64,000 nt of DNA, from contig JADZBH010000024.1 in NCBI GenBank assembly GCA_020852175.1, positions 1 to 64,000 on the forward strand, read 5' to 3'. This document shows positions 1 to 64,000 of this stretch, in pieces (positions within the stretch are counted from its first letter, which is position 1; each line of letters opens with the position of its first letter). The notes under the pieces were generated by a model that saw only the letters and a list, made by a program, of their open reading frames with translations, had not been told where the DNA came from and did no database searches. This DNA comes from Bryobacterales bacterium. Its GTDB lineage: Bacteria; Acidobacteriota; Terriglobia; Bryobacterales; Bryobacteraceae. A program made the translations under genes and the position numbers.

Positions 1-82
1 GAACCCGAGCGCCGACTCAAGGGCCGGAATGACAGGGGCGGCCTCGGTCGCCCCGCTAAATTCAGACTCCCAGGTCGCTAAC

Positions 83-292
83 TTATTGCCGACGAAAAAC
101 GGTCTTGACAACCGGGACCACCTCAGAATACCCGCGCCGGCGCAAATAGGCATACAAGGGATACCAGTAGCGCTCGCACAGAGAAACCAAAGCAGAGCGG
201 GCTTCCTTCCTTTGGGGATCGCCCGCGGTGACAACCAATGTCCACCGGGTGGTCGGAAAATCAGACGGTCCTGCCAAGGTGTGCATCGTCAC
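83..292 (-). pseudogene. Truncated ECF-type sigma factor remnant
   Basis: This 69-residue reading frame begins like the acidobacterial/planctomycete ECF sigma factors: the FPTTRWTLV opening, then SLCERYWYPLYAYLRRRGYS, which is the start of region 2. In the family this is followed by about 150 further residues (the rest of region 2 and region 4). Here the reading ends within 15 unrelated residues at a stop. Only the N-terminal third survives, so it should not bind core polymerase and DNA normally. It lies 41 bp downstream of a Ser/Thr kinase gene on the same strand. Such sigma factors are often neighbours of these kinases, so it may once have been the kinase's partner. Confidence 0.6.
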
Positions 293-333
293 AATCAGGA
301 TAAGGAATCGAGATCCTAATGGTTACATCGCGA

Positions 334-3300
334 TCACTGCAGTTTCGCGTACTCCGATTTGGCGATTTTCAGAAGGGGAAGATCTGTATCCGCCTCTTTC
401 CAAAGGGCGAGAAAGGCTTCATAGGCAGCTTTCGACCTGATCTTATCCCCGGACAGAGCAAACGCCCTGCCAAGCTGCAGGAGAGCTAGTGCTCCAATGG
501 GATCCAGGGCAACAATACCACGGTGGTCGAGAATCTTCTGAAACTCGGTCACAGCTTCGTCGTACCTGCGCGAGGCCATGAGAGATTGGCCGCGCACGTA
601 TGCCGAGTGCAACCCGCCAAGAATGAAATACAGATAGCTAAGGCCATTCGCCGCGAGTTCATACGAACGCGTGATTTCCAGCCGGTCCACGCTGTCCGAG
701 AACTTGCCTCGCCCCTGCGCGCCCAACGCGCGCAGGACCGGCGCATAGGTAAACTTCACGAACGTATCGTCCGGGAATCGGGCTTCCAGGTCTCCGGCGA
801 GTGCCTCGGATCGGGCAGAACTTCCCGAAAGCGCCAAGGCCAGCCCAGCGGCGTATTCGACATCCCGGTCCGTGGAGAGATCGAGCGCGGCCATGACGGC
901 GGTCCGTGCCTCGGAGGCATTCCCGCACTGTGCCTCCCACACGGCGCGGGCGGCGATGAAAGTCGCGGCCGCTTCACGTTCTCCGACTTGGAGAGCCAAG
1001 TCCACGGCGCGCCTGGACGACCGCCGCGCAGCCCGCAAACGGCCGGAACGGGCAAGAGCGAGCGCCTCCGAGTGTGTGATCCAGTGACCACCCAAACGAT
1101 TTCCGCTTGCCGAAGCTGCAATCCGAACCATCTGCTCCCGGTCTCCCTTAAGCGCGGCAAGGTTGTATTGCAGAGTGGGCAGCGAAGGGATTTGAAACTT
1201 GCGCGCCGTGGCACGCTGAATTGTTTGTTCAGCCTCCGGGAAACGGTCCGTGTAAAATTGGGCCATCGCGAGATTGACATACGGGTATGGAATGTCGGGA
1301 TCCGCCGCGATTCCGTCCAGCGCGGCTTCGATGGTCCTTTCGAAGCGGCCCGTCCCTTGCGTGGATATTCCGCCGAGCAGATCCTGGGCGTTGGAGAGCA
1401 TGGCTCCTCGTCTGGGATAGGTCTGACTCCACAATTCGAGCGTTTCATACGCCTTTTCCAAATTGCCCGTCACTTGCCTGTCATGGATGAAGTCGATGTA
1501 AAATCTCTCCCGGTCGCTGACACGGTCGCGCAAGAGCCACGCCTTGGTTGCGTACTCGACGGATAGCGCCGAATGGATTCCGCCGTAGCTAAACCCCAAC
1601 TTCGCGTAAGCCATCGCAAAGTTGGGATCGATCTCGATCGCACGGAGTAGAAGGGGAATAGACCGCTCCCGGTTCCCGAGGGACAGGCTCAACTTTTCCG
1701 CGGCGCTGTACACTTTGAAGGCTTCCAGCGACGGCGTCGTGGCCTCGGAGAGCGGCATGGAGTGCTTTTCCACCGTAGCCAGCGACTCGCCCGCTCTGGT
1801 TCGGAATTTTCGCGACATCCCGCTAAGGGTGTTCAAGACTTCCTCTCTCCGCGCGGCTACCGCCTGCTGTTGGTCTAAAATATTCCCCGTGTTGCAGTCC
1901 TTCGCGCGAAGTCCCAGGACGTATTGGCTGCCTACGCGCGCGATCGAGCCATCCAGGACAGCCGCGCTCGCGGTTCGTTCGCAAACCTGCTGGGCGAGTT
2001 CAGGCGTCAGCCTGGCATCTTTGGGCTGTCCCATCAGAGCCAGCGTGTGCTGGACCGTTCTGTCCGAAATCAGGGCAAGGTACGGTGACTGCTGAAGTTC
2101 CACGGACAACCCCTGGCGCAGCGTGTCCTCGAACATCGGATCGCCGGTCTTGTTCTCGAACTCGGCAAGAACGATGGTGTCCTTCCCGGCAAGCCTGGGT
2201 CTCGCCGCGGAATCGCGCCCAACCGACCAAACCGTCACGCCGCCCAACAGGAGGAAGGCCGCTGTCGCGGCGGTTTCCAGCGCGGCCATCCGGCGCCTGC
2301 GGAGAAACTTGCGCGTGCGGTAAATCCAGTTGGGAGGAGAGGCGAGCACGGGCCGGTCTTCCAGATGCCTCTGGATATCGGCCGCCAGATCGGACACCGA
2401 AGCATAGCGCCGCTCGCGCGCCTTCTCCAGCGCCTTCATCGTGATCGCATTCAGATCGCCATCCACAAGGCGGCGAAGCGTGCCTGGGTCGGTCTGGCGG
2501 CGCGCGGCGATGTCGCTCGCCCCCGCTCCCATCGACGTGAGCTTACGCGGTAGCGGCGGCGCTTCCTCCTCGCGGATGATCCGTAGCATTTCGGCCAAAC
2601 CGGCGTTGCGCAGCGCGGCCGGTTCGATGGGTACAACCCCGATCATCAACTCGTACGGCACCACGCCCAGCGAATACACATCCGAGAGTTCGTCGATGGC
2701 TCCCGTCATCGTGTCAGCCTGTTCAGGGCTTGCATACTCCGGCGTTCCCACGATCTGGCCGAACTCCGTCAGCAGCGTGTTCTCCACGGCCCACTTATCG
2801 GTGGCCTTGGCGATACCGAAGTCGATTACCTTCGGGACTGGCGTACCGTCCTGCTCGGTCACAAGCACGTTGGACGGCTTCAGGTCGCGGTGAATCACTC
2901 CCTTGCGGTGCGCATGCTGAACGGCATGGCAGACCGCTTGGAATACCCTGAGCCGGTCTTTGACGGAAAGCTTCCTGTCATCGCAAGATTGCGTGATCGG
3001 TGTGCCCTCGATGTACTCCATGACGAAGTACGGGCGCCCGCTGCCGGCCGTGCCGGCGTCGAAGATCTGGGCGATGTTCGGATGATCCATCACGGCCAGC
3101 GCCTGGCGCTCGTTGTTGAAACGAGCGAGCACCTGCGCAGTATCCATGCCGAGCTTCACGACCTTCAACGCTACATGCCTGCGAATCGGTTCGCGCTGCT
3201 CGGCCAGGTACACGGTGCCCATGCCGCCTTCGCCAAGCGCGCGAACGATCCGGTACCGGCCAAAGTCGTCATGGCCCGCTGCCGCGGCAGCATCGATGAG

Positions 3301-3432
3301 TTGGGTTTCGGATTCTTCCGCACCGGCCAAACTATCGAAAGCGCCGAGAATCAGACACTTCGGGCAGAGTCCGGCGGGATCGCCGGAACCCAATTCCGAG
3401 CCGCACTGAGGGCAGTTTGGCATCTGTACCAA
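334..3432 (-). CDS. Transmembrane Ser/Thr protein kinase with TPR sensor region
   Basis: 1032 residues. An N-terminal zinc ribbon (CPQC...CPKC, about residues 7-25) precedes a Hanks-type kinase domain (about 58-345) with glycine loop GEGGMGTVYL, catalytic HRDLKPSN, DFG and the PEYASPEQ activation segment, all intact. A single membrane segment near 383-405 places the kinase in the cytoplasm and the rest outside. The outer part starts with a TolB/FlgO-like segment (about 415-560, VLAEFENKTGDP) and continues with TPR-like helical repeats to the end. This is a very common acidobacterial receptor-kinase layout; the signal and substrates are unknown. The start could be Met1 or Met4. A truncated ECF sigma factor lies just downstream. 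Confidence 0.9.
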   Translation of the reverse strand: MVQMPNCPQCGSELGSGDPAGLCPKCLILGAFDSLAGAEESETQLIDAAAAAGHDDFGRYRIVRALGEGGMGTVYLAEQREPIRRHVALKVVKLGMDTAQVLARFNNERQALAVMDHPNIAQIFDAGTAGSGRPYFVMEYIEGTPITQSCDDRKLSVKDRLRVFQAVCHAVQHAHRKGVIHRDLKPSNVLVTEQDGTPVPKVIDFGIAKATDKWAVENTLLTEFGQIVGTPEYASPEQADTMTGAIDELSDVYSLGVVPYELMIGVVPIEPAALRNAGLAEMLRIIREEEAPPLPRKLTSMGAGASDIAARRQTDPGTLRRLVDGDLNAITMKALEKARERRYASVSDLAADIQRHLEDRPVLASPPNWIYRTRKFLRRRRMAALETAATAAFLLLGGVTVWSVGRDSAARPRLAGKDTIVLAEFENKTGDPMFEDTLRQGLSVELQQSPYLALISDRTVQHTLALMGQPKDARLTPELAQQVCERTASAAVLDGSIARVGSQYVLGLRAKDCNTGNILDQQQAVAARREEVLNTLSGMSRKFRTRAGESLATVEKHSMPLSEATTPSLEAFKVYSAAEKLSLSLGNRERSIPLLLRAIEIDPNFAMAYAKLGFSYGGIHSALSVEYATKAWLLRDRVSDRERFYIDFIHDRQVTGNLEKAYETLELWSQTYPRRGAMLSNAQDLLGGISTQGTGRFERTIEAALDGIAADPDIPYPYVNLAMAQFYTDRFPEAEQTIQRATARKFQIPSLPTLQYNLAALKGDREQMVRIAASASGNRLGGHWITHSEALALARSGRLRAARRSSRRAVDLALQVGEREAAATFIAARAVWEAQCGNASEARTAVMAALDLSTDRDVEYAAGLALALSGSSARSEALAGDLEARFPDDTFVKFTYAPVLRALGAQGRGKFSDSVDRLEITRSYELAANGLSYLYFILGGLHSAYVRGQSLMASRRYDEAVTEFQKILDHRGIVALDPIGALALLQLGRAFALSGDKIRSKAAYEAFLALWKEADTDLPLLKIAKSEYAKLQ

Positions 3433-3509
3433 AATCTCAGGAATAATTTTAGCCTTTCGCTCCCGGCGCTGTAACCTTCACACCTGCACGGCCTTATTCG
3501 TGGCAGGTA

Positions 3510-3523
3510 AGCCCAATTGGGCT
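3510..3523. promoter_or_regulatory. 14-bp perfect palindrome between divergent genes
   Basis: AGCCCAATTGGGCT reads identically on both strands. It lies between the divergent kinase (start 3432) and secreted-protein (start 3559) genes, about 36 bp before the latter's start codon, where an operator for a dimeric regulator would be expected. No regulator can be named. Confidence 0.35.
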
Positions 3524-3558
3524 GGCTAATTGATAGATCCACTAAAGGGGGACTCGTT

Positions 3559-4599
3559 ATGAACCTTCAAATACCGCGGAGAGGGAAAACAGCTCTGGCT
3601 ACGGCGCTCTACGCCGCTGCGTTCTGCAGTCCAGGTTTGGCCCAAGTCGCGGCGTCTTCGATTCTGCAAATCGACCTGGCAGATCACGTCTTGTACTTTC
3701 AAGACGCCTTCGACCTTTCCAAGTTTGCAACTGAGCCCAACGCTACACCGGCAGGCACCGTGTTAGGCCCCATTCGAAATTTCCCGCGTACCACAGGCAT
3801 CGCCGACATCGTGGCGATCAATGGCCACCGGGTGACGGGGAGTTATTCCAGCGCCAATGTGACGGGACTTTTCTTGAGAACGGCCCCCACCCCTGGCCAG
3901 GCGATCGCCGATACCGTGAGGAACGCAGTGGGGATGGTCGCCTTCGAAATCCTGAAAAGCGACGGTACCCCGATAGGGACCATCGTGGCCAACGGATTCG
4001 CCGGAGGCGCGGCTCCGCCGGGAGCTCCCGCGGCGGCAACGGGCAATAACTACGTCATTACTGGCGGTACAGGAGCGTTCCTCGGCGTTCGGGGGCAGAT
4101 GTCGGTGGCGCCCGCGCAACCGGGAGTGGCGATTCAACGGAATGCCTCGATGACGGAGGACCCGGCGAACCGCCGCCGCCATGGAGGCGGAAAATGGCGC
4201 TACGTAGCCCATTTGATCCCGATGTCGTCACCACAGATTTTGACCACTGCCAGCGGGCCGGTTGTCTTCCATTCGGATTTCTCACCCGTTACGGCAGCCA
4301 GGCCTGCCAGGTCCGGCGAGGTCCTGATCATGCAGGCTTCTGGTCTTGGCCCCACGGTTCCAGGCGTGGATCCTGGCCAGCCATTTCCCGCCGACTCGAT
4401 TCTACAGGTTAATTCTCCATTGGCTGTGTCGGTGAATGGCCAGGAAGCGGAAGTGGTCAACGGGGTAGGCTGGCCCGGTCTGGTGGATACCTATCGCGTG
4501 GATTTTCGGGTTCCCGCGGGCATGGCGGCTGGAACGGCCTCCGTGCAGTTGAGCGCGGCCTGGATCGCTGGAACCGCGGTGCGGATCGCCGTTCAGTAA
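3559..4599 (+). CDS. Secreted protein with Solibacter-type C-terminal domain (TIGR03437-like)
   Basis: 346 residues from the ATG at 3559, preceded by a good ribosome site (AAGGGGGA, 3544-3551); an upstream in-frame start at 3517 has none. Residues 1-29 form a Sec signal peptide ending near GLAQ. The middle (about 30-230) is a beta-rich region that I do not recognise. The last 100 residues (VTAARPARSGEVLIMQASGLGPT onward in segments, PGQPFPAD, VNGQEAEV, DTYRVDFRVP) match the C-terminal domain described from Solibacter, TIGR03437. Function is unknown; the domain occurs on many exported acidobacterial proteins. It is transcribed divergently from the kinase and ends before a strong hairpin shared with the convergent gene. 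Confidence 0.75.
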   Translation: MNLQIPRRGKTALATALYAAAFCSPGLAQVAASSILQIDLADHVLYFQDAFDLSKFATEPNATPAGTVLGPIRNFPRTTGIADIVAINGHRVTGSYSSANVTGLFLRTAPTPGQAIADTVRNAVGMVAFEILKSDGTPIGTIVANGFAGGAAPPGAPAAATGNNYVITGGTGAFLGVRGQMSVAPAQPGVAIQRNASMTEDPANRRRHGGGKWRYVAHLIPMSSPQILTTASGPVVFHSDFSPVTAARPARSGEVLIMQASGLGPTVPGVDPGQPFPADSILQVNSPLAVSVNGQEAEVVNGVGWPGLVDTYRVDFRVPAGMAAGTASVQLSAAWIAGTAVRIAVQ

Positions 4600-4761
4600 A
4601 CGCTGGCTGTACGGGTTGCCCCGAACCGGCGCCTCGCGCATCATCCACGGCCCTTCGACGCCGTTTAACGGTGAGGGACATCCGCCCCCTCTCAGCGTAG
4701 CTACCTCAGGGGACCAAAATCACTCTGTCCCGGTAGTGTTGTCCTTATTTCAGTAGCACAT

Positions 4762-4784
4762 CGGCCACCCCTCCCGGGTGGCCG
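4762..4784. terminator. Strong bidirectional hairpin terminator
   Basis: A perfect 9-bp GC-rich stem (CGGCCACCC / GGGTGGCCG) with a 5-nt loop, followed by a T-rich run on the plus strand. It sits between the convergent genes ending at 4599 and 4846 and can end transcription from both sides. The rest of 4600-4845 shows nothing else. Confidence 0.7.
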
Positions 4785-4845
4785 TTCTGCTTGCTTTACG
4801 CCTTCTCCACGGTGTGCCAGAATCTCTGCCAGACGGCGCGCCACC

Positions 4846-5841
4846 CTACGGATTGAATGCCACCTCGACCGTCCTGCCCGCGTCGTGCAGGGTCAGGCGG
4901 AACGCCCGAGGGGACTTTGCGGTGTCCGAGGGGAAGAGGAAGCGGGCCGTCATGGATGTTCCCGGGTTGAGGTCGCCGTACCAGGAACGGTCGGTGGCCA
5001 GGTCGATGATATCGGGATACGCTTTGGTGACGCTGCCGTCAGCGGCCAGCAGTTCCGCGGTCACGTACTGCCAGCCCCATCGGGCGGGCAGCAGAAGGCG
5101 ATTGGTGACGGTGAGGTTGACGACGTACCGCCGGCCGGTCGCGGGCCGGCGCGCGCCTGCGACGATCTCGGGTTCACTCACCCCGTCCATCCGTATTTCC
5201 AGCGGGCCCAGGTCAAACGTTGCACCCCGGGCGGCTTGGACCGAATCTATTACGCCGATTCCATCCGGTGTAGCGAAGGTGGAACGGATCCGTCCGACCG
5301 AGGGAGCGAGGTCATACCAGGCGACCTTTCGCGGCGTTTCGTACATCAGGCCGAAACGGAAGTCCGTGAGGTCCGCGGGAATCCTCCATACGGCGGCGAA
5401 CTTCGCGGAATCTCCGGACTTAAGCTGCTTGCTGATGTACCCCAGCGTGGACGGATCGAAGGTTCCGGCGAACTTGAATTTGCCGGGCCCCTTATACGCT
5501 TGCCACAAGCGCAGCCCAATTGACTCCGTACTCGTCAGGCGGGCCGTGGACGTCTTCTCATGGTTTCGGATGGATCCTCGCAAGACGAGGAGTTTCTCTC
5601 CGGCTCGCGCAAAGACGTTCTCCTGGCGGTTGGGAAACACCAACGCCAATTCCGCCGAGTCGAGCGTCACTTCACGTTCACTCGCGAGTTCCATTTTTTC
5701 GTTACTGCCAATCACTCTCGATTCCGCGCCGATCACGTACGGAACTCCCAATTGCGCCGTGGCTTTGAATGGCCTTGGGCCAGCGGGAGTTTGTGCACTG
5801 GCAAGCGCCGCAAGAAAGCAAAGGACCAGACCGTCGCGCAT
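4846..5841 (-). CDS. Secreted protein with two similar beta-domains, function unknown
   Basis: 331 residues with a short signal peptide (LCFLAALASAQ). The rest appears to be two successive beta-rich modules, each with a 'LGPLEI/ELAL... V...G....V.L.V.N' style and a late LPFPSDT-like edge, resembling extracellular DUF4352-type domains, but the similarity is too weak for a firm assignment. It reads as a stand-alone gene convergent with its neighbour. Its upstream region (5842 onward) has no clear promoter that I can point to. I do not recognise a catalytic motif. Confidence 0.65.
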   Translation of the reverse strand: MRDGLVLCFLAALASAQTPAGPRPFKATAQLGVPYVIGAESRVIGSNEKMELASEREVTLDSAELALVFPNRQENVFARAGEKLLVLRGSIRNHEKTSTARLTSTESIGLRLWQAYKGPGKFKFAGTFDPSTLGYISKQLKSGDSAKFAAVWRIPADLTDFRFGLMYETPRKVAWYDLAPSVGRIRSTFATPDGIGVIDSVQAARGATFDLGPLEIRMDGVSEPEIVAGARRPATGRRYVVNLTVTNRLLLPARWGWQYVTAELLAADGSVTKAYPDIIDLATDRSWYGDLNPGTSMTARFLFPSDTAKSPRAFRLTLHDAGRTVEVAFNP

Positions 5842-5948
5842 GATTCACCTCGTCAGGGTTTAACGTACGACGGCCATCATCGCACGGAACGATGCGGGGC
5901 CCACGATGGAAAATGCACGGTTGTCAGGCCTGAAAAGTGCTAAGAGTG

Positions 5949-6058
5949 AAGGAGGTGGCTCAATTCCGCCGCCGCCGTTCCGCGGGTGCGGGATGCCGGT
6001 ACGAAGAGGCGCCACCCGGAGAAATCCCACGCAGGTTCAAGTCCTGCCCTCAGCACCA
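5949..6058 (+). pseudogene. Degenerate tRNA-Leu-like sequence
   Basis: The 3' half is an excellent tRNA: a perfect 5-bp T stem (GCAGG/CCTGC) around TTCAAGT, then CCTCAGC, discriminator A and encoded CCA, as in bacterial tRNA-Leu. The 5' half keeps only GAGGTGGC and AATT of the usual Leu acceptor/D arm. The first three acceptor bases do not pair with the 3' end, and no proper anticodon arm forms in the over-long middle (about 20 nt too many). I read it as a decayed tRNA rather than a working one. The surrounding 426-bp gene-free stretch (5842-6267) holds nothing else that I can support. Confidence 0.45.
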
Positions 6059-6267
6059 GTTTTTCAGTACCACGGCGGTCCACTTCCTCGTGGGGGCCGT
6101 TCCCGCATGTGCTGTCATTCCCTGCCGGACGCCCCAAGTCCTGGTACTCCGGTTCCAATTGGATAGGGAACAACCCCTGGTACCGGCTCGGGTTTCCTCT
6201 ACGTGTCTAAGTGCTTGCCCTGAAACGAACAGGGTACCTTCATCACAAGCGAAAATGAGACGATGGG

Positions 6268-8769
6268 GTGATTGCTCGAATTCCGCGGGGAATGTCTACT
6301 AGGACTATGCCTGCGGGGAACACGTCCGTCACACACAACGCGCACCTGCATGATCCCAGCCACGTCCTCACCTCGGCGCGTCTGCAACTCATCCTCCCCG
6401 TACTGTCGTTCGTCTACCTGGCAATCTGCCTGCAACAGATCATCGACTCGGCCACGGCTCAGCCCGACCGGCTCGCTCTGCTCACCGCCGCCATCAGCTT
6501 CCTGTGCTGGATCTTCCTTCGCCGCCGCCTGATCGACTCCTGCTCCGGGAACCAGATCGGCCTTGTCGTCGGCTTCCTCATCCTTTCCCAAAGCCTGTCG
6601 CGCTACTATTTCGTCGCCGACTCCTCGCAACTCACCGTGCTGTCCCTGCTCCTGCTGGGCAGTTCCTGGGTGCTTTCGACATTTGGAGGCTGGCTGAGCG
6701 TGGTCGCCATCCCCGCCGTGGGCGGTTGGGTGGCCGTCGCCTGCCTCAGCGAATCCGCACGCACGCAGTTCCACGGTTCTGTATTTCTAGGCGGCACCGC
6801 AGTCATGTCCGCCGCCGCGCTCTACCTTCGACTTTGGCAGCATCGCCGCGCCGGACGGATGCAACTCACCCCGCCGCAGTCGGAGGCGGAAGCCGCGCGC
6901 CACCGGCTTACGCACGCCATCGAGGGCAGCCAGGACGGTTTCTGGTACTGGGACCTCGACGCGAACACCTTCCACTGCTCACCCTCCTGGGCCATGATGC
7001 TCGGCTACACTCCGGGGGAACTGACCACGCACCCCGACGAGTGGCTCGACCGTGTCCATCCGGGATATCTGGCCGAGATGCAGAACCGGATCTCGCAGCA
7101 TCTGCTGGGCCATAGCGGCTGCTTCGGCAGCGAGCACCGTCTCCGTTGCAAGGACAACACCTACCTGTGGGTTTCGGCCCGCGCCACGGCCATCCGGGAT
7201 GCCTCCGGAAAGCCCACGGCACTGGCCGGTTCCCACCGCGACATCGGTTCATTGATCGAGGTGGAGAGCCGCGAAATCAACGACGCCTTCTCCGACCGTC
7301 TCACCAAGCTGCCCAACCGCGACCTACTGACCGCCCGGCTGGACCGCCTCATGGCGCAGAAGCGTCAGCAGGGCCAGGCCGCGCCCCTGTTCGCGCTCAT
7401 GTTCCTGGACCTGGACCGCTTCAAGCTGATCAACGACAGCATGGGCCATCTGGTGGGAGACCAGCTTCTGATCGCCGTCGCCGGGCGGCTGCGCAACTGC
7501 GCACGGCCGGGCGACATCGTGGCCCGCTTCGGCGGCGACGAGTTCGTCATTCTGTTGGAGCGTTTGCGCGATAAAGACGAGGCCGTCCGGGCCGGCTCCC
7601 GCATCCTGAACGCCCTGTCGACGCCATTTGAGATCAATGGCTCCGAGGTGGCGAGCGGCGGCAGCGTCGGGCTCGTGCTCAGCGACGAACCGGCCACGGA
7701 GGCGCAGGATCTGCTCCGCTACGCCGACATGGCCATGTACCACGCCAAGAGCCAGCGCAAAGGCCAGTTGCAAATCTACAACCAGAGCATGCAGGATGCC
7801 GTCACGCGCGCCCACGATTTGCAGAACGAACTCGCCCGCGCGCTCGACCGGCGGCAGCTTCTGCTTCACTTCCAGCCCTTCGTCGCCATCAACTCCGGCG
7901 AGATCCGCGGACTGGAAGCCCTGCTGCGCTGGCAGCGGAGACCCGATGAGATCATCCCGGCTGGAGACTTCGTACCGCTGGCCGAGGAGATGGGCATTCT
8001 CGACGAAATAGGCGACTGGGTGCTCCGCACCGCATGCCGTCAGAATGTCGAGTGGCAGAAGAGCGGGTTGCCTCCGGTGCGCGTGGCCGTGAATCTTTCC
8101 CCGCTGCAACTGCAGCAGCGCGACTTCTCGCGCCGTGTGGTCTCCATTCTGAAGGAAACCGGCCTCGATCCGCGCTGGCTCGAACTGGAGCTGACCGAAA
8201 CGGCGTTGATGAACAACCTCGACATCGCCCCGGCCACGCTCGCCGAGCTTGTGGCGCAAGGCATTCGCGTTTCCATCGACGATTTCGGCACCGGCTATTC
8301 GTCGCTCAACTACCTGCGCCAGTTCAGCTTCCAAACGCTCAAGATGGACCGCAGTTTCGTCGCCGAGATCACCAGCGACACCAAGGCCGCGGCAATCGCC
8401 AAGGGGCTCATCTCACTGGCGCACGATCTGGACCTCTCGGTGATCGCGGAAGGCGTCGAACGGAGCGACCAGAGGATCTTTCTCGCGGCGCAACGTTGCG
8501 ATCAGGTGCAGGGCTACCTCGCCAGCCGGCCGCTGCCCGCACTGACCGTGCCGGGACTGCTCAAACTCGGGCACGTGCCCTCGGGCCTCGGCCAATATGG
8601 CTGGAACGATACGGCCGAGCCCACCGTTTCAGGACAGTTTCTCAGCTTGGAGCGCGCGCTGGATTCAGCCGCGGAGGGATCGCGCAAGCCGAGCCCGCAG
8701 GCGTTGATTCAACTGGCGTCCCCGCAACGGCCGAGAATGCAGTCCGCCGCGACTCCGCTACCGCGTTAG
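6268..8769 (+). CDS. Membrane PAS-GGDEF-EAL cyclic-di-GMP enzyme
   Basis: 833 residues if the GTG at 6268 is used; ATGs at 6292 and 6307 are alternatives and no site has a convincing ribosome signal. About five hydrophobic segments (residues 35-200) form a membrane sensor region, then a PAS domain (about 215-335), a GGDEF domain with intact RFGGDEF near residue 420, and an EAL domain with EALLRW near 549, the DDFGTGYSS loop and a late QGYLASRPLP. Both cyclase (two GTP to c-di-GMP) and phosphodiesterase motifs look complete, so the enzyme could make or break c-di-GMP depending on the sensed signal. Its stop overlaps the convergent next gene by 4 bp. Confidence 0.9.
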   Translation: MIARIPRGMSTRTMPAGNTSVTHNAHLHDPSHVLTSARLQLILPVLSFVYLAICLQQIIDSATAQPDRLALLTAAISFLCWIFLRRRLIDSCSGNQIGLVVGFLILSQSLSRYYFVADSSQLTVLSLLLLGSSWVLSTFGGWLSVVAIPAVGGWVAVACLSESARTQFHGSVFLGGTAVMSAAALYLRLWQHRRAGRMQLTPPQSEAEAARHRLTHAIEGSQDGFWYWDLDANTFHCSPSWAMMLGYTPGELTTHPDEWLDRVHPGYLAEMQNRISQHLLGHSGCFGSEHRLRCKDNTYLWVSARATAIRDASGKPTALAGSHRDIGSLIEVESREINDAFSDRLTKLPNRDLLTARLDRLMAQKRQQGQAAPLFALMFLDLDRFKLINDSMGHLVGDQLLIAVAGRLRNCARPGDIVARFGGDEFVILLERLRDKDEAVRAGSRILNALSTPFEINGSEVASGGSVGLVLSDEPATEAQDLLRYADMAMYHAKSQRKGQLQIYNQSMQDAVTRAHDLQNELARALDRRQLLLHFQPFVAINSGEIRGLEALLRWQRRPDEIIPAGDFVPLAEEMGILDEIGDWVLRTACRQNVEWQKSGLPPVRVAVNLSPLQLQQRDFSRRVVSILKETGLDPRWLELELTETALMNNLDIAPATLAELVAQGIRVSIDDFGTGYSSLNYLRQFSFQTLKMDRSFVAEITSDTKAAAIAKGLISLAHDLDLSVIAEGVERSDQRIFLAAQRCDQVQGYLASRPLPALTVPGLLKLGHVPSGLGQYGWNDTAEPTVSGQFLSLERALDSAAEGSRKPSPQALIQLASPQRPRMQSAATPLPR

Positions 8770-9725
8770 GGCAGGGCCGTGGCTTCCTGCGTCGTGAAGT
8801 ACAGCGCCGTCTCGGAAGGGATGAATACGCGCTGGCCTTTCATGAACACCTGCGCGCCCGCGCCGGCAGCCGCGCCCGCGCCGGCTCCGATCGCGGCGCC
8901 CTTGCCGCCGCCGGCGATCGCGCCGATGATGGCGCCCAGAACACCCACGCCCGCCGCCGTCTTTGCCGTCCTTGCCGTTTGAGAACCCGATTCCTGCTGC
9001 ACGTTGGACGTGTTCAACTCCACCTTTTGCCCGTTCACCTGGATCGACACCAGAGCCACGCTCAATTCCGTGCGGCCGGACAGCTTGCCCGCCTCTTTTT
9101 CCGAGACCAGGCGTACAGTGGCATCGGCCCCCTTCGGCGCCACCTCTTCCCCATCCACCACGAGCGGAAGAATCAGGCTCGCGCGAAAGGCATCGCCTTC
9201 GGCGGCCTTCTGCGAGTCGATCGAATCGATCATCCGCACCCCAATTTCCGTGCCGCTGGGCAGCGACCGCTTGCTTGCCTGGCTCACCATGGCGGCCAAC
9301 ACCTGCTCGCTCACGCCCGCCTGCTTCAGGTCGATGATCGTCGCCGTGTCCAGGGCCAGCCGGCCAGGGTTCCGCTTCAGATAGTCAAGCAGGAAGCTCT
9401 GCTGGAAACCGGCCGCGGAGAGATCGCGGATCTGCCTCGGCGACAACGGCAGCGCCGACGGCGCCCGTTCGCTGACCGCGGCGATCACACGTTCGCTCAC
9501 ACCAGCCTGTTTCAATTCAATCAGTTTCGATGGCTCGCCCGCTAGCTTCGAAGGCTGCTTTTGCACCATCTCGAGTATGAATTCCTCGCTCAGCCCCGAC
9601 TTGGCGAGCTTGACGACATCTTCATTGGTTACCGCCACTTGCGCCGGGGCCAGGGTAGCGAATCCAAGCAGCGCGGTGGCAAAGCAGACAAGGTGCTTCA
9701 TATTTTTTCTTGTTTCCATTTTCAT
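8766..9725 (-). CDS. Exported glycine-zipper protein with helical repeats
   Basis: 319 residues; a signal peptide ends near LAPAQ (start may be Met9 at 9701). Residues 30-150 contain four copies of a roughly 35-residue helical unit (VVKLAKSGLSEEFI, LIELKQAGVSERVI, IRDLSAAGFQQSFL, IIDLKQAGVSEQVL). A beta-rich segment follows (about 160-250), then a long glycine zipper (about 255-290, AIIGAIAGGGKGAAIGAGAG) likely to insert in or span a membrane. The function is unknown; the AGVS repeats are frequent in acidobacterial envelope proteins. It is last in the leftward series behind the UPF0182 gene. Confidence 0.75.
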   Translation of the reverse strand: MKMETRKNMKHLVCFATALLGFATLAPAQVAVTNEDVVKLAKSGLSEEFILEMVQKQPSKLAGEPSKLIELKQAGVSERVIAAVSERAPSALPLSPRQIRDLSAAGFQQSFLLDYLKRNPGRLALDTATIIDLKQAGVSEQVLAAMVSQASKRSLPSGTEIGVRMIDSIDSQKAAEGDAFRASLILPLVVDGEEVAPKGADATVRLVSEKEAGKLSGRTELSVALVSIQVNGQKVELNTSNVQQESGSQTARTAKTAAGVGVLGAIIGAIAGGGKGAAIGAGAGAAAGAGAQVFMKGQRVFIPSETALYFTTQEATALP

Positions 9726-9763
9726 TAGACGCGCGTAGAGCGCACCACGCTACAAATATGTGC

Positions 9764-12499
9764 TTAGCGGCGTTGGAGGATCCGCTCGACGGCTTCCAGT
9801 TCCTTGCCGGCTTCGCTCCATTTTCCCTCGCCGGTGAGCTCGCGATAACGATGCATGTGAGTGCGTAGCTCTTCCAGCCGCGGATCGGAAGCTGGACCCG
9901 AAGCGGGCGTTCGTGACACGGCGGGCGTGGAGGTTGGAGCGCCGCCGGCAGGCGCCGCCGGAGCCTGAATGCCCGCCAGTTCCGCGATCGCCTCCTGATA
10001 GGTATCGCGATAGATGAGCTCATTGCCCGATGCCACCACCACCTTCTTCAACTGCGGCATGCGAGCTTCCCGCGCCTGAATATAGATGGGCTCGACGTAC
10101 AGGAACGAATTGTCCACGGGCAGCACGAGCATCTGGCCGCGCAGAACTTGCGATCCCTGCTGGTTCCACAGCGAGAGGTCCTTGGCGATGTTCTGATCCT
10201 GGTTGATTCGCGCCTCGATCTGCATGGGACCGAACATGAGCGCCTGTTTGGACAGATGCAGGAAGCGCAACTCTCCCAGCGAGGCGCCGTCGCAACGCGC
10301 CACCATCAGTCCGATCATGTTGTCTTTGTTGCGCGGCGTGAAGGGAAGCACAAGAAGGAACTCCGGCTTGTCGCCGTCGGGCAGCGTGGCCACGACGTAA
10401 GTCGGCGTCAGCGGCTGCGGCGTATTGTCCTGTCCGTAGATGTTCCGGGCGATGTCCCACAGGTCCTCCTTGTTGTAGAAGGCCTGCGGATCGCGCATGT
10501 GAAAGGTGCGGTAAATCTCGGCCTGGACGCGGAAAAAGGTCTCCGGGTAGCGCGTGTGGCGGCGCAGATCCGGCGGCATCGCCGAGGCGTCCTGAAACAG
10601 TTTTGGGAACAGACCGCGGTAGGCGCGGATGATCGGGTCGGCGTCGTCGAACACGTACAGTTGAATGTTGCCGTCGTAGGCGTCAACAGTGGCCTTCACG
10701 GAGTTGCGGATATAGTTCACGCGCTGGCCGTCGCCCAGGCGCAGATAGGCTGAATAGGGGTGTGCGTCGGACACCGTGTAGGCATCCACGGTCCACACAA
10801 GGCGGCCCTCGTCGGTCAGCACCAGGTAGGGATCGGTCTCCCATTGAAGGAAACCGGCCACCGTGTCCAGGCGGTCCAGAATCTTGCGCCGGATGAGCAT
10901 GCGGGACTCCGGCGTGAACAACTGCGTCAGCAAAATGTTGCCGTCCATCTCTCGGACCGCCGCGGCCACGCGCGTCATCGCCGATCCCATGGGAATGCCG
11001 CCCTTGCCGTCGTAGCGCGTGAACACGCTGTCGTTGCCCGCGGGGTAGCTGAATTCCTTCTGGCCGGTCCGGACGAAAACGGGCTCGTGCATCACCTCGC
11101 CGAAGTAGATCTCCGGCCGCGTCAGCTTCAGATTCGACGCCTTGATCTTCGGCGGCGCGTCCTGCACGAAGAACTGCGGCAGCCCGTCGGGGGTGATTTC
11201 ATTGGCCTCGGCCATCACCATGCCATAGCCATGCGTGTAAATGAAATGCGGATTGATCCACCCCTTCCTGGCGTCGGGAAGTTGGCGAATGTCCAACTCC
11301 CGGGGGCTCAGCATCACCTGCCGCAACTGTCCGTCCAGGACGTAGCGGTCCACGTCGGTGTCGGAGAAGGTGTAATAAGGACGCAGCGCCTGAATCTGCG
11401 TGGTGGTGTCGTGGAAGGCGCGCCAGTCCCAGAGCCGCACGTTGTCGATCAGCGGACGGTGGCGTTCGATGTCGATGCGGGCCCCCAACTGAGCGGGAAA
11501 TTCGGCTTCCTGGACTCGCGACGACAGGCCGTAGGCGCGCCGCGTGGATTCGATGTGACGCTCGATGTAGGGTTTTTGCAGCGTGATTTCATTGGGCCGC
11601 ACGTAGATGGCGTTCACCACGCCAGGCACGAGGGATACCGCGGCATAGCCGATGGCCGGCAGAATCAAAGCCTTGAACTGACCCGCCAGAACACCCGCGG
11701 CTGCCACCAGAAGCGTGGCGAACAGAAACCACAGCAGAGGGAGGACAACCCGTTCATCGACATAGTCGACGCCCACCAGGAAGCCGTGATCGCTGTTCAG
11801 CAGTTTGTAGCGGTCCAGCGCCACGCCCCAGGCCATCGCCGCCAGGAACACGGCCAGGCTGGCCCGCAGAAAGTTCGATTCCATGCCCAGGCGTTCGCGC
11901 AACAGCGAAAAATCGATGCTCTCCATGCCCTCCTGCGAGCTGAAAGTGCTGCCCAGTTCACGCACGCGCGCGGTCATCCAGTGGACAAGGGCGGCGAACA
12001 GGGCCACGGCGAGCGCGTAGCTGCGCAGGCCGCGCCACAAGGGCAGATCGAAGAGATAGAACGAAATCGGGCGGCCGAACACGGGGTCCGTCCAGCCGTC
12101 GCCAGCCACTCCCCGGGATCCGAAGTAGCGCACCACCGTCCAGGTGTCGATGGTGGCCAGTGAGATCAAGGCGGCCACCGCCAGCAGACCCACGGCAATG
12201 GCTCCGCGGAAACGGTTGGCGCCGAAGCGCGAGCGGCTGCCATGCAGTCCGGAACGGTAGGCGGCGTACAACGCCAGGAAGGCCAGCAGCGCTCCGCCGG
12301 CTATGGGGGCCGCGCCATAACTCCACAGGCGCCACCAGACGTCGATCTGCCCGATCTCGCGCCACCACAAATAATCGATGTAGGTGGAGGCCACGCTACG
12401 GGCGCTCAGCAAGGCCAGGAACAGCGCGAACACAATCACGGGCAGCCAGCCGCCGGGCTTGCGGGGAGGGGGGTACACGATCTCGGGATAGGTGCTCAC
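9764..12499 (-). CDS. UPF0182 family large membrane protein
   Basis: 911 residues, GTG start. The first 310 residues contain about seven membrane segments, including the LWWREIGQIDVWWRLW stretch between helices 1 and 2 typical of the UPF0182 (COG1615) family. The large remainder (YVRPNEITLQKPYIERHI, TYVVATLPDGDKPEF, MVARCDGASLGEL, ARINQD) is an extracytoplasmic domain with the family's conserved blocks; the C-terminus is a Pro/Ala linker plus a short helical tail. Length matches the family. Its role has not been established. It starts 74 bp after pyrC on the same strand and may be co-transcribed or have its own promoter (a TATAGT -10-like element at 12513-12508). Confidence 0.88.
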   Translation of the reverse strand: MSTYPEIVYPPPRKPGGWLPVIVFALFLALLSARSVASTYIDYLWWREIGQIDVWWRLWSYGAAPIAGGALLAFLALYAAYRSGLHGSRSRFGANRFRGAIAVGLLAVAALISLATIDTWTVVRYFGSRGVAGDGWTDPVFGRPISFYLFDLPLWRGLRSYALAVALFAALVHWMTARVRELGSTFSSQEGMESIDFSLLRERLGMESNFLRASLAVFLAAMAWGVALDRYKLLNSDHGFLVGVDYVDERVVLPLLWFLFATLLVAAAGVLAGQFKALILPAIGYAAVSLVPGVVNAIYVRPNEITLQKPYIERHIESTRRAYGLSSRVQEAEFPAQLGARIDIERHRPLIDNVRLWDWRAFHDTTTQIQALRPYYTFSDTDVDRYVLDGQLRQVMLSPRELDIRQLPDARKGWINPHFIYTHGYGMVMAEANEITPDGLPQFFVQDAPPKIKASNLKLTRPEIYFGEVMHEPVFVRTGQKEFSYPAGNDSVFTRYDGKGGIPMGSAMTRVAAAVREMDGNILLTQLFTPESRMLIRRKILDRLDTVAGFLQWETDPYLVLTDEGRLVWTVDAYTVSDAHPYSAYLRLGDGQRVNYIRNSVKATVDAYDGNIQLYVFDDADPIIRAYRGLFPKLFQDASAMPPDLRRHTRYPETFFRVQAEIYRTFHMRDPQAFYNKEDLWDIARNIYGQDNTPQPLTPTYVVATLPDGDKPEFLLVLPFTPRNKDNMIGLMVARCDGASLGELRFLHLSKQALMFGPMQIEARINQDQNIAKDLSLWNQQGSQVLRGQMLVLPVDNSFLYVEPIYIQAREARMPQLKKVVVASGNELIYRDTYQEAIAELAGIQAPAAPAGGAPTSTPAVSRTPASGPASDPRLEELRTHMHRYRELTGEGKWSEAGKELEAVERILQRR

Positions 12500-12573
12500 T
12501 GCCCTCCACTATAGCGTTGACGGCAGTTCCGCGCCCTCCAAGCGAGGGTACGAGTCGTGGTAAGTCCGGAGCG

Positions 12574-13860
12574 CTACCGCTGCCACACGATGCGGCCCGC
12601 GACCACCGTTGCCACTGGCCCGCCTTTGTAGGTGTGGCCGTGAAAAGGCGAATTCTTGCTCTTGGACTGCGTCTTGTTCACGTCGTAGGTCCACGCGGCG
12701 GCCGTGTCGAAGATGGTGACGTCGGCCGGCGAGCCTGGCGCCAGCGTGCCGCGGTCCAACCCCATCACGCGCGCGGGTCCCGTGGTGTACAACTCGATCA
12801 TCTTGCGCAACGTGATCCTGCCGGGATGCACCAGCTCCTCCAGCGTGATGCCAAGGGCCGTTTCCAGACCGGTGATGCCGAACGGGCAACGTTCGAACTC
12901 CTGCATTTTATCGCTGCCGGCGTGGGGCGCATGGTCGGTGGCGATCACTTCGACGGTGCCGTCCGCAAGGCCCTCCAGCACGGCGGCCACATCCTGCTTG
13001 CCGCGCAGCGGAGGCTTCATCTTGAAGTTGGAATCATAGGGCGCCGTATCCGAATCGGCCAGCACGAAGTGGTGCGGCGTGGCTTCGCAGCTCACCTTCA
13101 GTCCGCGCTTCCTGGCGAAGGCCACCATGGCCACGGCGTGGTGCGTGGAGATGTGCGCCACGTGGAATCGCGCGCCGGTGGCCTCGGCCAGCAGAATGTC
13201 GCGCGCCACCATCACGTCCTCGGCGGCCGCGGGAATGCCCCGGAGACCGCGGCGTACGCTCGTCTCGCCTTCGTGCATGTCGCCGCCCGCGCTCAGGTTC
13301 AGGTCCTCGCAATGATCGATGACGGGAATGTCGTGGCTCTTGGCCAGTTCCATCGCCCGCCGCATCACGCGCGAGTTCATTACCGGGCGGCCGTCGTCGC
13401 TGATGGCCACGGCCCCGGCCTTCACCATGGCGCCGATGCCGGCCAGTTCCTCACCCTTGCTGCCCTTGGTGATGGCGCCGATGGGATACACATTCACCAC
13501 GGACTTCTGCTTGGCCCGCTCGATGATGTAGCTGGTCACCGTGGCGCTATCGTTCACCGGCGAGGTGTTCGGCATGCAGCAGACGCTGGTGAAGCCGCCT
13601 GCGGCCGCCGCCCTGGCCCCCGTTTCAATGGACTCGGCGTGTTCAAAGCCCGGTTCGCGCAGATGAACGTGCATGTCGATGAAGCCCGGTGCGACAATCA
13701 TGCCCGTGGCGTCGAACACAGCGGCGCCGGAAGGCGTATCCAGGTTCGCGCCCACGGCGGCCACGCGCCCGGCGGCGAGATACACGTCGCTCACGGCGTC
13801 GAGGCCTGAAGCCGGGTCGATCACCCGCCCGTTGCGAATCACCAGCATGCTTTCCCTCAC
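12574..13860 (-). CDS. pyrC: Dihydroorotase
   Basis: 428 residues. It catalyses ring closure of carbamoyl-aspartate to dihydroorotate, step three of pyrimidine synthesis. The amidohydrolase metal site is complete: HVHLREPG (near 65), the K/D region, HCED, HVAHIST and ATDHAPH; the CMPNTSP segment is typical of class I dihydroorotases. It follows pyrB with a 4-bp ATGA overlap, indicating translational coupling. A second possible start, four codons in, gives MLVIRNG. Confidence 0.95.
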
Positions 13861-14783
13861 GGCAACACCCGTTCGAGAACGGCCATGCGCACGAACACGC
13901 CATTCTCCACCTGATTCAGAATCACCGACTGCTGCGAGTCGGCCACCTCGGAGCTTAGCTCCCGTCCGCGGTTGATCGGGCCCGGGTGCATCACGATCAC
14001 GTCGGGCTTGGCCAGTTCCACATGCTCCTGCCGCAAGCCGTAGAAGCCGAAATATTCGCCCGCCGGGAAGGTGGTTTCAAACTGGCGTTCCAGTTGCACG
14101 CGCAACATCATGATGACGTCGGCGTCGCGGATGGCTTCGTCCATGCGGTAGGTGAGCTTCACGCCCGGAGCCAGCCGTCCGAGTTCTTCCGGCAGCAGCG
14201 TGGGCGGTCCGCACAGCACGACCTCGGCGCCGAATTTCGCCAGCAGGTGGACGTTCGAGCGGGCCACCCGGCTGTGGGCGATATCGCCTATGATGGCCAC
14301 TTTCAGGCCTTCGAGCGAGGGCCTGTGGTCAAGAATCGTCATGGCGTCCAGCAGCGCCTGCGTTGGGTGCTCGTGCGTGCCGTCGCCGGCGTTGATGATG
14401 GGAATCGGCAGGTGGCGCGCCAGGAAATGCGGCGCTCCCGAGGCTGCGTGACGCATCACGATCGCGTCCGGGCGCATCGCGGCCAGGGTGTTCAACGTGT
14501 CCACCAGGGACTCGCCCTTGCTCACGCTGGAGGCGGCCACGGAAATCGAAACCGCGTCGGCTCCCAGCCGTTTGGCGGCGATTTCAAAACTGGTGCGGGT
14601 GCGCGTGGACGACTCGAAAAACAGCAGCACCACCATGCGTCCGCGCAGGGTGTCGAGCTTACGGCCAGGCGTTTGTTGCCGCTGGAATTCCTTGGCCCGC
14701 CGCAGAATCCATTCAATCTCGGCGCGGCTCAGATCCTCGATGCCGAGCAGTCCGGCGCGCAACCCGTCCTGCGCCGTGGCCAT
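13857..14783 (-). CDS. pyrB: Aspartate carbamoyltransferase catalytic chain
   Basis: 308 residues, normal length. It condenses carbamoyl phosphate with aspartate. The carbamoyl-phosphate motif SSTRTRTS (near 56) and HPTQALLDA (near 138) are intact, as is the C-terminal HPGPINRG segment. It begins 3 bp after pyrR ends and overlaps pyrC, so pyrR-pyrB-pyrC form one transcription unit. No pyrI gene is adjacent. Confidence 0.96.
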
Positions 14784-14786
14784 GCC

Positions 14787-15341
14787 TCAGTCCTCCACCT
14801 TTTCAACCAGCAACACCTTCTCCATACCGTCGATCTCCTGGAACTTCACCTCGATGATCTCGGAGTCCGCGGTCTGCACGGCGCGGCCGACGTAGCGCGC
14901 CTCGATCGGAAGCTCGCGATGGCCGCGGTCGATCAGCGCCAGCAGTTGCACGCGCGCCGGACGGCCCTGGTCGAACAGCGCGTCCAACGCCGCGCGAATC
15001 GTCCGGCCCGTATAGAGCACATCGTCGGTGAGGATGATGTCGCGGCCCGCCACGGAAAAAGGAATCTCGGTTCCGTTCACCACCGGGGTGCTTGACACCG
15101 TCGACAGGTCGTCACGGTACAGGTTGATGTCGAGGATGCCCACGGGCACCTCGCGCTTTTCCAACTGCCGGATCTTGGCGGCCAGCCGCTGGGCCAGAGG
15201 CACGCCGCGCCGCCGGATGCCGACGAAGGCCAGCTTCTCCAGATCGGCCGTTTTTTCCAGAACCTCGTGCGCCAGACGCACCAGCGTCCGGTCGATTTCG
15301 GACGCACTCATTAACTGGGCTTTTTCGCGCGTAACGGGCAT
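14787..15341 (-). CDS. pyrR: PyrR pyrimidine operon attenuator / uracil phosphoribosyltransferase
   Basis: 184 residues from the ATG at 15341 (MPVTREKAQ), which has a GGAG about 10 nt upstream; the longer frame to 15380 adds a non-conserved extension. The phosphoribosyl-diphosphate binding motif DDVLYTGRT is intact. In known bacteria PyrR binds pyr leader RNA when UMP is plentiful and causes attenuation; it also has weak uracil phosphoribosyltransferase activity. Only about 50 bp separate it from the upstream gene, and I see no classical anti-terminator/terminator leader there, so how it acts here is unclear. Confidence 0.93.
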   Translation of the reverse strand: MPVTREKAQLMSASEIDRTLVRLAHEVLEKTADLEKLAFVGIRRRGVPLAQRLAAKIRQLEKREVPVGILDINLYRDDLSTVSSTPVVNGTEIPFSVAGRDIILTDDVLYTGRTIRAALDALFDQGRPARVQLLALIDRGHRELPIEARYVGRAVQTADSEIIEVKFQEIDGMEKVLLVEKVED

Positions 15342-15390
15342 GTCGTAAACGCTCCAGCGTAGCATAGGCGGCCTTCGCACCCGCCGCCTG

Positions 15391-15702
15391 CTAGTACCTC
15401 TTCAGCCGGCCGCGAATTCGCTTGGCCAGCTTCTCGATCTCCTCGGTCTTCCGGATCGAGGCCAGCGAAACGGTGTGGGCGCTGCCCTTTTCCAGCTCCA
15501 TCTTCAATTCCTCGGACAAACGCATCAGCTCGGCGGCGTCGTGCAGTGACTTTTCATGGTCATCCTTGAGGATCGCCTCGATCTGGGAGCGCTTGATCTT
15601 CGGCGGCGGATCTTCCTGCGGCTGCAGTTGCGCGAACAACAGCAGTCCGGCGGGCAGCGTAGCGCCCAAAGCGATCGTGGCTCGCAAAATCAAGGGTTTC
15701 AT
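15391..15702 (-). CDS. Small exported helical protein
   Basis: 103 residues: a hydrophobic signal segment (6-25), then a charged, mainly helical region rich in Lys and Glu (DDHEKSLHDAAELMRLSEE, IEKLAKRIRGRLKRY). I do not recognise it; similar small exported helical proteins are common in acidobacteria. It is the first gene of the leftward series leading into pyrR, and its start is only 24 bp from the divergent homoserine dehydrogenase gene, so its promoter must lie in that gap or inside hom. Confidence 0.65.
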   Translation of the reverse strand: MKPLILRATIALGATLPAGLLLFAQLQPQEDPPPKIKRSQIEAILKDDHEKSLHDAAELMRLSEELKMELEKGSAHTVSLASIRKTEEIEKLAKRIRGRLKRY

Positions 15703-15711
15703 GAGCTGCTG

Positions 15712-15720
15712 CTATCATAG
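15712..15720. promoter_or_regulatory. Symmetric bidirectional -10 element
   Basis: CTATCATAG is a palindrome around its centre. It offers TATCAT on the plus strand (15713-15718), 8 bp before hom's ATG, and TATGAT on the minus strand (15719-15714), 11 bp before the leftward ATG at 15702. The whole intergenic gap is 24 bp. The plus-strand start point would fall at or next to the ATG, implying a leaderless mRNA. Inferred from sequence only; no good -35 is seen. Confidence 0.45.
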
Positions 15721-15726
15721 CGGTTT

Positions 15727-17049
15727 ATGCTTCCCATGAATCCCGGCCGCGCCGTCCGCGTGGGTCTCGTCGGCCTGGGCAACGTTGGCACAGGAGCCAT
15801 GAGCATCCTTTCCGGCAACGCCGGACAAATCGAAGCCAAGCTCGGTTTTCCGCTGCTCGTACATTCTGTGTGCAGCCGTTCCGTGGCCGGCAAGGAACTA
15901 CCGGCCGGCATGGAGACCGTCCGCCGCACGGCCAACTGGCACGACGTGGTGAACGATCCCGAGGTGGACATCGTATGCGAACTGATCGGCGGCACGGGCG
16001 TGGCTCGCCAGGTGATCGACGCCGCCATAGCCGCCGGCAAGAGCGTGGTCACGGCGAACAAGGAACTGATGGCCCTGCACGGAGCGGACATCTGGGAGAA
16101 GGCGATCGCCGCCGGCATCAATCTCGCCATGGAGGCCAGCGTCGCCGGCGGCATTCCGATCCATACGGTCCTGCGGGAAGGCATCTCGGGTGACCGGATT
16201 CAGGCGCTATTCGGGATCCTGAACGGTACCAGCAACTACATTCTGACCTCGATCGAACGCCACGGCACGGCGTTTGAAACCGTGCTGGCCGAAGCGCAGC
16301 GCCTGGGTTATGCCGAGGCCGATCCGAGCGCCGACATCGACGGCTTCGACGCCCGGTCCAAGCTCGCGCTGCTCTCCGCGCTGGCCTTCGGCGAACGGAT
16401 CGCTCCCTCCGACATTTACACGGAAGGGATTCGCCGCTTGACGCCGCTCGACTTCCAGTACGCCCATCAGCTTGGCTATACGATTCGCCTGTTGTGCGCC
16501 GCCCGGCAGACGCCCGAGGGCCTGTTGCTCAGCGTGCGACCGGCGCTGATTCCTCGCGACACGATCCTGGCGGGCGTGCAGGGCGCCTATAACGCCATCT
16601 GGGTGCGTGGCGCGTACGGCGCCGATACGTTCTACTATGGCCGAGGCGCCGGTCCGCATCCAACTGGTGTGGCCGTGGTAAGCGATCTCATGCGCGTGGC
16701 CCGCGAAATTCGCAACGGCTCGCCCGAGCGTGTCTCGCCGTTTGCCCACGCACGGCTGGACGCCTACCAACCCATCCCCATCACGCTCCAGCGCCGTGCA
16801 TGGTATTTGCGCTTCCGCGTGCACGACCGTCCCGGCATTATCGCCGCGCTGGCCGGTATTCTCGCCGGAAAGAATGTGAGCCTGGACGCCGTCCTGCAAC
16901 TGCCCTCGGACACCAAAGAGAACCTGCCGTTCGTCATCACGCTGGAGACCACGCCGGAGGCCGATCTGCGCGACGCCGTGGAGCAGATGGCCGCGCTTGA
17001 TTTTCTGAAAGAGCCGCCGTTGGCGCTACCCATGGAGACCTCGCTATGA
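15727..17049 (+). CDS. hom: Homoserine dehydrogenase with C-terminal ACT domain
   Basis: 440 residues. It reduces aspartate semialdehyde to homoserine, on the route to threonine and methionine. The NAD(P)-binding GLGNVGTG is near residue 15; the catalytic-domain signatures ANKELMALHG, GILNGTSNYIL and ADPSADIDGFDARSKLALL are intact. An ACT domain (about 358-435, VHDRPGIIAALAGILAGKNVS) suggests feedback control by an amino acid, threonine in most relatives. Either the ATG at 15727 or that at 15736 could start it; the first would be nearly leaderless. The stop overlaps the next gene by 4 bp. Confidence 0.94.
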   Translation: MLPMNPGRAVRVGLVGLGNVGTGAMSILSGNAGQIEAKLGFPLLVHSVCSRSVAGKELPAGMETVRRTANWHDVVNDPEVDIVCELIGGTGVARQVIDAAIAAGKSVVTANKELMALHGADIWEKAIAAGINLAMEASVAGGIPIHTVLREGISGDRIQALFGILNGTSNYILTSIERHGTAFETVLAEAQRLGYAEADPSADIDGFDARSKLALLSALAFGERIAPSDIYTEGIRRLTPLDFQYAHQLGYTIRLLCAARQTPEGLLLSVRPALIPRDTILAGVQGAYNAIWVRGAYGADTFYYGRGAGPHPTGVAVVSDLMRVAREIRNGSPERVSPFAHARLDAYQPIPITLQRRAWYLRFRVHDRPGIIAALAGILAGKNVSLDAVLQLPSDTKENLPFVITLETTPEADLRDAVEQMAALDFLKEPPLALPMETSL

Positions 17050-17705
17050 GATTCACCGCCGCTTTCCTGCCCGCCGTCCTGGCCGCCGCCTCGCTGCCTG
17101 CCGCGCAGGTGGCCGCCGATGCGAACAAGGGATACCGCACCGAGGAGGGCCGCGCGCGCGTGGCCGCCACGCTGGGCGCGCACGACCGCGAGGCCCGGCA
17201 GAAACCACGCGAACTCATCGCGGGCATCGGCTTGAAACCCGGCATGACGGTGGCCGACATCGGCACCGGCGTCGGCTTCATGCTGCCTTATCTCGCCGAA
17301 TCGGTTGGCCCGAAGGGGAAGGTGATCGCCGAGGATATCTTTCCGGACTTCCTGGCCAAGGCCCGCGAGACCGCCGCCACGCACAAACTCACCGTCGAGT
17401 TCATTCACGGCACCGAGCGCTCCGTCCGGCTGCCGGCCGGCTCCACCGACGTGGCGCTGGTCCTGGACGCCTATCATCACTTCGACTATCCCGCCGAGAT
17501 GCTCGCTTCGATCCGTGCCGGACTGAAGCCGGGCGGCCGTCTTGTGATCGTCGATTTCTACAAGCGCGGCTTCCGCGATCCGGACCACATCCGTCTGGAT
17601 GACGGCGACGTCGCCGACGAGATTCAGAAGCACGGCTTTACTCTCATCGAATCCAAGCCCTTCACCGAGAATTCCCAGTACATGGCCATCTTCCGCAGGA
17701 AGTGA
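17046..17705 (+). CDS. Class I SAM-dependent methyltransferase with signal peptide
   Basis: 219 residues. The SAM motif I VADIGTGVGFM (about 74) and the later ALVLDAYHHFDYP and LKPGGRLVIVDF blocks show a Rossmann methyltransferase. Residues 1-20 look like a Sec signal peptide with an AAQ cleavage site, which is odd because SAM is cytoplasmic; exported-looking relatives (COG4798-like) do exist. The substrate is unknown. It overlaps hom by ATGA, so it is translated with it. Confidence 0.8.
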   Translation: MRFTAAFLPAVLAAASLPAAQVAADANKGYRTEEGRARVAATLGAHDREARQKPRELIAGIGLKPGMTVADIGTGVGFMLPYLAESVGPKGKVIAEDIFPDFLAKARETAATHKLTVEFIHGTERSVRLPAGSTDVALVLDAYHHFDYPAEMLASIRAGLKPGGRLVIVDFYKRGFRDPDHIRLDDGDVADEIQKHGFTLIESKPFTENSQYMAIFRRK

Positions 17706-17845
17706 GCGTTCCTGGGGGCGGAGAAGACGCCGCCACGCGGGAATTCCAGGTCGGCAGCCCGTTTCCAGACAAGGTTCCAGCCAGGCCGTGATGCGGAGGA
17801 GATTCTGGTATATCCTATCCGCAACGGGGCAACTGGGAACCGGCC

Positions 17846-18976
17846 TTGGCATCGGAAACGGAGCTGTTGCGACTGGCGCTGCTGGCCTATGAAGCGGCCA
17901 TGTCGCCAGAGTTGTGGGGCGGGTTCCTGAAGCGGTACATGGAACTGGTTTCCGCCGATGGAGCCATGCTTCAGGTTCATGACCTGGCCGCGCATGCATC
18001 GGTGATTCTGAGCGCGTTCGGCATCACGTCTCCTTTGAAGAAGTCCTATAACGAATACTTCTCGAAGCTGAATCTCTGGCGCGAGCGCGGCGGCTCGCTG
18101 TACGTCGCTGGAAGAGTGAACCTGGACCACGAGCAATGCACGCGTTCCGAGTTGGAACGCTCCGAATTCTATAACGACTGTCTGAAGCGCTTTGGAATCG
18201 CATATTCGATGGGAGCCGTGCTGGCCCGTGAAGGAGAGTCCGCTCCGACGATCACCAGTTTGCGCGGTCCAGGCAAGCGCGCGTTCGAGGAGACCGAGCG
18301 CAAGATCGCGCATTTCTTGTCGCCTCACCTGAGCCGCGCCTGGACCATCGCGAAACACCTGGACACGATCGAGGCGGGCGAGTCCGCTCTGGATAGCCTG
18401 CCTGTGGGCGCCGTCTTCGTGGCTTCCAACGGGAATATCCTTTACTGCAACCGCACCGCCGGGGAGATCCTGCGGAGCAATGACGGAATTTCGGTGCGCC
18501 ACGGCATGCTTTCGCCGTCAAACCGGCGCACGGAAGTCCAGTTCCGGAAGTTGATCGCGAGTGCGTTGCCTGGGTGCGAGGCGCCAGGTTCGGCAGCGAT
18601 CGCGATTCCACGTCCTTCCTTGCGCCGTGACTACCAGGTGGCCGTAGCGCCGCTGACCGGGCGGCTCCGGCCATTTGCCGGAATGACACGGCCCGAGGTG
18701 CTCGTGCTGATCAATGACCCGGAACCCAGGCAGGCCTCCGGCATGCAGGCTCTCATGCACCTGTACAAGCTAACGAGGAAGGAGACCGCCTTGGCCGCGA
18801 AGCTGTCGGAAGGCAAGACGTTGAAGGACGCGGCGGGGGAGTTGTCCATCACCTACGAAACCGCGCGCACGCATCTGCGGCGAATTTTCAGCAAGACCGG
18901 CACGGCGCGGCAGTCCGAGTTCCTGCTGCTGATTGCCCGGCTTCCGGTGGCCGGGGACGGAAACGGCCGTGGCTAG
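17846..18976 (+). CDS. LuxR-type helix-turn-helix regulator
   Basis: 376 residues, TTG start. The C-terminal 65 residues form a LuxR/FixJ-type DNA-binding domain (LTRKETALAAKLSEGKTLKDAAGELSI in segments, TARTHLRRIFSKTGTARQSE). The N-terminal 300 residues are a GAF/PAS-like sensor region (VGAVFVASNGNILYCNRTAGEIL near 190-215). No receiver domain is present. The next gene begins inside its last codons, so regulator and alpha/beta hydrolase are likely coupled. The ligand is unknown. Confidence 0.82.
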   Translation: MASETELLRLALLAYEAAMSPELWGGFLKRYMELVSADGAMLQVHDLAAHASVILSAFGITSPLKKSYNEYFSKLNLWRERGGSLYVAGRVNLDHEQCTRSELERSEFYNDCLKRFGIAYSMGAVLAREGESAPTITSLRGPGKRAFEETERKIAHFLSPHLSRAWTIAKHLDTIEAGESALDSLPVGAVFVASNGNILYCNRTAGEILRSNDGISVRHGMLSPSNRRTEVQFRKLIASALPGCEAPGSAAIAIPRPSLRRDYQVAVAPLTGRLRPFAGMTRPEVLVLINDPEPRQASGMQALMHLYKLTRKETALAAKLSEGKTLKDAAGELSITYETARTHLRRIFSKTGTARQSEFLLLIARLPVAGDGNGRG

Positions 18977-19682
18977 ATTCGTGCTGGTTCATGGATCCTG
19001 GCTGGGAGCCTGGTGCTGGCGCGGGATGATTCCGCGGCTTGCCTTGGGCGGTCATGAGGCCATGGCCTTCGATCTGCCCGGCCATGGCGCCGACCCGACT
19101 CCCGTGGAGGACGTGACGTTTTCGCGGTACGTCGAGAGCACTGTTCAAGCGATCCTGAGCGCGGACACCCCGGCGATTGTCGTGGGGCATAGCTTCGGCG
19201 GGGCGATTGCGCGGCAAGCGGCGGCGCGTGCGCCGGGCCGTGTGCGCTCGATTGTATCGGTGGCTTCCATCTGGCCGCCCGAGGGTGGCACGCTGCTCGG
19301 TTGTGTCGATGGTCTCGATCCCGACTATCTCGCCGAGATCCTTTGGGCTGAAGACCGCCGCAGCGCACGATTGTCGGAAGCTGGCGTCCGCCGGTTTGCC
19401 TTCTTCCGCTGCCCGCCAGCCGATATTGAATCGGCGCTGCCGCTGATGACGGCCGAACCGGTGGCGCCGTACGAAACCCCTCTCATTTTTCCTGAGTTGG
19501 AGATACCTCACTACTATGTGGAGTGCTTGCAGGACAGAGTCATTCCCATCGAGACGCAGCGGCGGATGCACGCAGGTTTTCCGGCTGGCCGCACCTACCA
19601 GTTGGACACCGATCACGGGCCGTTCTTCTCGGCGCCCGATGAGTTTGCCCGCCTGCTTGGCGGCATCGCCGGTCGCGATTGA
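18969..19682 (+). CDS. Alpha/beta hydrolase (esterase-like)
   Basis: 237 residues from the GTG at 18969 (VARFVLVHG), chosen because alignable sequence begins there; it overlaps the regulator by 8 bp. The oxyanion HGSW loop, nucleophile elbow GHSFGG (about 76), acid in CLQDRVIP and histidine in DTDHGPFFS complete the triad. It resembles the salicylate-methyl-esterase/EstC group of small esterases. The substrate is unknown; the linked regulator probably controls it. Confidence 0.85.
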   Translation: MARFVLVHGSWLGAWCWRGMIPRLALGGHEAMAFDLPGHGADPTPVEDVTFSRYVESTVQAILSADTPAIVVGHSFGGAIARQAAARAPGRVRSIVSVASIWPPEGGTLLGCVDGLDPDYLAEILWAEDRRSARLSEAGVRRFAFFRCPPADIESALPLMTAEPVAPYETPLIFPELEIPHYYVECLQDRVIPIETQRRMHAGFPAGRTYQLDTDHGPFFSAPDEFARLLGGIAGRD

Positions 19683-19723
19683 CACTACTCCATTTGGAGG
19701 ACGACTTCGGCCCCGGCAATCCG

Positions 19724-19729
19724 TAGAAT
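19724..19729 (+). promoter_or_regulatory. -10 element for a probably leaderless mRNA
   Basis: TAGAAT lies 7 bp before the ATG at 19737. Transcription would begin at or within one base of the start codon, and no Shine-Dalgarno sequence precedes that ATG. Inferred from sequence only. Confidence 0.35.
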
Positions 19730-19736
19730 TTGCGCT

Positions 19737-21395
19737 ATGCGGCGCATCCTCCACCTTTTGGTTCCGATTCTGTTCAGCCAGTTCGCGGCGGCACAAAACA
19801 CGATCGATTTCACTGGAAAGATCAACCTCAATGACGATACGCGGTCCACGAACCAGATGGCCCGCTCCCTGATGGGAACCGGCACGGTCGGCACGCTGGG
19901 CAAGGCGGCGCTGCAACTGACCTTTGTGCAAAACGAGTTGTCCGAGGATTACAGCGTGGGCGTTGGCCCCATCGCCGGCTCGCTTCTGTTGATATTCAAT
20001 AACCAGGATCAGATTCAGGTGAACTTCGGAGGCCAGCCTATTCAGGACCCCAACTTCACCACCATCATGGCGCCGGGAACCGTCAGCCCAAACAACAGCA
20101 GGGGCGTTTATTCCGGCGCCACCAGTGCGCCAGGCGCGATAAGGTTCACCTTCACGCGCACCTCGGTCTCACCGCTCCGCTACAACGTAAGCCTGACCGG
20201 ATCGGCTGTAGCCGGCGGGCAAACCGTGGTCCTCACGATCACGGAGGCGCCGGTCACTCTGGCGATTTCACAGGTGACGGTGGTCGATAACGACACCGGA
20301 ACCTGCGAGATACCGGCCCTGGGAAGTGGGACCCTGGCACTGAGGAGCCGCCCTGATAACAACAGGTGGGGCGGAGGCGGCAAGTTCATCGAGTTAGTCT
20401 TCTCTTGCTCGTTTTCAGAGAGCGATACGCTGCGAGGAATCCTCCTCATCACGGCGATAGACGAGAAGGCTGGCACGGTCGAGTTCGGGCCGGTCACCTT
20501 CGCCGGCTCGTCGGGCAGGTTTGCAGGCGCCGGCGGCACGGGGCAACTGACAAACCTGGTCGAGACCGCGGACGGCAAGGGGTCAGTAACCATCAGCGGT
20601 TCACTTACGCTGGCCGGCCCCGCAACGCCAATCATCACTTCGGTCACAACCCCCTACTGGCTTCCCAACCCGATGATCACGCAAAACGGTTGGATTCAGA
20701 TCAAAGGGACCAACCTCGTTCCAGCGTCCACGCCCGCGGGCGGCATGTTCTGGAGCGGCGCGCCTGAGTTTGCCCAGGGGCGGATGCCCACCGAGACCGG
20801 CGGAGTCGGCGTAACGGTGAATGGCAAGGCGGCTTATGTGTGGTGGTTCTGCAGCAAGGCGTCAACGCCCGCTTGCGCCGAAGACCAGATCAACGTTCTG
20901 ACCCCGCTTGACGACTACCTGGGCGTCGTGACCGTGGCGGTGAAGAACGGAACCGCATCGAGTGGTGCATTCCTGGCGAACAAGAGACCGATTACGCCAT
21001 CCATTCTGCGGTTCAGCGCGCGAGGCCACGCGGTGGCCACGCACCCCGACGGCCGGTTGTTGGGACCGTTGACGCTGTACCCGGGGCAATCTACTCCAGG
21101 CGCCCGCGGAGAGACTGTTTCGCTGTGGACTGTTGGCCTCGGGTTGCCCAAGACGGAGTTGGTTGCAGGTGCGTCGGCGCAAACCGGGTTGTTGCCGTTT
21201 ACGCCGGCCTGCTTCCTGGGGGGCGATTCCGTACAGGTGGCTGCGGCCTTGGTAAGTCCGGGCCTGTATCAACTGAATGTGACGATCCCCATGAACGCCA
21301 GCCCGGGAGACAACATTTTCTACTGCACGGCGCCTGAGAGTTGGACGCTTCCGGCGCTGATCGCGGTCGCGCCCGCGAGTGGGGCTACTCGATAG
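19737..21395 (+). CDS. Secreted protein with Solibacter-type C-terminal domain
   Basis: 552 residues. Signal peptide 1-20 (LVPILFSQFAAA). The region to about 300 is beta-rich, with alternating hydrophobic strands and little similarity that I recognise. Residues 300-550 are of the TIGR03437 type: NGWIQIKGTNLVP, GVTVNGKAAYVWW, DQINVLTPLDD, YPGQSTPGARGETVSLW, GLYQLNVTIPMNASPGD. This is the second such protein in the window. It may be an adhesin or surface protein. The final 11 bp overlap the convergent glycosidase gene. Confidence 0.78.
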   Translation: MRRILHLLVPILFSQFAAAQNTIDFTGKINLNDDTRSTNQMARSLMGTGTVGTLGKAALQLTFVQNELSEDYSVGVGPIAGSLLLIFNNQDQIQVNFGGQPIQDPNFTTIMAPGTVSPNNSRGVYSGATSAPGAIRFTFTRTSVSPLRYNVSLTGSAVAGGQTVVLTITEAPVTLAISQVTVVDNDTGTCEIPALGSGTLALRSRPDNNRWGGGGKFIELVFSCSFSESDTLRGILLITAIDEKAGTVEFGPVTFAGSSGRFAGAGGTGQLTNLVETADGKGSVTISGSLTLAGPATPIITSVTTPYWLPNPMITQNGWIQIKGTNLVPASTPAGGMFWSGAPEFAQGRMPTETGGVGVTVNGKAAYVWWFCSKASTPACAEDQINVLTPLDDYLGVVTVAVKNGTASSGAFLANKRPITPSILRFSARGHAVATHPDGRLLGPLTLYPGQSTPGARGETVSLWTVGLGLPKTELVAGASAQTGLLPFTPACFLGGDSVQVAAALVSPGLYQLNVTIPMNASPGDNIFYCTAPESWTLPALIAVAPASGATR

Positions 21396-22773
21396 GGATC
21401 CGGAACGAGTAGGCGTACTTACAAGGCGGAGTTCCCGCGGGCGGATCGATGACCAGCCGGCCGCCGTCCTGTCTCCAGGTAAGATCCCGGTCAATGCCCA
21501 CCATTCGGATTTTCGCACCCGGCTTCGGCCTTACACCGGGTATCGAGATGCTGGTCTCGGGCCATCCGTAGTGAATCGCGTAAAGCGTGCCGCCCTTGCG
21601 CGTGTAATAGAGGGGCCCCGTGCCCCGCGCGACTTTCACGGACTCCTCGAACTGCCACCACCATGTATTCGCGCCCTTCGGCATGGTAGACTTCACGGGC
21701 AACCGCACCATGCGCGCGGCTGGCGTACCGTAGGGCCGAGTGCCGTAGATGGCCTCTCCGTTCACCTTCAGCCAGGCTCCAATTTCGCGCATGTTCTCCC
21801 ACGACTGTTTGGTGTTGTCCATCTGCACCAGCCACACCCCGCCTTTACTGATGGTATCGAGCATGATGAGCATCAGATCGGGAACCGGCTTGTACTGCCA
21901 GGCCCACTTTTTCCCCGTCATCTTGTGGACGCCGAACTCGTTAATCCAGCAGGTCCACTGGTTGCGGAGAATATCCCAATTGATCCAGGGTTTGGGCGAA
22001 ATGCCGTCCACAGTGAAACTCTCATGGTCCACCAAATCGCCGAACTCGCCGGTCTCCTGCTTGTCCGTGCCCAGGTCGTCGTTTACCCAGACCTGTTTTC
22101 CTATCCTGTCCGCCCAGTTGTAATACCAGGCGAGAAACTCGGCCGACCGGAAGTAAGACGATGAAGCCTGGCAACCATCGAAGAAGACGAAATCGGACTC
22201 CACCTTCTCCACTTCGGCGGCGAGCCTCTTATGGAACCACGGCACATAGCCGGGGTCGCCGATGGCGGGCAGTTTCTCGCGGTGCAGCAGGTTGTAATGC
22301 ACGCCTACCTTCAGGCCCTGGCGACGGGCGGCATCCACCTCGGCCTGCTCCATCAGAAGGCCTTCGGTGCCGGGGTATGCGGCGGAGAGCATCGAAACCA
22401 CGAATCGCGCACCCAGTTCCTTGTACTGAGCCAACACCGCGTCCGGATCCTTCACCGGCTCGTTGACCCAGACATAAGGAAGCTTCCCGACTAAGGCAAA
22501 CTGCTTCAACAACTCCTGCGCGTTGGCTTCCGGCGCCGGACTGCCCAGTTCCCGATACCGTTCCGCGGACCGGCCCCAATGCCAGTTCTGGTAATCGTCG
22601 AGATTCATCGGCTCTCCCACATACTGGATCCCGATCTTCGCATCGAGAATCCAGTCAGGAGCCTTGTGACGGTTCAGCACCTGCCAGTCCGGCGTCCACT
22701 TACCGGCCGTCTGGGCCAGTCCTGAAACAGGCAGCGCCAGCGCCGTGAGCAATAACACACTATAACGATTCAT
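21385..22773 (-). CDS. Secreted GH29-like (alpha-L-fucosidase family) glycosidase
   Basis: 462 residues with a signal peptide (LLTALALPVSGLAQ). The order of GH29 landmarks is recognisable: AKIGIQYVGEP for the usual G-x-F-x-HWG, LGARFVVSMLSAAYPGT for AKYVVLTAKHHDGF, GLKVGVHYNLL for GLKFGIYYS, and FVFFDG for the nucleophile WFDG (Asp near 196). However, the HWG and HH substrate histidines are replaced (YVG, AA). Either specificity has changed or activity is lost. It is the last gene of the GntR-controlled operon, 97 bp behind the SDR gene. Exo-fucosidase is the default family guess; I would not name the sugar. Confidence 0.6.
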   Translation of the reverse strand: MNRYSVLLLTALALPVSGLAQTAGKWTPDWQVLNRHKAPDWILDAKIGIQYVGEPMNLDDYQNWHWGRSAERYRELGSPAPEANAQELLKQFALVGKLPYVWVNEPVKDPDAVLAQYKELGARFVVSMLSAAYPGTEGLLMEQAEVDAARRQGLKVGVHYNLLHREKLPAIGDPGYVPWFHKRLAAEVEKVESDFVFFDGCQASSSYFRSAEFLAWYYNWADRIGKQVWVNDDLGTDKQETGEFGDLVDHESFTVDGISPKPWINWDILRNQWTCWINEFGVHKMTGKKWAWQYKPVPDLMLIMLDTISKGGVWLVQMDNTKQSWENMREIGAWLKVNGEAIYGTRPYGTPAARMVRLPVKSTMPKGANTWWWQFEESVKVARGTGPLYYTRKGGTLYAIHYGWPETSISIPGVRPKPGAKIRMVGIDRDLTWRQDGGRLVIDPPAGTPPCKYAYSFRIPIE

Positions 22774-22778
22774 GCGAG

Positions 22779-22870
22779 TTAGTCCTCGTTCGTATTGAAA
22801 AACATCTCCGCCGCGTGGCCGCCCAGAATGCAGCCGCGCTCCGGTCGATCCATGGCCATCATGGCGTCCG
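22779..22870 (-). pseudogene. C-terminal scrap of an amidohydrolase
   Basis: Between the SDR stop and the glycosidase start, one frame reads DAMMAMDRPERGCILGG followed by HAAEMFFNTNED and a stop. The pattern 'pe.R..ILGGNA..LF' is the usual end of amidohydrolase-2 (COG2159/COG3618) lactonases and decarboxylases. Only about 30 codons survive, and upstream the frame runs into the SDR. I read it as the tail of a deleted gene. Lactonases of this family normally accompany the dehydrogenase and dehydratase found here. Confidence 0.45.
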
Positions 22871-23629
22871 CTACGTCATCAGAAAGCCGCCGGTCACGTT
22901 GAGGCTCTGTCCCGTCATGGCGCTGGATTGCTCGCTGGCAAGGAACAACGCTACGTTGGCGACCTCTTCCGGGTCGATGAAACGCTTCATGGGAGCGCTC
23001 AGCCGCCAGTCTTCGGCAACGTCGCTGGCGTTTCTTCCTTCCACCCGCGCATGGCATTCCATGACCTCGTCCAGATGAGGCGTCGGCACGGGTCCGGGCA
23101 GCACCGCGTTCACGCGAATGCCGCAGGTGGCTGTTTCGAGCGCGAGCGTTTGGGTGAGCCCGAGCATCGCCCATTTGGTGGCCACGTAACAGCCGCGATA
23201 CGGCAGTCCGCGCCGCGCCACGTTGGAGGCGATGTTCACGATCGATCCTGAACGCTGCTCCATCATCTTTTTCACCGCCTCGCGCGAGCACAGCATGGCG
23301 GAGGTCAGATTCACAGCGAACGTGCGGTCCCACTCGGCGCGGTCCATGTCCACGATCTTCTTCACCGGACCGTAGACACCGGCGTTGTTCACCAGAATGT
23401 CCAGCCGGCCGATGACGGAGAACAGACGGACTATCTGCTCCTCGTCGGCCAGGTCGGCCATGTGTACATCAGGCTTGGCGCCACACGCGCGCAGCGCTTC
23501 GATCTTCTCCGATTTCACTTCCAGGTCCGCGATGATGATGTGGCAGCCTTCGCGGGCGAATCGGCACGCGATGGCATGGCCAATCCCACGACCTCCGCCA
23601 GTGATCAGGGCGGTCTTGTTCTTCAGCAT
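22871..23629 (-). CDS. Short-chain dehydrogenase/reductase
   Basis: 252 residues from the ATG at 23629 (MLKNKTALITGG); a longer frame continues upstream but overlaps the enolase gene. Cofactor loop GGGRGIG (about 12), NNAG (about 88), catalytic S, Y and K within NIASN... and YVATKWAM. Asp in ADLEVKSE at the end of beta-2 favours NAD. It is likely a sugar or hydroxy-acid dehydrogenase in the operon's oxidative pathway. It overlaps the enolase gene by 7 bp. Confidence 0.9.
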   Translation of the reverse strand: MLKNKTALITGGGRGIGHAIACRFAREGCHIIIADLEVKSEKIEALRACGAKPDVHMADLADEEQIVRLFSVIGRLDILVNNAGVYGPVKKIVDMDRAEWDRTFAVNLTSAMLCSREAVKKMMEQRSGSIVNIASNVARRGLPYRGCYVATKWAMLGLTQTLALETATCGIRVNAVLPGPVPTPHLDEVMECHARVEGRNASDVAEDWRLSAPMKRFIDPEEVANVALFLASEQSSAMTGQSLNVTGGFLMT

Positions 23630-24840
23630 TCGGCTCCTCGTGCCGCCATGGGAGCGGCGTTCGCATAATGCTCCAACACGTCCTCCCTGACGCGGATGCC
23701 CAAGCCCGGGCCCGCCGGGATGGCCACACTGCCCCCCACGCACCGGATCGGGTCTTCCAGCAAATCGTCGCGCAGCGGGTTGTAATTCCGGTCGAATTCG
23801 ATCACCGGCTCATTCTGCATGGGTACGGGATGGGCGGTGTGCGGGAACGGCGGCAGCGCGGCCAGCGCGTGTAGCGCAGCGGCCAGAGCCACGCCGGATC
23901 CCCAGACGTGCGGCACCGTCCAGACGCCGAAGCTATCGGCCAGTGCGACGATCCTCTGCCATTCGCTGAATCCCCCCGCCACGCACAAGTCCGGCTGCGC
24001 GATATCGACGCAGCCCCTTGTGATCAGGTCGCGGAAACCGTAACGCGTGTACTCGCACTCGCCGCCCGCGATGGGCACGCTGGTGGAATTCCGGACACGG
24101 CGGTATCCTTCGCGATCCTCGGGCGGCACCGGTTCCTCGAACCAGCGCACATTGTGGCGTTCGAGTCCGCGCGCCATGTGCACGGCGGTCATTGCGTTGT
24201 AGGCGTGATTGGCGTCCACCAGAAGCGTACACTCCGGTCCAATGGCTTCGCGCACGGCGGCCACGCGTTCCCAGTCGTCCTCCACGCGCAGCAGACCAAC
24301 TTTCATCTTCAACATCCGGAAGCCTGCCTCGCGGTAAGACTTCGCCTCTTCCGCCAGGCCGGCCAGAGTGGAGCGGTGATCAAGGTGGTTGCCGCCGCGG
24401 TAATAGCAACCGGTGGCATAAGACGGCACGCTATCGCGAAACGCGCCGCCCAGCAGGCGGCTGACCGGCACTCCCAGAGCCTGCCCGGCAATGTCCCACA
24501 GCGCGATATCGATGGCGCTCAGAGCCTCGATATAGGGACCCTTCTGGCCGTAGTCCCGCGTGGCGGCGTAGAGTTCCAGGCTGATGCGGCCATGATCCAG
24601 CGGATTCTTGCCCGTGATGAGTGGAACCAGCACATGGTTGATGCAACTGGCCACAGGTTCCGGCGGTCCGTACTGGCCGCCTTCGCCCCAGCCGTGAATC
24701 CCTTCGTCGGTTTCCACCCGGACAAGTAGACTATTCCGTTCCGGAAACGCGCATTGCGAGGATAGGAACCGTTGCTGGCCCAACGGCACCCGCACGATGA
24801 TGGTATCGACCTTTGTGATTCTCATGCTCTTATTCGTCAC
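23623..24840 (-). CDS. Enolase-superfamily acid-sugar dehydratase (mandelate racemase subgroup)
   Basis: 405 residues (or 400 from MRITKV). Capping domain, then a barrel with the KMKVG base pair (about 166-170), metal ligands in DANHAY, EEPVPPED and GGECEY, and the catalytic His in PHVWGSG. These are the mandelate-racemase-subgroup residues, so dehydration of a sugar acid such as L-fuconate, galactonate or rhamnonate is the likely reaction; the exact acid cannot be told by eye. The neighbours (SDR, glycosidase, TonB receptor) support a sugar-acid catabolic role. It starts 6 bp after the TonB receptor gene's stop. Confidence 0.85.
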   Translation of the reverse strand: MTNKSMRITKVDTIIVRVPLGQQRFLSSQCAFPERNSLLVRVETDEGIHGWGEGGQYGPPEPVASCINHVLVPLITGKNPLDHGRISLELYAATRDYGQKGPYIEALSAIDIALWDIAGQALGVPVSRLLGGAFRDSVPSYATGCYYRGGNHLDHRSTLAGLAEEAKSYREAGFRMLKMKVGLLRVEDDWERVAAVREAIGPECTLLVDANHAYNAMTAVHMARGLERHNVRWFEEPVPPEDREGYRRVRNSTSVPIAGGECEYTRYGFRDLITRGCVDIAQPDLCVAGGFSEWQRIVALADSFGVWTVPHVWGSGVALAAALHALAALPPFPHTAHPVPMQNEPVIEFDRNYNPLRDDLLEDPIRCVGGSVAIPAGPGLGIRVREDVLEHYANAAPMAARGAEC

Positions 24841-24846
24841 GCTGCA

Positions 24847-27800
24847 TCAGAACAGCAGTTTCAATCCCCAATAAATCTCACGCTCGCTGGCGGTCCTGTT
24901 GATGGTGCCGAACAGCGAGTTCACTGGCGTGGTGTTCGGCGCCATGAACTGCGGATGATTCAGGGCATTGACCGCCATCATCATGAAGCGTAGCCGGATC
25001 CCTTCACGGATGCGGAAATATTTGAACCCGGAGAGTTGAAAATTGTTGATACCGTCGGCGCGGATGCCGTTGAACTGGCTCGGGAACGCGCGAAGATTCG
25101 ATGCCAATTGTTCCTGCGCCTTCCGGTTGAAACCGGCGCCCGTATTGAACCACCGTTCCACGCGGCGTTCGCCGCGCGGCAGTTCGATATCGTGCAGGTC
25201 GCCATTGAAAATGGCATTGCCGAAGCCCAACGGCGCGCCCGTCTGGCCTTCGTAGAAGCCCTGAACCTGCCAGCCGCCCAATAGGCCGCCCGTCAGCCCT
25301 CTCGCGTTGCTGAGCAGGGCCTTGCCCTGGCCAACCGGCAGTTCATAAATGGCGGAGAACACGAACCGGTGCGTGCGGTCGTCCGGCGAAATTACTTTTT
25401 CGGGCCTGGCGTCGGCCGGGTTCAAATAGCTGGTCGCATCCATGTATTTCGAGTAATTCCAGGAAGCCTGGAAGGTCAGCCCGCCGCTCATGCGCTTTTC
25501 CAACTGAGTTTGTAGTGAGTGGAAGTAGGAGTACCCGTTGGGCAGACTTGCCGTGACGGAACCAAACTGCGGGATAGGGCTTAATAAGTTGCCGCGGCTG
25601 ATCGTCTGATTCCCCAGTCCTGTTCCCACGAAATCTTGAATTCCGAAGAACGGGTTCGGCACCTGGGCGGTCAGGAAGTCGATGGCGGATTGGTCGCGGT
25701 AGGGAAGCTTCGAAAGATACTGTGCCGGCATGGCGCTGAACTCGCGTGACGCGGCCAGCTTTGTGCCGCGATTGCCCACATACGACGTTTCCAGCAGAAT
25801 GCGCCCGGGAAGTTCCCGCTGAACGGAAAGAGACCACCTCTGCATGTACAGGTTCAGTGGTTTGGTATCGAAGAAACTGGCCGTGCGGCCGAGGAAGGTC
25901 GCCAGCCCGCCGGAAGCGCCCGGAGGAACCTGCAATCCGAATGGGAACGGATTCGCAAGGTTCGCCTGGTAGGTCTGTCCGTTGTCGATGGATGCGATAA
26001 GATTTGTCGACTGGTTGAACCCGCCCTGGTTGACGTCCTGCCGGTCGATGCCCAGCATATCGTAGAAAAAGCCATAGCCCGCGCGAATCACCGTCTTCGG
26101 GTTCCACTGCCACGCGATGCCGATGCGAGGCGCGAAATTGTTCTTATCGGCGCTCCACAGGGCGCGTGGTTGGCCGCCCACGCCGGCGAAGGTCAAGCCT
26201 CCTGGTACGCGAAATTGGTCCACAGGCAGTTCCGGAATCGGGTTTCTGGCGTAATTCGCCTTGGCCTGCGCGGCGATCGGGCTTTCCGCGCCAAAGTCAA
26301 AGCCGCGAATGGAACGGTTATATCTCTCCGTGGTCGGTCCTTCGTATTCGTAACGCAAGCCCACATTGACGGTCAGGCGCTGGCTCACGCGCCAATCGTC
26401 CTGAACGAAGAAGCCTCCGAACGTGGACCGCTGCGCGCGCGAAGCGTTGATATTGATCGCACCTCCGGTGGGTATGCCCATCAACAGCGCCGCCAGCCCT
26501 TGCCCGATGGGCGCCACGGGTGAGTTGTCCAACGGGCCGCGGGTATAGGTCTGGGCAAACGTCAGTGAAGGCGATACGTTGCCATAGTTATACCCGTTCT
26601 CCTGCATGATGCGGACATCGGTTCCGAACCGGATGCTATGACTGCCCGCGATCCGGGTCACTGTGGCGCCTAGGTTGTGGTAATAAGTCTTGGTATCGTC
26701 TCCGCCGTTGTGGCCCAGGTTCGTATATCCCGCGCTGTCGATGTTCATCAGCGGAAAAGTCATGCCGCCTGGGTTGTTCTTGCTGCGAATGTCGTTCACC
26801 AGGCTTTGTGGGAAACCCAATGAGGTCAGGTCGAAACCCTGTGACCCGCGGTAGTTGAGCGTATTCTGGTAATTGAAGCCATAGCGGATGTTGAGAAGCA
26901 GTTCAGGGCTGAACACGTAGACATCGTCCAGGACGCCGCCCCAGCCGGTTCTGTCGATCAGGTTCTGGGTCACCGAGGAATCCAGGGTTTTGCTCTGTTG
27001 ATCGAATTGGGCATGGCTCAGTCGGGCGAAGAACCTGTGCTTGTCACTAAAGACATGATCGACGCGGCTCATCACGTTCCTGTTCCAAAATTCCCAATTG
27101 CGGAATACCGTGAAGTAGTTCTGGCGGCCGTCTATGGTACCCGGCTGGTTGGGGTCGGGGTAGTAACCCAATAACTTCTGTCCGACCGGGTCCAGGCGGC
27201 TCTTCGGAATGATATTGCCCGGCAGGGGCTGTCTTTGGAACCTGCCTTTCTGGGCGGCAGGCACGGTGGTGAGTGGATCGTAGATCTGGTAGGCGGATCC
27301 GGCGGCCAGTAATTCAGAAAGGTTTCCCTGCTTCTTTGCGGCGGAGGGGACGGTATAGGTAGCGCCGGGCTCATTCCAATTGTTGGTCCGCTCGTATCCG
27401 AAGCTCCAAAAGGTCTTATTGGTTCCGTTGTAGAGTTTCGGGATGATCAGCGGTCCGGTGGCCGTTCCGCCCAGGATTCGCCGTTGTTTCGCGGTTTCCG
27501 TCTTGGCCTTCTTTTCCGGTGTAAGCGGTCCCGTGAGCGGATCGTAGAGATAGTAATTGGTGAACCATGGCGTCGCGGCCCACTGTGCCTCCTGGGAGTA
27601 AAACGTGCCATGCAGTTCATTGGTGCCGGACTTCGTGCTCAGGTTCGTGATCGCGCCGGCGGCATGCCCCAGGCTTGCATCGTAAGCGGACGTGTTGACC
27701 TTCATCTCCTGCACCAGGTCCCTCGGTGGGGCGAACACCACGTTCCGCTGGGCCATGTTCGATGTTCCGTCCACCAGAACTTCACTCATATTCGTGGTGC

Positions 27801-28347
27801 CGTTGACGACGATCTGAGTCGATTCGGTCACGGCTTGCGAGCCGCCGCCACCCCAGTTGCCGGGATTCACGACTCCGGACACCAGCCTGGTGTAGTAGAG
27901 CGGGTTACCGCCCACGCCTGGCAGGTCCACCAGCAACTGCTGGTTCATGACCGCACTCACGGATCCGCTGGTGGTCTCAAGGAGCGGCGTCTCCCCGGTT
28001 ACCGTCACGGACTCGCCGACGTCACCGAGATCCAGTGTGAAATCGAGAGCCATGCGGTCGCTGATGCGCAACTCGATCTGGTCTCGAACAGCCGTTTTGA
28101 ACCCGGTTGACTTAACGGTTACACGGTAGAGTCCGGGCAGGAGGTAGGGAATCTCGAAGCTGCCGCTCTCGTTGGTTTCCGAATTGCCTCCTGCGTTGGT
28201 CGCCAGGTTTACAGCCTGCACAGCCGCGCCGGGAACGATAGCGCCCGTCGGATCCGTTACCCGGCCGATGATCGTGGCGCGCGAATCCTGCCCGAAGCAG
28301 AGAGTTCCGGTGATGAGGACAGCAATTAGTAAGTATACGGGTTTCAT
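24847..28347 (-). CDS. Oar-like TonB-dependent receptor with carboxypeptidase-regulatory domain
   Basis: 1166 residues, outer membrane. Signal peptide 1-20, then a carboxypeptidase-regulatory-like domain (about 24-110, IIGRVTDPTGAIVPGAAV), a plug (about 110-240, with a Gly-rich NWGGGGSQ) and a beta-barrel to the C-terminal aromatic LKLLF. This architecture and size are the characteristic expanded receptor family of Acidobacteria, thought to import oligosaccharides or bind polymers. AGGAGG precedes the ATG. It is second in the operon, behind the PhoD-like gene, and likely imports the substrate handled by the following genes. Confidence 0.93.
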   Translation of the reverse strand: MKPVYLLIAVLITGTLCFGQDSRATIIGRVTDPTGAIVPGAAVQAVNLATNAGGNSETNESGSFEIPYLLPGLYRVTVKSTGFKTAVRDQIELRISDRMALDFTLDLGDVGESVTVTGETPLLETTSGSVSAVMNQQLLVDLPGVGGNPLYYTRLVSGVVNPGNWGGGGSQAVTESTQIVVNGTTNMSEVLVDGTSNMAQRNVVFAPPRDLVQEMKVNTSAYDASLGHAAGAITNLSTKSGTNELHGTFYSQEAQWAATPWFTNYYLYDPLTGPLTPEKKAKTETAKQRRILGGTATGPLIIPKLYNGTNKTFWSFGYERTNNWNEPGATYTVPSAAKKQGNLSELLAAGSAYQIYDPLTTVPAAQKGRFQRQPLPGNIIPKSRLDPVGQKLLGYYPDPNQPGTIDGRQNYFTVFRNWEFWNRNVMSRVDHVFSDKHRFFARLSHAQFDQQSKTLDSSVTQNLIDRTGWGGVLDDVYVFSPELLLNIRYGFNYQNTLNYRGSQGFDLTSLGFPQSLVNDIRSKNNPGGMTFPLMNIDSAGYTNLGHNGGDDTKTYYHNLGATVTRIAGSHSIRFGTDVRIMQENGYNYGNVSPSLTFAQTYTRGPLDNSPVAPIGQGLAALLMGIPTGGAININASRAQRSTFGGFFVQDDWRVSQRLTVNVGLRYEYEGPTTERYNRSIRGFDFGAESPIAAQAKANYARNPIPELPVDQFRVPGGLTFAGVGGQPRALWSADKNNFAPRIGIAWQWNPKTVIRAGYGFFYDMLGIDRQDVNQGGFNQSTNLIASIDNGQTYQANLANPFPFGLQVPPGASGGLATFLGRTASFFDTKPLNLYMQRWSLSVQRELPGRILLETSYVGNRGTKLAASREFSAMPAQYLSKLPYRDQSAIDFLTAQVPNPFFGIQDFVGTGLGNQTISRGNLLSPIPQFGSVTASLPNGYSYFHSLQTQLEKRMSGGLTFQASWNYSKYMDATSYLNPADARPEKVISPDDRTHRFVFSAIYELPVGQGKALLSNARGLTGGLLGGWQVQGFYEGQTGAPLGFGNAIFNGDLHDIELPRGERRVERWFNTGAGFNRKAQEQLASNLRAFPSQFNGIRADGINNFQLSGFKYFRIREGIRLRFMMMAVNALNHPQFMAPNTTPVNSLFGTINRTASEREIYWGLKLLF

Positions 28348-28379
28348 TCGACCTCCTCGTCCTTCGTGGCAAAGCCAGC

Positions 28380-31253
28380 TCAGAGCGCGATTTCGATGGC
28401 CCTGTCCGCCGCCGTGTTGGACTGTATGTTCTCGATCGTTTTCATGCGCGGCGTGCCCGGTTCCCCAAGACGCACCGTGTAGCGGCCCTTGCGAAATACG
28501 CCGGGCCTGTAGAAGCCTTCTTTCGCCCTGGTGGTGTAGACAATTTCACCCGTGGACGCATCGATCACCTGGACTACCGCGTCGGCGATGCCGCGAATGT
28601 GCAGATCCGGCAGATACTCCACTGGCGCGCGCCCGTCGCACTGCGCCAGCGTGACCGTCACCGGCCAGCCGGGATGCTGGCTGCCGTTCTGAATCCATGG
28701 CCAACTCTCGAAACTGATGGTCTGCGCCGCCTTGTTCAGGCGGATCGTGCCGAACCCGTCCGGGCTCAGCGTACGGTCCAGAATCGTGTGCCAGTCCAGC
28801 ACGCCCGCATAGGAGACCTCTGTGCGCGAATAGAATTGAGCCCGTTCCGAGGAGGCCGCCGTTGGCCGTTGGTCTCCGGCCAGGCTGCCGGACGCCAGGA
28901 TCTCCCGGGGACTTACTTTGGGATTAGCTACCGCGTGCAGTGTGATCTTGTTGCCGAAACTATCCACGTGGTGGCCGGTAAAGCCCGGCGCCCCAGGCTG
29001 TGGATCGCGTCCCGCTTCGGCCGGGTCAAACCAGCGGCGGTACTTGTTGGCGACCGGAGGCACGCTGAATTGAACGATGCCGTCGCCATGCTTGTCGATG
29101 CCATGTTCGACGACAAACGGCAGGTGCGTGTCTCCGGCCACGCCGGGCACGTGCCCTCTTCGCAACAGGTCGATGGCTCTGTTCCGCGCCGGCATCGGCC
29201 AGCCGTTGGAGTCCAGATCCGGCACCAGGGCGCCGTTCTGGTCGGTTTGCACGGATGCCAGGACGGTCTGCGTGATGGCCAACTTCAACTTCGCGCCGCG
29301 CCAGTCATGCACCCAGGACTCCAGAAACCTCATCTGGCGGTCGCCAAGCAGTTCTAACTTGGGCCCCGTGCCGGAGACGATATCGTAGCCCGGATCAGCC
29401 AGTTTGCCGTCTTTCACCAGGCCGGGCCGGATGCCCTGCAAGGCGACGGGAGGTGATTTGAATTTGCGATCCTCGAGTACCGCGAAACTGACACCCCCAT
29501 AGACGAACCCTGTGTAGTAAACCGGGATGCCGTTGGCCGCCGGCGTGGGATCGTACGGATCGGGCAGGTGCGCGGCCTGGGTGCGCTGCGCCATGCTGAC
29601 AAATTCTGGGTCGTAGAGATAGCCGCCGTCCTGGTCGTCACCGGTTACATTACGGCGTCCGCCCATGCCCCAGATGTTGCCGTGATAGATGTCGTGGTCG
29701 TCGAGCAGGCAGACGAGCGGCGTGTCCCGCCCGATCTGGCCCAGCGACCAGCACCAGAAATACCACTTGTACAGGTAGTCGAGTTCCGGGAAACGCCCCT
29801 GGTGGTCGCGTCCGGTGGGACTGCCGCTTTCATAGATCTGATCGCCGAGGCAAAGCAGCAGATCCGGCTGTTTGGCGCGTACGCCATCGACGACCTCGCC
29901 GTGCGGGAACCACACATTTTCCTTCGTCCATCTGCCGCGCGGCGCCCGGTATCCAGTGGCGCCCCAGCTATCGTCGGCCGGCCGCCCTGTAACCTGCTGG
30001 CAACATGTGGCGGCAACGACAATCTCTCGTTTCGCGGCAGGATCCTTGCGGATCGTCCCGGAATAGACGGTTTGACCGGCATAGCGCAAGCGATATTCGT
30101 GATCGAACCGGGCGTTCCAGTTTTCCACGCGAAAATGCGCCGTGAAACCAGGCGTTACGATGGGCGTCTTAAGAGGCGCGCTCCATTTGCCGCCCGGCAA
30201 CCGGTATTCCAGCGTGACGCGCGGCGACTGCGGAGCGTCCACGGGCATCATTTGCGCGGTCATCTTCATCACACCCGCGCTTACGGTGTACATGGCGCAG
30301 GCCACGGGGCCGAACGAACGTTCCGGCGCGATACGAATCTTCGGCCCGCCGGTGCGCGGATCACGAAACCAGAAGCGCGCGCCTGGGGTCTCGCCGGAGG
30401 GCGAGGATACCAGGGCAATCGAGCCCATCACGATGGCTGAGGGAACGCCGGGAAGGGAAACCGTTCCGAGCAACTCACCACTTACATAATTCCAGGCGGC
30501 CAAGCGCAGTTGGTATGTGCCGCTGCCGGAGGGAACAGCTTCGAGATCGAGCTTGATATCCTCCCAAAGCGTACGCGGTCTCCGCGTGGACAAGGCGGCG
30601 AGTTCGGGGTATGTGTTTCGAGTAGCTTCGTCGCCGTTGTCACGAAACGCCAGCGTGCCATCCATCGCCAGCACCGCGAGAATTCCGCCGTTCTCGCCGC
30701 TCAGGTGGTGGATTACCGCCGCACCGCGGTAGTCCAAGCGCCCCGCTCCCGCCCCAATCAGGAATCCGCTCCATCCCTTTCCCGAATTGGACTCCAGCAG
30801 GCCGCTGCGCACTGAAATCACCATAGGCGCGGCCGCGGGCAGAACCTCGCGAGTAAGCAGGTGGACCGTGCGGTTTTCCTGATTCGGCCCGGCGGCCAGG
30901 CATTCCAACTTTCCCGCGCGTACCTGCCAGTCCTGCAGCCGGTTCGCCCAGAACTCACTGCCCGCCCATGTCCGGTTGGACTCGGCTTTCCAATCTCCGG
31001 CAAGACCGCCCGTGGGTGCGACCGTGAGCGGGCCCCCTTCGGACTGGCTCTGTGCGACCCCGGCGATCGGTACCTGCTCGCCAGCGGGGAGATTCCTGGA
31101 CTGCACATTTCCCTCTCCATCGCACCATCGGTAATGGACAGCGGTGCGGTTCGGTGCTACTGGCGCCTGAGTCACAGCAGCGGGACGGGCCGGTCGCTGG
31201 GCACTCAAAGCCGAGCTGATCTTCAGAAAGTCGCGGCGGTCAAACGGTCCCAT
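28380..31253 (-). CDS. PhoD-like metallophosphatase, Tat-exported
   Basis: 957 residues, larger than typical PhoD (about 550). The N-terminal RRDFLK is a twin-arginine signal. Residues 90-300 look like a laminin-G/concanavalin-type beta-sandwich; the metallophosphoesterase lies after about 395: LLCLGDQIYESG (near 466), LLDDHDIYHGN (near 521) and GDTHLPF (near 706) supply the metal ligands. A C-terminal beta-domain ends the protein. It could release phosphate or another ester from a polymer. It is first in the operon and divergent from the GntR regulator. Confidence 0.85.
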   Translation of the reverse strand: MGPFDRRDFLKISSALSAQRPARPAAVTQAPVAPNRTAVHYRWCDGEGNVQSRNLPAGEQVPIAGVAQSQSEGGPLTVAPTGGLAGDWKAESNRTWAGSEFWANRLQDWQVRAGKLECLAAGPNQENRTVHLLTREVLPAAAPMVISVRSGLLESNSGKGWSGFLIGAGAGRLDYRGAAVIHHLSGENGGILAVLAMDGTLAFRDNGDEATRNTYPELAALSTRRPRTLWEDIKLDLEAVPSGSGTYQLRLAAWNYVSGELLGTVSLPGVPSAIVMGSIALVSSPSGETPGARFWFRDPRTGGPKIRIAPERSFGPVACAMYTVSAGVMKMTAQMMPVDAPQSPRVTLEYRLPGGKWSAPLKTPIVTPGFTAHFRVENWNARFDHEYRLRYAGQTVYSGTIRKDPAAKREIVVAATCCQQVTGRPADDSWGATGYRAPRGRWTKENVWFPHGEVVDGVRAKQPDLLLCLGDQIYESGSPTGRDHQGRFPELDYLYKWYFWCWSLGQIGRDTPLVCLLDDHDIYHGNIWGMGGRRNVTGDDQDGGYLYDPEFVSMAQRTQAAHLPDPYDPTPAANGIPVYYTGFVYGGVSFAVLEDRKFKSPPVALQGIRPGLVKDGKLADPGYDIVSGTGPKLELLGDRQMRFLESWVHDWRGAKLKLAITQTVLASVQTDQNGALVPDLDSNGWPMPARNRAIDLLRRGHVPGVAGDTHLPFVVEHGIDKHGDGIVQFSVPPVANKYRRWFDPAEAGRDPQPGAPGFTGHHVDSFGNKITLHAVANPKVSPREILASGSLAGDQRPTAASSERAQFYSRTEVSYAGVLDWHTILDRTLSPDGFGTIRLNKAAQTISFESWPWIQNGSQHPGWPVTVTLAQCDGRAPVEYLPDLHIRGIADAVVQVIDASTGEIVYTTRAKEGFYRPGVFRKGRYTVRLGEPGTPRMKTIENIQSNTAADRAIEIAL

Positions 31254-31284
31254 CGGATATGCTCCGTTGTGTCAGGCCGTTTCT

Positions 31285-31302
31285 CATATTGCATACAATA
31301 TG
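31285..31302. promoter_or_regulatory. Operator 1: 7-bp inverted repeat over the leftward -10
   Basis: CATATTG-CATA-CAATATG is a perfect inverted repeat. Its core ATTGCATACAAT (31288-31299) recurs in reverse orientation near the regulator gene. On the minus strand a perfect TTGACA (31325-31320) lies 17 bp from CATATT at 31302-31297, inside this repeat, so a protein bound here would block the operon promoter. The GntR protein encoded next door is the likely ligand-sensitive binder. Confidence 0.6.
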
Positions 31303-31318
31303 ACGAAGTTATTTCAAT

Positions 31319-31352
31319 TTGTCAATCAAAACTTCTTGCTATTGTATGCATT
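31319..31352. promoter_or_regulatory. Regulator promoter with operator 2
   Basis: TTGTCA (31319-31324) is a -35 candidate for the rightward gntR gene, with TTGTAT at 31342-31347 as its -10 (17-bp spacing). ATTGTATGCATT (31341-31352) overlaps this -10 and is nearly the exact inverse of the operator 1 core, suggesting that the regulator also represses itself. The two back-to-back -35 boxes overlap. Confidence 0.5.
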
Positions 31353-31373
31353 TTTTTGTAAGACTATGGATTG

Positions 31374-32048
31374 ATGGAGGTTGTTACCAGAAAAGACGAG
31401 GTGTACAGCGCCTTGCGCGAGGCGATCGTTCTGGGGCGGATACGTCCCGGCGCCCCGCTGCGTGAGGTGCGTCTGGCGCAGGAGCTTGGTGTCAGCCGTA
31501 CGCCATTGCGGGAAGCCATCCGGCAACTGTCGCGTGACGGGTTGGTGGAATGCTTGCCGAACTGCGGCGCCAGGGTCATTCAGCCCACGCCCAAGCTGGT
31601 GTCGGATGTTTTTCAGATTCGCGAAGCTCTGGAAGGCATCGCCGCCCGTGAAGCGGCGGGTGCGTTCCCTCGGGAGAAGCTTACCGAATTGCGCGCATAC
31701 TTCGACCGGTTACGCGCGAGGATCGCCGCCGGAGACGATCACGATGTGGGCGACGGGATCCATGATGAAATTCTCGCCGCTTGCCGGAACCTTGAACTAT
31801 CCTCGCTGATGGACAAGTATCGCGAAATGATCTCCTGGTTCCAGAGGCTGGCTTCGGAGGTCCCTGGCCGGCTTCTCGAATCTTACAGGGAGCATGAGGC
31901 GATTCTTTGCGCTCTCGAAGGGGGGGACGCCGAGTGGGCCGAACGCGCCGCCAGGGCGCATGTCCGCAACACGCTGCGCGACCTGCTGCCTTATCTTTCC
32001 GAAAGTGCATTTAGCCATGGCCGCCGGCGTCACTCGGGGGAAAAGTAG
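31374..32048 (+). CDS. GntR/FadR-type regulator with FCD domain
   Basis: 224 residues from the ATG at 31374. N-terminal winged helix (about 8-72, VRLAQELGVSRTPLREAIRQL) of the GntR family and a C-terminal all-helical FCD ligand domain with the metal-binding pattern D..H..I (GIHDEIL), ..H (YREHEAIL), H (RAHVRNTL). FCD regulators usually sense sugar acids or related carboxylates, fitting the dehydratase operon it faces. It is transcribed divergently from PhoD/TonB/enolase/SDR/GH29, across two matching operators. Confidence 0.9.
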   Translation: MEVVTRKDEVYSALREAIVLGRIRPGAPLREVRLAQELGVSRTPLREAIRQLSRDGLVECLPNCGARVIQPTPKLVSDVFQIREALEGIAAREAAGAFPREKLTELRAYFDRLRARIAAGDDHDVGDGIHDEILAACRNLELSSLMDKYREMISWFQRLASEVPGRLLESYREHEAILCALEGGDAEWAERAARAHVRNTLRDLLPYLSESAFSHGRRRHSGEK

Positions 32049-32057
32049 CGACTCTCA

Positions 32058-32087
32058 TTGAGCGCAAAGAGAGGGTTGCAGTATAAT
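32058..32087 (+). promoter_or_regulatory. Promoter for tRNA-Ser
   Basis: TTGAGC (32058-32063) and a consensus TATAAT (32082-32087) are spaced 18 bp and point at the tRNA, whose first base is 47 bp beyond the -10. This is the best consensus -10 that I see in the window. Confidence 0.65.
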
Positions 32088-32133
32088 AGAGGGGCTACGA
32101 CCACAACTCGCTGAAATCAGATGAGTTAAGCGC

Positions 32134-32228
<95 letters not shown>

Positions 32229-32295
32229 AAGATTGGAATTGTGCTGAAGCCGAGTCCCTTTCTCGATTTCACGCTAGGCGCTGGCACGATTCCTC

Positions 32296-32341
32296 GCGGC
32301 GGAGAGGTATCACCTCGCCAATAGGCGTTGCTCTCCGCCGC
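32296..32341 (-). terminator. Long hairpin after the integrase gene
   Basis: An 11-bp perfect stem (GCGGCGGAGAG / CTCTCCGCCGC) encloses a nested CGCC-AATA-GGCG hairpin. It lies 15 bp beyond the integrase stop and between the phage and the tRNA, so it probably insulates the two transcription units. No clear T-run follows. Confidence 0.5.
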
Positions 32342-32355
32342 ACCAAACCTTCCCG

Positions 32356-33414
32356 TCACGCTGCCGCGTACGCGGCCATAGCCTGATCCATCTGCGCCTG
32401 GGTTGGATGCACGTATCGCATCACGCATCGCAGATTGCTGTGACCGAGAATAGCCGCGAGCGTGGTCAACGGCATTCCCTTCGCCGCCATCCGCGTGGCA
32501 AACGTATGCCGCAGGTCGTAGAGTCGGAAGCGTACCCCTGCGTCGATGCACGCCGCAGTATGCGTCCCGTTCATCGGGCTCGCGTGCGCACCCTTCTTGC
32601 GGCCGGGGAATAAGTATTCTGTCGACCGCCGTCCATCCGAGAGTCGGCAAAGGATCTCCGAGCAATCCCCTACAAGGCGGATCGTTCGGCGTGCCGCTCG
32701 CGATTTTCCATGTTGAACTGTGACCGACGGCACACTTCGCTGGACGTCGGCGGCGCGCAAGCTGAGAATCTCGTCGGGGCGCATTCCCGTGCCGAGCATG
32801 AGGCGGCTGAGATCGTAGAGGCGCGGCCTGGTGCGCGCGGCTCTTAGGTATGCGCTCTCTTCGTCATCGGTGAGTGGGTGGATCCGGATCGCGTCGCGGT
32901 CGCTCGGCACCTTGATTTCGAGAACCGGATTCCTCGCGGTCCAGCCTAAACGCATCGCGAACCGGAAGAAGCCCGACAGTGCGTGAAGATCATGACGAAC
33001 TGTAACCGGCTTCACGGTTCTTAGTCGCTCGACCTTGAACCATTCGAGATCAGCGGCGTCGATCGAGCAAACGAGTTTTCCTTCAAACGTCCGCTGCAAC
33101 GGCACGAAGCTGTCGACGATGCGGTCGTATGTCGTTGGACGCCGATACTCGGACTGAGCCCACTCCAAGTAGCGCCGTGCCGCGAACCCAAACTGAATTG
33201 CCGGTGGTCCATCAATCATGTCGGCAGTTAGGCCGGCACTGAGCTGGCGACGTACCTCGGCTTCCATCGCCTCGGCTGCGCCGCGGTGTTCCTCTGTGGC
33301 CTCGTAGCCGGTGCTGCCTGCGTACTCCCTGTGCTTGAGCTGGAATCGGTAGTGCCACTTCCCATTTCGTGGACGGAGCATCTTCCTCGTATCGGCACAG
33401 CGGAGTGTGCTCAT
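32356..33414 (-). CDS. int: Tyrosine-recombinase phage integrase
   Basis: 352 residues from the ATG at 33414; the frame extends to a TTG at 33450, inside a hairpin, which I disfavour. An N-terminal arm/core-binding region is followed by the catalytic domain with Arg in GTGMRPDEI, the RHTFATR box, HSNLRCVMRYVH and the Tyr nucleophile in RYVHPT. All catalytic residues (R-K-H-R-H-Y type) appear present. It lies beside tRNA-Ser and points at it, typical of prophages whose attachment site is the tRNA's 3' end. Confidence 0.92.
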   Translation of the reverse strand: MSTLRCADTRKMLRPRNGKWHYRFQLKHREYAGSTGYEATEEHRGAAEAMEAEVRRQLSAGLTADMIDGPPAIQFGFAARRYLEWAQSEYRRPTTYDRIVDSFVPLQRTFEGKLVCSIDAADLEWFKVERLRTVKPVTVRHDLHALSGFFRFAMRLGWTARNPVLEIKVPSDRDAIRIHPLTDDEESAYLRAARTRPRLYDLSRLMLGTGMRPDEILSLRAADVQRSVPSVTVQHGKSRAARRTIRLVGDCSEILCRLSDGRRSTEYLFPGRKKGAHASPMNGTHTAACIDAGVRFRLYDLRHTFATRMAAKGMPLTTLAAILGHSNLRCVMRYVHPTQAQMDQAMAAYAAA

Positions 33415-33443
33415 TGAAATTCCGAAATAAAGCACAGTGGAGT

Positions 33444-33483
33444 TGGGCAAAAAAGCCCACTGGAGTAGGGAGGTTCGGCCTCC
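33444..33483. promoter_or_regulatory. Two small hairpins in the int / early-gene divergent region
   Basis: TGGGC-AAAAAA-GCCCA (33444-33459) and GGAGG-TTCGG-CCTCC (33469-33483) stand at the head of the integrase gene. The whole gap 33415-33762 separates integrase from the rightward early genes; it also has an imperfect direct repeat of AGTTCTGT near 33522-33557. It should contain the control region, but no repressor gene is visible. An 82-codon frame here (33552-33800) does not look coding. Confidence 0.3.
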
Positions 33484-33762
33484 GCATCCTTATTGCCTTT
33501 CTGAAAAGAGAGACTGTCTTATCAAGTTCTGTGGGTGAGTAGGTAGTTCTGTTGAGCCTAGGAATTCACATGCCCACCTACAGGAAACGCCGAGACGATT
33601 TTCAAAGAAAGTGCACAATGGATCTTGCCTTGCGCCAGCCAGCCGTCGTAGGATCGATGGCAGGTTTATTGGCTGCGAACCGGAGTGATACCCGGTCGCC
33701 GTTGACGAACCGAGTGAAATCAGATGCTTCGATGAGAGGCATCCGCAAAGAAAGGGACGCCC

Positions 33763-34092
33763 ATGTCCGCAGCCGCGGCACGGCCGTCGTCGTTGGCTAA
33801 TCCGAACGACGGCTTGAAGCTGAACGCCCTCCAGGCTCGCCTGTTGAGCCGCATCGTCGATGCACAAGACAATCATCCCGAAGGCTGGGTACCAATGCGT
33901 GTGCGCCTCCTGGGCGCTGAGTTCAACCGCAACAAGTGCTCGATCACCGTTGCCCTCAAAGCGCTGCTCATGGCGAATGTAATCGAGCGGCGAGTCGTTT
34001 GGGTTGAGCATCCGGCCCACTTTCCCGGCCGCCGCTGTGGCGCGTCGATGGCGAACGAGTACCGGCTCGTCGATCGCGGAGGCTGTCGATGA
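33763..34092 (+). CDS. Winged-helix-like phage early protein
   Basis: 109 residues, ATG with AAGAAAGGG upstream. The sequence LNALQARLLSRIVDA...VRLLGAEFNRNKCSITVALKALLMANVIERR has the spacing of a winged helix-turn-helix with a beta-hairpin. As the first rightward phage gene it may control early transcription or act in replication initiation. It overlaps the next gene by ATGA. Not recognised as a named family. Confidence 0.6.
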   Translation: MSAAAARPSSLANPNDGLKLNALQARLLSRIVDAQDNHPEGWVPMRVRLLGAEFNRNKCSITVALKALLMANVIERRVVWVEHPAHFPGRRCGASMANEYRLVDRGGCR

Positions 34093-35483
34093 GCGCTGCG
34101 GCCCCAGCGAGAATCTCGAAGCGTGAACTCGCTCCGTTCGAGATCGAATGGGAAGAGTTCCTCAAGGCCGATGGCTACACGCGTCGTCCGAACTCGTTTG
34201 ACCAGGTCGAGAAGGCGATGACGCCGCTGGCTGCCAAGCTGATCTGGCACATCTACCGCCACACGGTTGGCCAACTCTTCGGCCGCACGATGCGCCGCGA
34301 GTGGTTCGCGTTGAGCGAGAAGGCCGCGAGCCGACAAGGCAACGCCAGCGAAAACGGCGCGGCTATTGCGCTTCGCGAAGCGGTCGAATCCGGCGCCGTT
34401 GAGGTTCGATTGAACGGCCGCACAAACGAGTATCGCGTGCGCCTGCACAACTGGCGCAAGCTGAAGGCGAAGCCAGCCAAGAAGTGCCGCCCGCGCGTGG
34501 TGGCCATCGACGATGCCGATGCCGACGCCGAGGCCTCGGTGATGGAACCCGGCGCGCGCCGCGCCGCGCTCACTGTCGCTCCCGGCGAGGCGCGCAAGAT
34601 CGAAGTTCCTGCGGCCCTCGCCAACCAAGTCCTCGTCGTCCTCCCCGGCGACAAACAGCCGCGCCTGCTGGCCGACACCTGCCCGCATGGGCGCGAGTGC
34701 GAGCTGGCGAAAAAAGTGGCCATCGGTGCTCTGCGCCTCTCGCGCGACGGTCCTCACCCGGTCATTCCCATTCGCGGCACGGTCGCCGCATCCGGGAGCG
34801 AAGTTTTGGCAAACCCTGCTGATTTTAAGTTAGTTACAAATCCGAATACCCAACTCCAGTTGGGAGGTTCTGTGGAGTTCGCCGCGTTCCTGGCGGATGT
34901 CTTCACCCTGGTCGCCCACAAAATTCAAGCTCCTCCTCCAGAGGGTCTGATCGAGCGCATTTACGGCAGCCTCAACCGTGAAGGTGTAGACCCTGACAAA
35001 TTCCGCGCGAGACTGAACGCCCGTCGATCAAAGGTCCACAGCTGGGGCATGCTCGACCATTTGCTCGAAGATGTACTCGGCCTCGCGCGGAGGGAGAAAG
35101 AGGCGAGGGACGCTGAAGAGGCCGCTGCCGCTGCTCAGATGCGCTCTACGACGCGTTCAGCCATAAGGCAGTACCTCGATGGCATCCGCGAAATCGACGG
35201 CCTGAAGCTAATTCTGAGCAAACTGCACACGCTCCTACACCAACTCGACGAAGGTGCGGAGTTGGACGTGGTTCACGATGGGTGGCTCTCCATCGATCGC
35301 GAAATGCTCGACCGCCTCATCGAATTGCGCAGCGACGAGGAACGCAGGGAAGTGGAAGCGCAGCTCGCAGGTTGGGCCAAGCAGGGCCTTACTCACGACA
35401 TCGCGGTTCGCCGCGTGAAACGCGATGCGCTCTCCCGCATGCTGTTCGAGGTCGGAAGTTTGCCAGAGCCGTACTGGGAGTGA
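34089..35483 (+). CDS. Phage early protein, possible replication protein
   Basis: 464 residues. The N-terminus (20-150) repeats the general pattern of the preceding protein: a putative winged helix ending in LNGRTNEYRVRLHNWRKL. A small Cys/His cluster (TCPHGREC near 197) follows, then a helical, charged C-terminal half. It is coupled to the preceding gene by a 4-bp overlap. No helicase or primase motif is visible, so replication is inferred only from position. Confidence 0.55.
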   Translation: MSAAAPARISKRELAPFEIEWEEFLKADGYTRRPNSFDQVEKAMTPLAAKLIWHIYRHTVGQLFGRTMRREWFALSEKAASRQGNASENGAAIALREAVESGAVEVRLNGRTNEYRVRLHNWRKLKAKPAKKCRPRVVAIDDADADAEASVMEPGARRAALTVAPGEARKIEVPAALANQVLVVLPGDKQPRLLADTCPHGRECELAKKVAIGALRLSRDGPHPVIPIRGTVAASGSEVLANPADFKLVTNPNTQLQLGGSVEFAAFLADVFTLVAHKIQAPPPEGLIERIYGSLNREGVDPDKFRARLNARRSKVHSWGMLDHLLEDVLGLARREKEARDAEEAAAAAQMRSTTRSAIRQYLDGIREIDGLKLILSKLHTLLHQLDEGAELDVVHDGWLSIDREMLDRLIELRSDEERREVEAQLAGWAKQGLTHDIAVRRVKRDALSRMLFEVGSLPEPYWE

Positions 35484-35486
35484 CCA

Positions 35487-35801
35487 ATGCCAAGAGGACA
35501 TGAGCGCGGCGAGTGCCGTGACTGGTATCGGTTCGGACAACTGCTTGAGGCGCTGCGAAAGGAATGCACGCCCGAACAGTGGTCGCGCGTTGACTTCGCC
35601 TACGCGATCTTCCGCGCCGGCGTGATCGCCGCGCAGCTCGATGAGGAGTTTCCATCGGGCGCATTCCTTCGCGACATGGCCAGCGTCGAGGACTACGAAA
35701 CGGTGATGAAGGCCTCGGTTGCCTACAGCGTGGCGCGCGGCGGCAATCGCACGATGGCGCTTCGCGCGGCGGGCCAAGAAGAGCAGGAGGCGCACGCCTG
35801 A
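35487..35801 (+). CDS. Small helical phage protein
   Basis: 104 residues, mostly helical (WYRFGQLLEALRKECTPEQWSRVD...). The ribosome site GGGAGTGA precedes the ATG. It shares one base (TGATG) with the next gene. No recognised function. Confidence 0.55.
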   Translation: MPRGHERGECRDWYRFGQLLEALRKECTPEQWSRVDFAYAIFRAGVIAAQLDEEFPSGAFLRDMASVEDYETVMKASVAYSVARGGNRTMALRAAGQEEQEAHA

Positions 35802-36493
35802 TGATCGACGCGCGTTTCACACCGATCAAGTCCTGGCCTGGGAAGAAGACACCGGCGAACGAAAGACGGGCCTCGAATGTGTTCAAGGCGACCTACCAGA
35901 ACACGCTCAACTTACTCGAATACGAGATCGGCCGCATCGGCGGCACAAACATTTTGGTCGAGGCCTACCTGCGGCGCGACCAGATTCGCAACGACGGTTG
36001 GCCGTTCAGCAACGCGACACCATCGGAGCCGGGCGTGGTCGTGAGCTTTCAATCTCAATTCGGACCGCTCCGTCTGCCGTGCGACCGCTTCTCCAGCTGG
36101 ACGCACAACCTGCGCGCGATCGCGCTGCACTTGGAGAACCTTCGGCACTCAAGCCTCTACGGCGTCGGCGCCGCCGGCGAACAGTACGCCGGTTGGAAGC
36201 AGATTGCGGCTCCTGGCGTAACGGTGAGCATGACCGTGGAGGAGGCCGCGCAGTTTGTTGCTGAGAGAGCCTACGGCGTCGATCATCCGAATGTCCCTGC
36301 TGAGTCGATGAGGGCTACTGCAGACGGGATCACGGGCGATGCCATGCGCTATCGGAAGGCCTACCGGGAAGCGGCCACGAAGCTGCATCCGGATGTGAAC
36401 AGCAACAAGGAACTGTGGCACACCCTCCAGGATGCTAAGGCGATCCTGGACAGGCATCACGGACATTCAAAGACGCAGGAGGCGCTCGGCTGA
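35801..36493 (+). CDS. Phage protein with C-terminal J-domain
   Basis: 230 residues. Residues 1-160 are an unrecognised domain. The end (about 190-225) has the J-domain core YRKAYREAATKLHPDVNSN...LQDAKAIL with an intact HPD, the tripeptide that stimulates the ATPase of DnaK-type chaperones; helix I is weak. It may recruit the host Hsp70 for phage assembly or replication. It is embedded in the early operon between small unknown genes. Confidence 0.65.
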   Translation: MIDARFTPIKSWPGKKTPANERRASNVFKATYQNTLNLLEYEIGRIGGTNILVEAYLRRDQIRNDGWPFSNATPSEPGVVVSFQSQFGPLRLPCDRFSSWTHNLRAIALHLENLRHSSLYGVGAAGEQYAGWKQIAAPGVTVSMTVEEAAQFVAERAYGVDHPNVPAESMRATADGITGDAMRYRKAYREAATKLHPDVNSNKELWHTLQDAKAILDRHHGHSKTQEALG

Positions 36494-36509
36494 TTGCCGG
36501 GACGAGAGT

Positions 36510-36965
36510 ATGCCGATCCGTCCTGAACTCCGGCACCTCTACCGCGGCCCTGAGTACGAAGCTCGCCGCGCGCGCATCCTGGAACGCGACGGCCACAGGT
36601 GCAAACACTGCGGCGTTCCGAACTGCAAGCGCAACGTGCAACGGTGGCTCCACTACTGGCGGCTCTCGCGCCGTGACGATTGGCACGGCTACGTCGGCAA
36701 GCGCCTGATGCCCAAACGCACGTTCCCGCCGAAGGTCACCACGACGGCTATTCGTGTGGTGAAGCGCATCGTGCTCACGATGGCGCACCTCAATCACGAT
36801 CCCTTCGACAACGACGATGCGAACCTCGCGATGCTCTGCCAGTGGTGTCACCTGTGGCACGACCGCGAGCAACATGCGCAGTCGGCGCACAATACTCGCG
36901 CAACTCGGAAAGACCAGGCAAGGCCGCTGCTGGCGGCCGTTGCGAGAACGGAGAGTGCAGCATGA
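36510..36965 (+). CDS. HNH endonuclease-like protein
   Basis: 151 residues from the ATG at 36510. CKHCGVPNC and CQWCH provide zinc ligands around an HNH core: VLTMAHLNHDP...NLAMLCQWCHLWHD. The catalytic His (AHLNHD), Asn and His are in place. Free-standing HNH enzymes in phages either nick DNA during packaging or act as homing nucleases. It precedes the terminase genes by about 1.2 kb. ATGA overlap with the next gene. Confidence 0.75.
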   Translation: MPIRPELRHLYRGPEYEARRARILERDGHRCKHCGVPNCKRNVQRWLHYWRLSRRDDWHGYVGKRLMPKRTFPPKVTTTAIRVVKRIVLTMAHLNHDPFDNDDANLAMLCQWCHLWHDREQHAQSAHNTRATRKDQARPLLAAVARTESAA

Positions 36966-37204
36966 AGGCGAAGCTAATCGAGAAGCCGACGAGTGCCAAG
37001 CCACACTTCAAAGTGACGATTGCCGTGGAGATCCCTGACGGACCCCTCGCGGAATCGCAAACGCGGAAGCTCTGCGAAGGCGTGGGCCTGCTGCTGGGGA
37101 AATTTCTCAGCGATGAGGAAAAAGTGGAACTGGCCAAGAAGCTCGGCATCCAGCTCTCTCAACTGAAGAAGCGTGAACCGGCCGGAAGGAGGGCCACCGC
37201 ATGA
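36962..37204 (+). CDS. Small phage protein
   Basis: 80 residues (MKAKLIEKP...). A beta segment HFKVTIAVEIPDG, then helices ending in a basic tail KKREPAGRR. It overlaps both neighbours by 4 bp. No recognised function. Confidence 0.5.
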   Translation: MKAKLIEKPTSAKPHFKVTIAVEIPDGPLAESQTRKLCEGVGLLLGKFLSDEEKVELAKKLGIQLSQLKKREPAGRRATA

Positions 37205-37473
37205 CGGCGCTGCAGGAGGCCGCACTGCGCGCCTCGTTCGAAACGGCGCTCGCGGCACTGCGCGTCGATGGGTACGGGAGTGCTTCCGCGTTGATCGCAT
37301 TCGACCCAGCCGGGAAGTTCGTAGGCATGGTTGCGATCTTCACCTCCGAGCGTATGGCGCAGTTCGTGACAGACCAGTTATCGGCAATGCCGGGTGTCGG
37401 GCACAAAGAAGTGGATCCGCCGCCGATGACAGCGCCGAGGCCGATGACGTTCAAGCGCGGAGGCGAAGCGTAG
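37201..37473 (+). CDS. Small phage protein
   Basis: 90 residues; an alpha/beta fold-like N-terminus (SALIAFDPAGKFVGMVAIFTS) and a proline-rich end. Coupled to the preceding gene by ATGA. Unrecognised. Confidence 0.5.
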   Translation: MTALQEAALRASFETALAALRVDGYGSASALIAFDPAGKFVGMVAIFTSERMAQFVTDQLSAMPGVGHKEVDPPPMTAPRPMTFKRGGEA

Positions 37474-37475
37474 CG

Positions 37476-37706
37476 ATGCCGCACACGGGCTGCAAGTTCT
37501 ATGGCTGCGCGGCGGTTCCCGACATGGGCATGCTGTGGAAGCCACCGGGGCAAAGCAACCGATGCGGCCTCGTTGTCCTCAGCCACGCGCCATGCATGCT
37601 GGAACGACAGGGGCGCGCGCCCAACCTCGAGAACTGCCCGGTGAAGATCGCGATGGCTCCAGCGATGTTCGACGAGCTGAATACCTACCAGCGGATCGAG
37701 GGTTGA
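37476..37706 (+). CDS. Small cysteine-containing phage protein
   Basis: 76 residues with five cysteines (CKFYGC, RCGLV, PCML, NCPV), possibly zinc-binding. It begins 2 bp after the preceding stop. Unrecognised. Confidence 0.45.
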   Translation: MPHTGCKFYGCAAVPDMGMLWKPPGQSNRCGLVVLSHAPCMLERQGRAPNLENCPVKIAMAPAMFDELNTYQRIEG

Positions 37707-37708
37707 CG

Positions 37709-37858
37709 ATGCTGGCCATCTTGATCGTGGCGGTAGCGATTCTGTGGGGTGGCTGGATGCTCATTCGCGTCATGCTGATGGTGCGGGAGAACCGACAGCG
37801 TGCCAACGAACGCGAGTACTTCATGCGAACCTTTGGAAAAGAGCGCGACGCGCTCTAG
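37709..37858 (+). CDS. Small single-pass membrane phage protein
   Basis: 49 residues: one transmembrane helix (LAILIVAVAILWGGWMLIRVM) then a charged tail. It starts 2 bp after the previous gene. Size and topology would fit an accessory lysis or superinfection protein, but this is a guess. Confidence 0.5.
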   Translation: MLAILIVAVAILWGGWMLIRVMLMVRENRQRANEREYFMRTFGKERDAL

Positions 37859-37909
37859 GCCGACGTTCCCGCGACGGGCAACTGTCGGATGTCGTCGGGG
37901 ATAGACGCC

Positions 37910-38065
37910 TTACTTCTTCGCGCGCTTGCGTCCCGTGGCTCCGCCTTTGGACGTCGCGCCTGCGGCCATCGTCTTGGCTGGAGCGGCACTCTTTCCACTG
38001 CTGGACGTCGCGGCTGTGCTGCGCGCGGCGGGTTTCTTGGTGCTCTTCTTTGGTGTTGAAGCCAT
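37910..38065 (-). CDS. Lys/Ala-rich histone-tail-like microprotein
   Basis: 51 residues, on the opposite strand to the phage operon. Composition is Lys, Ala, Ser, Thr, Gly only apart from a few residues (opening MASTPKKSTKKPAARSTAAT, ending GRKRAKK). This resembles bacterial histone-H1-like tails (AlgP, HupB extensions, Hc1), suggesting disordered DNA or RNA binding. No strong ribosome site is seen, but the frame is clean and fills the gap between two rightward genes. It may compact DNA or affect host transcription. Confidence 0.5.
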   Translation of the reverse strand: MASTPKKSTKKPAARSTAATSSSGKSAAPAKTMAAGATSKGGATGRKRAKK

Positions 38066-38118
38066 GACGGCAGGTTAGCCGATGCTCAAACAAAACTCCA
38101 GACTTTTGTACAGCCAAA

Positions 38119-38133
38119 GCCGATCAGATCGGC
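38119..38133. promoter_or_regulatory. Palindrome upstream of the packaging genes
   Basis: GCCGATC-A-GATCGGC is a perfect 7-bp inverted repeat just 3 bp before the GTG of the terminase-small-like gene and downstream of the divergent microprotein's start. It could be an operator or an RNA hairpin limiting translation of the GTG-start gene. Confidence 0.4.
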
Positions 38134-38136
38134 AGC

Positions 38137-38631
38137 GTGGGAAAGGAAAGCAAGAAGAGGCCGGCCACAAAAAAGCGCGTCTCCATGCGCCGCATGGCTG
38201 TCGCTGAGGGAATCGTTGGCGGTAAGTCAGCCTCGACTATCGCCGAAAACACTGGCGTCGATCGACGTACGGTGTTCCGCGATCTTCAATCGAACGAGCT
38301 GAAGCTCCTGCTCGACCGTATGCTCGATGCGAAGCGCGAGCGCATGACGCGCCTGCTCGATCTCTCCCTGGATGCGATCGAAGAAGCCCTTCACGCGACC
38401 CGCAAGGTAGCGGTCGCGCAGGGCAAGGGCGTGCAGGTCCTGGTGGACGGAGGTCCAGACTGGTTCGCGCGGCTGAACGCCGTGCGGCTCTACAAGGAAC
38501 TCGCCATCGCGCGGCGTGCGATTCCCCGTGAGGAAGACAAGGGCCGAAGCCTCGTTTCCCTGGATGAGTTGGAAGGTACTCTCGCGAAGCTGAATGAGCA
38601 GCTTCGACCCACCGCAACACCACCTTCCTAG
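38137..38631 (+). CDS. Probable terminase small subunit
   Basis: 164 residues, GTG start. A basic N-terminus followed by a helix-turn-helix (VAEGIVGGKSASTIAENTGVDRRTVFRDL, residues 20-52) and a long helical C-terminus, the layout of small terminases that recognise the packaging site. It lies two genes before the large terminase. Assignment rests on this layout and position, not on a clear family match. Confidence 0.55.
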   Translation: MGKESKKRPATKKRVSMRRMAVAEGIVGGKSASTIAENTGVDRRTVFRDLQSNELKLLLDRMLDAKRERMTRLLDLSLDAIEEALHATRKVAVAQGKGVQVLVDGGPDWFARLNAVRLYKELAIARRAIPREEDKGRSLVSLDELEGTLAKLNEQLRPTATPPS

Positions 38632-38643
38632 AGGGACTGAAGT

Positions 38644-39168
38644 ATGAACCCGGACCGAGACACTTTGATAGAGCAGAATCTCCAGCTCTGCAAGATCGTG
38701 GCGGGGATCGCCACACGGAACGTGCCGAGTGGTCGGCGCCACTGCTTCGAGGACGTGGAGGCCACTTGCCGCCTGCTGTTGGTCGAGGCGGCCGAGAAAT
38801 TCGAACCCGCGCGAGGCGTACCCTTCGACCGCTTCGCCAAGAAGTACATGCTGTGGAAGGTCTACGACGAAGCCGGGTTGCGGCGCAGGGGCCTGCGCGA
38901 GTCCGATCACTTCAGCCTCGCGGTGCTCTCCAATCCGAGCTCGCCACCGAACCAGGAGACGGAGTTCGAAGCCCGCGAAACAGAGCGCCGTGTCGGCGCG
39001 GCGGTGAAGCAACTACCGAGGCGCGCCCGGGCACTGCTACGCCATCAGTTCGTCCACGGTAAGAAAAACCGCGAGATCGGGAAGGTCCTCGACATGAGTC
39101 CCGAGGGCGTGCGACAAGCGCGCAACCGGGCGATCAAAAGTCTCCGCACTTTGATCGACGCGGCGTAG
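38644..39168 (+). CDS. Sigma-70-like phage transcription factor
   Basis: 174 residues. Region-2-like helices (LLVEAAEKFEPARGVPFDRFAKKYMLWKVYDEA) and a region-4 helix-turn-helix at the end (LPRRARALLRHQFVHGKKNREIGKVLDMSPEGVRQARNRAIKSLR). It resembles a small sigma factor without regions 1 and 3. Placed between the small and large terminase genes with its own ribosome site, it probably directs host polymerase to late promoters. Confidence 0.75.
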   Translation: MNPDRDTLIEQNLQLCKIVAGIATRNVPSGRRHCFEDVEATCRLLLVEAAEKFEPARGVPFDRFAKKYMLWKVYDEAGLRRRGLRESDHFSLAVLSNPSSPPNQETEFEARETERRVGAAVKQLPRRARALLRHQFVHGKKNREIGKVLDMSPEGVRQARNRAIKSLRTLIDAA

Positions 39169-39183
39169 CGCCGATCTGTAGGA

Positions 39184-40956
39184 GTGAATCCGGAACTCTA
39201 CAGGCGGCAGATCAACAACGTCCGCCGTTCCCTCGACGACATTCCCCACTTCTGCCGGACGTCGTTGTCGGTGCGCGACAAGCGCGGCTTCGAAGTCCCT
39301 CTCGAACCTGGGCCCGCTCAGCTTCGCCTGTTCGAGCGCATCATGGCCGCGCGCGCGGCGCACAGGCCTGGGCGATTCATCTACCTGAAGGCCCGGCAAG
39401 TGTGGGTGTCCACTGCGTTCGAGGCATACATTTTCAACCGCCTCGCGTTCAACCGCGGGCAACGCGCCAAGGTCGTCGCACACCTCGACGAAGCCGCCGA
39501 GAACATTTACGGTTACTTCAAGCAGTTCTATGACGGCTACCGGCCAGTCGGCGGTTTGCTTGGGCTGCCGGCGACGACACAGAACACGCTCGACGGCATC
39601 ACCTTCGCAAACGAATCCTCGATTGGGATTAGCACCGCGAACACGGTCACCACCGGCCGGTCGTTCTCGCTTCGCTACCTGCACCTCTCCGAGTACGCGT
39701 TCTGGCTGCGCGCCAAGATCCTCATGGACGGACTCATGCAGTCCGTCCCCGACGACCCCGATACATGCGTACTCATCGAATCGACGGCCAACGGAGCAAG
39801 CGGCGACTTCTACGAGCGATGGCAGGAGGCCGTAGACCCGGCGCAGGCCTCCGTGTGGGAGCCGATCTTCTTCGCCTGGTGGGAACATCCCGAGTACCGG
39901 CGCGCAATCGCAGGCGACGTGCGCTACTTCGAGGATTCGCTCGATCAGGAAGAGCGCACGCTCATGACGCAACACGCGGTCACGCTCCCACAGCTCGCCT
40001 GGCGCCGCTGGAAAATCAAAGAGGGCTGCGGTGGTTCGGTAAAGAGCTTCCATCAAGAATTCCCGTCGACGCCGCTCGAAGCCTTCCTCAGCTCCGGACG
40101 GCCGCGCTTCGACGTGATCAGCCTCGGCCGCATGCCGAGCGCGGAAGCGCCCTTCCGTGGCGACCTCGAAGAAATTCGGACAGCCGTCGGCGCCAAGATC
40201 GTACGCAAGCCGCACGAGCAGGGCTTTCTGCATATCTGGAAGAACCCCCAACCCAGTCGCCGTTATGTGCTCGGCGTCGACCTCTGCGAAGGAATCGACG
40301 CTAGCGCGATCGCAGGCAAAGCGATTCCGGGGCGCGAGAATCCAGACTTCAGCGTGGCGCAACTCTTCGACATTGACTCTGGCGAGCAGGTAGCCATGCT
40401 GCGCGGGCGGATCGAACCGGGGCCGTTCGCTGAAATGGTCAACCTGCTTGGACGCTGGTACTACTATCCGTATCTGGTGCCAGAAGCCAACGGGCCGGGG
40501 CTCGCGTTTCTGACGGTGATCCTGCGCCTCGACTATCCGCTTGGGCGCATCTATCACCGGGAGCCGGAAGTCGATGAGCAGTTCACTGCGGAGGCCGACA
40601 CCGCGCTCGACAAGCTCGGCTTTCGCACATCCACCCGCACGCGGCCGCAACTCGTCTCCGCGCTCGACAACGCGATCCGCGATCAGTCCATCTTCATCCA
40701 CGATCCCGTGACGCTAGCCGAGTGCCACGCCTTCATCGTGAAGCCGAGCGGGAAGGCTGAAGCAGCGGACGGTTGCCACGACGACACCGTCATCGCGACG
40801 GCGCTGGTTGTCGTCGGCATCCAAAACGCACCGCCCGACCGAAGGCTCTCGAAAGTTCCGCGCGAGCTGGCCGGCCACAGTAAACCTGCGAGGCAGGTGA
40901 CACGTTACGGCGGCACTTCCCGATCAACGTCGCGAGGAGTGCTCTACCGCCAATGA
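39184..40956 (+). CDS. Phage terminase large subunit
   Basis: 590 residues, GTG start. The N-terminal ATPase has the variant P-loop KARQVWVSTAFEA (near 72) and an LHLSEYAFW Walker B-like block (near 175); the C-terminal RNase-H-type nuclease carries Asp in VLGVDLCEG (near 365), VPEANGPG, and DD in CHDDTVIATAL. It pumps DNA into the prohead and cuts it. In relatives the P-loop is KARQ-x-G-x-ST; here Gly is Trp. The stop overlaps the following gene by ATGA. Confidence 0.88.
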   Translation: MNPELYRRQINNVRRSLDDIPHFCRTSLSVRDKRGFEVPLEPGPAQLRLFERIMAARAAHRPGRFIYLKARQVWVSTAFEAYIFNRLAFNRGQRAKVVAHLDEAAENIYGYFKQFYDGYRPVGGLLGLPATTQNTLDGITFANESSIGISTANTVTTGRSFSLRYLHLSEYAFWLRAKILMDGLMQSVPDDPDTCVLIESTANGASGDFYERWQEAVDPAQASVWEPIFFAWWEHPEYRRAIAGDVRYFEDSLDQEERTLMTQHAVTLPQLAWRRWKIKEGCGGSVKSFHQEFPSTPLEAFLSSGRPRFDVISLGRMPSAEAPFRGDLEEIRTAVGAKIVRKPHEQGFLHIWKNPQPSRRYVLGVDLCEGIDASAIAGKAIPGRENPDFSVAQLFDIDSGEQVAMLRGRIEPGPFAEMVNLLGRWYYYPYLVPEANGPGLAFLTVILRLDYPLGRIYHREPEVDEQFTAEADTALDKLGFRTSTRTRPQLVSALDNAIRDQSIFIHDPVTLAECHAFIVKPSGKAEAADGCHDDTVIATALVVVGIQNAPPDRRLSKVPRELAGHSKPARQVTRYGGTSRSTSRGVLYRQ

Positions 40957-41525
40957 AGTCACACGGTCCTCTGCTGGCAGACGCCAGTCTCACCGGCACC
41001 ATCCTGGCCCTCTGCCTGCCATCCTGCACAAGCTGCCACGGCATCGGCCGCTATCTCTCGCGCGGACGGTCGAACACCTGCCGCTGCGTCTATCGAAAGG
41101 TCTTCGATCTGGTGATGACGCAGGTCCACAATCGCACGGGATACGCGCACGATTTCAAAAAACAAACGTTCAAGCAGTCCGAGTGGCTTGCCGATGTGCA
41201 GCTCCTCGCGATGCGTGCGCTGGACGGCCACGAACTCAGTAAGACGATCTATCGCCTCGGCTGCGTCGAGGATCGCGACTACAAAGTGGTCAGCGCCAAG
41301 GTGGGCCTCTCGCGCGGAAACTACTTCCACGCCGTCTACCGCATGAAGGAGGTCGTCGGCCGCGCCTGGCTGGAGACGAAGCCTCACGCGGTTTATCCCA
41401 CCGATCAGTACTTCTCTCTCGAACTCCCCGACGCCCAGCACAAGCGCACCAAACATCGCAGGATCGATTCGCCGTTCGTGCCTACCCAGCAGCCCGCCGC
41501 CATGGTCCGCGCGGCGGCTGCTTGA
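40953..41525 (+). CDS. Zinc-finger-like phage protein
   Basis: 190 residues. CTSCHGIG...CRC near residues 26-45 suggests a zinc-binding N-terminus; the rest is helical with LSKTIYRLGCVEDRDYKVVSAKVGLSRGNYFHAVYRMKEVVGRAW, which may form a DNA-binding helix-turn-helix. Coupled to terminase by a 4-bp overlap. Function unknown, perhaps packaging or transcription. Confidence 0.55.
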   Translation: MKSHGPLLADASLTGTILALCLPSCTSCHGIGRYLSRGRSNTCRCVYRKVFDLVMTQVHNRTGYAHDFKKQTFKQSEWLADVQLLAMRALDGHELSKTIYRLGCVEDRDYKVVSAKVGLSRGNYFHAVYRMKEVVGRAWLETKPHAVYPTDQYFSLELPDAQHKRTKHRRIDSPFVPTQQPAAMVRAAAA

Positions 41526-41651
41526 TTTCCCGGCCCCTCGTGCCGATCAGTGGGCGGCGTTGACGGAACACACCGACGCGGCGCGCTTCTTTCCATCCAT
41601 TCCATGCGGAGCGCGCCGCGGCCGGTGGTGTCGAGACGACGCCGCACGACA

Positions 41652-42089
41652 ATGCCCAAATCCAAGCCCGTTGTATGCACGAATGAACTGGCCGACCTCG
41701 TTGACCAGCTCGGCGACCTGGCCGAGGACCTTCGCACCTATGCCGCACTCAACACGCGCGCCGAGAAGCTGAAGGCGCAGATCAAAGAGCGTTTCGGCAA
41801 ACTTCGTCCCGCCGAGGGCACAACCATCACCGGGAAACGCTTCCAGGCCGTGCTTTCGCCCATGGGCGAGCGTGACGAGCTGGACCTCGAAGGCGCCCAC
41901 GCGATCCTCGGCGCCGCCATTTGGCCGATGATGACGCCCCACACCTCGAAAGTCGTCGCGGCCTTGAAGCCCGGCCAGGCGCGCGAACTCACCACGCGCA
42001 AACTCACCGGCCCCCGCAGCGTAACCGTCACGGCCCTGCCCAAGGCACGCGTGCGCAAAGCCACCACAGGAGCACTATGCCCAGCTTGA
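41652..42089 (+). CDS. Phage protein, unknown
   Basis: 145 residues from the ATG at 41652, chosen because the upstream extension (from 41550) is non-conserved in character. Helical coiled segment (LADLVDQLGDLAEDLRTYAALNTRAEKLKAQIKERFG) then a beta/basic end. It resembles short phage proteins related to single-strand annealing or nuclease inhibition only in general form, so no name is given. Confidence 0.55.
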   Translation: MPKSKPVVCTNELADLVDQLGDLAEDLRTYAALNTRAEKLKAQIKERFGKLRPAEGTTITGKRFQAVLSPMGERDELDLEGAHAILGAAIWPMMTPHTSKVVAALKPGQARELTTRKLTGPRSVTVTALPKARVRKATTGALCPA

Positions 42090-42247
42090 AAATGCCCAAG
42101 AAGCGTACGACTCTCAGCCTCGCCGGCATCGCCCTTTTGATCGCGGCCGTCTTCGCACCAATCAACTACCGCGAGGTACTTTCCACGGCCGGCCAAATCG
42201 TTCTGGAAGAGGCCAACGGCACTACCTACCCCGACGCGGAGAAGTAA
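42077..42247 (+). CDS. Small phage membrane protein
   Basis: 56 residues with one hydrophobic segment (LAGIALLIAAVFAPI). ATG with CAGGAG upstream; overlaps the preceding gene by 13 bp and shares TAATG with the portal gene. Unrecognised. Confidence 0.5.
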   Translation: MPSLKMPKKRTTLSLAGIALLIAAVFAPINYREVLSTAGQIVLEEANGTTYPDAEK

Positions 42248-44409
42248 TGGCCAACCCGCGCCGCGCGTTCGCCCCTCAAATCGAACTGCCTTCGCACGAA
42301 CTGACCCGTCTGATCCAACGGATCGAGACGGACTATAACGGCGCGCTGGCCGACCATGAGGCTCGAATGCGGCGGTTTGTCCGCTACTACTCGCGCTGGC
42401 GCGATCTCGATGATCCCCGCTCGATCGAGGATTCGAAGCGCTCGAAATACCGCGTGCCGCTGATGCAGTGGCAGGTGTATGCGAAGTGGGCGAAAGAAGT
42501 CGATTCGCTGTTCGGCGAGGACGCCGAGATCATCGCCGAAGCCGTTGGACCATCTGACTTCCGCACCACTCACAAGGTCGCGAAGTTCATGAACTGGCGC
42601 TGCTTCAATTCGATGAAGCTCGTGCGCAAGGCCGCCTTGTTCTCTTTCCGCAAGATCCTCTTCGGGAGGAGCCACGCCTACGCCCCATGGGAGACGCGCA
42701 CATTCCAAGTGCCCATGGATGACGGCTCGATGCAGGAGATGGTGGACTACGACGGGCCCGGTTTCGATCCGCGCTGGCCCGACGACTTGATGGTCCCCGC
42801 CGAGGATGCGGCCAGCATTCAGGAGTTCTCGTTCGTCCTCGACAAGGCTCGCTTCACGCCCGATCAACTCCTACGCGGGCAGGATGCGGGACGGTTCCAG
42901 AAGATCGACGAGCTGATGGACTTGATCGTCGGCTACGCGGAGAACAACCGCGCTCGCGACGACGAGAGCGAACCCTTGCGCATGGTGTCCGACGAAGCCG
43001 AGGGCGTCACGCGCGACTCCGCTCTTTCGAGTGCCGGCGCACTGCGCTGCTGGTCCTGGTATGGCCGCTGGCGCCGCCTCAAGACGGGCCGCTCGACGCG
43101 CGTCGACAACCTCAAAGGCCGCGATAAATACGAGAGCGACGTCCTGGTGAAATACCTCCCCGACCTTCACCAAATCGTGGGCGTTCAGGACCTCTCGGAA
43201 ATGTACCCGACGACACCACGGCGACGGCCATTTGTCGAGGCTGCACTCACGCAGGACGGGAGCTATTGGGGGCCATCGTTCGGCGAGATGCTCGAAAAGA
43301 TCGAGGTCGAGATGAGCCGCGCGCACCAGCAGGGTGCCGATGCCGGCGCATTCACAGTTGGGCCTTTGATCTTCTATCGCCCCGATAGCGGCTTCGATCC
43401 CGACACATTCGAGTACGAGCCGCATGCCTGCGTCGCGGTGGATAACCCACAGGGCATTCAAGTCGTCCAGTTGAAGGCCGACCTGACCTATCCCATCACC
43501 GCGCAGCAGGGACTTGGTGCCGACGCGGAGCGCGTCACCGGCCAGAACGATGAAACCCTCGGCCGCCAGAGCGACCGGCCGAACGCGCCGCGAACCGCGC
43601 GCCAGTTCGTCGGCCTCATCGAGCAGGGCAATGTCCGAGCGTCGATTGACGTGAAGATGTTCCGCGAGGACTGGCGCGAGGCACTCGATCACTTCTGGGG
43701 GCTGGAGACGATGTACGGCAACCCGAACCAGTTCTTTCGGGTCACTGAGCAGGATGCCCGCGGGTTGTTCGAAGTTTCGCAGGGCGGGGCCAAGCTCACG
43801 CATCAGGAGCGGCAGGGGAAGTACGATTTCTCCCTCAAGCTGGCGACCTCGGCGCAATCCCGCGAAGCCGACAAGGAGCGGAAGATCGCGCTCTACCAGG
43901 TCGATATAGCGAATCCGCTGGTCGTCAACAACCAGCGTGCGCTGTGGAAAGTGACCAACTCTGTCCACGAGGCGATGGGCGATCCCAATTTCAAAGAGCT
44001 CGTACCCGAGCCACCGGACCCCGGCCAAGCGCGTAAGCCGAGCGACGAGTGGACTCTCATGCTCCAGGGCGAGGACGTTCTCCCGCACCCCGACGACAAC
44101 GACGACGATCACCTGACGCAGCACTTGAAGCAACTGCATGACCACAAAACCGGACCCGGCGAAGTGGATCAGGACGCCGTGGATCGCTTGGTTGTCCACA
44201 TTGGCGCAACGCACTCTCAGAAGCAGCAAAAGCTGCTCATGCGCTCGCTGATTGACGAACTCACCACGCAACTCGCAAAGAATCAGGGCACCGGCACGGG
44301 GCTCCAGGTAGGCGGCATGCCCGCATCCCTGGCGGACGTCGGCCAAACACTCAACGATCTGCAGAACCCCGGAGCGGCTCAGCCGCAGCAACCGCCGCGC
44401 GCGGCGTAA
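42247..44409 (+). CDS. Portal protein (podovirus type)
   Basis: 720 residues. Its place after the large terminase and before scaffold and capsid, and its length close to the P22 portal (about 725), support this. Features: helical N-terminus (HELTRLIQRIETDYNGALADHEARMRRFVRYYSRW), a WETR/PWET stretch, a central beta-wing, and a long Gln/His-rich C-terminal barrel region ending in QPQQPPRAA. Portals form the 12-mer DNA gate of the head. Not a confident motif match, but the context is strong. Confidence 0.75.
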   Translation: MANPRRAFAPQIELPSHELTRLIQRIETDYNGALADHEARMRRFVRYYSRWRDLDDPRSIEDSKRSKYRVPLMQWQVYAKWAKEVDSLFGEDAEIIAEAVGPSDFRTTHKVAKFMNWRCFNSMKLVRKAALFSFRKILFGRSHAYAPWETRTFQVPMDDGSMQEMVDYDGPGFDPRWPDDLMVPAEDAASIQEFSFVLDKARFTPDQLLRGQDAGRFQKIDELMDLIVGYAENNRARDDESEPLRMVSDEAEGVTRDSALSSAGALRCWSWYGRWRRLKTGRSTRVDNLKGRDKYESDVLVKYLPDLHQIVGVQDLSEMYPTTPRRRPFVEAALTQDGSYWGPSFGEMLEKIEVEMSRAHQQGADAGAFTVGPLIFYRPDSGFDPDTFEYEPHACVAVDNPQGIQVVQLKADLTYPITAQQGLGADAERVTGQNDETLGRQSDRPNAPRTARQFVGLIEQGNVRASIDVKMFREDWREALDHFWGLETMYGNPNQFFRVTEQDARGLFEVSQGGAKLTHQERQGKYDFSLKLATSAQSREADKERKIALYQVDIANPLVVNNQRALWKVTNSVHEAMGDPNFKELVPEPPDPGQARKPSDEWTLMLQGEDVLPHPDDNDDDHLTQHLKQLHDHKTGPGEVDQDAVDRLVVHIGATHSQKQQKLLMRSLIDELTTQLAKNQGTGTGLQVGGMPASLADVGQTLNDLQNPGAAQPQQPPRAA

Positions 44410-44421
44410 AGGAACGACCTC

Positions 44422-44955
44422 ATGAGCGAAGCAACATACGATCCCCGCGATTTGTCGAACGGCCACTATCCGCATCTGCGCAAGGTGGCAATCGACGATC
44501 CCGAGTTCCTCGACATTCAGCGCTGGCTGACGTCGAAAGGCGCGCCGCCTTATAACCGGCTGTTCGTGCCCAAGGGTCTTGGTGTGGCAGGCGACAATCT
44601 CATCCTGCCAACCGAGATGCACTGGGAAAATGCGCACGGCGGTAAAGAGACTCTCAAACTCGACGCCGCGCTGGTATTCAATTTCCCGCACGTCGCGCTG
44701 GTGGAACTCAAGCACGCCTTCCACTTCGGCAACCCGAACATTGTGGAGATGTACCCTGGCCTGCGCAAGCCCGTCGAGTACGTTGTCCACTCGCCCATCG
44801 GCATTCCCTGGCCAGAGAAGGGCGCAAACGCCTTCCGGCCCTCCGAGTTCGACACGGAAGCCTATGGGGCGACGTACTTCGACGAAACCGGCGCGTACCG
44901 CAAGGATCGCTACGGCTGGGCCTTCATCTCATACCCGGTGTGGATCAAGCTTTAG
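44422..44955 (+). CDS. Phage protein, unknown
   Basis: 177 residues in the head region. AAGGAA precedes the ATG. Aromatic and Pro-rich, with mixed alpha/beta pattern (MHWENAHGGKETLKLDAALVFNF in part). No signal peptide. Probably a head or portal accessory protein by position. Confidence 0.5.
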   Translation: MSEATYDPRDLSNGHYPHLRKVAIDDPEFLDIQRWLTSKGAPPYNRLFVPKGLGVAGDNLILPTEMHWENAHGGKETLKLDAALVFNFPHVALVELKHAFHFGNPNIVEMYPGLRKPVEYVVHSPIGIPWPEKGANAFRPSEFDTEAYGATYFDETGAYRKDRYGWAFISYPVWIKL

Positions 44956-44976
44956 CCTCGGCGGCGGCGATGCTCA

Positions 44977-45231
44977 ATGGACATCAGGACGCGACAAAGG
45001 TCGAAGCTCGACAGGACGGATATCGAGTTCCTCAGAGCGACGTGTGGGACGCGGGGCTGGCAGCTTTACCAGGAACGGGTGAAAGCGATGCTGGAAACGG
45101 AGAGGACGGGGCTGGAGGCGGCCTCGGAGCTGCGGGAAATTCAACGGCTGCAGGGCTCAATCTCAACTCTTCGCCGTGTGCTGGAGCTGCCCACGATCAT
45201 GGAAGCCGAACTCAGGAAACGGGGCGGATAG
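44977..45231 (+). CDS. Small helical phage protein
   Basis: 84 residues, two helices (TDIEFLRATCGTRGWQLYQERVKAMLETE; EIQRLQGSISTLRRVLELPTIMEAELRKR). Codon third positions are GC-rich in this frame and not in the competing longer frame that starts at 44940, so this is the coding one. Unrecognised. Confidence 0.6.
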   Translation: MDIRTRQRSKLDRTDIEFLRATCGTRGWQLYQERVKAMLETERTGLEAASELREIQRLQGSISTLRRVLELPTIMEAELRKRGG

Positions 45232-45563
45232 TCCATGCCACTGCTATCGTCGGCCTCACTCGCGTTCCATGCCGAATCTGCCAGACGCCCACCTACCCCG
45301 AAGAAGAGACTGGCGGAATGTGCCTCAAGTGTTACACCTGGCACGTCGTCGCCATCGCCCAAGTCCGCGGCATCACCGGCTGCTGCGAATGTCATTCCAC
45401 TTTCCGGCAACTGCGGGAGCGTACCGGGCGCTCCGGGCTGCGGCTCGTACCCAAGGATGGCATCTACCAGTTGATGTGCGAGCCCTGCTATGGACCGTGG
45501 CTGCTGCTGAATCGTGAACAGGTGAAAGGCACGGCCTTCGCGAAGGCACGAAAACTCTACTAA
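45228..45563 (+). CDS. Double zinc-ribbon phage protein, non-standard start
   Basis: 111 residues with four Cys pairs: CRIC...CLKC and CCEC...CEPC, giving two zinc ribbons. This frame has no ATG, GTG or TTG that leaves the first CxxC intact, except far upstream in a stretch where another frame codes. ATA at 45228 overlaps the previous stop (ATAG) and has AGGA 10 nt upstream; alternatively a -1 frameshift fuses it to the previous gene. Likely nucleic-acid or protein binding. Confidence 0.55.
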   Translation: MVHATAIVGLTRVPCRICQTPTYPEEETGGMCLKCYTWHVVAIAQVRGITGCCECHSTFRQLRERTGRSGLRLVPKDGIYQLMCEPCYGPWLLLNREQVKGTAFAKARKLY

Positions 45564-45592
45564 CCAGATCCGTCACGCCTGAAAGGATCTGT

Positions 45593-46426
45593 GTGAAGAC
45601 CGACCAGTTGATTGACCCTGAAGCCGGCGCGGAAGCTCTCCCGCCGCAGGAACTCCCCGGCGTCGATTTCGAGAATGCGCCCGCGAATCCACCCGCCGAG
45701 AAGAAGGAAGACAAACCGGAGCCGTGGGAGGCCGCAGTCGCCGACCTCAGGAAGGACGTGCAGTCCGAGCGCGAGCGCCGCATCGCCGCCGAAGCCAAGC
45801 TCGAAACCTGGATGCAAACCGAGCGCAGCCCGAAGGCGAAGGAACCGCCCCCGGAAGATGAGGAGGAAGTCGATCTCGTCGACGCGATCTCCAGCGGGGA
45901 CAAGAGCCAAGCTCGAAAGGCGCTCAAGCAACTCGGCTTCATCCCTGCCGATGAAGTCGAAACGATCGTGTCCCAGCGCATCCAGGGCGCGCGGCAAGCG
46001 GCCACCACCGAAGTGGCGCTTGTCGATGCCTACCCGGACCTCCAAAACGAGAAGTCGGAACACTACGCCGAGACGGCAAAGGCGTTGCGCGAGCTAGAGC
46101 AGCGCGGCATTACCGGCGACATGGCGCTCGACCTGGCTGCGGATCGCGCAGCCGCACGTCTCGGCATCGTGCGCAAGGGGAAGGGCCAATCAGCCGGCCG
46201 CCGCGCCGTCGAGCGTGACGACGAAGGCAGCCCCGAGACCGAATCCGAGCGGATGGAACGCATCGGCGCCCAGAGCGGCGGGGGTCGCTCCCCTCGATCT
46301 TCCACGCTCAACGACGACGATCTGAGCCCCGCGCAAAAGCTCATCGCCAAGAAGTTCGGCGTCAGCGAAGACGCCTACAGGAAGCGCGCAAAACGGGGTG
46401 TCTCGATTTCCGGCGCGAACCGCTAA
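45593..46426 (+). CDS. Probable capsid scaffolding protein
   Basis: 277 residues, GTG start with GAAAGGA in front. Highly charged, acidic N-terminus and long helices (ADLRKDVQSERERRIAAEAKLETW; SKSQARKAL), a basic C-terminus (KKFGVSEDAYRKRAKRG). Acidic coiled-coil body with a basic tail that docks on the shell is the scaffold plan, and it sits three genes before the capsid protein. Confidence 0.6.
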   Translation: MKTDQLIDPEAGAEALPPQELPGVDFENAPANPPAEKKEDKPEPWEAAVADLRKDVQSERERRIAAEAKLETWMQTERSPKAKEPPPEDEEEVDLVDAISSGDKSQARKALKQLGFIPADEVETIVSQRIQGARQAATTEVALVDAYPDLQNEKSEHYAETAKALRELEQRGITGDMALDLAADRAAARLGIVRKGKGQSAGRRAVERDDEGSPETESERMERIGAQSGGGRSPRSSTLNDDDLSPAQKLIAKKFGVSEDAYRKRAKRGVSISGANR

Positions 46427-46450
46427 ACCCACACCACTGGAGCACTCATC

Positions 46451-46741
46451 ATGAGCAAACCGAAAGCTACGAATCCGAAGAAGAACAAGGCCGCCGAGGT
46501 GCAACCGCCCGCGCCGGCGGTCGATGCTTCACCTACTCCTGGACCCGAGCCCGCCGTCAATGACGAGCAGAGCTTCGGACCTGGCGAAACGTCCGCGCCG
46601 CCCGAACCGACGCCGGAGACGCTGCCCGAACCGGCTCCCGTGCCGAGAGCGAGGCGCGGCGTGGCGCCCGATCAGACCAAGGACCGCATGCGCAGCTACT
46701 ACGCCAAGCGCGGCAGCGAACTCCCGAAAGCCCTGAGGTAA
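46451..46741 (+). CDS. Proline-rich small phage protein
   Basis: 96 residues, mostly Pro, Glu and Ala, probably disordered, with a basic end. TGGAGC precedes the start. Head-region gene of unknown role; possibly a scaffold accessory protein. Confidence 0.5.
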   Translation: MSKPKATNPKKNKAAEVQPPAPAVDASPTPGPEPAVNDEQSFGPGETSAPPEPTPETLPEPAPVPRARRGVAPDQTKDRMRSYYAKRGSELPKALR

Positions 46742-46744
46742 TTC

Positions 46745-47491
46745 ATGCCCAAGAAGCCGACCACCAAAACCACAAATCCTTCGGCCGCGCGCAGCACGCC
46801 GGTCCGTACCAGTGAAGCGGATCCGCTCGCCGCCTCCCGCAAGGTCATCGAGCAGTACGAAGCCGATGGCATTCTCACCGTGAACGGAGTGAAGCTCGAT
46901 CCGGTGAACAACCACGACCATCGGAACGTGTTTTTCAAACACACCGACCAGGGCGTCGCCATGGCCAACATCGAGCGCGGCCGGGAGTCGGGGAACGTCG
47001 CCGTGCGCGACACCTTCGACCAACAACTCGACGCACGCATCGCGGCCGGTAAGGGAAACCTTCAGCCGTGGGAAGCGCCCGAGCCGCTGGCCGAGACGCT
47101 TGCTCCGCACGCTGAACCGGGATTCAGCTATCGCTTCCTCTCGCCCCGTCACCTCAACCATGGCCGCGGCAAGCGCGGATTCGAATTGGTGCTCGACAAG
47201 GAAGGCAATCAAGTGAAGTGCGCCGATCTGGTTTTGGCCAAGATGCCGATCAGTACGGCGGAGAAGCGCGACGCCTACTACCGCGAGCTTGGCAATTCTG
47301 CCAAAGCGACGGCGGAAGAGGCGCAGCGCGAGCAGACGAATACGCTGATTCGCAAAGCGAAGGCTGTGGGCATCGAACCCCTCCGAAGCGGCGAAACGGC
47401 ACGCGACCACGAATCACACGGCGATTCCGTTGCGGTCATCGGTGTGCGAAGCCATCGCGGCAACTCCGCTTTCCCCGACCAGGGGGCCTAA
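46745..47491 (+). CDS. Phage head-region protein, unknown
   Basis: 248 residues. A disordered basic N-terminus, then a mixed region with NHDHRNVFFKHTDQ and SYRFLSPRHLNHGRGKRGFELVLD. Follows the previous gene after 3 bp with TGAGGT as ribosome site. Function unknown. Confidence 0.5.
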   Translation: MPKKPTTKTTNPSAARSTPVRTSEADPLAASRKVIEQYEADGILTVNGVKLDPVNNHDHRNVFFKHTDQGVAMANIERGRESGNVAVRDTFDQQLDARIAAGKGNLQPWEAPEPLAETLAPHAEPGFSYRFLSPRHLNHGRGKRGFELVLDKEGNQVKCADLVLAKMPISTAEKRDAYYRELGNSAKATAEEAQREQTNTLIRKAKAVGIEPLRSGETARDHESHGDSVAVIGVRSHRGNSAFPDQGA

Positions 47492-47576
47492 CACTCGCCG
47501 GGAGCGCACTCCTGCGCGGTAGCCGGCCCGGTCGAACGGGACCCCGCCGAAAACTTACCCGCGAGGAGTGCGCCTC

Positions 47577-48101
47577 ATGGCGAATATCGACAATCCCTCG
47601 GGCCTGACTTGCCTAGGCAAATGCACTGGCGGCGGGCATCCGCAGGTGGATCTTTTCACCAAAGTCGTCGGCTACAACAAGGCAATTTTCCCCGGTGATG
47701 CGGTCAACCAGGTCGCTGACGGCTCAATCGAAACGTCAGCAACCCCTGGCACCACGCTCTACAGCGGCGTGGCGTTGAACTACGGCGCCGCGCTGACGGC
47801 AACCGAACATCTGGTGATCTTCACTCCCGATGCCGTTTTCGAGGCTCAGGACGACGGCGACTCGGACACGATGACCGCGGCCGACATCGGCCTCAACGCG
47901 AATCTCATCCTCGGCGCCGGCGTCGTGGCCACGCTCAAGTCCGGCCACGAAATCGACACCAACACGGCGGACGTTGGAGCCGGGCTCGACGTGAAGCTCC
48001 TGCGCAAAGCCAACAAGCCCAACAACGCATGGGGCGCGAACGTGCGCATGGAGATCGCCTTCAACAAGCAGCGCTTCGCACTCGGAGTGGCGGGTATCTA
48101 G
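47577..48101 (+). CDS. Beta-rich head protein, possible capsid decoration
   Basis: 174 residues from the ATG at 47577 with GAGGAG upstream. Gly/Thr/Ala-rich beta protein directly before the major capsid gene, with the sequence style of head-decoration or stabilising proteins (IFPGDAVNQVADGSIETSA...). Assigned by position and composition. Confidence 0.55.
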   Translation: MANIDNPSGLTCLGKCTGGGHPQVDLFTKVVGYNKAIFPGDAVNQVADGSIETSATPGTTLYSGVALNYGAALTATEHLVIFTPDAVFEAQDDGDSDTMTAADIGLNANLILGAGVVATLKSGHEIDTNTADVGAGLDVKLLRKANKPNNAWGANVRMEIAFNKQRFALGVAGI

Positions 48102-48132
48102 CCGCTGAACCAACAGAGGAGAACGACCCACC

Positions 48133-49065
48133 ATGATGATTCGAGCTCAGTTTACCGACACCTTCCTGCTGTCGATGCTGCCCGCCTTGGACGAAGTCAT
48201 TTTCAACAAGTTCGGCTCCATCGCCCCGCAGTACCCCAAGGTTTTCCGCGTCCTGGATTCGTCCCGCTCGTTTGAGCAGACCTCCGAGATCGCGGGTCTC
48301 GGCCTGCCCTCCGTGATCCCCGAGGGCGCGGACATGGTCTACGACCAGGGCGTTCAGGGGTTCGACAAGACCTACTTGCACACGCAGTGGGGTCTTGGCT
48401 TCAAAGTCTCCCGGATCATGGTCGACGACGACCGTTTCGGGGTGATCAAGAAGATCGCAACGGACCTCGGCCGGTCCATGCGCGAGGCAATCGAACTCGA
48501 CGCGGCCGGCGACCTCAATAACGGCTTCACGGGCGGTGCGACGGCCGGTCCGGACGGCGTGGCCTTGTTCTCCACTGCTCACCCGCTGGTGAAGTCCGGA
48601 GGCTTCGGCTCCAACACTCTCGCCGTCGCTGCCGATCTCGACATTGCCTCGTTGGAGTTGGCTCTCACCGACTTCCGGCTGATGACCGACGACACGGGCA
48701 AGAAGATCCGGCTCTCGCCGGAAATGCTCGTGATCCCGCCCCAGCTCGAGTTCGTTGCAAGCGAGCTGCTGAAAGGCACGATGCGCAGCGACACTGCCAA
48801 CAACACCATCAACGCGTTCAAGCACCGCGTCGGCATGGGGGCCTTCCAGGACGTCCACGTCTACGAGTACCTCACCGATCCCGACGCCTGGTTCATCCGC
48901 TCGGCCAAGGAAGAGACGGAACTGCGCTTCTACTGGCGCGAGCGGCCTTCCACCGTCCATGACGTGCATTTCGATTCCCGCACGCTCAAGACCGCTTCCT
49001 GGATGCGCTTCAGCCACGGCTGGAGCGGCTGGCGCGGCTGGTACGGCGTCCCTGGCGGCGCTTAA
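48133..49065 (+). CDS. Major capsid protein
   Basis: 310 residues with a strong ribosome site (AGAGGAG). N-terminal helices, then the HK97-fold style seen in Mu gpT-like shells: VSRIMVDDDRFGVIKKIATDLGRSMREAIELDA, DGVALFSTAHP, SPEMLVIPPQLEFVASELL, VHVYEYLTDPDAWFI. A hairpin follows the gene, as is common behind capsid genes. Confidence 0.85.
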   Translation: MMIRAQFTDTFLLSMLPALDEVIFNKFGSIAPQYPKVFRVLDSSRSFEQTSEIAGLGLPSVIPEGADMVYDQGVQGFDKTYLHTQWGLGFKVSRIMVDDDRFGVIKKIATDLGRSMREAIELDAAGDLNNGFTGGATAGPDGVALFSTAHPLVKSGGFGSNTLAVAADLDIASLELALTDFRLMTDDTGKKIRLSPEMLVIPPQLEFVASELLKGTMRSDTANNTINAFKHRVGMGAFQDVHVYEYLTDPDAWFIRSAKEETELRFYWRERPSTVHDVHFDSRTLKTASWMRFSHGWSGWRGWYGVPGGA

Positions 49066-49082
49066 TCCAAACCACTGATGAC

Positions 49083-49109
49083 AGGGCCGGGATGAAAATT
49101 TCCGGCCCT
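49083..49109 (+). terminator. Hairpin after the capsid gene
   Basis: AGGGCCGG and CCGGCCCT form an 8-bp stem with an 11-nt AT-rich loop, followed by ATATTT, in the 63-bp gap after the capsid gene. It may be a partial terminator or mRNA stabiliser that keeps capsid mRNA above downstream genes. Confidence 0.55.
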
Positions 49110-49128
49110 ATATTTCCAGGAGAAAATC

Positions 49129-49581
49129 ATGGGTGCAAACACGCGACCAACCAAACTGACGCGGCTCGATGTTACCGATGCGGACGGCCTGCGCGTCGGC
49201 GGTAAGATCATCCCGCAGACGTTCTTCCTAACCAAAAACGTTGCGGCGGGCGCCGCAGTGGCGGACTTCGACGGAGTTCTTCCCGTTCCCGTCGCCGCCA
49301 AGCTCATCAGCGTTACGATGCGCTACCAAACAGCCAGCTCGGCTGCTGAGACCCTCATGGTGAAGAAGGTCCCCAGCGGAACGGCGAAAGCGGCCGGCAC
49401 GGATTGCCTCGCGGCGGGCATGGCGCTCAACGGCACCCCGGACACCAACATTTCCCCGGCACTGCACGCAACGGCCGCGAACTACACTTTCGCCGCTGGC
49501 GACGGCATTGGTGAAGTGGCGAGCGGCGCTCCCACGTTGCTTGACGGCGTGGGCATCACCTACCAGTTCCAGCGCGTGTAA
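49129..49581 (+). CDS. Phage structural protein, unknown
   Basis: 150 residues, beta-rich, with Gly/Ala/Thr loops (AAGAAVADFDGVLPVP, GDGIGEVASGAPTLLDG). AGGAG 5' of the ATG. By position a head-completion or decoration protein. Confidence 0.5.
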   Translation: MGANTRPTKLTRLDVTDADGLRVGGKIIPQTFFLTKNVAAGAAVADFDGVLPVPVAAKLISVTMRYQTASSAAETLMVKKVPSGTAKAAGTDCLAAGMALNGTPDTNISPALHATAANYTFAAGDGIGEVASGAPTLLDGVGITYQFQRV

Positions 49582-49591
49582 AGGGGGGACG

Positions 49592-50077
49592 ATGCGCCCT
49601 GCTTTCAAAATCGCTCTCCAGCCTCCCGTGACGAAGGGCGGCAACTTCAGCGGAACGCGCTTCATCTCGAAGCGCCTCGCCAGTTGCCGCGAACTCCTCA
49701 TCACGCTCGACATCACCTCGGCCGAACGGGACTCCGCGAACGAGACTTACGACTTTTACATCACCATGGGCGACGGTGTTTCGGAGTGGGACATCGTGCA
49801 TTTCACCCAGGTGGCCACCACGGGCGCGAAGCGGTTCACCGCGCGGGTGCTGGCCGAGCTGCTGCCTCAAAACGTCACCAGCGCGACCCCTGGCGTGGCT
49901 GCCGTCGATCCCTCCACGCTCGCCACGATCTCGGGCGGGGCGAACGCAATCAAGTCACTCACGGCGGGTCTGACCCGGCATGGCTCCTTTGGCGACCGCA
50001 TCGGCCATGAGCTGGTCGTTGCAGGAACCATCGTTACCGGCATCACTTACTCCATCCAAGTCACGGCCATCAGGTAG
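49592..50077 (+). CDS. Phage structural protein, unknown
   Basis: 161 residues from the ATG at 49592, with AAGGGGGGAC upstream. Alternating beta strands; no recognised motif. Between capsid and connector genes, so probably part of the head or neck. Confidence 0.5.
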   Translation: MRPAFKIALQPPVTKGGNFSGTRFISKRLASCRELLITLDITSAERDSANETYDFYITMGDGVSEWDIVHFTQVATTGAKRFTARVLAELLPQNVTSATPGVAAVDPSTLATISGGANAIKSLTAGLTRHGSFGDRIGHELVVAGTIVTGITYSIQVTAIR

Positions 50078-50083
50078 GGCGCT

Positions 50084-50971
50084 ATGACCTTCGGACAACT
50101 TCGCTTCGCTCTGTCGAAGTTCGCGCCGGGTGTCGATCCCGATCTCCTCGACCAGTGGATCAACGACCGCTATGAGGCGCTGTGGAACTTTCACCACTGG
50201 CTCGGCCGAGAACGCGACGCCACGCTGAACACGGTCGCTCCGTATAGTGCCGGGACGGTCGATCTGGTCAATGGCGCCACGTCCGTCGCGGGTACCGCGA
50301 CAACCTTCACCGCCGCCATGACCGGCCGGCGAATCCGCATCGGAGGACGCAGCGAGTGGTACACCTTCACGTACGTATCGGCGGCTTCTGGCACCTTGGA
50401 TCGCGCCTTCGAGGGGGACACCGGCACCGGCCTCGCTTACGAGATCTTCCAGAACGTCTACGACCTCGCCGCCGATCTGGAGCACCTCCTCCCAATCAAG
50501 ACAACCCACCGCCCCGGCCAGCTCTCGCTCTGGACGCAGGAGAGGCTGGATACTGAGGCTCCCTCGCGGCCGGCTCGCGGCACGCCCGAGATCTACGCCT
50601 ACGCGCCAACGGGAACGAACCCGGACGGCTCCACGCTCTACCGCGTCGAGCTGTACCCGATTCCCGATGCCGCGCGCGGCCTCCCCTACAAGTACCGCCA
50701 GCGTTTCACACGCCTCACCAACACGTCGACGATCCTGCCGGATTGGATCTCGACCGCCTGCCTAAAGGCTGGCGTGCAATCCGACATCTGCGGCGCGGCG
50801 AAGGACTACAACGGCAAGGCGACCTATCAGGCCGATCATGACCGCGAGCGCGCCTCGATGCTGCGCGAAGAAGCGCGGCGGCGTCCGAGCAAACGGCTGC
50901 TGCCGAGTGACGGCTACGCGCGGACACACCTCGACTCCGGTGTGAGAAAGGTCCCGTTCAACTTCTCATGA
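50084..50971 (+). CDS. Head-to-tail adaptor-like protein
   Basis: 295 residues. The opening MTFGQLRFALSKFAPGVDPDLLDQWINDRYEALWN is typical of phage adaptor/connector proteins that dock on the portal (gp4/gp6 type helices); a beta domain is inserted (60-130), and the C-terminus is basic. It overlaps the spike gene by ATGA. Confidence 0.6.
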   Translation: MTFGQLRFALSKFAPGVDPDLLDQWINDRYEALWNFHHWLGRERDATLNTVAPYSAGTVDLVNGATSVAGTATTFTAAMTGRRIRIGGRSEWYTFTYVSAASGTLDRAFEGDTGTGLAYEIFQNVYDLAADLEHLLPIKTTHRPGQLSLWTQERLDTEAPSRPARGTPEIYAYAPTGTNPDGSTLYRVELYPIPDAARGLPYKYRQRFTRLTNTSTILPDWISTACLKAGVQSDICGAAKDYNGKATYQADHDRERASMLREEARRRPSKRLLPSDGYARTHLDSGVRKVPFNFS

Positions 50972-52845
50972 AAACCGCAATCTTCCTTGTGGCGGCTGCC
51001 CTCACCGTGGCGTCGGTTCGTGGCCAAAACACGGCCAAGTTCCCCGGTGCCGTACCTGGGCACTCGGATCTCTTCGTCGCCAAGAATCGGGCACAGACCA
51101 CACTTACCGGGGCCATCTCTTCGACATCCGCGACGACGATCAACGTCACGTCGTCGGGGGACTTCGACGACACCGGCCTGGTGACCATCGACAACGAGAT
51201 TATTGCGGTCTGCGCGAAGTCGGGAACGACCTTCACCGTAGGCCGCTCCAGTTGTCCGAACGCCGACGGCCGCGGCTTCGACGGTTCGATTGCGGCCACG
51301 CATGCGAACGGAGCCGTGGTGCAAGCTCGCATGACGGCGTGGCACCACAACCAGCTCGCCGCCGAGGCCATGGCCATCGCCACCAAGCTCAATTACGAGC
51401 TCGTCAGCGTGCGCGATTACGGCGCCGTGGCCGATGGAGTGACGGACGACCGCGCGGCTATTCAAAGCGCGCTGACTGCGGCCTCGGGCAAGTGCATCTA
51501 CTTCCCTGGCGGGCATTACATCATCTCGGCGTTCGTCAATCTGAAGGTCTCGAACTCCTGCCTGCTTGGCGGGCCGTCCGTGCGCATTGAAAACACCTAT
51601 CCCGGATTCGACGGCTACCAGAACGACGGCATTCGCATCGGCACGGCCTCGGCGCTCGATGGCGACACCGGAACCGAGATCAATATCTCAGACGTTTACG
51701 TTTCCGGCTTCAACTTCATCAACGGTTCGACGCGCATGGGCATTTGGGCGGTCTACGCGCGGCGCGTCACGATCGAGAACATCCAAGGCGACGGCAAGGC
51801 TGTGATTGCCGTGGGGAACGACGCCGACGATGAGTGCGAGCACGTCATTATCCGCAACATCACCCGCACGGGAGTCTCCGCAACGGACTGGTATACGGCG
51901 GGCATATTCAACACGCAATACTTTGTGCTCGACGGCGTGCTCTCGCCCTACGCCGTGACGGGCGGCAACGCCATCGCCGTGGGCAGAGGCGCTTACGGAA
52001 CGATCACCAACGTCGTGGCCGATCAGAACGACAATCCCGGCGCTCCCTGCATCACGCTGGAGGATTCCAACCGCATCCAGGTCTCGAACTTCGTGCTGCG
52101 CAATTGCAGCTCGGGGGTGACGGCCTATTTTGGCAACGTCTCTTACATCGACAGCTACCACCTCATCGGGCCGGGCATGATCGAATCCAGCGACCGGGCG
52201 CTGAACATCTATACCCGGCAGAACACCATCACCGGCGTGAAGACGTTCGGGAACACAACCTCCCTGGTGATTAACTCCGACGCGCAATCGAACTATGCCA
52301 TCGGGAACACCTTCAGCGAAGGCACCATCACCGATACTGTGCCGCTGGCAGGTTCCTGGAAGTGGCAGGCCAACATCGGCCTTTTCGAAAACTACTACGC
52401 GGCCAACGTGGGCATCGGTCAAACGAATCCCGAATATCCGCTGGTCGTCGCCTCGGGCACGCAAGCCCGCGCGGCACTCCGCGGCGGCGTCTCCTCGGCC
52501 TCACCCACCGAACAAGGACAGTTCTTCTTCGGGGCCAATGTGCGCGGGGGCTCGGAAGCAAACAAGATCATCGCCATGATTTCCGGCGTGTCGCTCGACA
52601 ACACGGCGACGACAGCCGGTTACCTCGCTTTTGCGCCTCGGAACCTCAGCAATAACCTGCCTTACAGCGTCTACATGCGCGAATGGGGTGGCCTCACTCT
52701 CGCGGGCAACCTTGCCATTCCTACCTGCAACTCGTCAACGCGCGGAACCATCTTCGGGACCTCGGGCGGCGTGGGGGTGAAGGACACACTTCAGGTCTGT
52801 GCCAAGGATTCCGGGGACGCCTACGCCTGGAGGACGATCTATTGA
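50968..52845 (+). CDS. Tail-spike-like beta-helix protein with signal peptide
   Basis: 625 residues. The start MKTAIFLVAAALTVASVRGQ looks like a Sec signal peptide with a GQ cleavage site, unusual for a virion protein. After a head-binding-type region (30-140) comes the pectate-lyase-3 motif VSVRDYGAVADGVTDDRAAI (near 145) and a right-handed parallel beta-helix to about 480, then a C-terminal module. Such spikes bind and cut host polysaccharide. It lies between two adaptor genes and has ATGA/TTGA overlaps with both. Confidence 0.75.
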   Translation: MKTAIFLVAAALTVASVRGQNTAKFPGAVPGHSDLFVAKNRAQTTLTGAISSTSATTINVTSSGDFDDTGLVTIDNEIIAVCAKSGTTFTVGRSSCPNADGRGFDGSIAATHANGAVVQARMTAWHHNQLAAEAMAIATKLNYELVSVRDYGAVADGVTDDRAAIQSALTAASGKCIYFPGGHYIISAFVNLKVSNSCLLGGPSVRIENTYPGFDGYQNDGIRIGTASALDGDTGTEINISDVYVSGFNFINGSTRMGIWAVYARRVTIENIQGDGKAVIAVGNDADDECEHVIIRNITRTGVSATDWYTAGIFNTQYFVLDGVLSPYAVTGGNAIAVGRGAYGTITNVVADQNDNPGAPCITLEDSNRIQVSNFVLRNCSSGVTAYFGNVSYIDSYHLIGPGMIESSDRALNIYTRQNTITGVKTFGNTTSLVINSDAQSNYAIGNTFSEGTITDTVPLAGSWKWQANIGLFENYYAANVGIGQTNPEYPLVVASGTQARAALRGGVSSASPTEQGQFFFGANVRGGSEANKIIAMISGVSLDNTATTAGYLAFAPRNLSNNLPYSVYMREWGGLTLAGNLAIPTCNSSTRGTIFGTSGGVGVKDTLQVCAKDSGDAYAWRTIY

Positions 52846-53663
52846 CCCTCGGCCAGCTCAAGGCACGAACCTTCCAGCGGCTCGATGCGCCCGCCGATGG
52901 CACCGGCTACTACTCAGTGGCCGACGTCGTCGCTGCGCTCAACGATGCGCTGCTTCTGTTCGTGTATCTGACGCTTTGCCTCGAAGAGACGCGCTCCCTG
53001 GAACTCGCTCCGAACACCCGGTTCTATCGCTTGCTCGACCGCTGGGACGATTTCATTCTGCCGTTGCGCGTGCGCCACACCAATCTGAACCCTGGCGACC
53101 AGGACGCGCTTTTCGATCAGGAGTTGTTCGATTCGTACCTCTTCGGAGAGGGCAGCATTCCCGGCTGGGCTGCGAGCCTCATCACGAAGCTCCGTCCCGC
53201 ACGGCTCCAGGACCTCCGCGCGCTCGACCGTGCTTGGATGACGGCGGCGGGAACCCCTGACCGCTACGCCTTCGCCGGCGTCGACGTGATGACCTTCGAC
53301 CGCATCCCCTCGACCGTGGGGCAGACGGTTTACATCACCATGGCGCGGGCGGCCGCGCCGCTTGCGGGCGACGCTGATGCTCCCGAGATCCCGGCGTCGC
53401 ACCATGAGGCGCTCATCGACTTCGCCGTGTTCTGGCTGCGCGCGAAAGAAGGCGGCTCGGAGTTCCTCTCCGCGCTCGGCGGCCTGGCTCGCTTCTTCGA
53501 TTCGGCCCGCCAGTTGGCGGCATTCGTCCGCGCGCGATCGCTTGCGCTGCGCTACGACCACGTTCCCTCCGAACTGGAGCGGTTCGACCTCTCGCGGCTG
53601 CTGAAAGTTCGCACCGATCTGCCGCCTCACCGAAGGGAGGTCGCGCCATCGCTATCGAAGTAG
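52842..53663 (+). CDS. Phage adaptor-like protein
   Basis: 273 residues, TTG start inside TTGA, with TGGAGGA 8 nt upstream. The opening (TLGQLKARTFQRLDAP...SVADVVAALNDALLLFVYLTL) resembles the preceding adaptor, suggesting an old duplication in the connector complex. The C-terminus is basic. Confidence 0.6.
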   Translation: MTLGQLKARTFQRLDAPADGTGYYSVADVVAALNDALLLFVYLTLCLEETRSLELAPNTRFYRLLDRWDDFILPLRVRHTNLNPGDQDALFDQELFDSYLFGEGSIPGWAASLITKLRPARLQDLRALDRAWMTAAGTPDRYAFAGVDVMTFDRIPSTVGQTVYITMARAAAPLAGDADAPEIPASHHEALIDFAVFWLRAKEGGSEFLSALGGLARFFDSARQLAAFVRARSLALRYDHVPSELERFDLSRLLKVRTDLPPHRREVAPSLSK

Positions 53664-54259
53664 ATGCTGTCATCGGCGCCATTGTCCCGATGCTCAATTC
53701 GGACACGGCGGCGAACCTCACGCACTGGACGGAAACCGAGTTGTACGAGTTCGCCGACGAGAATCTGAAGCGCCTGGCGCGGACGGCGGCCGTGTATGTG
53801 GACCGCTCCACAACCGAAAATGCGCCAGCCGATAGCGCGCATCCTCTTGCGGCCACCGACATCGCCGTGATCGACGTGGGATGGGACGGCGTGGCTCTAT
53901 CGCCTTCGAACATGCGCGAGTTGGAAGCGCTCGACCAAAGCTGGGAAGCGGCCACCCCGGATACGCCATCGCACTTCGCGACCGACTTCCTGGGCTTCGG
54001 AACCGTGCGCCTGTACCCTCCGCCTGCGGCACCAGGAACGCTCGACCTCATCACCATCCAGACGCCGCCCGAAGTGTCGTCGGGGTCGCCCGACGTGCGC
54101 GCGCCGCTTCCGTTCGCCGTGTGGCTTCGCGCGCGGCTGCTGGTGGATGCGCGCGGGCGGGAAGGCGACGGTGCGATGCCAGAAGTCGCGCAGCGCCTGG
54201 GCGAGCTGGCTTCGATCATTGAGCGCGTCACGGTGGCCTACTACGGGGGGTCGCAGTAG
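53648..54259 (+). CDS. Phage structural protein with a probable ATC start
   Basis: 203 residues if translation begins at ATC 53648, which has AAGGGAGG 7 nt upstream and gives an N-terminus (M)AIEVDAVIGAIVPMLNSDT. The first ATG in frame (53690) has no ribosome site and would cut off a helix. The protein is mostly helical with LYPPPAAPGTLDLITIQTPP. It shares one base with the next gene. Probably a tail or neck protein by context. Confidence 0.6.
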   Translation: MAIEVDAVIGAIVPMLNSDTAANLTHWTETELYEFADENLKRLARTAAVYVDRSTTENAPADSAHPLAATDIAVIDVGWDGVALSPSNMRELEALDQSWEAATPDTPSHFATDFLGFGTVRLYPPPAAPGTLDLITIQTPPEVSSGSPDVRAPLPFAVWLRARLLVDARGREGDGAMPEVAQRLGELASIIERVTVAYYGGSQ

Positions 54260-56526
54260 TGGCCTACAAGCGGCAAGAGTACGAGATTCGCTTCGGCGGC
54301 GTGTCGCTGCTGGGTCCAGGCGACAAGATCGCCGGCGACGACGCGCTGCAGATCCAGAATTTCCGCGTGGACCGCTACGGCCATCTGCGGGGGCGGAAGG
54401 GTTCCTCCACCGCGTCCGGCCAGTGCGCGTTCGCCAGCGGTTCGGCGGCCGAGATTCACACGGCGCGCTTCCTCCTGGGGCGGCGTTATTGGGGCTACAC
54501 CATTGGCGGCGGCGGCCGTCTGGAGCGCAACACGACGTTCATCGCCAGCGGCTTTGCCGACGTGCAGCCCCTTGGCCTGGCTGCGATGCGCAATTGGGTC
54601 TGGATCATGAACCAGGCCGCGGGCAAGCAACTCCGCGACACTGGCGTCGGAACGACGCTCTACCTCTGGCAGCCAGCCGCGCCGACGACAACCGCCATCG
54701 GCATCGGCGCGTTCGGTTCCGGCTCGATCAAAGGCAAATACAAGTACTACGTCACCTACGGCACGGCCAATGCCCCCGGCGCTGAGGACTTTGAATCGAA
54801 CCCCTCTCCGGCAACCGCTGAAGTGGATGCGACGGCCGGCGTCGACTACATCGGCCTCACCAACCTCCCCGTGTCGGCGGACCCACAGGTAAACTGCCGG
54901 CACATCTACCGCATTGGAACGGGTGGCGGAAGCACGCTGAGCGCGGCCACGCGCGTGGCAACGATTTACAACAACGCACTCACGACGCATGACGACTACC
55001 AAACGGACGTGGAGGTGGCGGCGGGATCGGGCGAGACGATTGCGGCGGGCCCGCCGCTGGTGAAGCAGGGCGCGGCCGTGCTGATGGAAACCGACCACGA
55101 CCCGGCGCCGCTCGCCAATGGCGTCGTCGCCTACATGAACCGGCTGGTGGTGTTTCGCGATTCGGTCAACCCGCGCCGAATCTACTACACCCCGGCTTTC
55201 AAGCCCTGGTACTTCCGTGGCTCGAACAACGGCACGGTAGGGGATTGGTTCGACGTTGACGACGACGTGGTGACGGTCACGGTGAAGCCCCGGATGCTCT
55301 ACATCTACACCAAGAGCTCGATCTGGCGCATAGTCGGCGACATCTCCGAGAATCCGCCCGAGCTGCAGCGCAGCGACTACGGCATCGTCGGCCCGCGCGC
55401 GGTCGCTTCGATGGGCCACACCGACTTGTTTCTCTCGAAAGAGGGGCTGTGCGAGTTCAACGGGGACTTCGCCAAGCTCGTATCTCCGAAGCTCGACCCG
55501 GTCTTTCACGACGACGCCTTTTTCATCGCCCGCGGCGTGGCCATCCAGCACAACCCGATGGCCGACAGTTCGGCCAACCTTGCCACGGCCTCGCTTGCCG
55601 TCCGCTCCGGACGCGTCTGGATGAGCTTCGTCGATACCGCCAGCGTGCGGCAAACCTGGCAGTACGAAGTTGCAACCCAGCGCTGGGTTCGCGATTCGCG
55701 CCGCCTGTTCAATTTCCTCGACGAAGGCCAGGGCGGCGACCTGATTCTCTGCTTCCACCAGGCCAAGAGCGGAGCGGGCTACGTCGGCGCGCACTATGCC
55801 GAGGACGCGGCCACCGATGGCTCGGCCGTGGGCAGCAACTACGATGCCGCGTTCCATTCGGCGTACCTCGACCAGGGCTTTCCCGAAAGCGAGAAGGTCT
55901 ATGAGGACATCACCATCGACGCCGATACGGGCGGTCTGAACATGACCGTGAAGGTCTACACCAACAATGGCGAGCTGGCCGGCGACGAGTACAACATCGG
56001 CACGATCAACACCTCCACCCGCCAGCCGGTGACATTCCCGCTGAACACTACCACCGGGCCCGGAATCCGCGGGCGCAATCTCGCCGTGCGGCTGGAGTGC
56101 ACCAACACAGGGCAAACGATCCAGGTCTTTCGGATCTTCGGCCACTACTACGTGGAACCGCGCAAGGCCAAATCCTTCGACACCGGGGAAACCGACCTCA
56201 GAAGTCCGTGGGTCAAGGAGTTCGACCAGATCCTCCTCAAAATCAAGTCCACCGCCAACGTGGATTGGAAGCTCTATACGGAACTGCCCTCGGGCACGAT
56301 GGCCGTGGCGGCCAGTGGAACGATCACGACAACGACAACGGAAAAGCCCATCGTGCTGCCGATCACTGCTGGTGTCCACGGGCGTCTAATGCGCCTCACG
56401 CTGTACTGCGCCTCCGGAGTCTTCCAGCTCTACGACGACGTGCAAATCTTGGTCCGCCCAACGCCTGAGTACTTCAACGGAGCCAATGGCGAGAAGTTTG
56501 TCACGCTCCCGCAAAGCCTGAACTAG
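54259..56526 (+). CDS. Large tail/virion structural protein
   Basis: 755 residues, GTG start. Beta-rich with WD/propeller-like stretches (LWQPAAPTTTAIGIGAFG; VNPRRIYYTPAF; YIYTKSSIWRIVGDIS; MGHTDLFLSKEGLCEFNGD), as in propeller-containing tail tube or nozzle proteins of podoviruses. The C-terminal 200 residues form another beta sandwich. Probably the tail nozzle or knob, by content and place. Confidence 0.55.
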   Translation: MAYKRQEYEIRFGGVSLLGPGDKIAGDDALQIQNFRVDRYGHLRGRKGSSTASGQCAFASGSAAEIHTARFLLGRRYWGYTIGGGGRLERNTTFIASGFADVQPLGLAAMRNWVWIMNQAAGKQLRDTGVGTTLYLWQPAAPTTTAIGIGAFGSGSIKGKYKYYVTYGTANAPGAEDFESNPSPATAEVDATAGVDYIGLTNLPVSADPQVNCRHIYRIGTGGGSTLSAATRVATIYNNALTTHDDYQTDVEVAAGSGETIAAGPPLVKQGAAVLMETDHDPAPLANGVVAYMNRLVVFRDSVNPRRIYYTPAFKPWYFRGSNNGTVGDWFDVDDDVVTVTVKPRMLYIYTKSSIWRIVGDISENPPELQRSDYGIVGPRAVASMGHTDLFLSKEGLCEFNGDFAKLVSPKLDPVFHDDAFFIARGVAIQHNPMADSSANLATASLAVRSGRVWMSFVDTASVRQTWQYEVATQRWVRDSRRLFNFLDEGQGGDLILCFHQAKSGAGYVGAHYAEDAATDGSAVGSNYDAAFHSAYLDQGFPESEKVYEDITIDADTGGLNMTVKVYTNNGELAGDEYNIGTINTSTRQPVTFPLNTTTGPGIRGRNLAVRLECTNTGQTIQVFRIFGHYYVEPRKAKSFDTGETDLRSPWVKEFDQILLKIKSTANVDWKLYTELPSGTMAVAASGTITTTTTEKPIVLPITAGVHGRLMRLTLYCASGVFQLYDDVQILVRPTPEYFNGANGEKFVTLPQSLN

Positions 56527-56553
56527 CCCTCCTCAACGCCAGAAGGGGGCCCC

Positions 56554-56907
56554 ATGGCCTACGACCGCGTATCCGAGTTCGGATCGATCACGCTCGACTA
56601 CAGCGCTGCCGCCGCGCTGACAGTGAAGTTCTACGCCTGGCTGGAGGGCGGCGTCATCGGCGCGGCCACCAAGACGCTGACCTTTCCACTGTCCGCCACG
56701 CGGACACAGCGCACGCTTTCGTTTGAGGACGCCTCGCCGACGACGCCGGTGGAAGGAACGCATTTCCAGGTCGAGATCACTTGCACGGGAATTTTCCGGC
56801 TGTTCGGCGGGAAGGTGACTCATCGCCCGATTCCCGTTTATGTGAACGGCGCCGCCACGCCTTCCGAGAAGTGGCTGTCACCCGTGATGTCGATCGAGGG
56901 ACGGTGA
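56554..56907 (+). CDS. Small virion protein
   Basis: 117 residues, beta-rich, with GAAGGGGG upstream. The end GTHFQVEITCTGIFRLFGGKVTHRPI resembles part of the next protein (GLVRLFGGQVWAR), so the two may share a fold. Tail region gene. Confidence 0.55.
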   Translation: MAYDRVSEFGSITLDYSAAAALTVKFYAWLEGGVIGAATKTLTFPLSATRTQRTLSFEDASPTTPVEGTHFQVEITCTGIFRLFGGKVTHRPIPVYVNGAATPSEKWLSPVMSIEGR

Positions 56908-56911
56908 TCCC

Positions 56912-57547
56912 GTGCGTACCTGGCTGCTGAAGCGCGTGCAGCTCCATGTGCAGGCGGCGGCTACTTGCACCTTTACCCTGCGCACGAATCTACCGGGCGG
57001 CGAGGTCGTGGATCGCGTCGTACGGAACTTCGCTGCAACCACCGGGCGTGAGGTGGTCGATCTGTATCTACCGGGCGACACCCGGGCGCAGCTCGTTCAG
57101 TACAGCATCGTGAGCGCGGGCCTGGTTCGCCTGTTCGGCGGGCAAGTGTGGGCGCGCGCGCTCGATGGCGGGGATTGGGCCTGGCTGCCCCTGCCTGGGC
57201 TTCCTGGCCAGCTCGTCGAGTGGGCCGACATTGCGCTCCCGATGCCGGCCGCGCCGAAGGCGTGGGCCGATGTCGCGCTCCCGATTCCGGCAGCACCGAA
57301 GGACTGGACAGACCTGGGCTTACCGATTCCCCCACAGCCGAAGGACTTCACCGATCTGCCATTGAGCATTCCGCAACCCTCAAAGCTGTTTGTCGACCTA
57401 GCGCTGCCGATTCCAGAGCCGCCAAAGACGTGGGGCGACACAGCGCTTCCGATTCCGCCGCCACCGAAGGCTTGGGCAGACGCCAAGATTCCCATGCGCG
57501 AAACGCCGGACCTGGCGGCGTGGGTGGGGGTTCCCGTCGATGAGTAG
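56912..57547 (+). CDS. Phage protein with seven 14-residue repeats
   Basis: 211 residues, GTG start with GAGGGA. Residues 1-100 are a beta domain similar to the preceding protein. Residues 104-201 are seven repeats of the type W/F-x-D-x-x-L-P-I-P-x-x-P-K-x (WADIALPMPAAPKA, WTDLGLPIPPQPKD, FVDLALPIPEPPKT and so on). Pro-rich repeats of this kind make extended rods or binding strips. It overlaps the fibre gene by 8 bp. Confidence 0.7.
   Translation: MRTWLLKRVQLHVQAAATCTFTLRTNLPGGEVVDRVVRNFAATTGREVVDLYLPGDTRAQLVQYSIVSAGLVRLFGGQVWARALDGGDWAWLPLPGLPGQLVEWADIALPMPAAPKAWADVALPIPAAPKDWTDLGLPIPPQPKDFTDLPLSIPQPSKLFVDLALPIPEPPKTWGDTALPIPPPPKAWADAKIPMRETPDLAAWVGVPVDE
57221..57514 (+). repeat. 42-bp tandem repeat, seven units
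   Basis: Seven head-to-tail 42-bp units encode the 14-residue Pro-rich repeats. Units have diverged at the DNA level, so the array is not freshly expanded, yet the spacing is exact. Confidence 0.75.
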
Positions 57548-58910
57548 GCTCAACGCTCGGAATAGCGTTGCCGACGTTCCGTCCGAACTGCCCTTCGGGC
57601 CGGAACTCATTCGCATCATCAACGACCGTCTGAGGCGCATCGCGGAGGCAGGGGATAGCACGCGCTCGCAGGTATCGACGCTGATTGAATCGGTGAAAAC
57701 CGTTGCCGCAGCGAACCTTGTGAGCGGGCCCCACACGAACCGTCTGCTGCTCGCCGGCGAGGGCACAGGTGTTGCGTTCTACGAGACGGATCGGACCGTG
57801 CTCTACGTCGATGGTTTCTATGCGGGCGGCGTCCATGTGGAAGTGCTCGCCAACATTCCGACCGACGTGAGCACGAACGACGTGGGGTTTCTGTTTTGGG
57901 CGACCGACGTCGAGATCGTTTGGCGGTGGGATGGTGCCGTTTGGAAATATCTCAAAGGCACGCACCGGGACGTGTACGCGAACCTCCCGACGCTTACCGT
58001 GAACGATGCCGGATATCTGTACTACGCGACGGATCGGCTCATCACCTGGCGCTGGGACGGGGCATTCTGGATCTACGTCGATGGCACCCACTTCGACACG
58101 GCCGCCAGCATTCCAACCCTCACCGCAGACGACGCGGGCTACCTGTTCGTGGAGACGGATCGCGGGATTTCGTGGCGCTGGAACGGCGCGGCCTGGCTCT
58201 ATGTGAGCGGCATCCACCGCGATGCGCTCGCCAATTTGCCGGGAGGCTTCGGCGCGGCGGAAACCGGGTATCTGTTCTATGCCACTGACTATCACCACAC
58301 GCTGCTGTGGAACTCCGCATCGTGGCAGTGGGCGCCGGGGGAAACTCCCTCCGGTCAAATCTCCTTCTGGACAGAGAACCCTGGCACCGGCTGGCGCTTC
58401 TGCAACGGCGGCACCGCTACGCGGCTGAAATCGGACGGCACCACACAACTCGTTTCGATCCCCGATGTCAGTGCCGACTGCTTTGTGAAGGGCGGCATCG
58501 CCTACACCGGTTCGGCGGTCGCGGCCGTCGCGCCTGGACTTTCCGGTGCACTGGCCAATGAGTCGTCGCACACGCACACGACGAACGTGAGCGGCGTCAC
58601 GGTGAGCACGGACTCCGGCCACACGCACAGCATCGACCACGATCACGCCGTCGTGAACACTTCAGGCGGCGCCCTGGTGAATATTCAGGCGGGCGCAGGC
58701 GCCGTTGCCGCGACATGGGATCACACGCACACGGTTGACCTTCCCAACCACACTGCCAATTCCGGCTCGGGCGGCTCACACGCGCACACGCTGAGCGGCT
58801 CGCCGGCGAGCGGCGGGGGAAGCGCGCACACACACGGTCTGGGGACGCTGGCGGTAGACGCAACCGGCGCGCCGAAGCACATGGCTTTGCTTCCCTACTA
58901 CCGGCTCTAA
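57540..58910 (+). CDS. Tail fibre with 42-residue repeats and His-rich collar
   Basis: 456 residues. Helical N-terminus (1-60, virion attachment); then three exact-length 42-residue repeats (114-239) of the pattern DAGYLYYATDRLITWRWDGA, plus a half copy, as found in phage fibre and spike shafts; then a tail-collar-type C-terminus with many HxH pairs (SHTHTTN, GHTHSIDHDH, DHTHTVDLPNHT, SHAHTLSG, AHTHGLG). In T4-type needles such His pairs bind iron. The closing MALLPYYRL is the collar-domain end. It likely recognises the host surface. Confidence 0.75.
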   Translation: MSRLNARNSVADVPSELPFGPELIRIINDRLRRIAEAGDSTRSQVSTLIESVKTVAAANLVSGPHTNRLLLAGEGTGVAFYETDRTVLYVDGFYAGGVHVEVLANIPTDVSTNDVGFLFWATDVEIVWRWDGAVWKYLKGTHRDVYANLPTLTVNDAGYLYYATDRLITWRWDGAFWIYVDGTHFDTAASIPTLTADDAGYLFVETDRGISWRWNGAAWLYVSGIHRDALANLPGGFGAAETGYLFYATDYHHTLLWNSASWQWAPGETPSGQISFWTENPGTGWRFCNGGTATRLKSDGTTQLVSIPDVSADCFVKGGIAYTGSAVAAVAPGLSGALANESSHTHTTNVSGVTVSTDSGHTHSIDHDHAVVNTSGGALVNIQAGAGAVAATWDHTHTVDLPNHTANSGSGGSHAHTLSGSPASGGGSAHTHGLGTLAVDATGAPKHMALLPYYRL

Positions 58911-58928
58911 AGCCGATCAGGAGACGAG

Positions 58929-59480
58929 ATGACGAGCGCAGCCATCGAGAAAACCGAACTCATGCGAGTGGTGGAGCCCTTCCCCGTCCTGGAGATAGCC
59001 TCGCTCTGGCTCTGGATGCAGAGTTTCCGCGACCGCGTTTGCGACGACCTGGCGCCGAAGGAGTTCGCCGACTTCCTTGAGAACTACATCGCCCGGGTTC
59101 CAACGATGCGGACCTTTGGAGTGTTGCGCGCGCGGCCACAGGACCCCACCGACGAAGAAGTGGGCGGCTTTGTTTCCGTCGTCCAGCATTCGCCCTACTT
59201 GGCTGAGACGCACCTGGTGTTCTCGCGGCGCTTTTGGGGCCATGAGACTACCGTGCCGGCGTTGCGCCACATCTACGGCCGCGTGTTCGCCGAGACGCCC
59301 GATCTCATGACGATCACGGCGTCGGTGTTCGAGGACAACCATCAGTTGATCCATCTGGCGAAGGCGGTGGGGGCGGTCGAGGAAACCTCCGCAAAGCACC
59401 CGTTACGGAACCGTACGATGCGGGGCGGCAAGCCCATCGGGCTTCGCGTCATTTCGCTATTTCGAGAGGAGTTCGAGTAA
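58929..59480 (+). CDS. GNAT-like phage protein
   Basis: 183 residues, AGGAGA upstream. Pattern of a GNAT acyltransferase fold: a strand SLWLWMQSF, central VFSRRFWGHETTVPALRHIYGRVFAE and a final LITASVF-EDNHQLIHLAKAVGAVEE. The usual Q/RxxGxG acetyl-CoA loop is not clearly intact. GNAT-like proteins are common next to internal virion genes in podoviruses. Shares TAATG with the next gene. Confidence 0.55.
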   Translation: MTSAAIEKTELMRVVEPFPVLEIASLWLWMQSFRDRVCDDLAPKEFADFLENYIARVPTMRTFGVLRARPQDPTDEEVGGFVSVVQHSPYLAETHLVFSRRFWGHETTVPALRHIYGRVFAETPDLMTITASVFEDNHQLIHLAKAVGAVEETSAKHPLRNRTMRGGKPIGLRVISLFREEFE

Positions 59481-60088
59481 TGCCCTTCGCTGCTGCCGCG
59501 CCCATCATCGCGTCCGGAATCTCCGCAGTTGGCGGCGCACTTGCCAACCGGAAGAAGACGGCGACGACCAGCTCCACTCCGACACTCGATCCCGCCTACT
59601 CCGGTCTGCAATCCGACCTTCTGGCGAAGCTCCGCGCGCGCATCGCCGATCCCTCGGCGGGTACGGAACCTCTCAAGACGGCCGCGCTTACCCAGCTCAA
59701 CAAGAAGTATGCCGGCGCGAGCGATGCGCTAAATACGCGCCTGGCTGCGCGCGGGTTTGGACCCGGCGACGGCCGCGCGGGGCGTTCGCAAATGAACCTC
59801 GAGCTTGACCGCTTCGGCGAACAGGGCGCGCTCGAAACCGACTTCGCCAGGATGATCCTCGACCGCGACGATTCGACCATGGGCCTCGCCGAGCGGCTGC
59901 TCAGTTTTGGCAGAGGGACGAACACAACCAGCACGGGAACCGGCAACGCCGTCGCCGGCGGGATCGACTCCGGCGTTTCAACGCTTACGACCCTGCTTTC
60001 GCTCAACAAGATGCTCAAGGGCGGCGGGGGTACAAGCGGCTTCGGCGGCTATGACTGGAACTACGACACCAATTCCGCGATGGGGTGA
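59480..60088 (+). CDS. Internal virion-like phage protein
   Basis: 202 residues. Ala-rich hydrophobic N-terminus (FAAAAPIIASGISAVGGALAN), helical middle, Gly-rich end. Resembles the small internal proteins injected with DNA by podoviruses; name uncertain. Confidence 0.5.
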   Translation: MPFAAAAPIIASGISAVGGALANRKKTATTSSTPTLDPAYSGLQSDLLAKLRARIADPSAGTEPLKTAALTQLNKKYAGASDALNTRLAARGFGPGDGRAGRSQMNLELDRFGEQGALETDFARMILDRDDSTMGLAERLLSFGRGTNTTSTGTGNAVAGGIDSGVSTLTTLLSLNKMLKGGGGTSGFGGYDWNYDTNSAMG

Positions 60089-60091
60089 GCC

Positions 60092-61111
60092 ATGCAAGAT
60101 CTGATTCGAGTACAGCCCGTTGTGGACGGCCTGCTGAACGGCCTCGGCCTTGCCTCGCGCATTCGGAGCGCCGCGATGCAGCAAGCCGAGTTCGAGGAGC
60201 GGAAGCGCGCCCGCATGAACCAGGAGAAGCGGGAAGACGAGCGGCTCCAAATGGACCGCGACCGCATCGCGGACACACGAGCGGAGCGCACGCGCACCAA
60301 CAAACGCCAAGACGAGCAGGACCAGCGCCAGCGCACGAGCGACGATATCTCGCTGGCCACCAATCCCGCCCTGGTTCCCCTCGAACCAGGGCAGACCACC
60401 CGCACGCGCGATCTCTTCACCGGGGCGCTGCCGCAGGAAGCGCAGCTTTTTGCGCCCACATCCGTTGAGGCTCCGGTCGGCAACGTCATCCAACAGAACG
60501 GCCGGAGCTACGACATCAAAGGCCAGAGCGAGATCAAGAGCGACCGGATGAACGATCTGCGCACGGCGATGGGGCTGAAGCTCCAGGAGACGGCCGCGCT
60601 CGATGCGATCAGGAACCCCATGGTTGCCGTCGAGGGATACCCCGGCATGGTGCCACGCTCGGCCACCGGCTCGGCGATCAACGCCGTGACGCGCGGCGCG
60701 GATCGAGTGGCAGCCAACCAGCGCGCCGGCGCGCGCAACGCGGTCACGATGTCGGCCGCGCAGCTCCGCGCGTCCGGAGGCGACAAGGGCGGTGAGCAAA
60801 AGCGGAAAGACGATCTCGACGCGCTCGTAAAGGAAGAACGTGGGCTGCAGGAGCGCGTACTCTCGCTGCGCAAGGCCGTCCTGACGGGCACGCTCCCTAC
60901 CCGCGAAGGCACGGTGGTCGAACTCGACGATGAGGCGCGCGAAAGCTACAAGGCCGATCTCAAGCTGGCCGAGGACCAGCTCAAAGAGATCCGCGGACGG
61001 AAGGTCTCGCGCGGCTTTTCGAGCGAGGCTGACGTCGCGCCGCGCACGCCGGCAAAGAAGCAAGCGGCGGCGCCGCGAACGGCCACTGGCGGAAGGAACC
61101 CGTACCGGTAA
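60092..61111 (+). CDS. Coiled-coil internal virion-like protein
   Basis: 339 residues. Charged coiled coil at 28-85 (EFEERKRARMNQEKREDERLQMDRDRIAD), then an Ala/Gln region and a second helical stretch (KDDLDALVKEERGLQERVLSLRKAV). Between the GNAT-like gene and the polyvalent giant, consistent with an ejection or internal protein. Function not shown by any motif. Confidence 0.5.
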   Translation: MQDLIRVQPVVDGLLNGLGLASRIRSAAMQQAEFEERKRARMNQEKREDERLQMDRDRIADTRAERTRTNKRQDEQDQRQRTSDDISLATNPALVPLEPGQTTRTRDLFTGALPQEAQLFAPTSVEAPVGNVIQQNGRSYDIKGQSEIKSDRMNDLRTAMGLKLQETAALDAIRNPMVAVEGYPGMVPRSATGSAINAVTRGADRVAANQRAGARNAVTMSAAQLRASGGDKGGEQKRKDDLDALVKEERGLQERVLSLRKAVLTGTLPTREGTVVELDDEARESYKADLKLAEDQLKEIRGRKVSRGFSSEADVAPRTPAKKQAAAPRTATGGRNPYR

Positions 61112-61117
61112 TCTTCC

Positions 61118-64000
61118 ATGGCCGACATTCGCACGATCCTCGATCCGCTGACGGTGGATCGATCGCTGAAGGGCGACGCCTGGGATAACTTCCACGCGGC
61201 CACCGACGAAGCCGACTTTCGGGCGCGCTTCGACAAGCTCGCTCTGCCCAAGGAGGCGAAGGCCGCGCTGTGGGACGCCAAATTCGCGGCTCCCACTGTT
61301 CCAGGAATGGAGAAGCTCGGCCCGCTCCCGGGCGTGCCGATGACGCAACCCAGCGTCGAACCTGTCGGCTACCTGAATCCGTTACCGAAGGGCACGAAGG
61401 TCCCCGGCGTCGGTCCGGAGGGCGAGGACCTCGAACACCTGATGCGCCAGTCGGGCGTCAAGAACCCGAAAGCGCTCTCCGAAGCGGTGGGCACGGCGCA
61501 AGCCGGGCAAGGAGAAGCACTCACCAAGGGCACCATCTCGGGGTTCAACATGATCCCGCACATGGTAGGCGGGACGCTGCTCTTTGCGGGCAACCAGTTC
61601 CAGAACGAAAAGCTGAAGGCGGCGGGCGAAGGCGTTTTGCAGCGCACGAAGGCGGTGTCGATCGACACGGCGATGCCGACCGAGTACTCGGCGGACCCGC
61701 TCGACGATCCGAGCGTGCTGGCGAATCCCAACTGGTGGCTGTACACCGGCTCGAACGCCATCGCCTCGATGGCGCCGATCATGGGCGTCGGCCTGGCGGG
61801 GCAGGGCGCGATCGCGGGCGCGGCGCGGTGGGCAAAGCTCAGCGAAGGCGCTACCCGGCTCGCGATGAAGTGGGGCGGCGCGGGCCTCGGCGGTGTGACG
61901 GAAGGCTGGATGAATGGATCGGGGGCGTATGTGGACGCTCTCGAACGCGGCGCAACGCATGAGGATGCGGCATCGGTAGCCGCACAGGTTGCGGCATCGA
62001 CGGGCGCGCTGGCTGCCGTGGGCCTCGAACGTGGCGTTCTCAACACGGACTACAAAACCGGGTTCACCAAAGCGCTCGCTTCGTTCTTCGCCGAAGGCGC
62101 CGAAGAGGGGATCACCGAACTCATTCAGAACGACCTGGCGCGTGCCTACTATGACCCCTCCCGCTCGTTGACGGACGGCGTGGTGCAGGCCACGCTCGGC
62201 GGTGGCATTGCGGGCGCGACGATGAGCGGCATGGGGGGACGCGATAGCAGCGTCGCGAGTCCCGACGCGCAACCGGGCACAGCCCCGCCCCCTACGGCGG
62301 GCACGCCGCCAATCGCGCCTCCTACGGCCACGCAGCAAGCCCCAGGCGCGACGAACGCACCCGCCCCGGTATCTCAGGCTCCCCCTGCAGGTCCTGCGGC
62401 TCCTGCGCCCGGAGACGAAGCCCCAGCCGCGGCGCAGACGGCGGGCTCGGCCGAGGAAGCCGGCGACAAACTCTACGCCGCCGCGCAAGCCGTCCTGGAG
62501 CGCGAGGGGAAGGTGAAACGCGGCGGCCTGGTCAATGCGCTGGGCGTCAACCCGAAGCAGGCGCAAGGCCTCCTCACGCGCATGTACGCCGATGGGCTGA
62601 TCGACCAGACGGGCAAGAAGGTCAAGACGCTCACGCAGGAAGCCGCACCTACCGAGCTGAACCTCGAAGCCGACACTGAGCTGGAGGAAGGCGAACCGGC
62701 CGCGCTGCCCGAGGAACGCCTGGGCAACACGGGGAAGGTGGCCACCGTCCGGGGCACCAACGCCGACTATCGCTACGCCGTCGTCGAAGCCGATGAGGCG
62801 CAGACTTCGAACGACCTGGAAGGCGCGCCGAATCCCGCCTACCCCGAACCGCTGCAGCCGCGCGATCGCACGCGCGCCGCCTCGCAAGCGCAGATAGCAG
62901 ACATTGCCGGCAAAGCGGACTACCGCCAGCTCGCCGACAACAATCTGCCGAACTTCGGCGCGCCCGTGCTCGGGCAGGACCTGAACGTCGAAGCGGGCAA
63001 CGGTCGCATGAATGCCCTGCGCCTGGCTTACGAGCGGGGCCTGCCCACAGCGCAGCGGTACCGCGAGGATCTGGCGGCCGACTCCGAGCGCCACGGCGTC
63101 GACGCGAAGGTCATCGCGGGCATGAAGGCTCCCGTGCTGGTGCGTATCCGCACTTCGCCGGTCAACCGGATCCAGTTCGCGCGCGAGTCCAACGAGGACC
63201 CACAACAGGGCATGAGCGCGGCCGAGATCGCCGGCACCGACGCGGGCCGCATTGGCGGGCTGCTTGATGGATTCGACGCCGAATCAGATGTGACGGCGCC
63301 GGGGAACCGCGATTTCGTTCGCGCCTTCATGCAGGGCGTTGTCTCGCAGAGCGATCGCGCGCGGCTGATGACAGCGGACGGCACGCTCTCGCAGGATGGA
63401 GCGCGGCGAATCAAGCTCGCTGTGTTCGCCCGGGCGTACGGCGATCCCACCGCTATCGAGACGTTGGCCGAGGCCACAGATTCCAACACGAAGGCGATTT
63501 CGGATGGGATGCTGCGGGCCGCGCCGAAGCTGGCAAAGGTCAAGGAAGGTATCCGCACCGGGGCGCTGCATGATCGCGATCTCACCGGCGATGTGGCTGC
63601 CGCCGCGCGCAAGCTGTCCTGGCTTCGCCAGAACGGCGTCACGATTGACGACTTCCTCGCGCAGCAGGGCCTCTTCGGCCAAGAGATCACGCCTGAGGCG
63701 CAGGCCCTCCTGCGCGTGTTTGCCGAGCACGGCCGCGCGCCGAAGCGCGTCGGCGAGATCCTCGCCACGTTTGCACAATCGGTGGAGGAGCTGGGCTCGC
63801 CCAATCAGGCCGGATTGTTTAGAGGTACCACCCCGGCGTCCAAGGGGGAATTGCTAACCGCCGCCGTTCGGCGCGTACTGGAGAAAGAGAATCCCGATGT
63901 CCAAAAAGTGGACGGCGCCCGAGCTGGGCCCGATCAACGAGTTTCGAGTGCAGAAGGTGCTGATGGCTCTCCGCAAGCGGGACGCGGAGGAACAGGCCAC
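61118..64000 (+). CDS. Giant polyvalent phage protein, cut by the window edge
   Basis: At least 961 residues, no stop before the window ends. A charged N-terminus; hydrophobic Gly/Ala-rich segments (about 140-310, MGVGLAGQGAIAGAA) possibly membrane-active; a Pro/Ala linker (about 385-445); a winged helix (about 450-505, GKVKRGGLVNALGVNPKQAQGLL); and a DdrB-like ParB-superfamily domain (about 600-720, NNLPNFGAPVLGQDLN, AGNGRMNALRLAYE, MKAPVLVRIR). Such multi-domain proteins are injected with phage DNA to protect it. GC at third codon positions falls from about 63897 on, so its real stop may lie just past the window or the tail may overlap the next gene. Confidence 0.7.
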   Translation, partial: MADIRTILDPLTVDRSLKGDAWDNFHAATDEADFRARFDKLALPKEAKAALWDAKFAAPTVPGMEKLGPLPGVPMTQPSVEPVGYLNPLPKGTKVPGVGPEGEDLEHLMRQSGVKNPKALSEAVGTAQAGQGEALTKGTISGFNMIPHMVGGTLLFAGNQFQNEKLKAAGEGVLQRTKAVSIDTAMPTEYSADPLDDPSVLANPNWWLYTGSNAIASMAPIMGVGLAGQGAIAGAARWAKLSEGATRLAMKWGGAGLGGVTEGWMNGSGAYVDALERGATHEDAASVAAQVAASTGALAAVGLERGVLNTDYKTGFTKALASFFAEGAEEGITELIQNDLARAYYDPSRSLTDGVVQATLGGGIAGATMSGMGGRDSSVASPDAQPGTAPPPTAGTPPIAPPTATQQAPGATNAPAPVSQAPPAGPAAPAPGDEAPAAAQTAGSAEEAGDKLYAAAQAVLEREGKVKRGGLVNALGVNPKQAQGLLTRMYADGLIDQTGKKVKTLTQEAAPTELNLEADTELEEGEPAALPEERLGNTGKVATVRGTNADYRYAVVEADEAQTSNDLEGAPNPAYPEPLQPRDRTRAASQAQIADIAGKADYRQLADNNLPNFGAPVLGQDLNVEAGNGRMNALRLAYERGLPTAQRYREDLAADSERHGVDAKVIAGMKAPVLVRIRTSPVNRIQFARESNEDPQQGMSAAEIAGTDAGRIGGLLDGFDAESDVTAPGNRDFVRAFMQGVVSQSDRARLMTADGTLSQDGARRIKLAVFARAYGDPTAIETLAEATDSNTKAISDGMLRAAPKLAKVKEGIRTGALHDRDLTGDVAAAARKLSWLRQNGVTIDDFLAQQGLFGQEITPEAQALLRVFAEHGRAPKRVGEILATFAQSVEELGSPNQAGLFRGTTPASKGELLTAAVRRVLEKENPDVQKVDGARAGPDQRVSSAEGADGSPQAGRGGTGH
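63897..64000 (+). CDS. Start of a downstream phage gene (partial)
   Basis: ATG with GGAGAAAGAG upstream opens a frame MSKKWTAPELGPINEFRV that stays open to the window end. Its codon third positions are about 85% G/C, whereas the overlapping end of the previous gene's frame has about 40%, so this is the coding frame here. Only about 34 residues are visible; no function. Confidence 0.5.
   Translation, partial: MSKKWTAPELGPINEFRVQKVLMALRKRDAEEQA

Follow-up and report, generated by a model that had tools for sequence, protein, structure and literature searches.

The spike gene and its setting

The window analysed here, a stretch of 64,000 bases from a Bryobacterales bacterium, belongs to a contig (C24) of 74,361 bases in a genome of 5.0 Mb. 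A podovirus-like prophage probably starts in it beside a tRNA-Ser gene with a tyrosine integrase and extends to the contig end. The prophage holds 38 called genes, in a call set without the adaptor gene at 52842. Near its right end, a 4051-aa open frame (61118-73273) extends beyond position 64000. The features discussed below are collected in Table 1.

The gene of main interest encodes a beta-helix spike. Its strand, coordinates and length agree with the initial annotation, which had also placed the gene in a tail cluster. This location was borne out by Pfam and PHROGs: the spike gene is surrounded by a portal-like gene at 42247 (a weak Pfam match, below the cut-off), the capsid gene, two SU10-type adaptor genes and tail-type genes. 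It does not stand apart from the structural operon, as a moron would. The ATG of the spike gene (50968-50970) overlaps the TGA stop codon of adA (50969-50971), and the SU10-type adaptor gene that follows probably starts at TTG 52842, in which case it overlaps the spike stop codon.

A typical Sec signal peptide, also part of the initial annotation, was found to open the spike (MKTAIFLVAAALTVASVRG, followed by QNT), with K2, an uncharged hydrophobic core and V-R-G before the Q at the predicted cleavage site 19/20. Signals were called throughout with our own rule-based scorer rather than SignalP; a basic N-end is one of its conditions, and a threshold of 9 was used in the main tests. The spike scores 10.45, and by this rule-based prediction the n-region, h-region and signal peptidase I site of a Sec-secreted protein are all present. 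Two of the 38 called prophage genes score, the other encoding a 77-aa protein at 73270 (9.43). The maximum 19-residue hydropathy of the spike signal (1.44) is low for a membrane anchor; that of the mature part is 1.14. A true start after residue 20, which had been named as a possible objection, is unlikely, since before the next in-frame ATG (Met122) only GTG codons 8 and 14 offer an alternative. The overlap of the ATG with the upstream stop codon also speaks against such a start. A homologue in a related phage (L118|13) aligns residue 1 to residue 1 with the spike and has a signal of its own.

Table 1. Positions of the prophage genes and of the spike segments considered in the text.
Feature	Position	Strand	Basis or remark
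Tyrosine integrase, probable left prophage end	32359..33381	-	PF00589; adjoins tRNA-Ser 32134-32226
Major capsid protein	48133..49065	+	PF25209, phrog_371; query for collecting related phages
adA (our own label), upstream adaptor-like gene	50084..50971	+	conserved in L117, L118
Signal-bearing beta-helix spike gene, 625 aa	50968..52845	+	ORF, Pfam, PHROGs
Predicted Sec signal peptide, residues 1-19, cut before Gln20	50968..51024	+	score 10.45; hydropathy
N-terminal phage structural module, residues 22-155, Cys82-Cys96 pair	51031..51432	+	profiles A1, A2
Beta-helix (pectate-lyase-like) domain, residues 139-456	51382..52335	+	PF12708; host-protein identity
C-terminal 41-residue Cys-pair module, residues 585-625	52720..52842	+	common to host-region exoproteins
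SU10-type adaptor gene	52842..53663	+	PF24175; homologues begin at matching residue
Second SU10-type adaptor gene	53690..54259	+	PF24175
phrog_511-family virion protein ("TAIL")	54259..56526	+	PHROG match; homologue in L118
Signal-less gene, second candidate receptor binder	57540..58910	+	weak tail PHROG matches; L118 homologue

Domains of the spike and their relatives

The central part of the spike was matched by PF12708 (residues 146-384, E=3.6e-13), and the PHROG matches of the protein are to tail and tail-spike families. A PDB search gave seven matches, mostly around residues 63-202, with one epimerase over residues 147-479. No match was found in a single-sequence scan of IMG/VR with the whole spike, and an AlphaFold model built from five rows reached a mean pLDDT of only 36.

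The nearest relatives found of the helix come from chromosomes of the same genus and are proteins of the secreted type. Pectate-lyase-like proteins in three genomes (G000:C41, G001, G002) have the same beta-helix, at 47-50% identity over about 320 residues, and the copy in G000 has a predicted signal; unlike the spike, they carry no phage module. Host homologues outside a phage context, which the initial annotation had proposed to look for, were found: the neighbourhoods seen in G000 and G001 are without phage genes. The gene that precedes the host helix gene in both genomes encodes 1019 aa and is presumably receptor-like. Loci L034:9351-10430 and L036:9562-10614, from two genomes of the genus, show this setting: a host beta-helix gene behind a receptor-like gene, among the closest relatives of the phage helix that were found. 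Residues 585-625 of the spike match exoproteins of host regions, several with signals (L049, L052 and L055 by the called start, L050 by another start, L054 not at all); some of these exoproteins lie near genes that we take to be glycosyltransferase-like. The initial suggestion that the spike was acquired from a host exoprotein is thus supported for the helix and the last 41 residues. It does not extend easily to the signal, which did not simply accompany the helix, since a phage module lies between them and since signal and module precede different C-terminal parts in other phages.

This N-terminal module occurs in two forms. The form without a signal matches a 'baseplate wedge initiator' of cyanophage and a 'constituent protein' of Roseobacter phage CRP-901; among phage records, 112 were matched by it, one of them covered at at least 80%. 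For the spike itself, a tblastn search of phage records with its N-terminus gave no match, and the 61 pattern matches of the N-module profile in IMG/VR included no confirmed relative. A profile of the module had matches at E 1e-3 in 105 of the family's 237 genomes, many of them short and inside large proteins. With a profile built from the signal-bearing members, matches came from 75 of 399 genomes in the class and from 15 of 396 in the phylum, mostly over short stretches. One described family, phrog_11548 (a phage pectate lyase filed as moron), aligns with spike residues 6-177 (E=3.3e-7). Its alignment reaches the N-terminus, and the N-terminus of the spike may already be present in this family.

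Counts of the two forms rest on part of the matches within the family. In the 18 loci tested, signal-less module proteins begin directly at the module; this set includes one locus with an unlikely start 76 codons upstream (L056), and L048, which has no usable start, was left out. A signal precedes the module by the called start in six loci (the window, L037, L117, L118, L119 and L120) and in L179 if an upstream GTG is used, giving seven signal-bearing N-module proteins; in L132 the module is present and the signal absent. A FastTree of 22 modules separated the seven signal-bearing proteins and L132 from 14 signal-less ones (support 0.97), although midpoint rooting places L120 across the split and several of the nodes are weakly supported. 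The spike homologue of L118 lies between adA and SU10-type adaptor genes, and that of L117 between two SU10-type genes. A more distant genome (G436) has four consecutive signal-bearing genes in the tail cluster of a prophage-like region (L120:9283-16394). In L119, a signal-bearing 402-aa gene (5762-6967) lies soon after a coat-like gene, outside the spike position. An NxNF motif was tried as a docking module and set aside, with three matches in the gene set and none in phage records for an inexact query.

Signal peptides in other phages

Related phages were collected independently of the spike, by capsid (A3) and adaptor (A4) alignments, which gave 59 loci (47 + 8 from IMG/VR and 4 from genomes). 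Both alignments were built from phages with signal-bearing spikes, so the loci represent that clade. Seventeen loci with distant capsids (L158-L174) were kept apart and nine judged to be near-duplicates were dropped, leaving 33. Genes of at least 140 aa were scored. Slot genes were defined as those without a conserved label between the capsid gene and three genes beyond TAIL. Conserved genes were those for capsid, adaptors, tail, portal and packaging together with other homologues of window genes, and included the portal-like gene at 42247 and a 177-aa gene at 44422.

When alternative starts were allowed in the 33 loci, signals were found on 25 of 86 slot genes and on 1 of 201 conserved genes (Fisher p=1e-13). 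The single conserved positive arises from an internal start, and the one among 55 other genes is lipoprotein-like. By called starts only, the counts were 19/86, 0/201 and 0/55 (p=2e-11). At least one signal-bearing slot gene occurs in 18 of the 29 loci that have a slot gene (15 by called starts); in the remaining 11 none was found. The picture was the same at scorer thresholds of 8 and 10, and all 42 loci, with the dropped near-duplicates restored, gave 36/103 slot, 1/256 conserved and 2/79 other genes with alternative starts, in 24 of 37 loci. Signals are not confined to the spike slot. Among genes shorter than 140 aa, 2/29 slot, 0/11 conserved and 5/121 other genes score by called starts. 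Of 57 post-capsid genes in the loci with distant capsids, 4 score. Small scoring genes were also seen upstream of the capsid gene (L136 gene 4, L129 gene 5, L141/L143 gene 10, L152 gene 8, L182 gene 6); the one in L136, a dropped duplicate, is 157 aa long and scores 13.0. One IMG/VR contig with a distant capsid, perhaps a phage of another phylum, has two post-capsid signal-bearing genes (L161:12874-15477 and 15486-16274; 868 and 263 aa), the larger without a Pfam match.

Pfam matched 8 of 29 signal-bearing phage proteins, two of them below the cut-off, and left the remainder unrecognised. The surface-type domains recognised were PF12708 (L118, L037), Beta_helix (L153, L179), Laminin_G_3 (L146) and fn3 (L132); CBM_5_12 was also among the matches. 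PHROGs assigned 3 of 10 such proteins to tail or structural families and one to a family of unknown function. The junction [AGSVTLC]x[AGS] followed by Q was present in 27 of 32 signal-bearing phage proteins, 12 of 28 signal-bearing host proteins and 13 of 194 background genes, the phage list being hand-picked and including gp13 of Tunturi 1, the host set having a threshold of 9.5, and the sets not being strictly matched. Gln as the first mature residue is frequent in the phage set, more so than among the host proteins. Cysteine makes up 1.50% of signal-bearing slot proteins, against 0.79% and 0.65% in the comparisons, and the spike has an odd number of cysteines (nine). Cysteine content was dropped as a main argument for disulfides, because signal-less beta-helix spikes of other phages are equally rich (0.7-2.4%). 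A Cys-Trp module pattern proved too rare to be used (3 of 45 signal-bearing phage proteins, with 0.7 expected, and 4 of 42 host proteins).

Phages with homologous capsids served as controls. Five of 34 records had a capsid match (Roseobacter CRP-901, Alcaligenes QDWS535, Planktothrix Pag-Yong1, Caulobacter RW and one Manatee Spring genome). None of their 92 listed CDS reached 9 by annotated starts, one standing at 8.97; with alternative starts, none of 68 CDS of at least 140 aa scored, and one 112-aa gene did. Beta-helix spikes of isolated phages, 13 of which were matched among 81 phage records, were all without a signal, alternative starts included.

A parallel was found in phages of cultured Acidobacteriota. 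Tunturi 1 has been described as a podovirus of Tunturiibacter by electron microscopy (PMC11924767). The available part of that paper names proteomics as future work only, and no mention of signal peptides was found in it. Among 36 of its 106 CDS that were tested, gp12, gp14, gp16 and gp17 score and gp13 lies just under the threshold (8.91); the one further scorer is a 127-aa lipoprotein-like gene. The five gp proteins, four large and one small, range from 149 to 1190 aa. The annotations include tail spike for gp14 (pectin lyase in Tunturi 2), virion structural protein for gp17 and, in Tunturi 2, tail fiber for gp13; matches to domain families were found in gp17 only. Tunturi 2 has the same five signal genes with equal or better scores. 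Between the two phages, the signal of gp17 differs by three amino acids with its score kept or improved, and the other four signals vary too little to be informative. The genes gp12-gp17 of Tunturi 1 and 2 (PP887698, PP885685) thus resemble the spike of the window phage as spike-region genes of Acidobacteriota podoviruses with Sec-type signals. For the Tunturi 1 proteins, a BLAST search of our gene set at E 1e-4 gave no match. No signal was found among 30 tested genes of Tunturi 3, and in Tunturi 4 one of 30 scores, beside the lysis genes, the structural genes being without a signal. These two phages rule out that the feature is general for phages of the host phylum.

Possible roles of a spike with a predicted export signal

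The tailspikes of P22-type podoviruses have a pectate-lyase-like beta-helix. The spike shares several features of such tailspikes: a PF12708 helix that follows an N-terminal part, matches to spike PHROGs and a gene within the structural cluster. It differs from the 13 known beta-helix spikes tested, which start without a signal, by the Sec-type signal before its N-module. The reading to which an even chance is given here is that the spike is a receptor-binding or polysaccharide-degrading protein of a podovirus-type phage of Acidobacteriota that is exported via the host Sec pathway. Export is a well-supported prediction, as a typical signal is found again in the corresponding slot of related phages; for the exported depolymerase of the initial annotation, it is this predicted export that finds support. 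The spike would also be present in virions, where the signal-less product of 57540-58910 could be the receptor binder instead.

The spike would be made together with the structural operon, as the overlapping genes suggest, exported through Sec and cleaved, by prediction, before Gln20. It could then fold in the periplasm, perhaps with disulfides, although this step is the more speculative one. At lysis, the N-terminal module might dock the spike onto short-tailed heads passing through the opened envelope, and the beta-helix would bind or cut surface polysaccharide in the next infection. The same arrangement is seen again on variable spike-slot genes of related phages. P22 particles without tailspikes take up purified tailspike in vitro, which makes late attachment of a spike plausible. 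A wider proposal, in which Sec precursors are matured and stockpiled in the periplasm and attached only at lysis in several Acidobacteriota phages of different types, is put forward more tentatively, at somewhat less than an even chance.

Alternatively, the spike might be exported before lysis and never join a particle, acting as a secreted, moron-like enzyme or surface protein that loosens host polysaccharide, aids the release of particles or blocks re-infection. This is rather unlikely. Such a protein would account for export without a new assembly route, and the predicted signal of the helix relative in G000, the filing of phrog_11548 as a moron pectate lyase and the existence of a signal-less gene with tail matches all agree with it. 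Against it stand the overlaps of the gene with its neighbours in the structural operon, the module between signal and helix that is shared with phage structural proteins, and the spike region of Tunturi 1, where one of the five signal genes is annotated as tail spike and another as virion structural protein. The moron status suggested initially is doubtful on the same grounds, and across the group signal-bearing genes occupy this slot.

The similarity of the beta-helix and C-terminus to host proteins is also what would be seen if the signal were a relic of gene capture, brought in with a segment of a host exoprotein and now neutral or unused in a spike assembled in the cytoplasm. Signals on many diverged slot proteins and the equal or better gp17 signal after three changes make this improbable, and neutrality is itself unlikely, since a working Sec signal would drain the cytoplasmic pool of spike. 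It is even less probable that the hydrophobic segment stays uncleaved, as a membrane anchor or as a hydrophobic docking plug within the virion. Some segments are strongly hydrophobic (1.97 in L037, 2.29 in L180) and cleavage is a prediction, but the core in the spike is short, the N-ends are basic (a condition of the scorer), 27 of 32 proteins have a small residue before Q at the junction, and signal-less homologues begin where the mature part would.

Assembly of the virion proteins of tailed phages is generally considered to take place in the cytoplasm. Filamentous phage coat proteins are virion proteins with Sec signals; unlike the particles of a tailed, lysing phage, these phages are extruded through the envelope. 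Signals on exported phage proteins have been described for SAR endolysins (PMC3765740) and Lom (PMC12309495), which resemble the spike in this respect but are, in the sections available, lysis and host-membrane proteins. Two Bacteroides phages have been described with unspecified signal-bearing genes (PMC5723332), which the available text leaves unnamed and does not establish as spikes. No report of Sec signals on tail spikes was found in the available portions of the open-licence literature, including PMC5723332, PMC12309495, PMC3765740, PMC11924767 and PMC3426561.

For annotation, genes of this kind resemble the host secretome or morons. Tunturi 1, with its cultured host (Tunturiibacter psychrotolerans X5P2), makes the question of spike export directly testable. 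A phage group whose spike-slot genes carry Sec-type signals, with almost none on its conserved genes, would either bring an envelope step into the assembly of tailed phages or point to many spike-enzymes that phages secrete.
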